Shown here: positions 1 to 44,823 of the stretch, piece by piece
Layout of the letters: each line of letters opens with the position of its first letter
How positions within the stretch are numbered: the first letter of the stretch is position 1
Virus record (IMG/VR): IMGVR_UViG_3300032286_000651
Location: 1-44,823 of that record
Length of the DNA stretch: 44,823 bases
DNA from: a virus
Reading direction: 5' to 3' (one strand)
Translations under genes and position numbers: made by a program
Notes under the pieces: generated by a model
Seen by the model: the letters and a program-made list of their open reading frames with translations, nothing else
Told to the model about the DNA's origin: nothing
Databases searched by the model: none

Positions 1-1136
1 CTTAAAAACTTTTTAAGAGCTGGCTTGGTGGCTTTGAAAAAGTCTCTTAACGCATCTGCAGGTTTCCTTACAGTTTTGTTGACGCTGGCAGCTTCATCAA
101 ATCCCACTACGCTGGTGCCTTTGATTGACAATGGCCCTTGTAGGGAATCAGCTATGTATACTCCTAATTTACGAGTACGAGTATTAAACACCCAAAGCTG
201 ATCGGCACCTACAATATCAGCTGGATTGATTGAAGTCAACTTGAGAACCGCATCTTGTTTCATGTACTTGACACGAGCAACTAATTTTTCCTTGCTAGGT
301 GCACGTTTGACACGCGGCTTGCGGACAACTGTTTTATGTTGCTGGTATTTTTCAATATCAGCGAACAGGGCTGTGTAAAATGCAATGTAGCGTTTGAAAC
401 GCACCTTGGGCCATTTACGATAGCCTTCTTTCAGCTGCTCGTCCTCGCCCGCGGCTGCTGCTGAAATTTCTTCAAAATGTGGTTGGAAGAACTTGCTGAC
501 GGCAACTACTGCACCTTGCGTTACAGTCTTTTCGTGAAAGTAACCACAAGCGTCAAACGTCACTGCATCCGACTCTAATTGGTCCTCAAAACTTTCAATG
601 TGTGCAATGTGCCCTTCAGCAATTTCGCGCAAGCGATCTTGAATCGTAGGCTGTTTAACCGCTGCCTTGGGCTTTTCTTTTTCAGTTTCAGCTACAGCAG
701 TACCCAATGCTTCACGATTAACAATACTCAACACAGTATTTTTAATGTGATCACGGAAACGATCACGCATGGGCATACCCTTCCTATGGGCCCGAACCAA
801 GGCCGCTACAGTAATCGGCGTCAAACTGTCGGGCGATTTCAAATAGGCGCGTAGGGTGTCGGCATCGACTAAGTTGCTGGCCGCCAACCAACTGTTGAAT
901 TCGGGACGCAGTTCACGGTTACTGTAAAAGTAATTGTAATAGCGGAAACTGTTACGAAGTCGTACATCAAATTCAGCATCGGTCAGTTCCATTGCTGCCG
1001 CGGTGTCCCACACAGGCTCAGGACCAAAATACTTTTCATCAAGAAACAACGGGTTCCGTGGAGCACGGGTCTTTGTACGAGCAGACTTTTCAACTTTGAT
1101 ACGAGCCACAGTAGCCTCCAAATTGTCAACTTCCAT
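1..1136 (-). CDS. Conserved-looking phage protein of unknown function (partial, C-terminus beyond left edge)
   Basis: An open frame reads leftwards from an ATG at 1136 and is still open at base 1, giving at least 378 residues. I do not recognise the family. The protein is soluble-looking, with no signal peptide or membrane segment. It is rich in Lys and Arg, especially in a middle basic stretch (about residues 255-295) rich in KxxVRKPRVKR-like sequence. It then contains a strand-like segment with LWVFNTRTRKLG and ends in another basic region. A central Glu/Ala-rich part looks helical. The gene is divergent from the gp14/gp15 operon and has its own TAAATA motif 12 bases before the ATG, so late expression with the virion genes is likely. 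No clear Shine-Dalgarno sequence precedes the start. That it is a real gene is near certain; its function is open. Confidence 0.8.
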   Translation of the reverse strand, partial: MEVDNLEATVARIKVEKSARTKTRAPRNPLFLDEKYFGPEPVWDTAAAMELTDAEFDVRLRNSFRYYNYFYSNRELRPEFNSWLAASNLVDADTLRAYLKSPDSLTPITVAALVRAHRKGMPMRDRFRDHIKNTVLSIVNREALGTAVAETEKEKPKAAVKQPTIQDRLREIAEGHIAHIESFEDQLESDAVTFDACGYFHEKTVTQGAVVAVSKFFQPHFEEISAAAAGEDEQLKEGYRKWPKVRFKRYIAFYTALFADIEKYQQHKTVVRKPRVKRAPSKEKLVARVKYMKQDAVLKLTSINPADIVGADQLWVFNTRTRKLGVYIADSLQGPLSIKGTSVVGFDEAASVNKTVRKPADALRDFFKATKPALKKFL

Positions 1137-1148
1137 ACAGTATAGCAG

Positions 1149-1154
1149 TATTTA
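1149..1154 (-). promoter_or_regulatory. T4-type late promoter motif (TTAAATAC) for the left-edge gene
   Basis: On the minus strand TTAAATAC lies 12 bases upstream of the ATG at 1136. T4 late promoters have the consensus TATAAATA near -10 and no -35 element. Together with the motif at 1185-1190 it makes the 70-base gap a divergent late promoter region. Confidence 0.55.
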
Positions 1155-1184
1155 ATTGGTGTGTCAACCGGTGGCGCCCGACCA

Positions 1185-1190
1185 TAAATA
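1185..1190 (+). promoter_or_regulatory. T4-type late promoter motif (CATAAATA) for the gp14-gp15-NUDIX operon
   Basis: CATAAATA reads rightwards and ends 15 bases before the ATG at 1206. It is followed by an AAAAGGA Shine-Dalgarno sequence. It differs by one base from the T4 late consensus TATAAATA. Confidence 0.65.
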
Positions 1191-1205
1191 TTCAAAAGGA
1201 TCCGT

Positions 1206-2351
1206 ATGCCTAGATTGTCTATGTGGAAAAACGGTAAACATACCAATGATTACCGTTTTTTTGATCGAGTCATTAATGAACAATTCACCGTTGGCGGAAC
1301 AGGGGTCAATGTCCACTTATATCTCGGCCCTGCTAAACAGACTGATAGTACAGATTCAACAGTCCCTGATTATGCTAATCCCACAGCCAAAAACATCCAA
1401 GACCTGCTGTTTTTAGAAAATCGAGATCGAACCTACAGCACCGATGTATATAATTTACGTGGCATTTATCAAGTCAGCGATAACGACTTTGATCTAAGTC
1501 AATTTGGAATACAACTGGCTAATGACACAATCTTTATTGTGTTTCATTTAAACACCATGGTAGAATATCTTGGTCGTAGATTAATGGTTGGCGATGTACT
1601 GGAATTAGAACATTTAAAAGATTATTATCCATTAGATCTAGATGCTGCGCCCGAAGCACTAAGAAAGTATTATGTCATCAAAGATGTTAGTCGCGGAGCC
1701 GAGGGATTTAGTCAAACTTGGTGGCCGCACTTGTGGCGTGTTAAATGTGAGCCATTAGTTGACAGCCAAGAATACAAAGACATTATTAAAACTGGTGTTG
1801 GAATAAGTGCTATATACGATGCATTCATTGGAATTAACGATGCAATCATTGCCCAATCAGAAAAAGACGTACCACGGAGCGGGTACGACACTACCGAAAT
1901 TTATACTGTACCAATCGACACCAACGGCGATCCAGGTGTACCTAACAGTTTAACTGCAGACACTACAGTACCTAATAACGATTCCCATTTGCTTCCCACA
2001 ACTGATAGCCAAACACTTAGTCCAGACTCGTCTGTTACTGGATATTTGACTGGTGACGGGTTAACACCCAATGGGCTGCCAATTACACAAGGAATTGAAT
2101 TTCCCAATAATCCCCTGCTTGGAGATTACTGTTTACGTGTAGACTATGTACCCAATAGACTGTTTAGGTGGGACGGCCGAGCTTGGCGCAAAATTGAAGA
2201 TGCTGTGCGTACTAATTACACTCCTGGAACTGCCAATCAAACTCTTAAGAGTGGGTTCTTTAACAACTCAAATTTGGTTACCAATGGTGATGGTACTATT
2301 GTCAATAGTCGTCAAGGGCTTAGTAAGGCTCTACGTCCCAAGGAAGATTAA
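1206..2351 (+). CDS. gp14: gp14-like neck (head-tail connector) protein
   Basis: The 381-residue product resembles T4 gp14, one of the neck proteins that close the filled head and dock the tail. Residues about 70-200 follow the gp14 pattern: an N-terminal LLFLENRDRTYSTDVY segment, a DLSQFGIQLANDTIF strand pair matching the FSNFGMQVQDEV region of T4, then a segment equivalent to the T4 KEGDLIYFP block. The similarity is distant, and I rely strongly on the next gene being gp15, as in T4. It is longer than T4 gp14 (about 256 residues). A Thr/Pro/Asp-rich linker (about 230-290) leads to a C-terminal NRLFRWDGRAWRKIED module that looks like a small virion decoration domain. An AAAAGGA Shine-Dalgarno sequence supports the start. 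The stop is 3 bases before the gp15 ATG, so translation is probably coupled. Confidence 0.62.
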   Translation: MPRLSMWKNGKHTNDYRFFDRVINEQFTVGGTGVNVHLYLGPAKQTDSTDSTVPDYANPTAKNIQDLLFLENRDRTYSTDVYNLRGIYQVSDNDFDLSQFGIQLANDTIFIVFHLNTMVEYLGRRLMVGDVLELEHLKDYYPLDLDAAPEALRKYYVIKDVSRGAEGFSQTWWPHLWRVKCEPLVDSQEYKDIIKTGVGISAIYDAFIGINDAIIAQSEKDVPRSGYDTTEIYTVPIDTNGDPGVPNSLTADTTVPNNDSHLLPTTDSQTLSPDSSVTGYLTGDGLTPNGLPITQGIEFPNNPLLGDYCLRVDYVPNRLFRWDGRAWRKIEDAVRTNYTPGTANQTLKSGFFNNSNLVTNGDGTIVNSRQGLSKALRPKED

Positions 2352-2354
2352 TAT

Positions 2355-3725
2355 ATGGCACAAACATATTTTTATGACCAACAAATACGCAGATTTATAC
2401 TGCAGTTTATACGCATAATGAGCAACTTTGAAGTTGAGACCGGGTTGAACTCGGCCGGCAACAGTGCACTTATTCGTGTGCCTGTGGTATACGGAGATCC
2501 TACACGGCAAGCAGCGCAAATTATTGGCAACAACAGTGAAACTTCTTTGCCACCAGTGCCCATAATGGCTGCTATAGTTAGTGATTTAAAATATGACCGC
2601 CCGAGAGTACAAGAGCCTAATTTTGTAAGCACAATGACTGTTAGGCAACGCAAAGTTGACCCGGTTACTGGGCAATTGCAAACTGTTCGAGGTAACAGTT
2701 TTAGTGTTGAACGACTCATGCCTGTACCCTATAAGTTAACAATTAAATTAGACATTTGGACTAGCAACACCGAACAAAAATTACAAATATTAGAACAAAT
2801 CCTAGCCTTATATAATCCAGCGTTGGAAATACAAAATACCGACAACTATGTTGATTGGAGCAGTTTGAGTTACGTAGAGTTGATCGATACCACATGGAGT
2901 AGTAGAAGTATACCTACCAATACAGAAAACCCCATCGACATTGCTACGCTGACATTTGAAATTCCAATTTGGATCTCCGCTCCTGCCAAAGTCAAAAAGA
3001 TGGGCATTATCGAACGTATCATTGCCAGCATCTACGATAATCAAGAAGATCTTGACGCCGCACTTAATGCTGGTAAATTACTAAACGGCCAACGCCAATA
3101 CGTTACCCCACTTAATTATTCAATAATACTGCTGTCTGGGCGGGTACAGATTATTTCTATTCCCAACAGCACTATCCTAACTGATTCGGTAGCCTCTAAT
3201 ACCATTGGCAATGGTGGAGGGGAATTACAAAATTGGCCTGCAGTAATTAATGTGTTTGGCCAATTACGCAATGGCATTAGCGAATTGCATCTCAGCCACG
3301 GCGACTCTAGCCCAGACATTGTAGGTATAATTTCAGAAAATCCCCTAGATCCTAAAGAGTTGTTGTTTACTATTGACGGTGACACTATACCAGTTAACAC
3401 GCTGTTTCCAATCGACGCTATTATCAATCCAGAAAAGTCGTTCCCAGGAGCAAAGTTGGGCGCTCCTGCAGCAGGACAGCGGTATTTGCTATTAAACGGG
3501 ATCAACGGTGCGTTGGCTTGGGGGGTAGGCTTTTATGCCCAAGGTAATGACATTATTGAGTATGACGGAACTAATTGGACTGTGAGTTTTGACTCCGCTA
3601 CTGCTACAGGGCCGGATTATGTTACTAATATCAATACCGGTATACAATATAAATGGTTGGCCGGTACTTGGGTTAAAAGTTACGATGGCGAATACCCAGC
3701 TGGTCGTTGGCATTTGGTACTGTAA
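2355..3725 (+). CDS. gp15: gp15-like proximal tail sheath stabiliser / tail terminator
   Basis: The N-terminal 230 residues match T4 gp15, the hexameric protein that caps the finished tail tube and sheath and binds the neck. Shared landmarks in order are FYDQQIRRFILQF (T4 FYNSSFRRYATLM), an LIRVPVVYGD strand (T4 FIRVPITYAS), a PVPYKLTIKLDIWTSN strand, the helix LQILEQILALYNPAL (T4 MFQIVEQILPYFQPH), and a strand ending IPIWISAP. The protein is 456 residues against about 272 in T4. The extra C-terminal 220 residues include a block with NDIIEYDGTNWTV and end GRWHLVL, which suggests an added surface domain. The start has an AAGGAAG Shine-Dalgarno sequence inside the end of gp14. The stop overlaps the next start (TAATG). 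Confidence 0.85.
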   Translation: MAQTYFYDQQIRRFILQFIRIMSNFEVETGLNSAGNSALIRVPVVYGDPTRQAAQIIGNNSETSLPPVPIMAAIVSDLKYDRPRVQEPNFVSTMTVRQRKVDPVTGQLQTVRGNSFSVERLMPVPYKLTIKLDIWTSNTEQKLQILEQILALYNPALEIQNTDNYVDWSSLSYVELIDTTWSSRSIPTNTENPIDIATLTFEIPIWISAPAKVKKMGIIERIIASIYDNQEDLDAALNAGKLLNGQRQYVTPLNYSIILLSGRVQIISIPNSTILTDSVASNTIGNGGGELQNWPAVINVFGQLRNGISELHLSHGDSSPDIVGIISENPLDPKELLFTIDGDTIPVNTLFPIDAIINPEKSFPGAKLGAPAAGQRYLLLNGINGALAWGVGFYAQGNDIIEYDGTNWTVSFDSATATGPDYVTNINTGIQYKWLAGTWVKSYDGEYPAGRWHLVL

Positions 3726-4165
3726 TGGAATTAGGCCATTTAACTGGGTGCGGCGCCCTGGTCCATGCAAAAACTACCGGACGGTATCTTTGGCTGCAAC
3801 GAGCCAACAGCAGCTACAGCGGAACTTGGGGAATTGTGGGCGGCAAAGCCGAACACAACGAAAGTCCAATCCAAGCTCTATCTAGGGAATACCGAGAAGA
3901 GTTGGGGATCGAATTTGATCCGGTGCGCCTGATACCTATTGAACAGTACACCGCCGCAGATCGTCGTTTTGTATACCACACTTTTTACATGTTGGTTGAA
4001 GCCGAATTTGCACCCATACTAAACAACGAACATTCAGGTTACTGCTGGACCGAGTTAAATTCACGCCCCACCCCACTACATCCAGGGGTGTGGCGTATTT
4101 TTGAATATGCTGAAGTTAAAAACAAACTACAGCAACTGGAAATTCAACCAGCCCGTACAAAATAG
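3725..4165 (+). CDS. NUDIX hydrolase
   Basis: The product of about 146 residues has a complete NUDIX box, G-x5-E-x7-REY-x-EE-x-GI (GGKAEHNESP followed by REYREELGI), with all metal-binding glutamates present. NUDIX enzymes cleave nucleoside diphosphates linked to another group, such as ADP-ribose, Ap4A or capped RNA ends; the substrate cannot be read here. I chose the ATG at 3725, which overlaps the gp15 stop as TAATG and gives the N-terminus MELGHLTGCGALV. An in-frame ATG at 3707 would add six residues and lies inside gp15. The gene is the last of the rightward operon. Its final 22 bases overlap the end of the convergent glycosyltransferase gene. A link to nucleotide-sugar handling by that neighbour is possible but only inferred. 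Confidence 0.9.
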   Translation: MELGHLTGCGALVHAKTTGRYLWLQRANSSYSGTWGIVGGKAEHNESPIQALSREYREELGIEFDPVRLIPIEQYTAADRRFVYHTFYMLVEAEFAPILNNEHSGYCWTELNSRPTPLHPGVWRIFEYAEVKNKLQQLEIQPARTK

Positions 4166-7100
4166 TAGTCACCATCTGGGCCGTTGTTGCTGAATAGTCC
4201 ACGGCACTCAAATCCTTTAGCAGCCATGTAAGCAATCACAGTGTCACGCAATGGTGCACCAGTGTTGTATTCAACTACTTGCAGTTCTAAGATCACATGA
4301 TTACAACGGCTCAGACAGTAATCAGCCCCGCGCAATATGTCTAGTTCAGCACCCTGAACATCAATTTTGACGAGATCAGGCAAAGGAAAACCGCCGCCAA
4401 GCACAACCGAGTCTAGTGTTTCTGTACGTAGCCGTCGACGATGACTCTCGTTAAAGTATTGTGGTACTTCGGGATTAACAACCACATTTTCCAAATAGTA
4501 ACTATTGCCTCCGGGATGCACATCATTTTGATAAAAATCTACTACGCGCTCACTGTCACTTAGCACGCCAATGTGGTATTTTAAATTTTGCTCTTGATAC
4601 AAAAATTCCACACTGTCCATAGCATCAAACACACAGTATTCTGCGTGTGGCCAAATACGACGTGCTTCGTTAGTCCAGTGCAGCACACATGCACCAATGT
4701 CGTATATGTAGCGTGGGTTGATGCCTACATCACGTAGACTGATTAAAAAATCTACGTGTGCTTGCGGTAATAGACGTTGATTGCCTAACTCGCGTAGCCG
4801 TTCACTGCCGGTTTTTTCCAGCATTACAGTGGACGCTGGAATAGCATCGTTGATTACAAATTCCCCCATGCCGATGTGTCGGCATTTAATACTAGTGTCG
4901 GCCCAAATCTTAAACCCACAGTCTTTGGCACGTCGACAAAAGAACACATCCTCACTGATGGTATTGGCATGGTCAATGGCACTGTGATATTTAAACTGCG
5001 GATATCCAATAGTCTCAAAAACCGCCCGTTTAATCAATATGCAGCCAAATCCAGCACCAGCAACTTCTACTAGGCCGCGGTTTTTAAGGCGTGCATAATC
5101 AATATTAACAACCCCGCCTTGCCCATTGTCTTCGTAGACTTCTACAATGTGCTGTCCAGGTTTGCGTTGAATGTACAGTCCAGTGACAGCGTCACGATCA
5201 TGCGCTAGTAATTTTACCAGCGTGTCGGGCGGAAAAGCGATATCACTGTCTACACTAAACAAGTAATCATAGGGCGTATTGACTACCCAATGTGCGATAA
5301 GGTTTCGCACTTGATCAATATTGTACCCGTAAAAATATTGAAAAGTCGCAGTATAGCCCTCAGGTATTACCAAGTCGTAGATACTTTTAAAAGTGTCTAC
5401 TTCAATGTGCTTGGCAGTGGGAATACCAATTAATATGCGTTTTGTTACAGGAGCAGGTGGATTTTTAATAGCGTCAATTGTGGGTTTTTGAGTCATATCA
5501 GTCTTGATTTTAGCATAAATTGGGCCTTCTCGCTCCAAAAATCCACCAGTAATTGCGGTGTCGGATGTAGTGCTTGCAAACGGTGTTGAGAACAGTAAAT
5601 TGGTGATTAAATAGTTGGTTCGTCCTTGCGCTAACTGCCAATCAAATATGTAGTTGTCACCATAGTAGATTTTAAGCTCTGCGGGAATAGCAGCCCAGTT
5701 GCTGCGGTGTAAGAACATCAAACAGCCAAACCCATGTGTGTGCTGCCCAGTCCAAGGCACAATGTCAATTGCGCCGTCAGTTACTGGGGGATGATTGAAT
5801 AAGGGGTCACCTGGACATAATCCAAAAACACCAGCAGCTGGCGTAATTAGCTCCGCTAGCCGATCAAAAAGTTTAAGATCAAAACTAATATCGTCGTTAA
5901 CAATACAAATACGACTGTATTGTGCTACGTCAACTCCTAGATTCCAAGCTGGATTAACATAAATATTTTCTCCAGGCACAAAGCGTTTGATTTTGGGATG
6001 ATATTGAAAATCATCAGGCTCGGCGTCATTATCATTGTCAATTATGATGATTTCGCCAACCAGTTCATATTCACACAGTTCAACTAGAAATTTAGTAAAC
6101 TGTTGAGCAGCACGCCACATTGTGGGCACTACTACTGTGTAACGCGCGGGCTGCTTACGGGCTAGTATTTCATTAGCATTGCGTGTTTGCTCCCCACCGT
6201 TGACTTTGTAATCGTTTATAGGGCTAGCATCGTTGTAAAGGTAAGAGATATTGGTCAAACAGCGTACACCTGCGGGTCTCGCCTGTTCGATTAAACTGTA
6301 AAATAAGCTGCCATCCCCGCCTGCACGATACCACTGTCCTTGGCTGTCTTGAAAATCACTGTCGGGCACTGTGTGCATTAAGCGCTGCACGAAGGTACGA
6401 AGATGTGTGTAGGGCATGTTCCAATTGAATCTATGATCTCGGTACGTACCGTTTTGTTTAACAGATTCAGGATAAGGTTGGCTGATTAATGGTATATTGT
6501 CTACTACGCTCCAGCAACTGCCATAGGTAAATTCTGCGCCGTCAGCATATTCGGCGTTGTAGCGAGCAAATATGGTATTGTCAGCCGCCAGCGCATCGTC
6601 GCCGTCTATCAACATGACAATGGCCGCAGGATTGTCCACTGCGCGAATAGCCCGTACCTGGTTGTATACTGCACCTTGATTAGTACTGTTAACCACATAT
6701 TCAAAATGTGCTTCTATGTCCTGCGGCAATGCTGCTAATGCTTGGCGGATCACAGCGTCACTAGCATCAGTACTGGCATCATTGATTAGTACACAGCGAT
6801 AATTGTCATAGTCTTGTGCAGCGATGCTGGCTATACACTGTTCGATGTAGTTGGCTGCATTGTAAAATGGCACAACAACCACAATCTCACGCTCAGTGCC
6901 TACACGATATGGCTCTAGCTCTACACGATTATGCGTTCTACGTCCCCATATCTCGTGCACTGCTCGATTGATACGGCTTACTGATCTATAAGCCGCCCGA
7001 GGCAAATACTCGTTGAGTTGGTGGTAAAAATGCTGACGCCACTGTTCTGCTACCGTGTTCCAACTGGCCCAAGGTTTGACTGCATTGCAGTAGTACTGCC

Positions 7101-8220
7101 GTTGTTGGTGCAAGTAAGTATCTTGGGCTGCTCGCACAGTCATGGCCACAAAACGTTCAACTTGTTGATCCGTATTGATATTGGGGTACAAGCTGTTGGG
7201 TTCAATGGGATAGTCAATCTTGTAGCAGGCCAAGTCCACAGCAGTTTCTTCCATAGCGCCAAATCTGCAGGTCAATACTGGTGTGTTGTACAGTAGGCTT
7301 TCCAATGTGCTGATACCAAAAGTTTCTGGGAAACTGGTGGGATAGATCATGAAGTTGGCCTGTGCCAACAATTGGGCAATTTCTGGCTGTGGAATAACTC
7401 CAGTAAATTCAATGTTGAGATCTTTGTATCGGGGATCCTCGATCATACCGCGCCAAGTCAGTTCCTGCGCGTCAGGCTCTGCAGTAGCACCAAATCTATA
7501 GTACCCACCAATTACAACCAACCTAGCCGCAGGCAGTTGTTTTTTAACCAGTGGCCAAACACGATCTACTAAAGGAATCATGCCCTTGGTCACTGACGCA
7601 TTATACACATAGAGATTGGGATCTTTAGCTGCCAAGTCAATTTCGTCTATGTGACTGCGGGCACCATTACGTGTAACAAAGATCTTGTTCTTAAGAACTT
7701 CGTACATGCGTTTACCACCGTGGTCGCATGTGGAAACATAACTGGTATGCCAATCACTTAGTGTGAAGATGTCGGTAATACGATCGGCCAGTGCCAATGG
7801 TTCAATAGCACGATCACCTAAACAAAATGTGTCATGCATCCATAGCACCCGCATGCCAGCTCGGCTAAGTATTCTATCGTAAAGATTCATGCCCATGTAG
7901 GGCAATGCTCGACTATCGCCCAAATTAGGCAATTCATGATCAGGAATAAATGGTATCACAGTGCGTGAACTGATCACAATGTCAAATTCATGATCCTGTG
8001 CTAGTTCTTCCACGGGACGATACAGTACACGTTTGTATACACCAGGGTTAGCGCCGTCGGTGTTGCAGCGATTAAACACCGTAACAGCGAACCCTAATTG
8101 AGCTAGACTTTCGCTCATGTAAATTACTGCGCTTTCGCTACCGCCTAGCCCCTGACGGTAAACTGTGGTACCATCATAGGGCAAGCCTATGATGTCAATT
8201 ATGGCAATGGTTATAGTCAT
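4144..8220 (-). CDS. Multidomain glycosyltransferase (GT4 + GT2-like x3) with C-terminal FkbM-type methyltransferase
   Basis: One 1358-residue chain holds five catalytic-looking domains. Residues 1-400 are a GT-B/GT4 glycosyltransferase with GGSES near residue 26 and the donor-site motif FPETFGISTLES near 297-308. Residues 445-690 are a GT-A/GT2 domain with VPFYNAANYIEQCI and a metal-binding IDGDD at 538-542. Residues 693-895 form a second GT2-like domain (VVVPTMW, IIIDNDND, IVNDD near 773). Residues 927-1120 form a third GT-A-like domain (ILIGIPT, VDSDIAF near 990, and SEDVFFCRRAKDCGF). Residues 1155-1355 are FkbM-like methyltransferase (YDIGA near 1172, KIDVQGAELDILRGA near 1285-1299). No signal peptide or transmembrane segment is seen, so it should act in the cytoplasm, building and capping a short glycan on a virion protein or host envelope component. 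Its own TAAATA motif lies 22 bases upstream of the ATG; no strong Shine-Dalgarno is seen. Domain calls are strong; the substrate is unknown. Confidence 0.9.
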   Translation of the reverse strand: MTITIAIIDIIGLPYDGTTVYRQGLGGSESAVIYMSESLAQLGFAVTVFNRCNTDGANPGVYKRVLYRPVEELAQDHEFDIVISSRTVIPFIPDHELPNLGDSRALPYMGMNLYDRILSRAGMRVLWMHDTFCLGDRAIEPLALADRITDIFTLSDWHTSYVSTCDHGGKRMYEVLKNKIFVTRNGARSHIDEIDLAAKDPNLYVYNASVTKGMIPLVDRVWPLVKKQLPAARLVVIGGYYRFGATAEPDAQELTWRGMIEDPRYKDLNIEFTGVIPQPEIAQLLAQANFMIYPTSFPETFGISTLESLLYNTPVLTCRFGAMEETAVDLACYKIDYPIEPNSLYPNINTDQQVERFVAMTVRAAQDTYLHQQRQYYCNAVKPWASWNTVAEQWRQHFYHQLNEYLPRAAYRSVSRINRAVHEIWGRRTHNRVELEPYRVGTEREIVVVVPFYNAANYIEQCIASIAAQDYDNYRCVLINDASTDASDAVIRQALAALPQDIEAHFEYVVNSTNQGAVYNQVRAIRAVDNPAAIVMLIDGDDALAADNTIFARYNAEYADGAEFTYGSCWSVVDNIPLISQPYPESVKQNGTYRDHRFNWNMPYTHLRTFVQRLMHTVPDSDFQDSQGQWYRAGGDGSLFYSLIEQARPAGVRCLTNISYLYNDASPINDYKVNGGEQTRNANEILARKQPARYTVVVPTMWRAAQQFTKFLVELCEYELVGEIIIIDNDNDAEPDDFQYHPKIKRFVPGENIYVNPAWNLGVDVAQYSRICIVNDDISFDLKLFDRLAELITPAAGVFGLCPGDPLFNHPPVTDGAIDIVPWTGQHTHGFGCLMFLHRSNWAAIPAELKIYYGDNYIFDWQLAQGRTNYLITNLLFSTPFASTTSDTAITGGFLEREGPIYAKIKTDMTQKPTIDAIKNPPAPVTKRILIGIPTAKHIEVDTFKSIYDLVIPEGYTATFQYFYGYNIDQVRNLIAHWVVNTPYDYLFSVDSDIAFPPDTLVKLLAHDRDAVTGLYIQRKPGQHIVEVYEDNGQGGVVNIDYARLKNRGLVEVAGAGFGCILIKRAVFETIGYPQFKYHSAIDHANTISEDVFFCRRAKDCGFKIWADTSIKCRHIGMGEFVINDAIPASTVMLEKTGSERLRELGNQRLLPQAHVDFLISLRDVGINPRYIYDIGACVLHWTNEARRIWPHAEYCVFDAMDSVEFLYQEQNLKYHIGVLSDSERVVDFYQNDVHPGGNSYYLENVVVNPEVPQYFNESHRRRLRTETLDSVVLGGGFPLPDLVKIDVQGAELDILRGADYCLSRCNHVILELQVVEYNTGAPLRDTVIAYMAAKGFECRGLFSNNGPDGDYYFVRAG

Positions 8221-8226
8221 GGTAAA

Positions 8227-8280
8227 AATAAAATTATGTGTGTATTTAACGAAGCCACTGCCGAGCTACATAATTTTATT
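8227..8280. repeat. 13-bp perfect inverted repeat in the promoter gap of the glycosyltransferase gene
   Basis: AATAAAATTATGT at 8227-8239 is the exact reverse complement of ACATAATTTTATT at 8268-8280, with 28 bases between. The interval contains the TAAATA motif of the gene starting at 8220. It could be an operator, an RNA stem in the leader or a 3' processing structure. Confidence 0.6.
8243..8248 (-). promoter_or_regulatory. T4-type late promoter motif (TTAAATACAC) for the glycosyltransferase gene
   Basis: TTAAATAC on the minus strand ends 22 bases upstream of the ATG at 8220 and sits in the loop of the 13-bp inverted repeat. A second TAAATACAC lies in the loop of the hairpin at 8280-8302. 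Confidence 0.55.
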
Positions 8281-8302
8281 GCGGTGTATTTACTACACCG
8301 CA
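8280..8302 (-). terminator. GC-rich hairpin, possible terminator of the adhesin operon
   Basis: TGCGGTGTA and TACACCGCA form a 9-bp stem around a 5-base loop, 13 bases after the stop of the 66-residue gene. It directly abuts the 13-bp inverted repeat. No clear run of T follows on either strand, so intrinsic termination is uncertain; it may instead protect or process the 3' end. Confidence 0.4.
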
Positions 8303-8314
8303 GACCAAAACAAC

Positions 8315-8515
8315 TTACATCATTCTAGTAAACCTACTGTCAGTAACGTCATAGTCGCCAATAATATAGGTTTTAGGATTTGCTGTGCCCGCAGTTGAAA
8401 TAGTTGCGTGCGGGAAATTTAAAAATTGATGTGTTTCCGCTGATGTAAAAATAGTGCTGCTCACATAAAATTTCTTATTGTCACCAAACATGTGAATTAA
8501 TTCTTGTAATGTCAT
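8315..8515 (-). CDS. Small protein of unknown function (66 residues)
   Basis: An ATG at 8515 has a good AAGGAA Shine-Dalgarno sequence six bases upstream and starts 24 bases after the stop of the lectin-like adhesin gene. The product (MTLQELIHMFGDNKKFYV...) has no membrane segment or recognised motif. The first ten residues look helical and the rest strand-like with many Thr. Spacing and Shine-Dalgarno support a real gene at the end of the 36-kb structural block, but there is no homology evidence. It may be a chaperone or assembly factor for the preceding adhesin, as small genes after phage fibre genes often are; this is inference only. Confidence 0.6.
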   Translation of the reverse strand: MTLQELIHMFGDNKKFYVSSTIFTSAETHQFLNFPHATISTAGTANPKTYIIGDYDVTDSRFTRMM

Positions 8516-8538
8516 TTTTGTTCCTTGTTAAACAATTG

Positions 8539-11079
8539 TTATTTGATATATACCTCAACTCGTGCACTGCGATTAATGCCTGTTGAGTCTTGACAGCAGT
8601 TTATTTGATCACCAGCTGAGAAATACGTAGTGCCAATTCCTCCGCTTACGTCGTCGCTGCCTTCAGCACCATTGGGGAATAAGCCACCGCCGTTTTCGTT
8701 CCAACCAAATCCCCATCTTGAATTTAGGTTATCTGTCCAGTTAAATCCATAAAATCTAATGTCCGCTTGACTACTCCAAATACCACTTTGCCAACCGTTC
8801 CAAGTTTTAGCATCTTGATAAAACACACGGTTAACTGAGCCAAAATAATTTATCATTGTGGAAGTGCTTCCACTGGGAGCTGTAGTTGCTCTGTTATATC
8901 CACTCATGTAATTAGCATGGTACCAACTCCAGCAACCATACGGATTACTGCCCAGTCCACCACCATTGGTAGTAATGTCAGGGAACAACGCCATTAAACT
9001 ATTGCCTTGATAGTAATTCATGGTATCAAATTTAGCGTCTGCATCACTGCGGTCAGTTGACCCAGTGTTGAGAGTTGTTACACTATTCCAATGACTACTA
9101 GAATAACTAAATGTAGTTCCGCGAGTGGCTTTGAATGCCATCATCCATCCGCCACCAGCAGCAGACGAGTTCATAATACAGTATATGGGTTTGACTCCTA
9201 CTGTAGGCAAGTTAATGTAGTAGACACCGTCGGTGTTAGTACCAGTTAGTGCTTTAATTGCGGCAGCACTGGTATTGGCACGTGAAACACTGCTGCCATC
9301 AAGCAGCAGTGTAGTTGTTGTTTGATTACTAGATGCACTTTCAGCGCCGTACCCTCTACTGTTCAGTGCTGCTACAGTAAAAGTATAAGTAGTACCATTG
9401 GCCAAATTATTAATAGTTATGGGTGAGCTGGATCCCGTTGCCGTTTGTCCGCCAGATGACGTCACTCGATATCTGGTAATCGGATTACCCCCATCACTTG
9501 CTGGTGCTGTAAACGCAATATTAGCACTGGTGTAGCCTGTTGCAGTAGCAGTACCGATAGTGGGAGCACCTGGTACAGTACCAGTATAACTGTCTACATA
9601 TTTGGTACCATCCCAGGATCTAGGAGCTACTCGAATGTTGCTGAATCCACCATATATAGGACTAACCGAATAAAAACTGCTGTCAACATAAACTGTTCGA
9701 CCGGTACCATAATTTACAAAGTACAGTAAGGTAGACCCGTTGTAATGTCTAATGTATCCATCAGCGTCGTAAACAACATAAAATTTCTTGTTAATGTCCC
9801 ACGCATCAGTAAAATTCACTTGAGCTGAATTATTGTAAACTGAATAAGTATCAGCCCTGTAAGGATAAGCGGCATAGTCCAAACTGCTGTAGCTAGCATC
9901 AGTTAATGGATCTTCGTTCCAACCTATCATTGCATAACTAATTCCATTATCAGTTGTTGCTGCTGTTTTAAAAAATTCAATTGTGCAAGGTGCTGTAAAT
10001 GCAGTAGTAGAGTAAGCCTGATTATCCCAGGATGCTGATCCCGAAGTTTTAAAAATATTAACATCACCAGTGCCATTACCTAGCACAGCTAAATTAGCCG
10101 ACACTGTATATGTTAACAAAGAATAATTGGTAGTATTAGCAGTTGACGTGTATCGTATAATTACGCGACCATTGGTTCCAGTAGCGCCAACATCTCCACC
10201 AAGTCCAGCATTTCCACGTAAAATATTGCTGCTATCTCCAGGTGCACTTGCTGCACCTGTAGTTAGTTGGCCTCCAGAAATTGCAGACAATTTAAAATAT
10301 CCCGACCCCCCACCACCTCCGGCCATGGTGTTAGCTTCACTATATCCACCAGCAGACCCGCCCCAGTAGCCACCACCGCCCGCGCCACCATAGCTGTTTA
10401 CACGACAAGTTCCACCCAACAGTGCCGCTTGAAATCCAGAAGCATTGGCACTGTCGCAGCTGGCGTCAGCTCCTGCAGCAATTTGTGTACCACCTTGTCC
10501 AGCGTATGCTGTTTTGCTGTCGTAAGGACTAAAACCGTTTTGTCCAACTGTGCCGCCACCTGCCCCACCTGCATTGCCGGTACCAGCTCGACTACTTCCG
10601 CCACCGCCACCGCCACCGGCAATAATCAGTGCAGCGGCTTGACTATCTGTCCCTGCAGTGAAAACTCCACTGTACCCTCCACCGCCAGATCCATACCTGT
10701 TGTCACTTTGACTTCGACTTGCAATGCCACCACCACCAGTGGCACTGGTGGTACTGTTGACTTGTCCGGCACCGCCAATAGACACATAATAAGTATCCCC
10801 AGCCACTACTGGTAATGTGCCATAAGCTGCTCCGCCTCCGCCGCCTGGCGCACCATAAGTCCACCCGCCAACAGTACCGCCTGCACCGCCTGCACCCCAT
10901 GCAAATATTTCAATTGTACCGGACCCGCTAGAAACAGTAAATGTGCCATTGGTGGTAAATGTATGAGTTGCGTAACCTCCCGACACAGTTACCACCCCGC
11001 CAGTGGCTACCAATGCAGGCACTGCTGCCGCTGTGCCCATAACTATGCTGCGATTATTAAAATTTCTTTTGAACAACAT
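8539..11079 (-). CDS. Adhesin: glycine-rich domain, ConA/SPRY-like domain, FN3, fibrinogen/intelectin-like lectin domain
   Basis: This 846-residue protein is unusual in the locus because the glycine-rich domain is N-terminal (residues about 30-312, runs of up to seven Gly). Residues 318-490 look like a ConA/SPRY-type beta sandwich (IEFFKTA, MIGWNEDP, DGYIRHYNG). An FN3 unit follows (500-592, VPGAPTIGTATATG). The C-terminal 250 residues resemble fibrinogen-related or intelectin lectin domains: TDGVYYINLP, then IYCIMNSSAAGGGWMMAF, and near the end GGGLFPNGAEGSDD and a CC pair before the final strand RSARVEVYIK. Such domains bind glycans, often with calcium. The likely role is a receptor-binding tip protein. 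The ATG is 2 bases after the upstream stop, so it is translationally coupled to the 166-residue gene. An in-frame Met at residue 14 is an alternative start. The module order is unique within this window. Confidence 0.85.
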   Translation of the reverse strand: MLFKRNFNNRSIVMGTAAAVPALVATGGVVTVSGGYATHTFTTNGTFTVSSGSGTIEIFAWGAGGAGGTVGGWTYGAPGGGGGAAYGTLPVVAGDTYYVSIGGAGQVNSTTSATGGGGIASRSQSDNRYGSGGGGYSGVFTAGTDSQAAALIIAGGGGGGGSSRAGTGNAGGAGGGTVGQNGFSPYDSKTAYAGQGGTQIAAGADASCDSANASGFQAALLGGTCRVNSYGGAGGGGYWGGSAGGYSEANTMAGGGGGSGYFKLSAISGGQLTTGAASAPGDSSNILRGNAGLGGDVGATGTNGRVIIRYTSTANTTNYSLLTYTVSANLAVLGNGTGDVNIFKTSGSASWDNQAYSTTAFTAPCTIEFFKTAATTDNGISYAMIGWNEDPLTDASYSSLDYAAYPYRADTYSVYNNSAQVNFTDAWDINKKFYVVYDADGYIRHYNGSTLLYFVNYGTGRTVYVDSSFYSVSPIYGGFSNIRVAPRSWDGTKYVDSYTGTVPGAPTIGTATATGYTSANIAFTAPASDGGNPITRYRVTSSGGQTATGSSSPITINNLANGTTYTFTVAALNSRGYGAESASSNQTTTTLLLDGSSVSRANTSAAAIKALTGTNTDGVYYINLPTVGVKPIYCIMNSSAAGGGWMMAFKATRGTTFSYSSSHWNSVTTLNTGSTDRSDADAKFDTMNYYQGNSLMALFPDITTNGGGLGSNPYGCWSWYHANYMSGYNRATTAPSGSTSTMINYFGSVNRVFYQDAKTWNGWQSGIWSSQADIRFYGFNWTDNLNSRWGFGWNENGGGLFPNGAEGSDDVSGGIGTTYFSAGDQINCCQDSTGINRSARVEVYIK

Positions 11080-11081
11080 GG

Positions 11082-11582
11082 TTAAAACTTAGCAGTTGAT
11101 GCAAAAATATAAAAGCCAGTCACAGTTCTCAGTATTTGAAAGCTGTAATAATCCAACGCATTGGCATTGCCGACAGGAACTGATCCACCGGCCCATCTTA
11201 AAAACACATTGTTATAGTTGCCGTCTATAGTAACACTGGAAATAGTATAGGCCAAACTGGCATTGGTTAATATTACAGTAAAATAAGCTGAATTGTTGAC
11301 TGGTAAATTATTGGTTAATACAAAGTTTAATGCGATGTTGTTGCTAGTAGCATCTGAATAAAAAGTTGCGCTTTGATTCAACCCAATGTCAATAGCCGAG
11401 CCGGGGCGAGTAGTAATAACTGTATACGTGTCTTCTGCTGCACCGCGTACAGATCCAGTTAGCACTACATCGCCCGCCACAAATAAATTTTTACCAATGT
11501 TAACGTCGCCGCCACTAGTAGATAACTGCCCGTTACCTACTACTAGCCCATCAGTATCAAATTTAGCAATGTTACCCGACAT
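11082..11582 (-). CDS. Small virion structural / fibre-associated protein
   Basis: The 166-residue product begins MSGNIAKFDTDGLVVGNGQLSTSGGDVNIGK, a style typical of phage fibre shafts (repeated short strands with Gly turns). It continues with a beta-rich domain ending FYIFASTAKF. The C-terminal part (LNFVLTNN, AYFTVILTN, FLRWAGG) resembles the small beta-sandwich domains of T4-like aquatic phage structural proteins. There is no signal peptide. The gene lies 6 bases after the large structural gene and 2 bases before the lectin adhesin, so all three are one operon. It may be the shaft or connector on which the adhesin sits; function is inferred from context. Confidence 0.65.
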   Translation of the reverse strand: MSGNIAKFDTDGLVVGNGQLSTSGGDVNIGKNLFVAGDVVLTGSVRGAAEDTYTVITTRPGSAIDIGLNQSATFYSDATSNNIALNFVLTNNLPVNNSAYFTVILTNASLAYTISSVTIDGNYNNVFLRWAGGSVPVGNANALDYYSFQILRTVTGFYIFASTAKF

Positions 11583-11588
11583 TGTATT

Positions 11589-14500
11589 TTACGCTTGAGC
11601 TTCTGACCAGGAAATACGCGCTTGAACTGTTTTAGGAGTTGCTGCGTCGATGTTACGAGCATAAACTACAAGTACGTCAGGGCCGTCTGGATAAATGTTC
11701 TTAAATGGTGTAGTAGTTGTGCCATTGAAGTTGTTATCTGTACCACCACCCAAGACACTGTTACCTAGGTCTCGCAAGATTGTCAAATCCTGCTGTGTCA
11801 CCGTAACGTTAGCACCACCTGACGGGTTTGTGTAGAACGCATAAATTGTTTCGCCACCTGTCACTGTTATACCTGCAGTAAAGTTAATGAACTGAACTAG
11901 CGATGAACCACCAATATTGGTCCAAGCAGTAGCAGTGGAAATATATTGTGGATTAAGAATAAAGCTGATTAGGAACAAGCCGTTGGCCGCCAAGTCAATC
12001 TGTCTAAGTGCCAACTGCATGCGATTAATAATTTCTTTATTGCCCAATGTACTAGTAACACCGTTGTCTACACTAGGCGCTAGTCTAATGGCCATAAGAG
12101 CATTACCGGCCGGTGTTGCGCCACTAGCGGCCAAATTGTTAGCAATACTAACGTTTGTTGTCATGCCATTAGAGAAGATGAATGATTTATCTTCATCAAA
12201 CCTTCCGTCCATGATAACCGACGTACCCCAATGACTAATACTAGGCGCATACAGCGGAGCATGTAGTTGTACGCTCAGCGGAGCTGTGGCGCTGTAAGTA
12301 TGCGCTGCTGCTGCGGTGCCCATTGGTGCTAGAGTAAAAGTCAGTCCGCTGCCGTTGGCGGTTGCTGCTTGGCTCATGATAACAGTGTTAGTAGCACCAG
12401 TACTGAACGCAATAACATATGCACCATTGGGTATACCAGTACCAATGATCAATTGTCCAACTTGAATACCAGTGACTGCAGTAGTGGTAGTAAAGTTAGG
12501 CGAATTAAGTGTAGTAACACAACCTGTCAAACTAGCGATACCGCTTTGTCCACGAGTTAGTCCCGACAGTGTAGTGCTGGTTTTGCTAGTATAGTTGATA
12601 AATTCGTTTTCAATTAGTACCGTGCCAGAACTAGGAAAATCAGCAGTGCTGGATACGTTGACGGTAGTGTCACTACTGGTCATACTAGCAGCTAGTGCAG
12701 TATAAACTGGGAAGGTGTGAATTTCATATCTGCCCGGCAAGTTACCGCTTCGCATGTAAGCTTCAGTTATTTGATTATTGTTAACAATTCTATGTGCGTA
12801 AAAAATTTCACCAAAACTATTTTTAAATCCAAATCGTATAGCACCTGCACCGTACCAGCTGTAGTCCATGTACAACATTTGAGTTTTGGTAAGATCTATG
12901 TTATATCCGCTAGGTCCTGTACCATCACAACGGTCGATATTCCACTGGCTTTGAGGAACTCTAGTGTCAATGGTTTTTGTTATAATAGCATTGTTGGGAA
13001 AAGTTAGTGTAGGTCCTCGATATTCGGGATAAATGGTCATTGCTGTGTCTGATGCAATAGCAATAACCTTATAACTCATGCCACGAATAACAATGTAATC
13101 GTTTGGTATTAACTGTTTGCTAAACTTGGTAGTAACACCATTTACTGTTGCACCAGTAACTGCGGTACTACCGCTGGTCACGTTAATATATCCAGACAGT
13201 TGATAAGTGCTGGTTCTACGCACCGCATATAGTATTTGTCCATCAAATTCAAAGTAAAAACCGTTTTGAAAGTCAAACATGCCAGCTCGTATGCCCGAGC
13301 CATACCATGAAGTAGCAGATATTGTAGGCAACCCAGACGCTGTTGCAGCCGTAGGTGTAGTTTGAGACAAATACTGGAAAGTGTTGGCATCAATTACTCG
13401 ATGCACTGAGTAATTGCCATTGTAAGCTGCTTCATTACAGCCACTAACAGTAATGGTAACATCTTTGTTTAAATTGTGAATTTGTTTGGTTACTACTGTA
13501 ACAGTAGTGCCACTAGCAGAAATACTGTCAATATTAACATTGGGGCGGAAAATCACGTTGGTACTCATTTGAATACCCTTACCAGACTGGTATCTAAAAT
13601 ATCTGCGAGTTTGGCGTAGAATTTGTTGACCATGACTGTAGTTGTTGGGACTAAAACTAACCCCACCGTCGAAGGCTCTGTGAATCACAGACCCCTCAGG
13701 TCTAGGATACAGTGCACCACCTGTAGGTGCTCCCGATACTGCAGTAGCAGTGTAATATGTAAACTGGGTAGGACTAAGCACAGACGCTACAATCCAAGAC
13801 CCATTGGCATTACTTTGGCTAGTCCCAACTACGTAAATTGGATTGCCAAGGTTAAGGCCGTGTGAATAAGTGGTATTAACTGTTATCAGCAGTCCTGAAC
13901 TCCAAGCAAAACTACTAACAGCGATCCCAGCACCAGTATAAAACTGCCCAGTATAAATTTGTGTTAGTGCGCTGTTGTAAATGCTACCAGTAGTACCGGT
14001 CCATGCTGATCGCGCAGTGTAGGTAAATGTAGTGCCTGTTGTTTCTGCCAAGTAGTCACCGTTGGCGCCAGCAAATGTAGTGTCGTTGACCAAAATTGGT
14101 GTGCCCGCTGTTACACTAGCGCCAACTGTAACACTGATAGTTCTAGAACCATTGGTTGCCGAAACTGAACTGATTGATAAAGGATTTTGGTTGTTGATAA
14201 AAAAACCTGGTCGATTATTAATTAATAATAGGTTTTCCCATTTGGTAGGCTGTAGGCCATATTCAAAGTCAGTATCAATCAGTGACTGTGGTGTGCTCAC
14301 ACGCAGTTTGCCCACCGGGTCCATATAAGTTTCACTGGGTGTAAAGTAAGTAACTGGTTCATCAATGGTGATTTGTAGTTTGTCTCCCGAGCTCATTGAT
14401 GAAGTACTGTAATTTAAAATCAGTGTAGTTACGTTAGTAACGTTGTTATAAGAGTACCCCGTCAATGCAGCTAGCCCTAGCGTCGGATCACTGAAATTGT

Positions 14501-14630
14501 AAATTACTGTGTTTGCAGAAACGTTGGTAATCAATACCAACCTTTCTCGAGGAACGTAACGAGGAATAGTAATGGTTTTGGTTGATGGGGTAAAGGTATA
14601 AGTGGTATCTAACAGTACACGGGTTGACAT
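11589..14630 (-). CDS. Large conserved virion structural protein of T4-like aquatic phages
   Basis: At 1013 residues, this is the only large protein here without glycine-rich, FN3 or TIG repeats, and it reads like a conserved backbone protein. Landmarks are an N-terminal domain with PRYVPRERLVLITNV, a DTDFEYGLQPTKWE motif near residue 120, a block with HRAFDGGVSFSP and RQTRRYFRYQSGKG (about 315-350), and then VPQSQWNIDRCDGTG and MLYMDYSWYGAGAIRFGF (about 560-610). Toward the C-terminus there is an IENEFINYTSK / LTRGQSG segment typical of viral beta-tandem modules. From memory these motifs recur in large structural proteins of marine T4-like phages, perhaps baseplate or fibre-attachment proteins; I cannot name the T4 counterpart with confidence. 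An AGGAAA Shine-Dalgarno and a TAAATA motif inside the upstream gene support the start. Confidence 0.8.
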   Translation of the reverse strand: MSTRVLLDTTYTFTPSTKTITIPRYVPRERLVLITNVSANTVIYNFSDPTLGLAALTGYSYNNVTNVTTLILNYSTSSMSSGDKLQITIDEPVTYFTPSETYMDPVGKLRVSTPQSLIDTDFEYGLQPTKWENLLLINNRPGFFINNQNPLSISSVSATNGSRTISVTVGASVTAGTPILVNDTTFAGANGDYLAETTGTTFTYTARSAWTGTTGSIYNSALTQIYTGQFYTGAGIAVSSFAWSSGLLITVNTTYSHGLNLGNPIYVVGTSQSNANGSWIVASVLSPTQFTYYTATAVSGAPTGGALYPRPEGSVIHRAFDGGVSFSPNNYSHGQQILRQTRRYFRYQSGKGIQMSTNVIFRPNVNIDSISASGTTVTVVTKQIHNLNKDVTITVSGCNEAAYNGNYSVHRVIDANTFQYLSQTTPTAATASGLPTISATSWYGSGIRAGMFDFQNGFYFEFDGQILYAVRRTSTYQLSGYINVTSGSTAVTGATVNGVTTKFSKQLIPNDYIVIRGMSYKVIAIASDTAMTIYPEYRGPTLTFPNNAIITKTIDTRVPQSQWNIDRCDGTGPSGYNIDLTKTQMLYMDYSWYGAGAIRFGFKNSFGEIFYAHRIVNNNQITEAYMRSGNLPGRYEIHTFPVYTALAASMTSSDTTVNVSSTADFPSSGTVLIENEFINYTSKTSTTLSGLTRGQSGIASLTGCVTTLNSPNFTTTTAVTGIQVGQLIIGTGIPNGAYVIAFSTGATNTVIMSQAATANGSGLTFTLAPMGTAAAAHTYSATAPLSVQLHAPLYAPSISHWGTSVIMDGRFDEDKSFIFSNGMTTNVSIANNLAASGATPAGNALMAIRLAPSVDNGVTSTLGNKEIINRMQLALRQIDLAANGLFLISFILNPQYISTATAWTNIGGSSLVQFINFTAGITVTGGETIYAFYTNPSGGANVTVTQQDLTILRDLGNSVLGGGTDNNFNGTTTTPFKNIYPDGPDVLVVYARNIDAATPKTVQARISWSEAQA

Positions 14631-14644
14631 TTGTATTTCCTAAA

Positions 14645-15034
14645 TTAGCTGAGTAGTATATTTAGCGGTGAAAACACGTTCTTAACAGTAGCAGGCGTGT
14701 TGAATGACGGGGAGGACGACAGAATTCGCCCGTAAAACGGAATATTTCTTGTTGGCGAATTCAAAAAAGTTATTGTACTACCTGACACCGTATACCCTTG
14801 CCTACCTGTAATTGTCACGCCTAAATACACATTATCTACTACAGTTATATATGGCTTTAGTAAATGGGCGCCAAGATAAATTGCTAACTGATACCCGTCA
14901 GTTACGGTGTATGCTGTTCCACCAACAGTTAGTGGAAAACTTTTTGTAACGTCATTAAACAAATAGCCAATGTCGTCTAACACCACCACATTGTTGGTTG
15001 TTAGTGCATTGGCTGTAATTCGACTTCGACTCAT
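14645..15034 (-). CDS. Small fibre/virion protein (single beta-module)
   Basis: The 129-residue product starts MSRSRITANALTTNNVVVLDDIGYLFND. It then has one beta-module (about residues 30-115) with the pattern T-K-SFPLTV, LAIYLGAHLLKP, FYGRIL. The same module type occurs four times in the 350-residue protein at 34260-35312, and such modules are common in fibres of T4-like cyanophages. The N-terminal ITANALTT resembles the N-termini of the genes starting at 30102 and 34263. A TAAATA motif ends only 5 bases before the ATG, with no Shine-Dalgarno sequence. The end of the gene contains the late promoter of the next gene. It is probably a short fibre or linker protein. Confidence 0.7.
   Translation of the reverse strand: MSRSRITANALTTNNVVVLDDIGYLFNDVTKSFPLTVGGTAYTVTDGYQLAIYLGAHLLKPYITVVDNVYLGVTITGRQGYTVSGSTITFLNSPTRNIPFYGRILSSSPSFNTPATVKNVFSPLNILLS
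14659..14664 (-). promoter_or_regulatory. T4-type late promoter motif (CTAAATATAC) for the 1013-residue protein gene
   Basis: CTAAATA on the minus strand lies 28 bases upstream of the ATG at 14630, inside the 3' end of the preceding gene. An AGGAAA Shine-Dalgarno sequence lies between. Confidence 0.55.
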
Positions 15035-15039
15035 GACTA

Positions 15040-15045
15040 TATTTA
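15040..15045 (-). promoter_or_regulatory. T4-type late promoter motif (GTAAATA), 5 bases before the start codon
   Basis: GTAAATA sits in the 38-base gap after the 994-residue adhesin gene. Only TAGTC separates it from the ATG at 15034. By T4 spacing, transcription would begin at about the A of the ATG. Confidence 0.5.
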
Positions 15046-15072
15046 CCTATATTTGGGTGTATATCAACAACT

Positions 15073-18057
15073 TTACCAAGTGATTGTACCGGTACCTGAC
15101 GTAAACCTATATACTCTGTATCCACTTCTTGAGGGTTGATCATAACCTAGGCCACCCGTAATTGATGCGATGGGTGCGTAGGTGTTGGGATATGCAATAA
15201 TGACAACGCCACTGCCTCCATCCCCGCCAGGCTGGCTGCAGCCACCAGCACCACCACCGCCTCCAGTGTTGGCTTGGCCAGAGCCGCCGGGGCCATCGCA
15301 GTTGTTGACGTTTCTACCAGTTCCGCCACCACCTGCACCACCTGCACTGTCACAATAGGCCAAATTAGTCATATTGCCGCCGCCTCCGCCCCCAGCATAA
15401 TATGTACTTGACCCAGTAATACTAGATGGTAGCCCATCACCACCTTTAGGTGCTTGCCCAGTAGAAACTCCAACTGCCCCAGCTCCCCCGCCTCCACCAC
15501 CGATCGGCGCACCACGGTTCCCTTGTCCCGCTATGCCATTTCCATAATTTCCATAGTCTCGTCCACCTCCGCCACCTGATCCGCCATCACCACCAGTGGC
15601 CAAGCCACCATTGACATACATCCCACCATAACCCCCACCTGTGCTGGTTGTGCCGCCAAACGTTGAATTTGATCCCTGTGTTCCGATGGTTTTGTTAACG
15701 CCCGGACCGCCGCCACCCACAGTTACAGTATAGGGCGTGCCGGCCGAAATTCCAGTTGTGCCGGACAGATACCCACCAGCGCCGCCGCCCCCACCATGAT
15801 AGTGAGCAGTTCTACCTTGAGGTGCCGACCCACCACTACCACCACCAGCTACAACAAGATATTCCAGTGAGCCAGTAGGCACTTCCTGGGTAGTTGTTAT
15901 CTGATTACTAGAACCACTGCTGGAACTGTTACCTAATGAATTGGTTGCATATACCGTAAATGTATAAGTACCACCAGCACTTAACCCACTCACCGATATA
16001 GTACCCGAACCAGCTTGACTTAATGTTCCTGTTACACCACCGGGACTTGACACTGCTGTATAGCTGGTAATTGTGTTACCGCCGTTATTGGCAGGTGCAG
16101 TGTATGCGACCGTTGCAGTTGTTTTCCCTGTTGCTGTAGCAGTGCCAATAGTAGGAGCACCCGGTATAGTCCAAGGAGTTAAACTGTTACTGGACTGACT
16201 ATATGCACTGTTTCCAGCACTGCTGGTTGCATACACTCGGAAGGAATAAGTAAAGCCTGCAGTAAGTCCATTAACAGTTATAGAGCCCGAACCATTTTGG
16301 TATACAGTACCAGTGACGTTGCCTGGTGATGATACCGCAGTGTAACTGGTGATAGAGGCCCCGCCCTCGTAGGCCGGTGCAGTGTATGCAACAGAGATAC
16401 TGGTAGTACCCACTGCTGTTGCAGTACCAATTGTGGGTGCATCAGGAACAGGAGTAGTACTAGTGTCATTTATTATTATAGTTACATACGTTGCAGGGCT
16501 AACGCCGTCAAGAGTTAGCCTAAAAGTTTCAGACCCTTCTGTTAATTGATCTGCTGTGACTGTAACGGGCAGTGATGCTGTACCCGAAGCATATGTGCCA
16601 CTAATAGTAAAGTTACCAGTTAAACTGACTCCGCCAATATCAGCACTGTTAACGCCAGTGATAGTGTATGGAATTAGAGATCCTACTGCAGTATTAACAG
16701 TGTTTAATGTAACTGTAAAATTACCACCCTCGTTAACAGTAGTTGGGCCAATAATTAGTGAATAATTAGGTGTTAAACTACTGTCAACAAAAGTAACTGA
16801 TCTAGACGTAGTGGGCGTTACATTGTTTAATGTAATTGTAAATGTTTCTGTTCCCTCAGTAAATTGGTCCGCTGTAACAGCTATTGGCAATGTAGCGCTA
16901 GCAGAAGAATATGTGCCTGCCACGGTGAAATTACCAGTCAAATTGATTCCACCAATATCAGCACTGCTGATACCTGTTATAGTATAAGGAACTAAAGTAC
17001 CGGTAGCTATGCCAGTGGTTGTTAGTGTTACAGTGAAACTACCGCCCTCGTTTACAGTAGTAACCCCGCCTGTGCTGAGCGCATAGGAAATTGGAGTTGT
17101 GCTAGTATCTACAATTGCAACACTCGTAAATGCAGCAGGGCTAGCGCCAGTTATATTAAGCGTAAATGTTTCGGCTCCTTCAGTGTCAAGATCTGCAGAG
17201 ATAGACACCGGTAATGTGGCCGTGTTGTTGTTAATAATAAAGTTACCAACCAAATTGGCTCCATTGATATCTGCGCTGCTGACTCCCGAAATTGTATAAG
17301 CCACTGCTGAGCCATTGGACAAGTTGGTAGTTGTTAGTGAAACTGTAAAACTGCCGCCCTCGTTAACAGTAGTAACCCCGCCTGTACTGAGCGAGTAAGT
17401 GGGAGTCAAACTGGTGTCAACAATAGTTACACTGGCAGAGACCACACTGCCAACATTGTTTAAGCTAACTGTAAAAGTTTCATTGCCTTCTGTCAGCCGA
17501 TCTGCTGACACTGTGATGTTTAGTGCAGCAGTGCCGGAATTTACAGTAAATTGCCCGGTCAAACTTGTACCAGCAATGTCACTGCTACTAACGCCAGTGA
17601 TAGTGTAGGGCACTGTGGTACCATCTGGTGCGGAAGTTGTTAGTGTGACTGTAAAATTACCACCTTCATTTACAGTAGTAACACCACCGGTACTTAGCGA
17701 GTAGGCAATGGAAAATGGATTAGCGGAATAAAATATGCCATGTGGATACTGCCCAGTAGCCCCGCTGACGTTAACAACAAAAAAATCATAAATTCCAGCC
17801 GCTGCCTTTACAGGAGCCGTAAAGGTCAGTTGCGTTGAGTTCACCAGTGTAACTGCGGTTATTGGTGCTCGGTCTACTATAACATAAATGCCAGTGTAAA
17901 AATTAGTACCGTTAACTGTCACCAGTGTTCCACCAGTGATGATAGCGCCATTAGTAGATACCCCACTGGCACTGTATTGAATACTAGTGATTTGCGGTGT
18001 TTGGTATCGATAAATTGCGATATCAGTTGACGCTGGTGAAAACTTTTTTATGGTCAC
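15073..18057 (-). CDS. Adhesin: TIG - four Calx-beta - two FN3 - glycine-rich head - YDQP tag
   Basis: The 994-residue chain opens with MTIKK and an IPT/TIG domain (about 18-112). Four Calx-beta repeats follow (118-214, 220-317, 324-425, 431-531), each with VNEGG near the start, PYTITGVSSADI in the middle and a TEGxETF acidic loop. In this family the acidic loop binds calcium. Two FN3 units (538-628, 631-722; APTIGTATA, ITSYTAVSSPG, YTFTVYATNS) lead to a glycine-rich head (730-960; EYLVVAGGG, YTVTVGGGGPG, SGVVIIAYP) and the C-terminal tag GGLGYDQPSRSGYRVYRF. It lacks catalytic motifs and a signal peptide, as expected for a virion fibre. The ATG overlaps the stop of the 124-residue gene (ATGA), so the two are coupled. 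Likely role: a long calcium-stiffened stalk with a receptor-binding polyglycine tip. Confidence 0.88.
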   Translation of the reverse strand: MTIKKFSPASTDIAIYRYQTPQITSIQYSASGVSTNGAIITGGTLVTVNGTNFYTGIYVIVDRAPITAVTLVNSTQLTFTAPVKAAAGIYDFFVVNVSGATGQYPHGIFYSANPFSIAYSLSTGGVTTVNEGGNFTVTLTTSAPDGTTVPYTITGVSSSDIAGTSLTGQFTVNSGTAALNITVSADRLTEGNETFTVSLNNVGSVVSASVTIVDTSLTPTYSLSTGGVTTVNEGGSFTVSLTTTNLSNGSAVAYTISGVSSADINGANLVGNFIINNNTATLPVSISADLDTEGAETFTLNITGASPAAFTSVAIVDTSTTPISYALSTGGVTTVNEGGSFTVTLTTTGIATGTLVPYTITGISSADIGGINLTGNFTVAGTYSSASATLPIAVTADQFTEGTETFTITLNNVTPTTSRSVTFVDSSLTPNYSLIIGPTTVNEGGNFTVTLNTVNTAVGSLIPYTITGVNSADIGGVSLTGNFTISGTYASGTASLPVTVTADQLTEGSETFRLTLDGVSPATYVTIIINDTSTTPVPDAPTIGTATAVGTTSISVAYTAPAYEGGASITSYTAVSSPGNVTGTVYQNGSGSITVNGLTAGFTYSFRVYATSSAGNSAYSQSSNSLTPWTIPGAPTIGTATATGKTTATVAYTAPANNGGNTITSYTAVSSPGGVTGTLSQAGSGTISVSGLSAGGTYTFTVYATNSLGNSSSSGSSNQITTTQEVPTGSLEYLVVAGGGSGGSAPQGRTAHYHGGGGGAGGYLSGTTGISAGTPYTVTVGGGGPGVNKTIGTQGSNSTFGGTTSTGGGYGGMYVNGGLATGGDGGSGGGGGRDYGNYGNGIAGQGNRGAPIGGGGGGAGAVGVSTGQAPKGGDGLPSSITGSSTYYAGGGGGGNMTNLAYCDSAGGAGGGGTGRNVNNCDGPGGSGQANTGGGGGAGGCSQPGGDGGSGVVIIAYPNTYAPIASITGGLGYDQPSRSGYRVYRFTSGTGTITW

Positions 18058-18428
18058 AACGTTGCAACAGTCCAGATTTGGTTAGCTTCATCCCAAATAT
18101 ACAAGTTGCCATCTTGGGGCATAGGCGTTGGTGCTGACCACAAGCAGGTGTCTTCCTCTAGTACCCAACTTGGGTATGGCTGGGGTGGAACAAAGGCATC
18201 TCGCCCACTGTCATAACTGTAGCCAATGCCGGCATAGTTTTTACGAAATGGTGTGCCGCCCCGAGTATTTTGCCCACCTTGTGTGTTGTAGCTGGTGCGT
18301 AAACAGCGTTGCCCGGGACGGAATTCAGCGTAGTGCTGTTCCCAATCCATTGTGGTGTCAGTTTCGTCTTTGCCTACAATTACTTCTGTTACAATGTTGT
18401 TTTCGTTGATAAATGCGTAGTGTGCCAT
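18054..18428 (-). CDS. Small conserved phage protein, paralogue of the 44212-44574 gene
   Basis: The 124-residue product starts MAHYAFINENNIVTEVIVG and carries a strongly patterned region: TSYNTQGG, GGTPFRKNYAGIGYSYD, RDAFVPPQPYPSW, TCLW, DGNLYIWDE. The second copy, about 26 kb to the right, shares these blocks nearly residue for residue. Small proteins with this pattern are, as I recall, common in T4-like aquatic phages and have no assigned function. Position immediately before an adhesin, with a 4-base overlap, suggests a virion component or chaperone of that adhesin. The start is supported by a GAGG Shine-Dalgarno and by the best late promoter of the window, a full TATAAATA. Confidence 0.8.
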   Translation of the reverse strand: MAHYAFINENNIVTEVIVGKDETDTTMDWEQHYAEFRPGQRCLRTSYNTQGGQNTRGGTPFRKNYAGIGYSYDSGRDAFVPPQPYPSWVLEEDTCLWSAPTPMPQDGNLYIWDEANQIWTVATL

Positions 18429-18452
18429 GGTATTACCTCGTGTTTTGTTGAT

Positions 18453-18460
18453 TATTTATA
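18453..18460 (-). promoter_or_regulatory. Perfect T4 late promoter TATAAATA
   Basis: The minus strand carries an exact TATAAATA 24 bases upstream of the ATG at 18428, followed by a GAGG Shine-Dalgarno. It should drive the 124-residue gene and the coupled 994-residue adhesin. This is the clearest evidence that the phage uses a gp55-type late sigma system. Confidence 0.75.
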
Positions 18461-18475
18461 TTGTGTAGTGGACAA

Positions 18476-20965
18476 CTACCAACTAATTGGGCCCGTGCCT
18501 CCGGTGAAGCGATATACTCTATAACCACTTCTACTGGGTTGATCATAACTTAATCCACCAGAGATTGATGATAGTGCCGGAGAGGCATTTGAATATGCAA
18601 TGATGACTACTCCGGAACCACCATTACCGGGTACTCCAAGAGAACCCCTAGATGCACCGCCACCACCGCCTGTATTTGCTGTAGCACCACCTCCACTAGA
18701 AGGGTCTCCGCCTCCGCCAGCACCACCCCCGCCATTGGACAAAGTTCCTGCTCCCCCGGTGCTATTTCCGCAGCCGCCACCTCCACCTGCATACCAAGTA
18801 GATGTACCTGTTATTGCGTTAGTAGTACCAGCTCCTCCTGCTCCCCCTGTAGAACCGTTAGGAGCATTACCGCCAACTGAACCGGCCCCACCACCGCCAC
18901 CACCAGAAAGGTTATTGCCTCCAGACCCTCCAGCATTTCCTTGATTGCCAGACCCACCAGAACGGTTATCTCCCCCACCGCCTCCAGAACCTCCAGATTG
19001 CCCTGTGGTTCCATCGTTAGCACCACCACCACCACCATTGGCAGTGACTGATGCAAAGACTGAGGAATTTCCTGGAGCGGCAAATCTAGTTTGTTGATAG
19101 ATAGTTCCACCTAATCCACCACCACCTACTGTAACAGTATACTGAGTCCCTAGTGTAACTGACAATGTTGATGTTAAGTAGCCCCCAGCACCTCCACCTC
19201 CACCAATTCCAGCACCGCCACCACCTCCCCCAGCAACAACTAGATATTCAACTGAAATTGTTGCAGCCTGTGTTGTTATTTGATTACTTGCTGTGCTAAG
19301 AATACTTACTCCTGCAGCATTAGTTGCATACACTGTAAAAGTATAAGGGGTACCAGCAGTCAGTCCCGTTACTGTAATGGTACCTGACCCTGCTTGACTT
19401 AGTGTACCGGTAATACCACCTGGACTACTTGTAGCGGTGTAACTGGTAATAGCAGATCCCCCGTTACTAGCAGGTGCAGTATATGCGACCGTTGCAGTTG
19501 TTTGCCCTGTTGCAGTAGCAGTGCCAATTGTGGGTTGCCCAGGGACAGTGTAGGGCGTTGCGGTATTACTGGGTTGACTTGCTGCACCTGTTCCTGCTAC
19601 ATTAGTAGCAGTTACCGTAAATGTGTAGGCTGTACCATTTGTTAGACTGCCTACTGTAATAGTACCCGACCCTGCTTGACTTACGGTACCAGTTATATTG
19701 TTTGGACTACTAGTTGCAGTATACCCTGTAACCGTACTTCCCCCATTGTCAAGTGGTGCCGTGTAAGTGACTTGAACAGTCTGTGACGCTGATCTAGTGG
19801 CAGTACCAATTGTTGGTGCGGCAGGTACCCCGTAGGGAGTTACAACACCGCTGTCGCTACTACTGGCACTGTTACCAGCAATATTAGTAGCGTAGACTGT
19901 AAATGTATAAGCTGTTCCATTGGTTAATCCACCGACAGTAATAGTGCCCGATCCAGCTTGAGATACGGTGCCGGTTAATCCACCAGGATTTGATACAGCA
20001 GTGTAACTGGTAATTGCTGTACCGCCGTTGTACCCCGGTGCTGTGTATGTGACTTGTATAGTTTGTGATGCCGACCTGGTAGCAGTGCCAATAGTGGGTG
20101 CGTTAGGTACAGAAAATACAGACCAAATAAATCGTCTGGTAGAGATTTTTCCTGCGGTGCTAGTAGCTGTTATGTAAGTGCTGATACTGCTGTTTGCGTT
20201 AGGAGTTCCAGAAATAAGATTACCAGACAGCGTCAACCCAGCAGGCAGCACATCTGCGGTATAAGTAATTGACAAACCTGCTGCACTTGTAGCCGTTAAC
20301 AATCGTGTAAATGGGACCCCAACAGTGCCAGAAAATATCGCGTCTGCTGCAGGACTAGACCAAGTGACTACATCAGGATTAATAGTAATAGTAAACACAC
20401 GAGTAGCAACACCAAGATCTGCATTGGTAGCACTGAGGGTAAAATTGTATGTAATAGCTGTGCCAACACTGGTAGAGGCACCCGATATTGCTCCAGTGGT
20501 GGTATTTAATGTAGTACCAGGAGGCAATGTACCACTATAGAACGCATAAGTCACCGCGCTGTTACTCGTAGCCAGTACATCTGTTACAGTAGGATCCACG
20601 TCTACTAATTCATATGCGCTGCCTAAACTTCCCGCAGGTGTAGTCCATACGGGTGCACCTGAATATCTTATGCCTGGCCCATATGCTACAGCAGTGCCGT
20701 TGGAGTTGTAAACATAAAAAGGATACGTACCGGCAGACTTAGCGGGAACGATTACTGTTGCTGAATTGGCATTGTTTATTGTTACATTGGTAATTATGGT
20801 TTGATCCACTACCACTGTCATGCCAGCAGCAAAGTTAGTGCCTGTTAATGAAATGGAAGAGGTACCAATGAGACCAGCATTTAGCGAAACATTGGTTATG
20901 GTTGGTGCTGTTGATCGCAACAACTCTGTACTAACAGCGTCAAGTGGTATTTTCTTGATGGTCAT
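18476..20965 (-). CDS. Adhesin: TIG - two putative-Ig - three FN3 - glycine-rich head - YDQP tag
   Basis: The 829-residue protein shares the MTIKK N-terminus with the 994-residue adhesin. A TIG domain (about 20-103; ISLTGTNFAAGMTVVVD) is followed by two cadherin-like putative-Ig domains (105-195 and 197-285; GTLPPGTTLNTTTGAISG and LPAGLTLSGNLISGTP). Three FN3 units come next (287-380, 380-473, 474-567), then a glycine-rich head (575-795; EYLVVAGGGGGG, YTVTVGGGG, GSGVVIIAY) and the tag GGLSYDQPSRSGYRVYRF. The two central FN3 units have RSASQTxQVTYTAP in place of the usual core, indicating a recent internal duplication. The ATG is 5 bases after a TAAATA motif and lacks a Shine-Dalgarno. Role inferred: stalk plus receptor-binding head. 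Confidence 0.88.
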   Translation of the reverse strand: MTIKKIPLDAVSTELLRSTAPTITNVSLNAGLIGTSSISLTGTNFAAGMTVVVDQTIITNVTINNANSATVIVPAKSAGTYPFYVYNSNGTAVAYGPGIRYSGAPVWTTPAGSLGSAYELVDVDPTVTDVLATSNSAVTYAFYSGTLPPGTTLNTTTGAISGASTSVGTAITYNFTLSATNADLGVATRVFTITINPDVVTWSSPAADAIFSGTVGVPFTRLLTATSAAGLSITYTADVLPAGLTLSGNLISGTPNANSSISTYITATSTAGKISTRRFIWSVFSVPNAPTIGTATRSASQTIQVTYTAPGYNGGTAITSYTAVSNPGGLTGTVSQAGSGTITVGGLTNGTAYTFTVYATNIAGNSASSSDSGVVTPYGVPAAPTIGTATRSASQTVQVTYTAPLDNGGSTVTGYTATSSPNNITGTVSQAGSGTITVGSLTNGTAYTFTVTATNVAGTGAASQPSNTATPYTVPGQPTIGTATATGQTTATVAYTAPASNGGSAITSYTATSSPGGITGTLSQAGSGTITVTGLTAGTPYTFTVYATNAAGVSILSTASNQITTQAATISVEYLVVAGGGGGGAGIGGGGGAGGYLTSTLSVTLGTQYTVTVGGGGLGGTIYQQTRFAAPGNSSVFASVTANGGGGGANDGTTGQSGGSGGGGGDNRSGGSGNQGNAGGSGGNNLSGGGGGGAGSVGGNAPNGSTGGAGGAGTTNAITGTSTWYAGGGGGCGNSTGGAGTLSNGGGGAGGGGDPSSGGGATANTGGGGGASRGSLGVPGNGGSGVVIIAYSNASPALSSISGGLSYDQPSRSGYRVYRFTGGTGPISW

Positions 20966-20970
20966 AGCGA

Positions 20971-20976
20971 TATTTA
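20971..20976 (-). promoter_or_regulatory. T4-type late promoter motif (AATAAATA), 5 bases before the start codon
   Basis: AATAAATA almost fills the 16-base gap between the 1051- and 829-residue adhesin genes. TCGCT separates it from the ATG at 20965, and no Shine-Dalgarno is seen. Confidence 0.55.
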
Positions 20977-20981
20977 TTGCG

Positions 20982-23900
20982 TTAGCTGGTTGGATAACGT
21001 ACGATTACTACACCTTGTGTACCAGCACCGCCGGCTCCCCCACCTTGACCGTAAGTACCGGCACGCAGTGCATCGCCGCTGTTACCAGGGGTGGCACCTG
21101 ACCCGTTGGTCACTGTAGTAGCCAAGCTGGATCCTCCCCCGCCTCCGCCGGCACCTACCCCGTCTTGCCCGGGCGGTCTTCCGTAGTCTCCCCCGCGATA
21201 CCCCCCGCCCCCTCCGCCTCCAGCAGACTGATCGCCAGCAGGAGTTGGTCCATTGGCTCCACCGTAAGAGCCTTGATTACCTGTCGCTCCACCTGTTGCA
21301 CTGCCAGTTGCTCCTTGCCCACCAGCAACTCCGCCCCCTCCTCCTAATCCGGCTCCGCCGCCTTCTGATCCACCGCCACCGCCACCACCGCCGGCAGCGA
21401 CTAGAACTGTACTACCTAAGGCAAAAATACTACCGCCCCCACCTCCACCTCCACCAGCAGAACATGGAGTAGCGCCTGCGTTAGATCCACTACCACCGGG
21501 CGCAAATGCACCACCACCTGCAGCGCCCCCACCAGCGTTGCCTACACAACCATATCCTCCACCACCACCTCCACCAGCGCTGACTGTATAAGTGGTTATC
21601 TGGGCGGAAACTAAAGAAGTCGCATATGCTCCACCTCCACCTGAGTTGCCACTTTGACCACCACCTCCACCACCAGCGCCCCACATAATGACTTCAAGAT
21701 TTTGCCCGGCACCAGCAGTAACAGTAAACGAAGTATTTGCTGTGCTGGTAAATGTGTGCACGTTGTAATTTTTGCTGTTGATAGTGGTAGTGGTTAAACT
21801 ACCGCCACTAGCAGATATAAAAGGCGACAGTGGAGTCGCCGAATTGCTGGATTGGCTAACAGGACTGTTACCTGCTGAGTTTGTTGCATAAACTGTAAAT
21901 GTATAAGCGGTGGTATAACTTAACCCGTTTACTGTTATAGTACCTGAACCTGCTTGACTGACGGTACCTGTTATGCTACCAGGAGTAGACACTGCTGTAT
22001 AACTGGTAATCGCTAGCCCACCATTGCTGGCAGGTGCTGTGAATGTAACAGTAGCACCGGATGTTATAGCAGTAGCAGTTCCAATGGTAGGAGCGCCGGG
22101 AACTGAATTAGCCGTTGCGGTGTTCCATTGAATGTTGCCAGTCCCGCCAATAAATCTGTACACATTGTATCCACTGCGGGTAGCTCCGCTGTCCAACGTA
22201 TAAACTAATCCTGAGGAAACGGTATTCAACGCCGGGTATGTGTTGGGGAGAGCAACGATAACTACGCCGCTGCCGCCTGAACCAGCATTACCAGACACGT
22301 ACCCACCACCGCCCCCGCCACTACCAGTGTTGGTTGCGCCGCTGCCAGGAGTGCCCACTGCTGTTCCTCCAACAGGACCCCCACCAGCACCACTTGTGCC
22401 ACTGTAGGCATTACCGCCCCCACCACCAGCGTATATAGTCACAATACCAGTTATGAAAAAAGTTATAGCTGCTCCGCCATCGCCGGCTGTATTACTGTTA
22501 AAGTTAGGAGTGCCACCAGCAGAGTTTGCTCCTCCACCTCCACCAGTCAATATGCTGCTGTTTGGTTGATTAGTACTGGAAGGCCCGCCACGGTTGCCGT
22601 ATGCTGTAAATCCTGTTGTGGCTGTTTGTGTAGCAGCACCGTAGTTTGAGTTTAGCGTACCTGTGGCTTGGCCACGAATATCTGCTGCACAGCCACCGCC
22701 CGATCCGCCATTAAACGACGTAGCAGGACTTTGCGTAAAATAACTAGCACCATATCCACCACCGTTGGCAGTGTTTGCACCAAATACACTATTACTACCT
22801 GGACTAGACGCGCCACCAGCACCAGTACCACCTGCTCCGCCAGCACCAACTGTGACCGTGTAGGCTGTTGATGCGGTTACTGTGGTTGTGGTACTGTATA
22901 GCACACCACCAGCACCGCCCCCGCCACCAATACCACCACTGCCGCCACCTGCTCCTCCTCCAGCTATGACCAATGCTTCAACTGCCCAAGAAGTAATGGT
23001 CCAATTTATAGTAATGTTTGCTGAACGTCCTGTGTTTGCTGCTGTAGCAGTAATGGTACTAGCAATAGTGCCTGACGCAGCCAGTGTACCAGTAATGGCA
23101 CTGCCTACAATGCTTAGACCTGCCGGTAGAGAAGACGAGCTGTAGGTTATAGCATTACCTGAAATACTGCTGGCGCTGAGTGCTTGATTTATTACTGCAC
23201 CACCTGTGGGAGTGTATGTGGTATTGTTGGCCGGGCTGGCCCAAGTAACTACATCAGCTAGCACAGCAAAACTGATAATTTGACTTGAGCTTCTGTTGGT
23301 ATTGGCTGTTGTTGCAGCCACTGTAGACAAATATGTGCCAGCAGTGGCAATGGATCCCGACACAACATTACCAGTAAGGGTTACACCAGGTGGCAAACTA
23401 CTTGCTGAATATGTAATAGTGCTACCTATAGAACCTGTAGCCGACAGAGTTTGGCTAACTGTGCCAGACTCGTAAATGGTAATACCTGCCCCATTAACTG
23501 GCGTTATCCAAGTTATTGTTTCAGGATCAACAGCAATACTAAAATCTCTAGAGGTGAACTGCTGTTCTGCATCAGTAGCAGTAACGGTAAAATTATAAGT
23601 AGCTGTACCCGTTGTTGCTAGTAATCTAGCCGGTACTGAAATTACACCAGTAGTTGTGTTTAGTACGGTATCAGGCGGCAATGTACCTGCGGTTACAGCA
23701 TACCTAAGCGAGCTGTCAGAATTGGCTGCAAGGGCAAAAGTGCCCGAAGTGTATTCTGTTAAGGACCCCAAACTACCAGTTGCTGTGGACCAAACAGGTT
23801 TATCACTGTAGTACACTCCTGTACCAAAAACTCCAGTACTGCCGTTGCTGTTGCGTACAAACAGCAAGTAAGTTCCGCCAGTGGCCAGTGCCGGTAACAC

Positions 23901-24137
23901 TGCTGTAATACTGTACTGTGAATTAACTATGGTACTGGCAGCAGCAGTAGTGCCCACATACACCGTTGCACCTGCGCCAAAATTTCTGCCTGTTATTGTT
24001 ATGGTTCCGCCTAATACGTTGTCAATGTGCGTGAGTCCACCTACAATAGAAAAAGTATAGATTTGAGGGGCTGATTCTGGCAAAATAGCGGCAAAATCAC
24101 CCTGAGAATTAGCAGAAATTACACGTTTTATCGCCAT
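20982..24137 (-). CDS. Adhesin with two glycine-rich heads: TIG - three putative-Ig - Gly-rich - FN3 - Gly-rich
   Basis: The 1051-residue chain starts MAIKRVISANS, a variant of the MTIKK class. TIG lies at about 28-112 (GTITITGRNFGAGATVYVG). Three putative-Ig units follow (112-208, 210-300, 300-388; for example SSLPPGVTLTGN and SSLPAGLSIVG). The first glycine-rich head (about 390-655) begins EALVIAGGGAGGG and is followed by a degenerate tag (TRSGYNVYRFIGGTGNIQW). An FN3 unit (about 690-780) then leads to a second glycine-rich domain (785-1051) that opens ITTYTVSAGGGG-style and ends TQGVVIVRYP without the tag. It looks like two adhesins fused head to tail. The gene starts 7 bases after the upstream stop, has no TAAATA motif of its own and so is probably co-transcribed with the 816-residue gene. 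Confidence 0.87.
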   Translation of the reverse strand: MAIKRVISANSQGDFAAILPESAPQIYTFSIVGGLTHIDNVLGGTITITGRNFGAGATVYVGTTAAASTIVNSQYSITAVLPALATGGTYLLFVRNSNGSTGVFGTGVYYSDKPVWSTATGSLGSLTEYTSGTFALAANSDSSLRYAVTAGTLPPDTVLNTTTGVISVPARLLATTGTATYNFTVTATDAEQQFTSRDFSIAVDPETITWITPVNGAGITIYESGTVSQTLSATGSIGSTITYSASSLPPGVTLTGNVVSGSIATAGTYLSTVAATTANTNRSSSQIISFAVLADVVTWASPANNTTYTPTGGAVINQALSASSISGNAITYSSSSLPAGLSIVGSAITGTLAASGTIASTITATAANTGRSANITINWTITSWAVEALVIAGGGAGGGSGGIGGGGGAGGVLYSTTTTVTASTAYTVTVGAGGAGGTGAGGASSPGSNSVFGANTANGGGYGASYFTQSPATSFNGGSGGGCAADIRGQATGTLNSNYGAATQTATTGFTAYGNRGGPSSTNQPNSSILTGGGGGANSAGGTPNFNSNTAGDGGAAITFFITGIVTIYAGGGGGNAYSGTSGAGGGPVGGTAVGTPGSGATNTGSGGGGGGYVSGNAGSGGSGVVIVALPNTYPALNTVSSGLVYTLDSGATRSGYNVYRFIGGTGNIQWNTATANSVPGAPTIGTATAITSGATVTFTAPASNGGLAITSYTAVSTPGSITGTVSQAGSGTITVNGLSYTTAYTFTVYATNSAGNSPVSQSSNSATPLSPFISASGGSLTTTTINSKNYNVHTFTSTANTSFTVTAGAGQNLEVIMWGAGGGGGGQSGNSGGGGAYATSLVSAQITTYTVSAGGGGGGGYGCVGNAGGGAAGGGAFAPGGSGSNAGATPCSAGGGGGGGGSIFALGSTVLVAAGGGGGGGGSEGGGAGLGGGGGVAGGQGATGSATGGATGNQGSYGGANGPTPAGDQSAGGGGGGGYRGGDYGRPPGQDGVGAGGGGGGSSLATTVTNGSGATPGNSGDALRAGTYGQGGGAGGAGTQGVVIVRYPTS

Positions 24138-24144
24138 ATTATAC

Positions 24145-26595
24145 TTACACTATAATTAGTACTTTACCGTTACCTGTGATACCACCAGCAGTACCAACAC
24201 CGTAATTGTTCCACAATGTGGTTAACGCAGGGTCAAGATATCCTGAACCACCACCACCTGATCCACCTGATCCATAGTTGCTGTTAATTCCACCACCACC
24301 ACCACCATAGAATCCGCCACCGCCACCAGACGCACGCCCTGGGTTATTACCGCCCAAAGTTCCAATACCCCCAGCTGCTCCTTGACCCAAGCTGCCCGCG
24401 TTGCCAACTACTACGTCCCCGGTACCTGCTCCACCGCCTGCACTAGTAGAAGCTGCTCCGCCAGCAGTGCTGATAGGCCAAGCGCCGCCGCAACCAGTTT
24501 GTCCAGTTACTCCACCGTTTCCGGGACTAGCACCGTATCCTGCGCCTTGTCCCACAGTGGCAGCCGTACCACCGCAACCACTGTTAACAAATCCAGAATT
24601 TGACCCACATCCTCCACCGCCGCCACTTACAATAAATCTATTAGCTAACGCGGTGCCACCTCGTCGTATGTCGCTAGCACCACCACCACCCGATCCTAAA
24701 CGCTGCACCGACACGCCTGCACCGCACCCAGCTCGGTTACCCCCACCAGTACCGCCACCATTGTATCCGCCAGCGCGAGTAGTATCAGCTACGCAACCAG
24801 TACTTCCTCCATCTGCCCCCACCCCGCCAACAAATACATACAGAGTTTCGCTAGGTGTTGTGGTAATGAAAGTTCTTGTTCGTCCACCTTCCCCTCCAAG
24901 TTCTCCACCTTGTGCACCACCAACATCCACCAATGCAAAGTTTCTGTTGCTGGGCACAGTCCAGTTTTGCTGTCCCCCGGTGTAGGCAAAGTAGCGTATG
25001 GTTCTAGTCATGTCAGCACCAGTGTAGGTACCAGATTTTTTGGGTCTTATTAACAATGTTCTGTCAGCACCACTGTTTACTGTTAGTCCAGAAATGGTAG
25101 CTGTAGCTGGTGATCCTTGTAGAGCACCATCAATGTATACGTCAAAGGTGTCGGGTGTGCCCACAGCAGTAGTATAGTAATTCCAAGCTAGACTAACAGT
25201 GCCAGCGGCTGCCACAGTAGAAGTTATAATAGACCTCATTATTGGCAGCACCCCTACCCCAGTCAGTGCACCAGTGCCAACAGTAATAGTCATGTTTTTA
25301 GCAGCGGCAGCGCCCACTGGGGTTAAGTCTGACGTAGTTATGTTTAGTGAAGTAGCGTTGTTGGTTATTGTTACATTGCCTGTCAGTGATGCGTTATTAA
25401 TATCGCTGCTGCTAACACCACTAATGGTGTAAGGTAGCACAGTACCACTGGCAATATTGGTTGTAGCAATATTGACGGTATAAGAATTACCATAATCAAG
25501 AAATGCATTTGATGTAGTAAACGCATAAGTTGGTGTAAGTGATGTGTCGCCAATGGTTACTGCTATACTGGTAGTGGTACCCACCAAGGTCAGTGTGAAT
25601 GTTTCAGTGCCTTCAGTTATTTGGTCAGCAGTAACAGAAAAAGTTATCACTGCTGAATTATTAACAACAGTAAAGTTACCTGTCAAACTAGCACCATTGA
25701 TGTCAACCGCAGCAACGCCGGTTATAACATAGGGCACTAGTGTATTGTCTATTATGTTTTGTCCAATCAATCCAATTTGGAAAGAACTACCTTCGTTAAC
25801 TGATGTAACACCATATGACGTCAGCGCATAAAGGGAATCCAAAATATTTACAGTTACCGAGACTCCAGTGTTGTCTAAAGTTACTGTGATATTTTCAGTC
25901 CCCTCAACCAGTGTATCTGACGCAACTTGTACGGTTAAGACTGCTGTACTGTTGTTGACTACGAAATTACCAGTAGATGTTACCAAATTGGTGTCAGACA
26001 AACTAGCAGTACCAGTAACAGTATAAGGCACCACTGTCCCGTCAGGCAAGTTGGTAGAAGTCAGTGTCAATACGATCACCCCACCTTCAGAAATTGACGA
26101 AACATTAGATGTTAACGCAATGTACTGCATTGGGAAACTTTGAGGCAACATACGTGTGTCATTATCCAAGACCAAATACACTGGGTAAGTTCCGCCAATC
26201 AATAATGAAACTGGCACTGTAATCAGTGTGTTGGTAATAACAGCGTCGGCAATAACATTATCACCAACAACAATACTTTTTACCAAGGACAAATTTGTGC
26301 CCGCAATTTGAAAATTTTTCAATGTCAAACTGTTGTTGATTAACCCTGTTATTTGTATATCGTCTGCAGCGCCTGACCAAGTCGTGCCCGTCCATTTAAT
26401 GGTTTGATTGGCACCAATAGAGGACATGGTAACTGGATAAGATCCAAACCCGGTGGGGTAACTGTACTGCCAAGCATTGCTATTGTAAATTAGTGCTCGA
26501 CCTGTAGCGAGATTGTCTGTGTTGACTACACTGCTGACTGCAGTATTGGCCAGTGTAGTTAACCTGCTGCGAGATTTTTTTCTAGACCTTGCCAT
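24145..26595 (-). CDS. Adhesin: basic N-terminus - TIG - three Calx-beta - FN3-like - ALK-type glycine-rich head
   Basis: The 816-residue protein opens with a basic MARSRKKSRSR tail and a short GRALIYNSNAWQY module shared with the next two genes upstream. TIG-like fold at about 78-158 is followed by Calx-beta units (160-253, 255-352, 355-450; the third is degenerate and lacks the TEGxETF loop) and an FN3-like unit (450-530). The C-terminal head (535-816) differs from the other glycine-rich heads. It has GQQNWTVP, VDVGGAQGGE, TLYVFVGG and GGGGASDIRRGG, then FIVSGGGGG, the pattern of the glycine-rich domain of animal ALK/LTK receptors. Eight or so Cys residues in the head suggest disulfides or metal binding. 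It starts 1 base after the upstream stop, so it is coupled. Confidence 0.87.
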   Translation of the reverse strand: MARSRKKSRSRLTTLANTAVSSVVNTDNLATGRALIYNSNAWQYSYPTGFGSYPVTMSSIGANQTIKWTGTTWSGAADDIQITGLINNSLTLKNFQIAGTNLSLVKSIVVGDNVIADAVITNTLITVPVSLLIGGTYPVYLVLDNDTRMLPQSFPMQYIALTSNVSSISEGGVIVLTLTSTNLPDGTVVPYTVTGTASLSDTNLVTSTGNFVVNNSTAVLTVQVASDTLVEGTENITVTLDNTGVSVTVNILDSLYALTSYGVTSVNEGSSFQIGLIGQNIIDNTLVPYVITGVAAVDINGASLTGNFTVVNNSAVITFSVTADQITEGTETFTLTLVGTTTSIAVTIGDTSLTPTYAFTTSNAFLDYGNSYTVNIATTNIASGTVLPYTISGVSSSDINNASLTGNVTITNNATSLNITTSDLTPVGAAAAKNMTITVGTGALTGVGVLPIMRSIITSTVAAAGTVSLAWNYYTTAVGTPDTFDVYIDGALQGSPATATISGLTVNSGADRTLLIRPKKSGTYTGADMTRTIRYFAYTGGQQNWTVPSNRNFALVDVGGAQGGELGGEGGRTRTFITTTPSETLYVFVGGVGADGGSTGCVADTTRAGGYNGGGTGGGNRAGCGAGVSVQRLGSGGGGASDIRRGGTALANRFIVSGGGGGCGSNSGFVNSGCGGTAATVGQGAGYGASPGNGGVTGQTGCGGAWPISTAGGAASTSAGGGAGTGDVVVGNAGSLGQGAAGGIGTLGGNNPGRASGGGGGFYGGGGGGINSNYGSGGSGGGGSGYLDPALTTLWNNYGVGTAGGITGNGKVLIIV

Positions 26596-26596
26596 G

Positions 26597-27334
26597 TTAG
26601 ACCACCGTCATGGTAAATGCTTTGCTGGCGGTTTGTCCACGATAGTCTGTAGCCAACAGTGTAAAATTGTAAATGGATGTCGAGTTAGGCGAGCCGGTCA
26701 ATACTCCGCCAAGACTGAGAGCAAGTCCAGCAGGAATCGTGCCTGCGATTACTGTAAAAATATAAGTGGGTGCCACGTCCATGGTAAACTGAATTGACAA
26801 TGATACATTGTTGGGAAACGACCCCAAATTAGCGGGATTAACAATAACAGGAGCTGCTACATAAGTAACTGCATTTGTCAAAACTGTGCATTCGCCATCA
26901 CCATTTGATAAAAATAAACTGTAGACGCCAGGAGTAGGCACACCCGGCAGTACTCCAGTTATGGTGGTGGAATTGACCACCACGACACTGGTTAGTGCTG
27001 TTTGATTGATATAGAGTCGTGGAACTGAGAGAAATCCGATGCCGGTCACTGTTACTGCATCACCGCCCCCTATGTTGGCAGCTGATTTATTTGTTATTGC
27101 CACAGCAGTAATGGTCAGCCCTTTAAGATATCGATTAGTCCAAACAGTGCCATTATAAACCATGGTCTGCCCCGCAGCCAAATTGCTAACAGTGAATGAT
27201 CGGCCCAACAAATAATTACCATAGCCCACCGTATACTGTGCACCGTCATAGATCACAGACTGCCCAGAGTTTGGCATTGTATTGGCGATGCCAACAGTTG
27301 ATAATCCTTTTGATACTTTGCGTGTTTTTGCCAT
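26597..27334 (-). CDS. Short fibre protein: basic N-terminus - TIG - putative-Ig, no head domain
   Basis: The 245-residue product begins MAKTRKVSKGLSTVG, then two Y-x-G-x-x-W repeats (SVIYDGAQY, TMVYNGTVW). TIG (about 75-160; AVTVTGIGFLSVPRLYINQ) and one putative-Ig unit (160-245; AGTIPAGLALSLGGVLTGSP) follow, and the protein ends with that strand. It thus equals the stalk base of the neighbouring adhesins without any glycine-rich or lectin head. Its stop is one base before the next start, and its ATG overlaps the upstream stop. It may be a collar or spacer subunit, or a head-less relic. The family assignment is good; the role is inferred. Confidence 0.8.
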   Translation of the reverse strand: MAKTRKVSKGLSTVGIANTMPNSGQSVIYDGAQYTVGYGNYLLGRSFTVSNLAAGQTMVYNGTVWTNRYLKGLTITAVAITNKSAANIGGGDAVTVTGIGFLSVPRLYINQTALTSVVVVNSTTITGVLPGVPTPGVYSLFLSNGDGECTVLTNAVTYVAAPVIVNPANLGSFPNNVSLSIQFTMDVAPTYIFTVIAGTIPAGLALSLGGVLTGSPNSTSIYNFTLLATDYRGQTASKAFTMTVV

Positions 27335-27792
27335 CAGCGTATCTTTATAAATGCAAATTGCCCATTGGTTTGAACCAAGTAGAGAAAAATACTAGCATCT
27401 GCAATAAGAGGCACATTAACTGCAGCAGTTGTACTGCTAACATAATTAAATGTGCACTTGGTAACATTGGCCATAGCTGACAAATCACTGGTAAAATTGC
27501 TGCCAGTCAATGCAATAGTTGTAGCTATTACAGAACTAGGTGCGCCACTGTAGGCAGTTATTTTAACAGGCGCTAGTGTTGCATAGGTCCACCCCGAGCC
27601 TGTGTACTTGATATAGCTATTAGCAACAGGTGCTGTAGCCGGGGCCGGAAACGAACCTAGTCCAGTGGGTGCCCCCGGTGACCAAGCTGTGCCAGTATAA
27701 ACCAAACTTTGGCCCGCAGCAGGATTTGAAGATACTACTCCAACTCCGTTGATTTTATTTGAAATTCTAGCATTGGTACGGCTTTTTGACAT
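27334..27792 (-). CDS. Short fibre protein: basic N-terminus - TIG only
   Basis: I take the ATG at 27792 (MSKSRTNARISNK), which matches the basic N-termini of the two downstream paralogues, rather than an upstream TTG at 27819 that would overlap the promoter. The 152-residue product has two short Y-x-G-x-x-W modules (SLVYTGTAW, YIKYTGSGW) separated by a GLGSFP segment. A single TIG domain (about 80-152; TTIALTGSNFTSDLSAM) ends the chain at FIKIR. It is the smallest member of the basic-N-terminus class and has no head. A TAAATA motif ends 7 bases before the ATG and no Shine-Dalgarno is seen. It begins the operon 27792 to 20982. Confidence 0.75.
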   Translation of the reverse strand: MSKSRTNARISNKINGVGVVSSNPAAGQSLVYTGTAWSPGAPTGLGSFPAPATAPVANSYIKYTGSGWTYATLAPVKITAYSGAPSSVIATTIALTGSNFTSDLSAMANVTKCTFNYVSSTTAAVNVPLIADASIFLYLVQTNGQFAFIKIR

Positions 27793-27799
27793 AACACAG

Positions 27800-27805
27800 T
27801 ATTTA
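27800..27805 (-). promoter_or_regulatory. T4-type late promoter motif (AATAAATA), 7 bases before the start codon
   Basis: AATAAATA lies in the 30-base gap after the 759-residue gene, with CTGTGTT between it and the ATG at 27792. It probably drives four genes down to 20982. Confidence 0.55.
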
Positions 27806-27822
27806 TTGGCACTAGTCAAACA

Positions 27823-30102
27823 TTACCAAAGGATAAAAATTTGTCCGTTTCCTGTGTTGTATCCAGCGCTGCTGGTGCCGTAACTGGAAAACAGCGAAGT
27901 TAATCCACCGGCAAGGAATCCTGATCCGCCGCCGCCTGATCCAGCAGATCCGTAGTTGCTGTTACTTCCTGCGCCACCACCACCGTAGTATCCGCCACCA
28001 CCACCGCCCCCGTAGCCAGGATTATCACCGCCAACAGCACCGGTTTGCCCATTGCCACCTTGGCCTAGGCTACCGGCAGTTCCACTGTACACACTACCTG
28101 ATCCACCAGAGCCGCCTGCGCTGGTTGACGCTGCTCGTCCTTGTGCGCCAAATGGCCAGCCTCCACCGCAAGCAGCTAGCCCTGTAACCCCACCTTCCCC
28201 TGCATTGGTATTGTACCCAGCGCCCTGCCCCACAGTAGCCGGTGTTCCCCCGCAACCGCTGTTGGGGTAGGCACCACCGCCACCACCGCCCGATACAACA
28301 ATTCTGTTAGCCAGTGCATTACCGCCTTGACGTATGTCACTAGCACCACCGCCCCCTGGGCCCAATGCATAAGCTAGTCCACTAGGGCACCCATAGCCGT
28401 CAGACACAGATCCGCCAATGCCGCCGCCATTGAATCCACCGCCAACTTGTCCAGGATTCCCTCCGCAAGGGGATCGATAACCGCTACCGCCTTGTCCACC
28501 TACATACATGTACAGCGTTTCGCTAGGTGTAGTAGTAATGTAAGTTTTAGTCCTGCCACCTTGTCCGCCCGTTGACCCACCTTGAGCGCCTTGCGTGTCA
28601 GCCATTACATATGTGACCCCAGCGGGCACTGTCCAATTTTGCTGACCACCTGTGGTAGAGAACAGTCTAAATTTAGCGCTTACAGCCGACATAAATGTAC
28701 TTTGGTTATAGGCGTTGATAGTCAGCAAACGATCTGCCCCAGCGCTCATAACCAAAGATGTTGAAGGGCTAGTAACAGTGGACTGACTAACGCCATCTAC
28801 CAGTACTTGATAACTGGTAGGTGTACCACCAGTGAAATTGTTCCAACTCAAAGACACTGTGCCATTGGCATTAAGCGTTGTTGCAATTGCTGGAGCAACA
28901 GCGGTTGTTATGCTGTTGCTAGCGCTGCTGGCAGGACTGTTGCCCACTGAGTTGGTAGCATACACAGTAAATGTATAAGCAGTGCCAGCACTGAGACCAC
29001 CAACATATATAGATCCAGACCCTGCTTGTGTTACAGTAGCTGAAATTCCACCGGGGCTGCTGACAGCAGTGTAACTAATGATGCCAGCGCCGCCTGAGGC
29101 TGCTGGAGCTGTATAACTGATGGTAGCTGAATTTGGACTTCCTGTCACAGCAAGTCCAATTGTGGGTGCAGAGGGAACCACAGTGGGTGTAATGTTAAAA
29201 TTCAATGTTCTAGAGGCTGATCTGCCTGTGCTGACCGACGCAATAATAGTAGTAGCAACAGTGCCTGCCACAGTGGGAGTACCGCTAATGACATTGCCAC
29301 TGATGTTTACTCCAACGGGTAAATTGGTAGCAGAATAAGAGACTGTATTGCCAAACGAACTAGTAGCACTGAGCGATTGACTAACCGCGTTGTTAACGAA
29401 ATTGGTAATGGTAGAGCCGTCTGCAGGGCTGCTCCATGTGACGACCTCAGGTATTACTGTGACACCAAACGTTCTAGGGGTAGATTGGTTTTCTGCGTCT
29501 ATGGCATTAAGTGTAAAATAGTAGGTGGTAGACGAGCCCGACACTACTTGCGTTGTTATGCCAGTTAATTGCCCGGTGTCTGTGTTAATCGCTGTGCCTG
29601 GTGGCATGATTCCGTCTTTGTAACTGTATCTTACCGTACTGTTACTGGTGGCCACAACCGGGGAAATTACAGTGGAAATTTCTGTGCTTTCATTGACACT
29701 GCCTAATACGCCCGCAGCAGTTGTCCAAGCAGGGCCAAGATCAAAATTAACGTAGTTTTTCTTTAAACAAAACAAGCTGTAACTATTATTGACCAGTAGA
29801 TCATACGCACCTGCAGCCAACAGCGGAGTAACCGCTTGCAACTGTGTAGTGCTGATGTAGGTTACACTGCTGCACAGTTGATTATTGATCAGTACCTGTG
29901 TATTAGAATCAAACCCTGTACCTGTGATGGTTATTGTGTTGGCTGTGTTGGGAGTTGCAGCAGTTTGTGCATCGTAGGTGACGCTGGTTATAGTAGGCGA
30001 AATTAATGTAGAATCAACTTGATCAACCGCAATGCTGTCACTTAACCGCGAAGTTGTTATAGCATTGGCGACAAGATTAGCAGCAGTGATTTTTGTGGTC
30101 AT
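27823..30102 (-). CDS. Adhesin: TIG - two putative-Ig - FN3 - FN3-like - ALK-type glycine-rich head
   Basis: The 759-residue protein starts MTTKITAANLVANAITTSRLSD, a polar helix-like N-terminus shared with the upstream 1382-residue protein. Domains in order are TIG (about 35-122; TITITGTGFDSNTQVLINN), two putative-Ig units (123-217, 217-310), FN3 (312-402; APTIGLAVTG variant), an FN3-like unit (405-485) and an ALK/LTK-type glycine-rich head (487-759). The head has GQQNWTVPAG, ADTQGAQGG, TLYMYVGG, GGGGASDIRQGG and RIVVSGGGGGG. It is the sister of the head in the 816-residue protein. The gene starts 12 bases after the upstream stop with no TAAATA motif, so it belongs to the operon led by the gene at 35312. 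Likely a receptor-binding fibre. Confidence 0.87.
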   Translation of the reverse strand: MTTKITAANLVANAITTSRLSDSIAVDQVDSTLISPTITSVTYDAQTAATPNTANTITITGTGFDSNTQVLINNQLCSSVTYISTTQLQAVTPLLAAGAYDLLVNNSYSLFCLKKNYVNFDLGPAWTTAAGVLGSVNESTEISTVISPVVATSNSTVRYSYKDGIMPPGTAINTDTGQLTGITTQVVSGSSTTYYFTLNAIDAENQSTPRTFGVTVIPEVVTWSSPADGSTITNFVNNAVSQSLSATSSFGNTVSYSATNLPVGVNISGNVISGTPTVAGTVATTIIASVSTGRSASRTLNFNITPTVVPSAPTIGLAVTGSPNSATISYTAPAASGGAGIISYTAVSSPGGISATVTQAGSGSIYVGGLSAGTAYTFTVYATNSVGNSPASSASNSITTAVAPAIATTLNANGTVSLSWNNFTGGTPTSYQVLVDGVSQSTVTSPSTSLVMSAGADRLLTINAYNQSTFMSAVSAKFRLFSTTGGQQNWTVPAGVTYVMADTQGAQGGSTGGQGGRTKTYITTTPSETLYMYVGGQGGSGYRSPCGGNPGQVGGGFNGGGIGGSVSDGYGCPSGLAYALGPGGGGASDIRQGGNALANRIVVSGGGGGGAYPNSGCGGTPATVGQGAGYNTNAGEGGVTGLAACGGGWPFGAQGRAASTSAGGSGGSGSVYSGTAGSLGQGGNGQTGAVGGDNPGYGGGGGGGYYGGGGAGSNSNYGSAGSGGGGSGFLAGGLTSLFSSYGTSSAGYNTGNGQIFILW

Positions 30103-30114
30103 TTGACACTGACA

Positions 30115-33100
30115 TTATTTTGCTAAGAACTCTGATGTTGGTACTGCGGGTGGCGTTGTGTATCTAACAATACCTCTGGTAATTCGCAAATCTTGGATGT
30201 ATCCATTAAAATAAGATATGGTAGTAAGACGACCTATTTGCAGTCCTAAACTAGCATTATCTCCTAAATTTACGGCCCCAGTTTGTGTTGAACCTTCTTG
30301 TATAGTAGTTCCACTGGTCCCCATAAATAATTTCCAACTACCTACAGAACCAGAAAATGCAAAGTAATACCAGGTATTAGACAGGATTGTGGTTGTGCTA
30401 ACTATTGATGCTGGGTCGCCTGCTAATTGCGCTTGTAATCTTGAACTGACTACTCTAACACACCAACCACTTGAACTTGATACGTATTGTGAAATAATAG
30501 TTTGGTCGCTGGCTGCAGAAGTTGTATAAAACCACCCCTCAACAGTAAATGAACTAGCTGTTGCACCAGAACCTAAATTAATTACAGGCATTGTTAGGTA
30601 ATCAGTACTACCATTAAACTTCATACTGGTTGTACCCCACTTTGCCGTGGTGCTGCTGACTTGTGAACTTCCTACTGTGATTGCATAATTCTGCATCGAG
30701 GCGTCGTAGATTCCTGCATTGGCGAAGTTGATCAGAACTCCAGTATCTGATGCAGTAAAACTTGTATTTACGTTAGTAGTACTTGGATAACAAGCAACAC
30801 TAGCCGATCCCGATGTTTGAAGTGGGGCTAAAGATGGGGGAGTGAATGCCCCTGTATATACGGCTGTGCCTTTGACCATCCTATAATTAGACATATAACC
30901 ATCAGCTTTTTGTGCACCGTCGGCAGCGCCAGCCATGAGTGCTAGGTTTCCACCCGTTGCAATTGCCCCAGTTGCAACAGACGCTGGAGTTCCAGCAACA
31001 CCGTTTTTATACAAAGTTAAAGTGTTTCCAGATCGTACTAATGCTAGATGCTGCCACGCATTAATAGTAAGATCAATCCCTGTCGATACTCCGTCAAGTT
31101 GCCAACCCGTTCCAGCAGCATTAGATATATAAAATAATAGTGTAGAAGCGGTATAAGCGATTAGTGGTCCCCATCCACCAGCCCCACCAGTTGAATTACT
31201 CCGCTGGGACCAAAGAACTTTAAAACTTCCTCCGCCGGGGCTGGTTGGGTATACCCATGCCTCATATGTGAAATTCCCAGACCCCGGCTGAATAGCCGCG
31301 ACGTTTGTAACGGTTAAATAATCCGTACTACCATTAAAATATCCACTCCCACCATACAGCGCAGTGGTATACGCAGCCGTTGGGGAGAACGGTTGAAAGG
31401 CTTGGACTTGAGGAGTGCCTGCGACTGTGAATGTAAAATTGTTGGTACTATTGTCTCGAAAACGATTGGACTGACACGAAAGAAAATATGTTGACGTTCC
31501 TGTAATTGCTGCAATATTGGTCCTGGCAGATTGCGTGGTTGTAAGTGGGGTTGTTGGAACGGTAAAGTTTGCTACGGTTGTTGATGCGCCGCTATAAACT
31601 GCAACGCCTTTTACAATACGAACATTACTCAAGTAACCAGGAAATGCTAGGCCAGTATTATCCCCAAACAATCTACCAACAGTGATTACCGGTGTACCAG
31701 ACCAAGAAGCAGCGGCTGAGTTTGTTAACACAACTATTCCATTCACATATACCGTATTTGTGGTGCCTGACCGAACAAAAGCAATATGATTCCATGTATT
31801 AAGACTTATAACACTAGATACTGTTGAATATTCTGTAGTATTGCCCGCAATAAAAAAACTTATTCTTCTGTCGGATACTAAATAAATCCCAAAATTTGCA
31901 CCGCCGGAACTAACTGTGTTGTTAATGCCCACCAATCCACCCGCTGCCGCTACTGTCTGATACGCCCAAAGTTCAACCGTAAAATCTCCGGTCATTTGAT
32001 TTGATGCACTTGCGGGAGTTGTTAAATACTGTCCGCTTCCACTAAAATAATTACTCCACTGCCCATCAGGCCAATACGGAGTCACACTACCTTGCGTTGG
32101 GCTACCGTTGCGGGTGATTGTAAAAGCATAAGGGCCTGTGTCAATAAAGGTGTTGTTCTGCACAGCATTCGTTGCACTGGTGAAGTTACTGTCTGCTAGG
32201 TTGACCAGCAGACTGGTATTTGCAATTGCTGTCACCGGTGTGATTGGAACGGTTAACGTAGTTAAGGTTGGGTCATAAACAGAATTTCCAACAACAATCC
32301 TAAAATTACTCATGTATCCATTAAATAAGTTGGTATCGTTTTTGCCAATATTATAAGTCAATCCTGAAGTAAAATTATTTGAGTTTGTTGCAGTTGTTTG
32401 TCTAACACCATTAAAATAAATAGACATTGTTCCAGAAGAATTTCTATTTATTACCAAATGCGTCCATTGATTTGTTGTGGGCACTGAACTGGTAAACAAT
32501 TGCCAAGCAGCGCCGGTAGCGATTCCTAATCCAGTGTTGCTATAATATTGGATTCCTACGCGAGAATCACCGGCATATGTGTTCCAAACTATTATTCCAG
32601 CATTTGACACAGTTGCGAATGGATATATCCACACTTCAACGCAAAACGCACCTGTGCCAAAAGTCATGCCAGAAAAATTAGCTGGTGTACTTAAATAATC
32701 CGTCGTACCATTAAACAACGCAGCCCCAGGACTGGCAGCGGGTGCAGTAAACGTGCTGGGGTACCAGTATCCTGTTACCTGTGGTGTGCCACTAGGTGTA
32801 ATAGTAAATGGTAGTCCGCCGTTCGCTGTACCGTTGTCTTTGAATCGATTACTTTGGCACGTTAACAGTGAAGTTTGCGTTCCGGTAATTGCAGCGATGT
32901 TAGTACCGGCACTTTGAGTCGCAGCAAGTGGGGTGGTTGGCGGAGTAAATGTTCCGGTATAGACTACGGTCCCGTTTGTTATTCGTAAATTGCTAATATA
33001 ACCTGGAAAGTAGTGTAGATAACCAGTGGAAAATCCACGACCTATTCTTAGTGTTGGACTACTTGGAGCAGCCCATGACCAAGCGTTGGTAGTTGGTGTA

Positions 33101-34263
33101 AGAGCAGTGCCATTTAAATAAATAGCACCAGTAGTACCATTATAAGTTACAGCCACATGATACCAGGTGTTTAAAGCAAAAGTTGTATAAGAGGCTGTAA
33201 TAGCAACGGCACCAGTACCTCCTGGTCTTGAAAAAGTAATAATACCAGAGGCACCTGTTCGAATGGTAAATTCCCATCCCGTTTGAGCAACAACACTAGT
33301 CCAATAATTTACTAGACAAGCAAAAGGGTTTCCGTCATTGTTATTAGCAGGGGGTGCAGTTAAATAAAACCAACACTCAACAGTAAAACTTCCTGTCAAA
33401 TTAAATGCCGTTGATGCAGCAACATCTAGATAATCCGTACTACCATTGAAATAATTCCCCCAATACCCATCAGTTTGGTAGGGAGATACCCAACCAGTAC
33501 TAGGTGTTCCGTTACGAGTAACCGTAAAAGCATTCGTGCTTGAATCTGTGACTACAGTACTACGAGTGCTAACGGCGCTGGTTTTTAATAACAATGAAGT
33601 ATAAAGAAAATATTGGTCTCCAACACTTATGGTAATAGTAAATGATCTTGTACTGTTTTGTAGTTCAGCGTCAATTGCATTAACAGTGAAATTATAAATG
33701 GTGTCAGCACTAATGCCAGTTACAGATCCAGTAATTAATCCACTGCTGCTCAGCGACAAGCCCGGTGGTAATGTGCTGCCCACGGCTACAGAATAAGTTA
33801 CAGCACTGTCAGAAGGTGCTGCTAACTGAATACTTATACTACTAGCAGCGCCCACAGTGGGCAATGTGGATCCAGTGGCCCATACTGGACTGGCACTGGC
33901 TGTGATGGCCAGTAGTCGTATCGCAGTACCACCATCAGTATTGGTAACATACAGTGTATACGTACTGGGATTCAGCACAGGTGTAATCACACTTAACTGT
34001 GTGCTGGAAATACGTGTAATAACTGGAGCCAGTGCACTACCGAAATAAACTTGCACACCTAGTCCAAATCCTGATCCATTGATCACAACAGTTTCGCCAC
34101 CTGCAGGACTGATCGCAGTTTGAGACCCTGGCAACACTACACTGGTAATTCTTGGACCAAATGTGCCCACTGGCAGTTTGTCCAGTGTCACTGCATTATT
34201 GGCAATACGATCACTGGTAATAGAACCAGCAGCAATGTTGTTGGCGTCTAGTCTGGTGGTCAT
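30115..34263 (-). CDS. Giant fibre protein: TIG - putative-Ig - five tandem laminin-G-like (ConA) lectin domains
   Basis: The 1382-residue chain begins MTTRLDANNIAAGSITSDRIANN. TIG (about 37-118) and one putative-Ig unit (125-212; GSTLPPGLSLSSSGLITG) form the base. Five laminin-G/concanavalin-A-like domains follow (about 268-445, 514-680, 735-905, 970-1145, 1210-1375). Each starts with F-NGSTDYL or a close variant, has an FTVExWxY strand and a NTWxHxAxxR strand, and closes with PGYxSNxRIxxG and VYTG. This fold binds carbohydrates or proteins, often with calcium. It has no glycine-rich domain, unlike its neighbours. The start overlaps the upstream stop by 4 bases, so it is coupled to the 350-residue fibre gene. 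Five sugar-binding units in one chain suggest avid binding to a repeated surface glycan. Confidence 0.88.
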   Translation of the reverse strand: MTTRLDANNIAAGSITSDRIANNAVTLDKLPVGTFGPRITSVVLPGSQTAISPAGGETVVINGSGFGLGVQVYFGSALAPVITRISSTQLSVITPVLNPSTYTLYVTNTDGGTAIRLLAITASASPVWATGSTLPTVGAASSISIQLAAPSDSAVTYSVAVGSTLPPGLSLSSSGLITGSVTGISADTIYNFTVNAIDAELQNSTRSFTITISVGDQYFLYTSLLLKTSAVSTRSTVVTDSSTNAFTVTRNGTPSTGWVSPYQTDGYWGNYFNGSTDYLDVAASTAFNLTGSFTVECWFYLTAPPANNNDGNPFACLVNYWTSVVAQTGWEFTIRTGASGIITFSRPGGTGAVAITASYTTFALNTWYHVAVTYNGTTGAIYLNGTALTPTTNAWSWAAPSSPTLRIGRGFSTGYLHYFPGYISNLRITNGTVVYTGTFTPPTTPLAATQSAGTNIAAITGTQTSLLTCQSNRFKDNGTANGGLPFTITPSGTPQVTGYWYPSTFTAPAASPGAALFNGTTDYLSTPANFSGMTFGTGAFCVEVWIYPFATVSNAGIIVWNTYAGDSRVGIQYYSNTGLGIATGAAWQLFTSSVPTTNQWTHLVINRNSSGTMSIYFNGVRQTTATNSNNFTSGLTYNIGKNDTNLFNGYMSNFRIVVGNSVYDPTLTTLTVPITPVTAIANTSLLVNLADSNFTSATNAVQNNTFIDTGPYAFTITRNGSPTQGSVTPYWPDGQWSNYFSGSGQYLTTPASASNQMTGDFTVELWAYQTVAAAGGLVGINNTVSSGGANFGIYLVSDRRISFFIAGNTTEYSTVSSVISLNTWNHIAFVRSGTTNTVYVNGIVVLTNSAAASWSGTPVITVGRLFGDNTGLAFPGYLSNVRIVKGVAVYSGASTTVANFTVPTTPLTTTQSARTNIAAITGTSTYFLSCQSNRFRDNSTNNFTFTVAGTPQVQAFQPFSPTAAYTTALYGGSGYFNGSTDYLTVTNVAAIQPGSGNFTYEAWVYPTSPGGGSFKVLWSQRSNSTGGAGGWGPLIAYTASTLLFYISNAAGTGWQLDGVSTGIDLTINAWQHLALVRSGNTLTLYKNGVAGTPASVATGAIATGGNLALMAGAADGAQKADGYMSNYRMVKGTAVYTGAFTPPSLAPLQTSGSASVACYPSTTNVNTSFTASDTGVLINFANAGIYDASMQNYAITVGSSQVSSTTAKWGTTSMKFNGSTDYLTMPVINLGSGATASSFTVEGWFYTTSAASDQTIISQYVSSSSGWCVRVVSSRLQAQLAGDPASIVSTTTILSNTWYYFAFSGSVGSWKLFMGTSGTTIQEGSTQTGAVNLGDNASLGLQIGRLTTISYFNGYIQDLRITRGIVRYTTPPAVPTSEFLAK

Positions 34264-35312
34264 ACTGGTAGTTCCCGAATTTGCACAACTACACCCGATG
34301 CTGGCGCTGTAACAAACGTCAGCACGCCACCGGCCACAGTGTAGTCATCTCCCGGCATTTGACATACACCATTTTCAAACACCAGCACAGAGTTGGCTGT
34401 CAAGCTGCTGGAAGTTAGTGTAACAGTATTGGTAGATCCATTGCCAGTAAATTTTCTGTTAACATACGTTGTAGTAGTTCCACTGCCGGATCCCCCAGTG
34501 CTGGATGTCAAATAACTTTGAACTTCAACTACGTCTTGCAGTATTGCAGGACTGGCCAATATCACAGTATTGCCATCAATTGCAGTATAATCACTGCTGT
34601 CCAGCAGTTTGACCCCATTGAGATAAACATCAACATATCCAACTCGATACCCCGAGGACACTGTAAAACTGGATTGTGTTGCGCTGCTGACTATATAACT
34701 TTGCTTTTTAATTGTAAAACCCACAGCATCAGGTGATACAGTAACGTAGGAGACCAACTTGATTTCGTCACCAACTTCTAGTGCGTCAGTGAAATTCACC
34801 AAAGTGCCATCTGTTGCTGTGTATTCATCTGTAAACAGCAGTACACCATTGACGTATACATCCAGTAATGCAGGAGTATAAGTACTGGCGCTGGTTACTG
34901 TGGTTTGCCCTTCAGTTGCAACAAATGTTTGCACTGTACGATTCATTGCGCCCAGTACTGCTCCCGAACTAAAGTCCAGTACTTCAATTTCTTCACCAGC
35001 TGCTGGGATACCACCAAGATACAGTGTAACGCCGCTGAGCGAGTAATAGCCTTTGGGTTGCTCAACGCCAGAAATGTACAATACCACGTTGTCAACACTG
35101 GTGGGAGCGTTGGCCAGTGTTACTGTGCTGTTGCTGCCAGTAGCGGTAAACAGTTGACGCCTAACTGTGAAACTGGTGGGAATATTAAATGTAGCTCCAG
35201 TAGAACTGGTGGAGATTTTGCGTTGCCAAACTGTACCGTTCCAGTACCAAACAACGTCACCAATGGAGTAGGTGTCATTAACGGCTGGACTTGCTGGGAA
35301 ATTTAATGCCAT
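34260..35312 (-). CDS. Fibre shaft protein with four tandem beta-modules
   Basis: The 350-residue product has the MALNFPASPAVNDTY...WYWNGTVWQ N-terminal module found in five proteins here. Four repeats of about 75-85 residues follow. Each runs Q-x-F-x-A-T or similar, then V-x-V-Y-V/I-NG-V, a D-YTATDG or D-YTAIDG turn and a final V-x-SY strand. Such repeats are common in T4-like cyanophage fibres. No head domain is present. The gene opens an operon that runs through the five-LamG protein to the 759-residue adhesin, so it may be the shaft on which they mount. The ATG is 7 bases after a CTAAATA motif, which nearly fills the 14-base gap, and has no Shine-Dalgarno. Confidence 0.82.
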   Translation of the reverse strand: MALNFPASPAVNDTYSIGDVVWYWNGTVWQRKISTSSTGATFNIPTSFTVRRQLFTATGSNSTVTLANAPTSVDNVVLYISGVEQPKGYYSLSGVTLYLGGIPAAGEEIEVLDFSSGAVLGAMNRTVQTFVATEGQTTVTSASTYTPALLDVYVNGVLLFTDEYTATDGTLVNFTDALEVGDEIKLVSYVTVSPDAVGFTIKKQSYIVSSATQSSFTVSSGYRVGYVDVYLNGVKLLDSSDYTAIDGNTVILASPAILQDVVEVQSYLTSSTGGSGSGTTTTYVNRKFTGNGSTNTVTLTSSSLTANSVLVFENGVCQMPGDDYTVAGGVLTFVTAPASGVVVQIRELPV

Positions 35313-35319
35313 GGTTTAA

Positions 35320-35325
35320 TATTTA
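35320..35325 (-). promoter_or_regulatory. T4-type late promoter motif (CTAAATA), 7 bases before the start codon
   Basis: CTAAATA begins right after the TAA stop of the 740-residue gene on the plus-coordinate side. TTAAACC separates it from the ATG at 35312. The whole gap is 14 bases. Confidence 0.5.
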
Positions 35326-35326
35326 G

Positions 35327-37549
35327 TTACCAACTGATTGGACCAGTACCGTTAGTAAAGCGATATACTCTATATCCTGATCTTGTTGGTTGATCGTAAG
35401 TTAGTCCACCCGAGATTGACGATAATGGTAAAAATGTATTTGGGTAAGCAATGATTACAACACCGGATCCGCCCTGTCCAGCAGTACCTCCAGATCCATT
35501 ACCACCACCCCCACCACCAGTATTACCACCACCAGGATTTTGTCCGTTACCGGTGCCACCACCGCCAGAACCTCCAGATCCAGCAGTACCGACATAAAGT
35601 TGGCCACCACCTCCGCCTGCATAGTATGTAGATGTACCAGTTATACCAGATAGATTTCCTATACCACCATCACCGCCTTTAGTAGTTTGTCCACTTTGTC
35701 CAACAGCTCCGGCGCCGCCACCTCCGCCTGATCCAAAGTTTGGACTTGTAATACCTGCTCCACCATTATTACCTTGTCCTGCTGTACCGGCACCGCCAGC
35801 ACCATCATAATGGCCACCACCACCGGATCCACCAGCAGATCCATAACCAATACCTCCACCGTCGTTACCGGCGCCACCTCCTCCTCCTACTGTACTAATC
35901 GAAGCAAATTGACTAGCTGTTCCATTAGATCCTCGTCCTGCAGTTAAATTACTGCCAGGTCCGCCACCGCCAACGGTTACAGTGTATGCAGTACTTGGTG
36001 AGACTGATAATGTACTGGTTAACATACCACCAGCACCACCACCACCACCTCTACCACCAGATGCGCCGCCACCTCCGCCTCCACCAGCAACAACCAAGTA
36101 TTCTACTGAAGTTGGTGCTGCTTGGTTTGTCGTTATTTGATTACTAGAGTTGCTTGATACACTATTACCAACGGAATTTGTAGCATACACTGTAAAAGTA
36201 TAAAGGGTACCGGCAGTCAATCCCGTTACTGTAATAGTACCCGATCCTGCTTGACTTAGTGTACCAGTAACACCACCCGGACTACTTGTAGCAGTGTAAC
36301 TGGTAATTGTTCTACCACCATTGTTACCAGGTGCTGTAAATGCTACTGTTGCAGATGTTTGACCAGTTGCTGTTGCAGTACCAATAGTAGGTGCGCCTGG
36401 CACCGTGGCTGCAACAACAGTTAAACTAAAAGTTCTAGGACTGTCTTGTAATTCAACGTCGTTAGCAACTACAGTGAAATTGTAGATGGTATCCACAGCC
36501 AAACCTGACACTGTGCCACTGAGCAGCCCACTGGTGCTGAGATTTAGTCCTGACGGCAATGTACTGCCACTGGCCAACGAGTAAGTGATTGTGCTGTCAC
36601 TGCTGGCAGCCAATTGTATGCTGATAGGACTGCCCGAAGTGCCATTGGGCAATGTACTACCGGTGCTCCAAGCAGGCGTGCCACTAAACGTAACAGCATT
36701 GACACGAATAGCTACTGCACCGTCAGGATTAACCAAATACATTATATAAGTACCGGCAGAGGTGGCCGGTAATTGTGCACGAACTTCGGTGCTGCTGACA
36801 AAAGTCACACTGGTCGCAGCCACAGTACCAACGAGTACGCTGCATCCAGTAACAAATCCTGTACCTGTGATTTTAATGTAACCACCAGCGGTGCCGACAG
36901 CAGTGTCGTCTAGTACCACGTAACTTGAGTCAGTTACAGCAACTCCAGTAATTTTAGATGCACTGGAACCCGTAATTGTGATTACGCCAGTGGTATTGTC
37001 GTAGCTGCCCGCACCTGTTACGCTGATAGCAGCCCTGGCTCTCGCGTTAGTATAATATAAATTAGTACCTTCAGTGACATTGCTGGTGGTCAATGTTACA
37101 GCACCAGTTTGCCCATTGAGGCTGGTCAACACCGTATAAGGTAGCGTAATAACGCCAGTGCTGCTGTTGTAAGTACCACCGGGACCAGCAACACTAATAG
37201 CTGATCTTGCTGCTGCAGTTGCTCTGGCTGTGGTATAGTATAAATTAGTGCCCTCAGCCAAATTGGTTGTAGTGTACTGGCTTAGACTGCTAGTGGCGCC
37301 TGGGCTGACAGCGCCGCCAACTTCAATCCATTGTGTGCTGTCTGCATCACTGTAGTAGACAAAGGTTTTCCCATTGGTGCTGTTGAACCACAGTGTACCC
37401 ACTGGGGGTGCGGTTGGGGCTGTGTCTGCGATATATACGCTGGCCGCACCGGTTTGGCTTTTCCAATAGTCCCCGGTCCACCGCCAACTGTTGTCATTAG
37501 CAGTAAAAAGTTGATTATTGGTAGGATTTGAGGGAAACGCAATAGCCAT
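35327..37549 (-). CDS. Adhesin: fibre N-module - EGTNLYYT repeats - TIG - putative-Ig - FN3 - glycine-rich head - YDQP tag
   Basis: The 740-residue protein starts with the MAIAFPSNPTNNQLF...WRWTGDYWK module, then GTLWFNSTNGKTFVYYSD. Two fibre repeats follow with EGTNLYYTxARA (about 99-120 and 160-178). TIG lies at about 200-287 (YIKITGTGFVTGCSVLVG), a putative-Ig unit at 290-380 and FN3 at 384-475. The glycine-rich head (482-710; EYLVVAGGGGGGG, YTVTVGGGGPG) ends with GGLTYDQPTRSGYRVYRF. The first 290 residues parallel the whole of the next gene upstream. A TAAATA motif ends 5 bases before the ATG and no Shine-Dalgarno is seen, so it probably has its own late promoter. Inferred role: receptor-binding fibre. 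Confidence 0.88.
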   Translation of the reverse strand: MAIAFPSNPTNNQLFTANDNSWRWTGDYWKSQTGAASVYIADTAPTAPPVGTLWFNSTNGKTFVYYSDADSTQWIEVGGAVSPGATSSLSQYTTTNLAEGTNLYYTTARATAAARSAISVAGPGGTYNSSTGVITLPYTVLTSLNGQTGAVTLTTSNVTEGTNLYYTNARARAAISVTGAGSYDNTTGVITITGSSASKITGVAVTDSSYVVLDDTAVGTAGGYIKITGTGFVTGCSVLVGTVAATSVTFVSSTEVRAQLPATSAGTYIMYLVNPDGAVAIRVNAVTFSGTPAWSTGSTLPNGTSGSPISIQLAASSDSTITYSLASGSTLPSGLNLSTSGLLSGTVSGLAVDTIYNFTVVANDVELQDSPRTFSLTVVAATVPGAPTIGTATATGQTSATVAFTAPGNNGGRTITSYTATSSPGGVTGTLSQAGSGTITVTGLTAGTLYTFTVYATNSVGNSVSSNSSNQITTNQAAPTSVEYLVVAGGGGGGGASGGRGGGGGAGGMLTSTLSVSPSTAYTVTVGGGGPGSNLTAGRGSNGTASQFASISTVGGGGGAGNDGGGIGYGSAGGSGGGGHYDGAGGAGTAGQGNNGGAGITSPNFGSGGGGGAGAVGQSGQTTKGGDGGIGNLSGITGTSTYYAGGGGGQLYVGTAGSGGSGGGGTGNGQNPGGGNTGGGGGGNGSGGTAGQGGSGVVIIAYPNTFLPLSSISGGLTYDQPTRSGYRVYRFTNGTGPISW

Positions 37550-37554
37550 AGTGT

Positions 37555-37560
37555 TATTTA
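37555..37560 (-). promoter_or_regulatory. T4-type late promoter motif (AATAAATA), 5 bases before the start codon
   Basis: AAATAAATA lies in the 24-base gap after the 284-residue gene. ACACT separates it from the ATG at 37549. Confidence 0.55.
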
Positions 37561-37573
37561 TTTGCAGTTAACA

Positions 37574-38428
37574 TCAAGCATACGCAATGCCGTTTACCCG
37601 CAGTGTGGTATATCCATCGGCTGCTACTACATAAACTATATAAGTACCAGCTGGTTGTGCAGGTATTTGAGCACGAATCTGTGTAGCGCTGTACACTGTA
37701 ACAGCAGTAGCTAGTGTTGTTCCAATCAGTACCTGAGCTCCAGCAGCAAAATTGGTACCCGTAATCACACAGTATCCACCGGTTGTGGGCACTGTGCTGC
37801 CTGACACTACATAACTGCTGTTGGCCGGCTGCACATTGGTGATTGTGGGCAGTACGGTTTGCAGCGTGATTATTCCTGTATTACTGTCGTAACTAGCAGC
37901 GCCAGTTACACTAATTGCCGCTCGTGCTCGAGCATCAGTATAATACTGATTGCCAGATTCTGGTATAGCACCGGTAGTAATAGTAGTTGATGCATTAGCG
38001 ACGTTAATACCATTGATGCTGACAATTGGCGGTGCAGGTATTGTGGCCACACCAGTGACTGGATCATAATCACCACCTGCTACTGTGATAGCAGTTCTTG
38101 CTGCATTGGTAGCCAGCGCATCGCTGTAGTATAAATTAGTGCCCTCGGTAAAATCTGCTGTGGTAAGACCAGACAAGTCTGTTCGCCCTGCGGAACCCAG
38201 CTCAACCCATTGATTGCCGTCAATATCACTGTAGTAGATATAAGTTAGGCCAGTGTCAGTGTTGAGCCAAACAGCGCCAGTGGCAGGGTTTGAGGGTGCA
38301 GCAGCACTAGCGTAGGGCTTAACGCTGTTGCCCTGCGCTTTCCAAAAACTACCAGTCCAACGCCAACGTAGGTCATTGGTGGTAAAAATTTGGTTTAGTG
38401 TGGGGCTGGCTGGAAAACTAAGGGCCAA
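37574..38428 (-). CDS. Head-less fibre paralogue: fibre N-module - EGTNLYYS repeats - TIG (TTG start)
   Basis: The 284-residue product begins (M)ALSFPASPTLNQIF...WRWTGSFWK, followed by GAVWLNTDTGLTYIYYSD, two repeats ending NLYYSDA and NQYYTDARA, and a C-terminal TIG domain (about 195-284; CVITGTNFAAGAQVLIG). It aligns with residues 1-290 of the 740-residue adhesin and stops exactly where that protein continues into its putative-Ig domain. The start must be TTG at 38428, because an in-frame TAA lies two codons upstream and the paralogues begin MALN or MAIA at this point. The 9-base gap to the previous stop reads ATATAAATC, a late-promoter-like string but too close to the start to be convincing. 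It could be a connector subunit or a truncated adhesin. Confidence 0.78.
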   Translation of the reverse strand: MALSFPASPTLNQIFTTNDLRWRWTGSFWKAQGNSVKPYASAAAPSNPATGAVWLNTDTGLTYIYYSDIDGNQWVELGSAGRTDLSGLTTADFTEGTNLYYSDALATNAARTAITVAGGDYDPVTGVATIPAPPIVSINGINVANASTTITTGAIPESGNQYYTDARARAAISVTGAASYDSNTGIITLQTVLPTITNVQPANSSYVVSGSTVPTTGGYCVITGTNFAAGAQVLIGTTLATAVTVYSATQIRAQIPAQPAGTYIVYVVAADGYTTLRVNGIAYA

Positions 38429-38437
38429 GATTTATAT

Positions 38438-39667
38438 TCAATTAAATGTTACTGTGCCGGCGCCAGCTGTTACTGTACTTACTTTATACCCGCCGACAGG
38501 TCCAGGAGTAGATGCAGTTAATCCGCCAGTAAATGTTGCAGTATATGTGGCTAGATATTTTAAGATTACAATACCTGAACCACCATTACCATTTCTAACA
38601 TTTCCACCATCTCCAGGTCCTCCACCCCCACCCCCACCTAAATTAGGGCCACCATCGTTTATAGTAGCATTTGCTTTTGAACTTACTCCACCTGTTCCAC
38701 CGCCACCTGTACCTCCAAGTGCAGCTGGAGCAAACCTTTTCCAGCCACCACCACCCCCAGCATATGTTATCGAAGATCCAGTAATAGAGTTAGGTAGCCC
38801 ATTACCACCAGCGCCGCTTGCTCCCCCGGATCCCGCTCCCCCTGCGCCTCCACCTCCACCTCCGGTGTTGTTGTCTACCGGACCGCCACCTGCATACCCT
38901 TGTCCTGAGGTTGCATTACCTCCCGCGCTAGAGCTGGCGTAAGATACTCCACCTCCAGAACCACCAGACATTTGTAATACAGTATAAGAAGAGTATGCGT
39001 CAGCTCCTGGTCCCCCGCCGTATGTTAGTACTGTACTGAATACAGAATTTGATCCAGGTGAGCCCATACCAACACTGGCTGGACATACTGCACCTGCACC
39101 AACTGTTACGTTATACGCCGTGCCAGTTGCCAATGACGCAAGAGTTCCGGCTAATAATCCACCAGCACCGCCCCCGCCAGAATATCCAAAACCTCCGCCG
39201 CCACCCCCAGCAACAACAAGATATTCGACACTAAGCGTAGGTGGTGTTCCAAAACTTAGCCATTGTGCAGCAGTACCATTATAAATCTCTCCGTACCCAG
39301 TGGTAGTATTATAACGCACATAACCATTGGCAGGGCTGGCTGGGCGTTGGGCAGTAGTGCCTACTGGGAATGAAAAAAATCCAGTACTAGAATTAGATTG
39401 ATCACTAACTGCCAGTGGGGTAGATGCTCCGCCAGTCCCAGCTGACCCAACGTACCCAACACCAACAGATCCAGTATATCCTACCACTGTACTGGCTGAC
39501 CCAGTATAACCTGCGCCAACAGATCCAGTATAACCGACACCAGTACTACCAGTATATCCAATTGCACCTTTGTTGGTGCTCCACCGTGAACCAATCCAAG
39601 TGTAGGTTACACTGTTGTAAGTATAGGTCTGACCCGGTGTAGGACTAGTGGGATAACTTATTGGCAT
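38438..39667 (-). CDS. Adhesin: fibre N-module - GYTGS octapeptide repeats - tail module - glycine-rich head
   Basis: The 409-residue protein starts MPISYPTSPTPGQTY...YTWIGSRWS. Residues 36-77 hold five near-repeats of an eight-residue unit GYTGSVGV, a collagen-flavoured but not strictly Gly-X-Y spacer. A short module of the kind FSFPVGTTAQRPASP / YVRYNTTTGYGEIYNG (about 93-140), widespread in phage tail proteins, precedes the glycine-rich head (147-375; EYLVVAGGGGGG, GSGIVILKYL). The C-terminus GGYKVSTVTAGAGTVTFN is a diverged version of the tag in other adhesins. A TAAATA motif is 38 bases upstream of the ATG, with an AAATAACAC string nearer the start. Role inferred: short flexible fibre with polyglycine tip. 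Confidence 0.85.
   Translation of the reverse strand: MPISYPTSPTPGQTYTYNSVTYTWIGSRWSTNKGAIGYTGSTGVGYTGSVGAGYTGSASTVVGYTGSVGVGYVGSAGTGGASTPLAVSDQSNSSTGFFSFPVGTTAQRPASPANGYVRYNTTTGYGEIYNGTAAQWLSFGTPPTLSVEYLVVAGGGGGGFGYSGGGGAGGLLAGTLASLATGTAYNVTVGAGAVCPASVGMGSPGSNSVFSTVLTYGGGPGADAYSSYTVLQMSGGSGGGVSYASSSAGGNATSGQGYAGGGPVDNNTGGGGGGAGGAGSGGASGAGGNGLPNSITGSSITYAGGGGGWKRFAPAALGGTGGGGTGGVSSKANATINDGGPNLGGGGGGGPGDGGNVRNGNGGSGIVILKYLATYTATFTGGLTASTPGPVGGYKVSTVTAGAGTVTFN
39437..39562 (-). repeat. In-frame tandem repeat coding for GYTGS(V/T)G octapeptides
   Basis: Five imperfect 24-base units (one with a 6-base insertion) code for GYTGSTGV, GYTGSVGA, GYTGSAS, GYTGSVGV and GYVGSAG. Copy number could change by slippage or recombination without breaking the frame. 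Confidence 0.75.
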
Positions 39668-39705
39668 GTTGTGTTATTTTGAATAATAAAGATAGATTAG
39701 TAAAT

Positions 39706-39711
39706 TATTTA
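39706..39711 (-). promoter_or_regulatory. T4-type late promoter motif (CATAAATAA)
   Basis: CATAAATA on the minus strand begins just after the stop of the 502-residue gene and ends 38 bases before the ATG at 39667, in an AT-rich 47-base gap. Confidence 0.55.
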
Positions 39712-39714
39712 TGT

Positions 39715-41223
39715 TTACCAACTGATGGGGCCTGTTCCTGCCGTGAATCTATACACCCTATAACCTGATCTGGTAGGTTGATCGTAAGTTAATCCAGCAG
39801 AAATTGAAGTAGGTGCTGTATACTGATTTGAATATGCAATAATCACTACACCAGATGATCCAGATCCTCCGGCACCACCATTATATCCACCAGCTCCCCC
39901 TCCCCCGCCACCTGTGTTAGCAGTGGGTGCATTGTTACCACCACCATTTGTGCCACCTGCACCACCTATTCCTGATCCACCACTACCAGGTGTTCCTAGC
40001 TCATTACCGCCGCCGCCGCCACCTGCGTAAGTAACCGAAGATCCTGTAATAGAACTAGAAGAGCCTGATCCACCTGCGCCCCCACTGTAGTTACCACCAG
40101 CACTACCAGCGCCTCCTCCTCCACCTGCACCATACGGCGGATCACCACCGGGTTGACTTCGTGTACCGCCCACTCCACCTGCATTACCGCCACCTAGACT
40201 AGATCCACCATAGCCGTATGAACTATCACCCCAACCGCCACCGCCGCCAGAACCACCATTACTTCCGTTTTCACCGGCACCATGAGTACCTGTTCCCCCA
40301 GTACCTCCACCATATGCAGTTATTGAAGCGAATACACTACTTGATCCATTATTATTTCTTGTCCCTCCACCACCTACTGTCACTGTATAACTAGTAGATG
40401 CAGCAACGGATAAGGTTGAATTATAGTATCCCCCTGCTCCACCTCCACCGGATGATCCGATTGCTGAGCCGCAATCTCTACCACCACCTCCACCGGCTAA
40501 TACCAAGTATTCAACCGATGTTGGCGTTGTTGCTGGTGTTGTTATCTGATTACTTGCAAAACTTGCAACACTTTGACCAACAGCATTTGTTGCTTTTACT
40601 GTAAACGTATAACTTGTTATTGGACTAAGCCCTGAAGAAACAGTAATTGTACCAGATCCTGCTTGAGATAATGTTCCTGTTATATTACCTGGTGAAGATG
40701 TTGCAGTATAAGATGTTATCGCGGTGCCACCATTGGTTGCTGGTGCAGTAAATGTGATAGTGGCTGAGAATGGTCCTGTAGCAGTAGCGGTGCCAATCGT
40801 TGGTTGACCAGGCACAGTCCATGTCGTTATACTTGCACTACTTGCACTGCTTAAACTATTGCCATAACTGTTAGTAGCGTATATTGTGAATGTATACGGA
40901 GTTCCTGTGGTTAGTCCATTAACAGTAATTGTACCAGATCCTGCTTGACTTAGTGTGCCTGTGAAGCTGCCTGGCGAAGATGTTGCTGTATAACTTGTTA
41001 TAGTGCTGGCACCACCGTATGTGGGTGCTGTGAATGTCACTGTTGCTGATGTACTACCAGTTGCTGTAGCAGTTCCAATTATGGGACTGTCTGGCAGATT
41101 AGAAGGCCAAACATTAGCACCTTGGGCAACCTGTGCTTCTTGTACCGACCAAACTCCGGAACCACCAGTTGAAGTGGTGGTTATTTTTCTTGGTCCAATA
41201 ATGCCGCCATTGCCTCGACGCAT
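39715..41223 (-). CDS. Adhesin: GVWS N-module - two FN3 - glycine-rich head - YDQP tag
   Basis: The 502-residue protein has a short N-terminus ending GVWSVQEAQVAQGANVWP. This is the class of segment often seen in phage tail proteins as GVWxLxEVxxAxxAGxWP and shared with the 574-residue adhesin. Two FN3 units follow (about 45-135, 138-232; IIGTATATGSTSATVTFTAP, TIGTATATGPFSATITFTAP), then a glycine-rich head (238-470; EYLVLAGGGGG, YTVTVGGGG, SGVVIIAYS) and the tag GGL-like AGLTYDQPTRSGYRVYRF. It lacks TIG and putative-Ig units, so its stalk is short. The ATG overlaps the upstream TAA by one base (TAATG), so it is coupled to the 117-residue gene and belongs to the operon starting at 42448. Confidence 0.87.
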   Translation of the reverse strand: MRRGNGGIIGPRKITTTSTGGSGVWSVQEAQVAQGANVWPSNLPDSPIIGTATATGSTSATVTFTAPTYGGASTITSYTATSSPGSFTGTLSQAGSGTITVNGLTTGTPYTFTIYATNSYGNSLSSASSASITTWTVPGQPTIGTATATGPFSATITFTAPATNGGTAITSYTATSSPGNITGTLSQAGSGTITVSSGLSPITSYTFTVKATNAVGQSVASFASNQITTPATTPTSVEYLVLAGGGGGRDCGSAIGSSGGGGAGGYYNSTLSVAASTSYTVTVGGGGTRNNNGSSSVFASITAYGGGTGGTGTHGAGENGSNGGSGGGGGWGDSSYGYGGSSLGGGNAGGVGGTRSQPGGDPPYGAGGGGGAGSAGGNYSGGAGGSGSSSSITGSSVTYAGGGGGGNELGTPGSGGSGIGGAGGTNGGGNNAPTANTGGGGGGAGGYNGGAGGSGSSGVVIIAYSNQYTAPTSISAGLTYDQPTRSGYRVYRFTAGTGPISW

Positions 41224-41576
41224 TAGCTAATGTCCTCATATGAACAAATAGCTTCTAGTTTGGTATTGGCACTAGCAGTAAGTCTAAGCGTGTCACCTTC
41301 TTCCAAGTAAATTGGTTTAGATACAACATCCAAGGTGGACGCTGCTGGAACAGTAATCAAGTAACCCAACCTATACGCAACACTACTTCTAAAAAGGTCC
41401 ATAGTTAATGTATAGTTGGTAGTACCATCAACGTTGCTAACGTAGAGAGCATTGATTTTGAGAACTTTTCCGCTAGCTGCACTATTGGTAACAATAGCTG
41501 CTGCAGAGGTTGTAACAACCAGCACTGCTGTTTTTCCTGTTACAGTTGTAGACACTAACACATTTGGTGCTGCCAT
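41223..41576 (-). CDS. Small virion protein (single beta-sandwich)
   Basis: The 117-residue product is all-beta with a pattern I recall from small structural proteins of T4-like aquatic phages: VLKINALYVSNVDGTTNYTLT, then YLITVPAASTLDVV, IYLEEGDTLRLTASANTKLEAI and a final SYEDIS. There is no signal peptide or catalytic motif. It sits between a fibre gene (2-base gap) and an adhesin gene (1-base overlap). A role as capping, joint or trimerising subunit of the fibre is plausible but unproven. Confidence 0.75.
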   Translation of the reverse strand: MAAPNVLVSTTVTGKTAVLVVTTSAAAIVTNSAASGKVLKINALYVSNVDGTTNYTLTMDLFRSSVAYRLGYLITVPAASTLDVVSKPIYLEEGDTLRLTASANTKLEAICSYEDIS

Positions 41577-41578
41577 TT

Positions 41579-42448
41579 TTAAGAACCCCCGAATAGAATT
41601 GACATCGTATATGCTTTACTTGCTGTGAACGAAGACACTGTGCCCCATGATGCAGTAGTGCCATCTGTTGTTAAATACTTGCCACTGTTACCAGTCTGCG
41701 CAGGTAATGCATCGACTGTTGCCCAAGCCAAATTACCAGCACCATCAGTTTGTAGATATTGATTGTTGGTACCATCTGCTGCCGGCAATGTCCATGTCGT
41801 ATTAGCAACAGTGCTGGCGCTGCCTTTGAGTGCAACATAATAGGTATTGCCGGTGTTGGCAAATCGCAAACCACCAGCATTGCCAATTTGCAAATTGGTA
41901 CCATCAAAAGACAAATTAGCTGAATCGTTTAACAGTCCTGAGGTTCCGGCGTAAGTGACTCGCCCCACAGTTAGTGTAGAAACATTGATTGAATTTGCAG
42001 CGAGCGCGGTGCCATCAAATGTTAAATTAGCTGAATCTTGTAGTACACCATTTGCACCAATATACACCACACGAGTAGCAGTTAGCGAAGTGGATTTGAA
42101 TCTATTGGCGTTTAAGTATATGCCATCCCAAGTTAAACTGCTGCTGCCGCCAAGTGCGCCGGCATTGTTGAACTGTATTTGAGTATTTGCCCCACCTGCC
42201 GAACTTGAACCACCACCAGCATTGCCGCCAGTGTCTACCCACGCACTGTTGTAGACACTGAGTACGGCTGTTTCTGGGTCAAACCAAAGATTACCAGTTA
42301 CAGCAGTTGATGGAGTTTCTTCACTGACTGTGGCAATAGCAGTACTGGTTTTAGCAACTTCCCAACGAGCACCAGACCATGTGTAGGTGTTGCCATTGTA
42401 TACATAGGGCTGGTTGACTGTGGGGTTGGTAGGGAAACTTATGGCCAT
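41579..42448 (-). CDS. Fibre shaft protein with repeated DSANLTFDGT motifs
   Basis: The 289-residue product starts MAISFPTNPTVNQPY...YTWSGARWE, then GNLWFDPETAVLSVYNSAW. Residues about 85-190 hold fibre repeats: IQFNNAGALGGSSSLTWDG, VVYIGANGVLQDSANLTFDG and VTYAGTSGLLNDSANLSFDG, each about 30-40 residues apart. A block WTLPAADGTNNQYLQTDGAGNLAW, widespread in phage fibres, and a similar GKYLTTDGTTASWG repeat lead to a short C-terminus without a head. It is first in the operon 42448 to 39715, so it may carry the 502-residue adhesin. A TAAATA motif lies 22 bases upstream; the Shine-Dalgarno (AAAGA) is weak. Confidence 0.83.
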   Translation of the reverse strand: MAISFPTNPTVNQPYVYNGNTYTWSGARWEVAKTSTAIATVSEETPSTAVTGNLWFDPETAVLSVYNSAWVDTGGNAGGGSSSAGGANTQIQFNNAGALGGSSSLTWDGIYLNANRFKSTSLTATRVVYIGANGVLQDSANLTFDGTALAANSINVSTLTVGRVTYAGTSGLLNDSANLSFDGTNLQIGNAGGLRFANTGNTYYVALKGSASTVANTTWTLPAADGTNNQYLQTDGAGNLAWATVDALPAQTGNSGKYLTTDGTTASWGTVSSFTASKAYTMSILFGGS

Positions 42449-42470
42449 TTATATTATCTTTATTGTGTAG

Positions 42471-42476
42471 TATTTA
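42471..42476 (-). promoter_or_regulatory. T4-type late promoter motif (GTAAATAC)
   Basis: GTAAATAC lies in the 33-base gap after the 574-residue gene and ends 22 bases before the ATG at 42448. It should drive the three-gene operon down to 39715. Confidence 0.55.
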
Positions 42477-42481
42477 CTAGA

Positions 42482-44206
42482 TCAACTCCACTTGATGATT
42501 ACGATACCCGAGCCGCCACCGCCCGAGGCACCGCTATTTCCAGACTGCTCATAGCCAGCCCCGCCACCGCCCCCACCTGTGTTGGCTATTCCAGATACTC
42601 CAGTCAAAGACGTGGTTGTACCACCTGCGCCACCACCACCTGCGCCACCAGACGACGCAACAGAAGAATTTGCAAATCGGTACCCAGTACCGCCCCCACC
42701 ACCGCCAGCGTAAGTAACAGACGTGCCTGATAGACTTGACACGATGCCTACACCCCCATCACCACCAACAGCGGCAGTTGCTGTTGATCCAATGGACCCT
42801 GCGCCCCCACCTCCGCCAGCAACATACAAATTAACAGCCAACACACTAGAGCCGCCCAAATTTCCTTGGCCACTGGTTCCACTACCACCAGCATAAGCGG
42901 GACCTCCACCCCCAGTAGCACCACCACCACCACCTGACCCCCCAGTAGCACCGGCAAACCCATAATCACCCCCACCACCTCCACCAGTTGCACTTATGGC
43001 ATTAAAAGATGAACTTGACCCACTTTGCGCTGACCCTGTTCCAATCGATAGAGGACTCCTTCCAGCGCCGCCAGCCCCAACAGTAACAGTATAAGAATTA
43101 CCAGCAGTGACTCCTAGCCCTGTACCGGTAAGGAACCCGCCAGCTCCTCCCCCTCCTCCTCCACCGTAGCCACCACCACCTCCGCCACCAGCAACAACAA
43201 GATATTCAGCTTGCGTTGCACCTGCTGGTGCAATCCATATTCCAGAACTGTAGAAGATTACTGTGTTGGGTGGCAACGGAACAAGTATTGCCGGGGTCCT
43301 TGGTGCTAGTATACCACTAGATGTAAATGTGTGAATAACATAGTTGCCCGTACAGGTAACTGTTCCACCAGTAAAGTATTGAATCAAACCAGGATAGCGA
43401 ATGACAACTATACCCGAACCGCCCGATACCCCAGTTGCCGCAGCATTACCCCCACCGCCCCCACCGGTATTTGTAGTTCCAGCAGTAGCCAATACCCCAG
43501 TATTTTGATTCGCCCCAGAGCCGCCTCCCCCAGCACCACCAAGTGCAGTATAATTAACTGTGTTATGACTAGCACCACCGCCTCCCCCGGCATATGTTAC
43601 CCGTGTTCCGGTAATATCACTAGCGACACCACCACCTCCAACACCACCATAAGCAAAATTAACGCCACCCAGCGGGCCTAATCCAGGATTTCCAGCTCCA
43701 CCACCACCAGCTCCTCCATATGGATACGTTGCTGTTGCACTTACAGACGCACTACCGCCAGCATTGCCTTGACCAGAAATTCCAATCCCGCCCGGCAATC
43801 CTATTGAAGCTGCCGCCTGACCACCACCGCCGCCAGAACCACCGTTGGTTCCTGCTCCCCCGTATGCTCCTCCATAACCGCCACCGGTTGCGACAATACG
43901 GCCAGTACTTGCTCCAGAACTGGTAGCATCAAATACAGATGCCCCCCCTTGAGTGCCAGGATTCCCACCGGTCCCGCCTGCGCCAACTGTTACGAAATAG
44001 GAAGAACCTCTGTTTATACCTGCATAGGCTTGGAGCAGCCCACCTGCTCCACCTCCTCCCCCAGATGCAGAACTTTGTGATCCACCGCCACCGCCTCCAG
44101 CAACAATCAAATACTCTACCACAGCGGGAGGACCACCGGTCCAATCACCATTCTTAATCGCCTGAGCAACCTGGCTCAGTGTCCACATCCCACTGTGTGC
44201 TGGCAT
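42482..44206 (-). CDS. Adhesin with two glycine-rich domains and GVWS-type N-module
   Basis: The 574-residue protein begins MPAHSGMWTLSQVAQAIKNGDWTG and passes directly into a first glycine-rich domain (about 30-275; EYLIVAGGGGGG, YFVTVGAGG, SGIVVIRYPG). A linker (about 275-335) with NYVIHTFTSSG and a hydrophobic Pro-rich stretch leads to IWIAPAGATQ and a second glycine-rich domain (about 335-574; EYLVVAGGGGGGG, YTVTVGAGGAG, SGIVIIKWS). It has no FN3 or TIG stalk. It ends right after the last strand without a tag. The start has an AGGAA Shine-Dalgarno and lies 5 bases after the upstream stop, so it is coupled to the 120-residue gene. Two polyglycine layers in one chain could widen receptor range; this is inference. 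Confidence 0.86.
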   Translation of the reverse strand: MPAHSGMWTLSQVAQAIKNGDWTGGPPAVVEYLIVAGGGGGGSQSSASGGGGGAGGLLQAYAGINRGSSYFVTVGAGGTGGNPGTQGGASVFDATSSGASTGRIVATGGGYGGAYGGAGTNGGSGGGGGQAAASIGLPGGIGISGQGNAGGSASVSATATYPYGGAGGGGAGNPGLGPLGGVNFAYGGVGGGGVASDITGTRVTYAGGGGGASHNTVNYTALGGAGGGGSGANQNTGVLATAGTTNTGGGGGGNAAATGVSGGSGIVVIRYPGLIQYFTGGTVTCTGNYVIHTFTSSGILAPRTPAILVPLPPNTVIFYSSGIWIAPAGATQAEYLVVAGGGGGGGYGGGGGGGAGGFLTGTGLGVTAGNSYTVTVGAGGAGRSPLSIGTGSAQSGSSSSFNAISATGGGGGGDYGFAGATGGSGGGGGATGGGGPAYAGGSGTSGQGNLGGSSVLAVNLYVAGGGGGAGSIGSTATAAVGGDGGVGIVSSLSGTSVTYAGGGGGGTGYRFANSSVASSGGAGGGGAGGTTTSLTGVSGIANTGGGGGGAGYEQSGNSGASGGGGSGIVIIKWS

Positions 44207-44211
44207 TTTCT

Positions 44212-44574
44212 TTATTCCTGTGTTGGCAGAACTATCTCAGTCCAATTCACTGTTTCTTCATCCCACACATACTGCTTGCCATCTGTTGGCATGGGTACTG
44301 GAGCGGTCCACAAACAGGTAGCCTCGTCTAACACCCATCCAGCATATGGTTTTGGTGGGATAAAAGCATCTCTTACACTGTCATAAGTGTAGCCGATGCC
44401 AGCGTAGTTTTTACGCAATGGAGTACCACCCAATGTATGCACTCCACCTTGTGTGTTATAACTGGTTTGAACCCACCCGGCAGGATCGCCCCAATGTCCT
44501 AATTCTAAAACATCACGCTCAATCACAATCACTTGGGTGACTACGCCGTTTTCTACCTTTGCAAAATGTGCCAT
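44212..44574 (-). CDS. Small conserved phage protein, paralogue of the 18054-18428 gene
   Basis: The 120-residue product (MAHFAKVENGVVTQVIVIERD...) shares with the 124-residue paralogue the blocks TSYNTQGG, GGTPLRKNYAGIGYTYD, RDAFIPPKPYAGW, TCLW and DGKQYVWDE. The N-terminal 40 residues and the last ten differ more. Like its paralogue it lies directly before a glycine-rich adhesin, here with a 5-base gap. No catalytic motif is evident. A GGAG Shine-Dalgarno 10 bases before the ATG supports the start. It follows another adhesin gene by 14 bases and has no TAAATA motif of its own. Confidence 0.8.
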   Translation of the reverse strand: MAHFAKVENGVVTQVIVIERDVLELGHWGDPAGWVQTSYNTQGGVHTLGGTPLRKNYAGIGYTYDSVRDAFIPPKPYAGWVLDEATCLWTAPVPMPTDGKQYVWDEETVNWTEIVLPTQE

Positions 44575-44588
44575 ATTAAAATCTCCGT

Positions 44589-44823
44589 TTAGAAAGTTAC
44601 TGTACCACTACTGGTCCAAATATATATCTGATATCCATTGTTGTATAGTATTTGTGGATTGCCTATTGTGCTTGCAGGTGGTGCTAGATTTTGTGGATAA
44701 CGAACGATGACTATACCGGAGCCGCCAGCACCGCCTATAGCTGCTTGGTTTCCGCCACCACCACCACTACCAGTATTTGCAGTTGCGTTTGTTCCTGCTA
44801 CGTAAATACTTCCTGTGTAATAA
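44589..44823 (-). CDS. C-terminal end of another glycine-rich adhesin (partial)
   Basis: An open frame enters from the right edge and ends at a TAA at 44589-44591. The 77 visible residues read as the end of a glycine-rich head: NTGSGGGGG, a GGSGIVIVRYPQ strand, then a diverged tag ending GYQIYIWTSSGTVTF. The order (glycine run, SGIVIVRYP, about 25 residues, aromatic GY-x-I/V-Y tag, stop) is the same as in the complete adhesins of this window. The adhesin array therefore continues beyond the window. Confidence 0.8.
   Translation of the reverse strand, partial: YYTGSIYVAGTNATANTGSGGGGGNQAAIGGAGGSGIVIVRYPQNLAPPASTIGNPQILYNNGYQIYIWTSSGTVTF

Follow-up and report, generated by a model that had tools for sequence, protein, structure and literature searches.

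The viral DNA analyzed here, a window of 44,823 nt from the IMG/VR record IMGVR_UViG_3300032286_000651, contains a row of stalked adhesin-like genes that adjoins the tail genes of a contractile-tailed phage, as judged from the tail-gene context. It is probable that these genes encode stalked adhesins with exchangeable receptor-binding tips of two families. Pfam assignment, profile matches in the PDB and the predicted fold support the identification of one head kind as the glycine-rich domain of ALK and LTK, and sequence profiles together with structural models also support that this kind forms a family distinct from the EYLVVAGGG heads of the same locus.

Architecture of the adhesin locus

The two genes with ALK-type heads, 24145-26595 and 27823-30102, are intact open reading frames on the minus strand and, like most of the row, encode an N-terminal segment, Ig-like stalk domains (TIG, He_PIG, Calx-beta, fn3) and a C-terminal head (Table 1). 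A preliminary description placed heads at 24145 and 27823; the heads are real, but these positions mark the 3' ends of the genes, that is the C-termini, from which the heads extend into the coding sequence. It also took the rest of the locus to consist of EYLVVAGGG heads, which is correct for eight heads but not for that of gene 8539-11079, a PF12810 head (32.1 bits for the whole protein, 44.6 bits in the six-frame search and 62.3 bits with the leave-out ALK-type profile), nor for the second head of 20982-24137, which is of neither kind. The gene 8539-11079 further appears fibrinogen-like by eye, which the domain search supports only below its cut-off. A sequence search with the small neighbour 44212-44574 found no solved relative.

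Table 1. Positions of heads, linkers, stalks and a landmark gene in the window
Feature	Position	Strand	Remarks
ALK-type (PF12810) head 1	24148..24987	-	gene 24145-26595, aa 537-816
ALK-type (PF12810) head 2	27826..28659	-	gene 27823-30102, aa 482-759
GGGGASDIR signature, head 1	24665..24690	-	pattern match, chance expectation 0.00
GGGGASDIR signature, head 2	28331..28356	-	pattern match, chance expectation 0.00
Linker domain before head 1	24988..25227	-	fn3-like by eye; aa 457-536, gene 24145-26595
Linker of same type before head 2	28660..28887	-	aa 406-481, gene 27823-30102
Calx-beta-type stalk, gene 24145-26595	25366..26136	-	aa 154-410; homologous to 15073-18057 stalk
Stalk, gene 27823-30102	28888..30039	-	aa 22-405; He_PIG and fn3 (Pfam); homologous to 18476-20965 stalk
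Third PF12810 head, gene 8539-11079	10282..10923	-	near N-terminus of that gene
Second glycine-rich head of 20982-24137, neither kind	20985..21815	-	below 0 bits with both leave-out profiles
Gly_rich_2 (PF21722) head, EYLVVAGGG kind	15190..15897	-	76.7 bits
Gly_rich_2 head	18593..19282	-	86.2 bits
Gly_rich_2 head, first head of 20982-24137	22158..23030	-	70.5 bits whole protein; leave-out profile 134.5 bits; absent from six-frame list
Gly_rich_2 head, modelled EYLVVAGGG-kind head	35444..36136	-	89.8 bits; model pLDDT 93.3, pTM 0.90
Gly_rich_2 head	38555..39235	-	84.2 bits
Gly_rich_2 head	39832..40542	-	52.4 bits
Gly_rich_2 head	42488..43240	-	82.6 bits
Gly_rich_2 head	43394..44122	-	66.6 bits
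Glycosyltransferase/FkbM methyltransferase gene	4144..8220	-	Pfam; landmark for finding related phages

Relationship of the heads to ALK and LTK

The two heads comprise about 278 aa each and are 61% identical to each other. All five motif types quoted for them are present in both genes, namely GGQQNWTVP, GGQGG/GGEGG, TLYMYVGG/TLYVFVGG, GGGGASDIR[QR]GG and VVSGGGGG/IVSGGGGG; the last one, which was believed to close the domain, is placed in its middle. A degenerate DNA pattern for GGGGA[ST]DIR was found twice in the window and in none of 100 dinucleotide shuffles, and the same signature occurs in most viral rows of the ALK-type alignment, both window heads included. The Pfam family PF12810 (ALK_LTK_GRD; curated cut-off 24.5 bits) matched the whole proteins 24145-26595 with 40.5 bits (E 4e-10) and 27823-30102 with 47.4 bits (E 3.2e-12), while the 27823 head alone (24.2 bits) and the six-frame translations (22.7 bits for 27823, 18.7 bits for 24145) remained just below the cut-off.

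Direct homology searches with single heads failed, so DNA patterns and our own profiles were used. A phmmer search of single heads against the PDB gave no match at E<=1, tblastn against phages gave none for heads of either kind, megablast of 20500-44823 had no match, and a search for related loci yielded no confirmed relative. Our guess is that the tblastn misses are due to low-complexity filtering, as profile searches do find relatives. The ALK-type alignment has 36 rows; besides the two window heads, it uses 34 of the 46 locus references that were candidates. A leave-out profile built from the 33 viral rows that remain once the window heads and their closest relative are taken out gave 113.5 bits for the 27823 head and 93.1 bits for the 24145 head, and none of 200 composition-preserving shuffles of each scored that high. 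When the 36-row, viral-only profile was compared with 177,635 distinct PDB sequences, the only significant matches were ALK (E 1.5e-12) and LTK (E 1.2e-8); C. elegans ALK (7lir) was not among the profile matches at E<=1 and appeared only among the fold matches.

The fold was predicted for the 27823 head with AlphaFold2 without templates (pLDDT 83.9, pTM 0.88), using weights that predate the 2021 ALK structures. All 21 Foldseek matches of this model at E<=0.001 were ALK/LTK chains, and VIA aligned it to ALK/LTK with Z 13.9-15.2 over 186-197 residues. The TM-scores are modest (0.37-0.44 for 19 of the 21 chains, 0.29 for two C. elegans chains) and superposition over the whole aligned length gives an rmsd of roughly 9-12 A for the 19 chains; the good Z-scores reflect a core of some 190 residues. 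The solved phage-fibre heads of Bxb1 and Pam3 matched the model with Z 7.5-8.8 over 126-165 residues, hence the ALK-type model is closer to human ALK (Z 14-15) than to these. Profile search and structure prediction, which had been proposed as checks, therefore both lead to ALK/LTK.

The alignment also relates the heads to ALK/LTK (PF12810; 7nx0, 7nx3, 7lrz, 7n00) through shared VP, GAxGG, L-Y-x-x-VG, GGGGAT/S and GGGG positions. Unlike ALK/LTK, the phage proteins are encoded in a tail locus, carry the head at the C-terminus of an Ig-like stalk and lack kinase or EGF-like domains, which were not found in 24145 or 27823 by Pfam at E<=0.1. What the phage shares with ALK is thus the head domain and not the receptor as a whole. 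The suggested likeness to an animal pattern stands for ALK/LTK, but the word animal is too narrow for a domain that is common in Bacteroidota genomes and phages. Several cysteines had been counted as part of the pattern as well. Four Cys columns are, however, common only to the two window heads and the relative L010 (3 of 36 rows, with 4 to 10 rows having any residue there), a fifth column has a cysteine in 24145, L010 and the more remote L070, and all four cysteines of the 27823 head (65, 91, 136, 164) lie in ten-residue stretches whose mean pLDDT is 56-63. In this alignment the cysteines are thus a trait of this small lineage, and their place in an ALK pattern is not supported. Among the three closest heads, 42 of 100 residues are invariant in low-confidence blocks compared with 98 of 178 elsewhere, i.e. 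variation is only modestly higher in the former.

Separation of the two head families

Pfam at E<=0.001 assigned all 36 rows of the ALK kind to PF12810 and all 36 rows of the other kind (eight window heads and 28 of 197 candidate locus references) to PF21722, and no PF21722 match was found by Pfam in genes 24145-26595 and 27823-30102. With the leave-out PF21722-type profile, the eight EYLVVAGGG heads reached 134.5 to 198.4 bits and the two ALK-type heads stayed below 0; vice versa, all eight EYLVVAGGG heads scored below 0 bits with the leave-out ALK-type profile. The EYLVVAGGG-kind model matched the Bxb1 tail tip and the Pam3 fibre with Z 12.3-14.4 over 170-171 residues, and ALK/LTK with Z 4.7-5.3 over 105-115 residues. 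The clear difference between the kinds that had been noticed by eye is therefore seen in Pfam families, crosswise profile scores and nearest structures alike.

Probable exchange of heads between stalks and among relatives

The genes 24145-26595 and 27823-30102 align only over linker and head (aa 457-815 vs 406-758, 54% identity), and the linker that accompanies the ALK-type head in both also precedes the head in L010. The stalk of 24145-26595 is shared with 15073-18057 (46% identity over 267 columns, E 2.6e-50), Calx-beta (cut-off 27) being weak in the former (18.4 bits) and scoring 41.4 bits in the latter, and the stalk of 27823-30102 with 18476-20965 (40% identity over 406 columns, aa 22-420 vs 4-401, E 2.2e-69). 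Both partner genes bear EYLVVAGGG heads; the ALK-type heads thus occur on two stalk classes, and both of these classes also bear a PF21722 head elsewhere in the locus.

Ten IMG/VR relatives share the landmark glycosyltransferase gene with 79-94% best-segment identity. Five of them extend upstream of it: an ALK-type head is present in L010, PF21722 heads in L316 and L323, and in L317 a head resembling that of 8539 (no PF12810 match in the whole-record search, 29.4 bits with our own profile), and none was found in L325. Because the records are fragments, a head type that is missing from a relative says little. The sharing of stalks and the differing heads in relatives are newly found here, and the former indicates, at the level of sequence, that heads recombine with stalks. 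This makes it more plausible that the two head kinds may recognize different receptors.

An iterated profile found the head in 67 of the 72 viral loci picked out by the signature pattern, L029, L034, L047, L050 and L064 being without it. PF21722 occurred in 2 of 72 IMG/VR records with the ALK-type signature and, in searches whose controls gave no match either, PF12810 in none of the 100 examined of 120 records with the other signature. Rarity of the combination was considered as a claim and dropped, since two of the eight complete named phages examined, S-RSM4 and Sinorhizobium phage Phosso, carry both families, and carrying both is hence not unique; in Phosso the PF12810 pieces exceed the cut-off only together (32.5 bits). 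A quick tree of 108 heads, with SH-aLRT support only, included 55 of the 102 rows from bacteria. In it L010 and the two window heads formed a group (support 100) on a long stem that is not firmly placed deeper in the tree, with a support of only 82 for the pairing of the window heads. The PF12810 head of S-RSM4 clustered with the 8539 head (support 94) and not with the two ALK-type heads.

Comparison with known phage tips

Wei et al. 2022 report a resemblance of the Pam3 tail fibre gp24 to C. elegans ALK, with 2.6 A over 125 CA, and the part of their report considered here describes a TNF-like and a glycine-rich tip (7yfw, 7ypx), a helical stem and a chaperone gene, and no Ig-like stalk (PMC9608196). 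In our comparison, gp24 matched the ALK-type model with Z 8.6 and 7.5 and was closer to the EYLVVAGGG kind (Z 12.3-12.9). The best solved match of the latter was the tail-tip protein of mycobacteriophage Bxb1 (9d93 Qa/Qb) with Z 14.4, compared with Z 8.8 for the ALK-type head. The T-even gp38 adhesins (S16, 6F45; PP01) have polyglycine segments and variable tip loops implicated in receptor binding and, unlike the present heads, a beta-helix base, according to the excerpts used (PMC6851490, PMC12892980); 6F45 was not among the matches listed for either head model. As far as these excerpts go, Pam3 gp24, TFP_Y of a Klebsiella phage and PP01 gp38 with OmpC provide binding precedents for glycine-rich phage tips. 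In the Synechococcus phage S-RSM4, the proteins SRSM4_131 and SRSM4_144 provide a PF12810 head (59 bits) and a PF21722 head (75 bits), separated by some 7 kb and close to g13-g15, but their frames of 363 and 353 aa are too short for long stalks such as those of the window genes. Among the matches listed in the literature search, no title joined a phage head to ALK, and the search for PF12810 by name returned only work on a fungus.

Possible function and alternative explanations

The two PF12810 heads, with a predicted beta-sandwich, a long polyglycine insert and variable loops, belong by family and predicted fold to the same domain type as the ligand-binding glycine-rich domain of ALK/LTK, and the eight PF21722 heads probably represent the phage-fibre version of this broad design. 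The heads are probably exchangeable tips on shared stalks, in line with relatives whose head types vary beside one conserved gene. These tips most likely bind molecules of the host surface, either glycans or proteins of the outer membrane, and a phage that carries both head families, or swaps them, would change what it can bind. What is said here on virion position, oligomeric state, receptor binding and breadth of host range we infer.

Alternatively, both kinds could be one fold with loop differences that does the same job, their variety reflecting redundancy or drift and not receptor classes. The profiles of the two kinds match over 58 N-terminal columns with a probability of 84% (E 7.7e-6), and with the ALK-type profile most EYLVVAGGG heads, though below 0 bits, do slightly better than shuffled versions of themselves. 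Both kinds also use the same stalk classes, and a common core is likely from the models, each of which matches the solved structures of the other kind with Z 4.7-8.8. A single fold that differs only in loops, which the preliminary description had named as a refutation of its reading, is hence borne out only in part; each kind aligns over more length with its own structures and Pfam showed no crossover in 72 rows, and we regard the equivalence of both kinds as unlikely. Far less credible is that glycine-rich composition feigns the resemblance to ALK. The HMMER bias correction is indeed large (for ALK, 34.5 bits compared with a score of 50.1), and without it even EYLVVAGGG heads reach 84-115 bits with the ALK-type profile, values attained by 1 to 13 of 200 of their own shuffles. 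However, the two ALK-type heads then score 195.9 and 210.5 bits, none of 200 equal-composition shuffles reaches them with the correction on or off, the equally glycine-rich EYLVVAGGG heads fall below 0 bits once it is on, and the fold prediction agrees with ALK, which largely refutes the artefact.

Exchangeable receptor-binding tips are also favoured over the quite improbable reading of the heads as structural caps, spacers or generally sticky modules. PF12810-like domains do occur in many cellular genomes, mostly of Bacteroidota, and we know of no receptor role for them; however, related glycine-rich tips of phage fibres are described as receptor-binding in the excerpts mentioned above, and close phage relatives differ in heads near one gene. 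A similarly low probability is given to the capture of the ALK-type head from a host surface protein, e.g. of Bacteroidota, with the phage mimicking it and binding that protein's host partner. Among the 80 matches listed of 117 genome loci with the stricter signature, 67 are Bacteroidota by title, and the best-scoring cellular relatives of the ALK-type head mostly belong there too. Against this, the tree sets the window heads apart with L010 on a long stem, and the hosts of named phages related to this one are cyanobacteria and proteobacteria. The ligand-binding ectodomain of ALK/LTK may be a late, captured member of an ancient bacterial/phage adhesion-head family, a possibility that we put forward tentatively.

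Significance

If ALK/LTK did acquire its ectodomain from such a family, the scaffold with which this animal receptor binds its ligand would have a common origin with that of phage tips, and the locus would be a natural system of head swapping that allows two scaffold families to be compared on equal stalks. The in-locus comparison of the two head families makes it testable whether the head family sets the receptor class. The finding also connects an unusual animal receptor domain with many proteins of phages and bacteria. There is precedent for parts of it: Wei et al. 2022 (PMC9608196) likened the fibre of a phage to ALK, the cyanophage S-RSM4 has both families, and some such viral proteins already have kinase labels in databases. 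Among 50 BFVD matches listed, eight bear the label 'receptor protein-tyrosine kinase' (six from tailed phages, one from a 'virus sp.' and one from an algal virus), for which viral ALK-type heads are a likely reason.

Two families of glycine-rich heads

The window is a 44,823-base virus record from IMG/VR. Its genes 24145 and 27823, named here by their first coordinate, each have a C-terminal glycine-rich domain (head) some 278 residues long, and the two heads share 61% identity. All motifs quoted for them in the preliminary description are present in both heads; VSGGGGG, taken there as the final motif, lies mid-domain with about 150 residues beyond it. The signature pattern GGGGA[ST]DIR occurs twice in the window and in none of 100 shuffles. 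Whole-protein Pfam scans assigned both heads to PF12810 (ALK_LTK_GRD) with 40.5 bits (24145) and 47.4 bits (27823) at a cut-off of 24.5; the 27823 head scored alone reached 24.2 bits, slightly under this cut-off, and the six-frame search also fell short of it (22.7 bits for the 27823 head, 18.7 bits for the 24145 head). Since the scores straddle the cut-off depending on the scoring mode, the margin hinges on the bias correction.

A profile of the ALK type, built from 33 viral rows excluding the window and its closest relative, gave 113.5 bits for the 27823 head, 93.1 bits for the 24145 head and 62.3 bits for the head of the gene 8539-11079, while all eight heads of the EYLVVAGGG kind (PF21722, Gly_rich_2) stayed below 0 bits. 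For each of the three PF12810 heads, none of 200 shuffles matched the observed score with the bias correction on or off; when it was off, the EYLVVAGGG heads rose to 84-115 bits on this profile, a level that 1 to 13 of the 200 shuffled versions of each head also reached. All rows of the 36-row ALK-type alignment were assigned to PF12810 and all 36 of the other kind to PF21722, with no further Pfam family at E<=0.001 in either. Hence, the two head kinds are distinct families by profile scores and Pfam. The second head of 20982-24137 (motif EVIMWGAGG) fits neither head profile.

Table. Genes and heads in the glycine-rich locus
Feature	Coordinates	Strand	Remark
Glycosyltransferase and FkbM methyltransferase fusion, 1358 aa	4144-8220	-	strongly conserved in 10 related contigs
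Gene with PF21722 head	15073-18057		
Gene with PF21722 head	18476-20965		
Second head of 20982-24137	20985-21815	-	
Gene 24145, ALK-type head	24145-26595	-	
Short headless gene (He_PIG)	26597-27334	-	between the two ALK-head genes; decayed or functional stub
Short headless gene (TIG)	27334-27819	-	between the two ALK-head genes; decayed or functional stub
Gene 27823, ALK-type head	27823-30102	-	
Gene with five Laminin_G_3/ConA-like stretches after a start shared with 27823	30115-34263	-	tip of a third kind, stalk related
Truncated Gly_rich_2 head	44697-44795	-	26.6 bits; end only, rest beyond the window edge

Resemblance to ALK and LTK

The 36-row profile, drawn entirely from the window and IMG/VR, was compared with 177,635 distinct sequences of the PDB. 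Top-ranked were seven ALK sequences (E 1.5e-12 to 6.5e-12), followed by LTK (1.2e-8), and the first match after them had only E 0.63; C. elegans ALK (7lir) was absent among the ten matches at E<=1. Because the bias correction was large in this search (34.5 bits against a score of 50.1 bits), the shuffle controls were run. The 27823 head, modelled by AlphaFold2 without templates (pLDDT 83.9, pTM 0.88), had 41 listed Foldseek matches in the PDB, and all 21 at E<=0.001 were ALK or LTK chains, including 7lir. VIA-align placed ALK/LTK (Z 13.9-15.2 over 186-197 residues at rmsd 3.1-4.4 and 25-31% identity) nearer to this model than the Bxb1 tail tip or Pam3 fibre (Z 7.5-8.8, 126-165 residues, the 165-residue alignment at rmsd 9.4). 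The ALK identification is therefore right as a family statement.

The EYLVVAGGG head of 35327-37549 (pLDDT 93.3, pTM 0.90) was matched best, among solved structures, by the tail tip of Bxb1 (E 2.1e-4) and the fibre of Pam3 (0.031), with E about 2 or worse for ALK/LTK; the VIA scores were Z 14.4 (Bxb1) and 12.3-12.9 (Pam3) over 170-171 residues versus 4.7-5.3 over 105-115 residues for ALK/LTK. The earlier observation of two head kinds side by side is confirmed. A profile-profile comparison linked both kinds across 58 columns (probability 84%, E 7.7e-6), and we read them as what may be two old branches of one broad architecture, in the terms of PMC9608196 a TNF-like sandwich with a glycine-rich part.

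For the several cysteines counted as part of the ALK pattern, such a role is not borne out: four cysteine columns are limited to three of 36 rows (24145, 27823 and the IMG/VR locus L010), and a fifth column has a cysteine in 24145, L010 and L070. The cysteines would mainly be a lineage trait. Among the three closest heads, variation is only modestly concentrated in low-confidence blocks (42/100 residues invariant versus 98/178 elsewhere).

Stalks, relatives and possible function

The alignment of 24145 with 27823 is confined to linker and head (54% over 362 columns). The 27823 stalk (aa 22-420) resembles 18476 (40% over 406 columns), its first 216 residues resemble the start of 30115-34263 (34%), and the 24145 stalk (aa 154-410) resembles 15073 (46% over 267 columns). 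Since 18476 and 15073 both carry PF21722 heads, the head families have been recombined on shared stalks inside this locus.

With the glycosyltransferase gene as probe, 11 IMG/VR loci were found, ten at 79-94% best-segment identity and the eleventh at 31%; heads were compared in the five of the ten with sequence upstream of this gene. L010 (the same locus as L322) carries an ALK-type head at a distance of one gene; a profile made from the 24145 and 27823 heads gives it 338 bits, and the five cysteines of the 24145 head are all preserved in it. L316 and L323 have PF21722 heads, and L317 has a relative of 8539-11079 (57% over 508 columns) for which the PF12810 search gave no match. In L325 (1-9796) the profiles found no glycine-rich head, and the interval from the virion structural gene to the glycosyltransferase is occupied by a quite different gene set. 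Whole-record searches of the 11 loci found PF12810 in one and PF21722 in two, absence being weak evidence in such fragments.

The glycine-rich tip of Pam3 gp24 is a proposed receptor binder likened to C. elegans ALK (PMC9608196), two mutations in the glycine-rich domain of TFP_Y, a Klebsiella phage fibre, adapt it to a lipopolysaccharide mutant (PMC12671077), and the tip loops of PP01 gp38 have a role in OmpC-dependent adsorption (PMC12892980). The link between phage glycine-rich tips and ALK is hence already in print, and the present locus is an unusually instructive addition to it. A receptor-binding function of the 24145 and 27823 heads is plausibly predicted from where they sit at the C-terminus, from the neighbouring tail genes, from the shared stalks and from the different heads of related phages. 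The suggestion that the two kinds recognise different receptor types also seems plausible and better grounded now.

Distribution and neighbouring genes

The head signature was found in 72 IMG/VR loci, of which 67 contain a head according to the profile; a stricter pattern hit 117 genome loci (by our count, 67 Bacteroidota by title among 80 listed). The ALK-type model had 61 BFVD matches at E<=0.001; among the 50 listed, eight are named 'receptor protein-tyrosine kinase' (seven from phages or an unclassified virus, one from an algal virus), names such as those of A0A8S5QTR7 and A0A1D7SXD8 presumably being carried over from the PF12810 family name. Among eight complete named phages examined, PF12810 is present in two, PF21722 in four, and both families in two (S-RSM4 and Phosso). 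Like this locus, cyanophage S-RSM4 combines both families in one phage, at 87.7-88.4 and 95.6-96.4 kb, between g13-g15 and a giant tail-fibre-like gene; both head genes are annotated hypothetical. In a tree of heads, that of 8539-11079 groups with the PF12810 head of S-RSM4 (support 94). This minus-strand gene carries its own PF12810 head close to the N-terminus; fn3 and a weak match to a fibrinogen-like GGGW motif (NCBIfam NF040941, 24.3 bits at a cut-off of 30) come after it.

Next to or within the array of adhesin-like genes, PHROGs identified a tail sheath (stabiliser) protein and structural proteins of the virion. Large phages of Sinorhizobium, Agrobacterium and Pseudomonas have the nearest relatives of the tail gene (37-38% identity), whereas those of the virion protein 11589-14630 are in cyanophages (44-47% in the 15 listed of 116 records). 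The small genes 18054-18428 and 44212-44574 (minus strand) look similar by eye and may be assembly helpers; the latter matches phrog_7759, a search for a solved relative of it found none, and L316, L323 and L325 each have a gene related to at least one of the two. At 2355-4165 (plus strand), the tail sheath stabiliser gene is followed by an apparent NUDIX hydrolase (3707-4165, by eye), a neighbour order also annotated in several large Pseudomonas phages.
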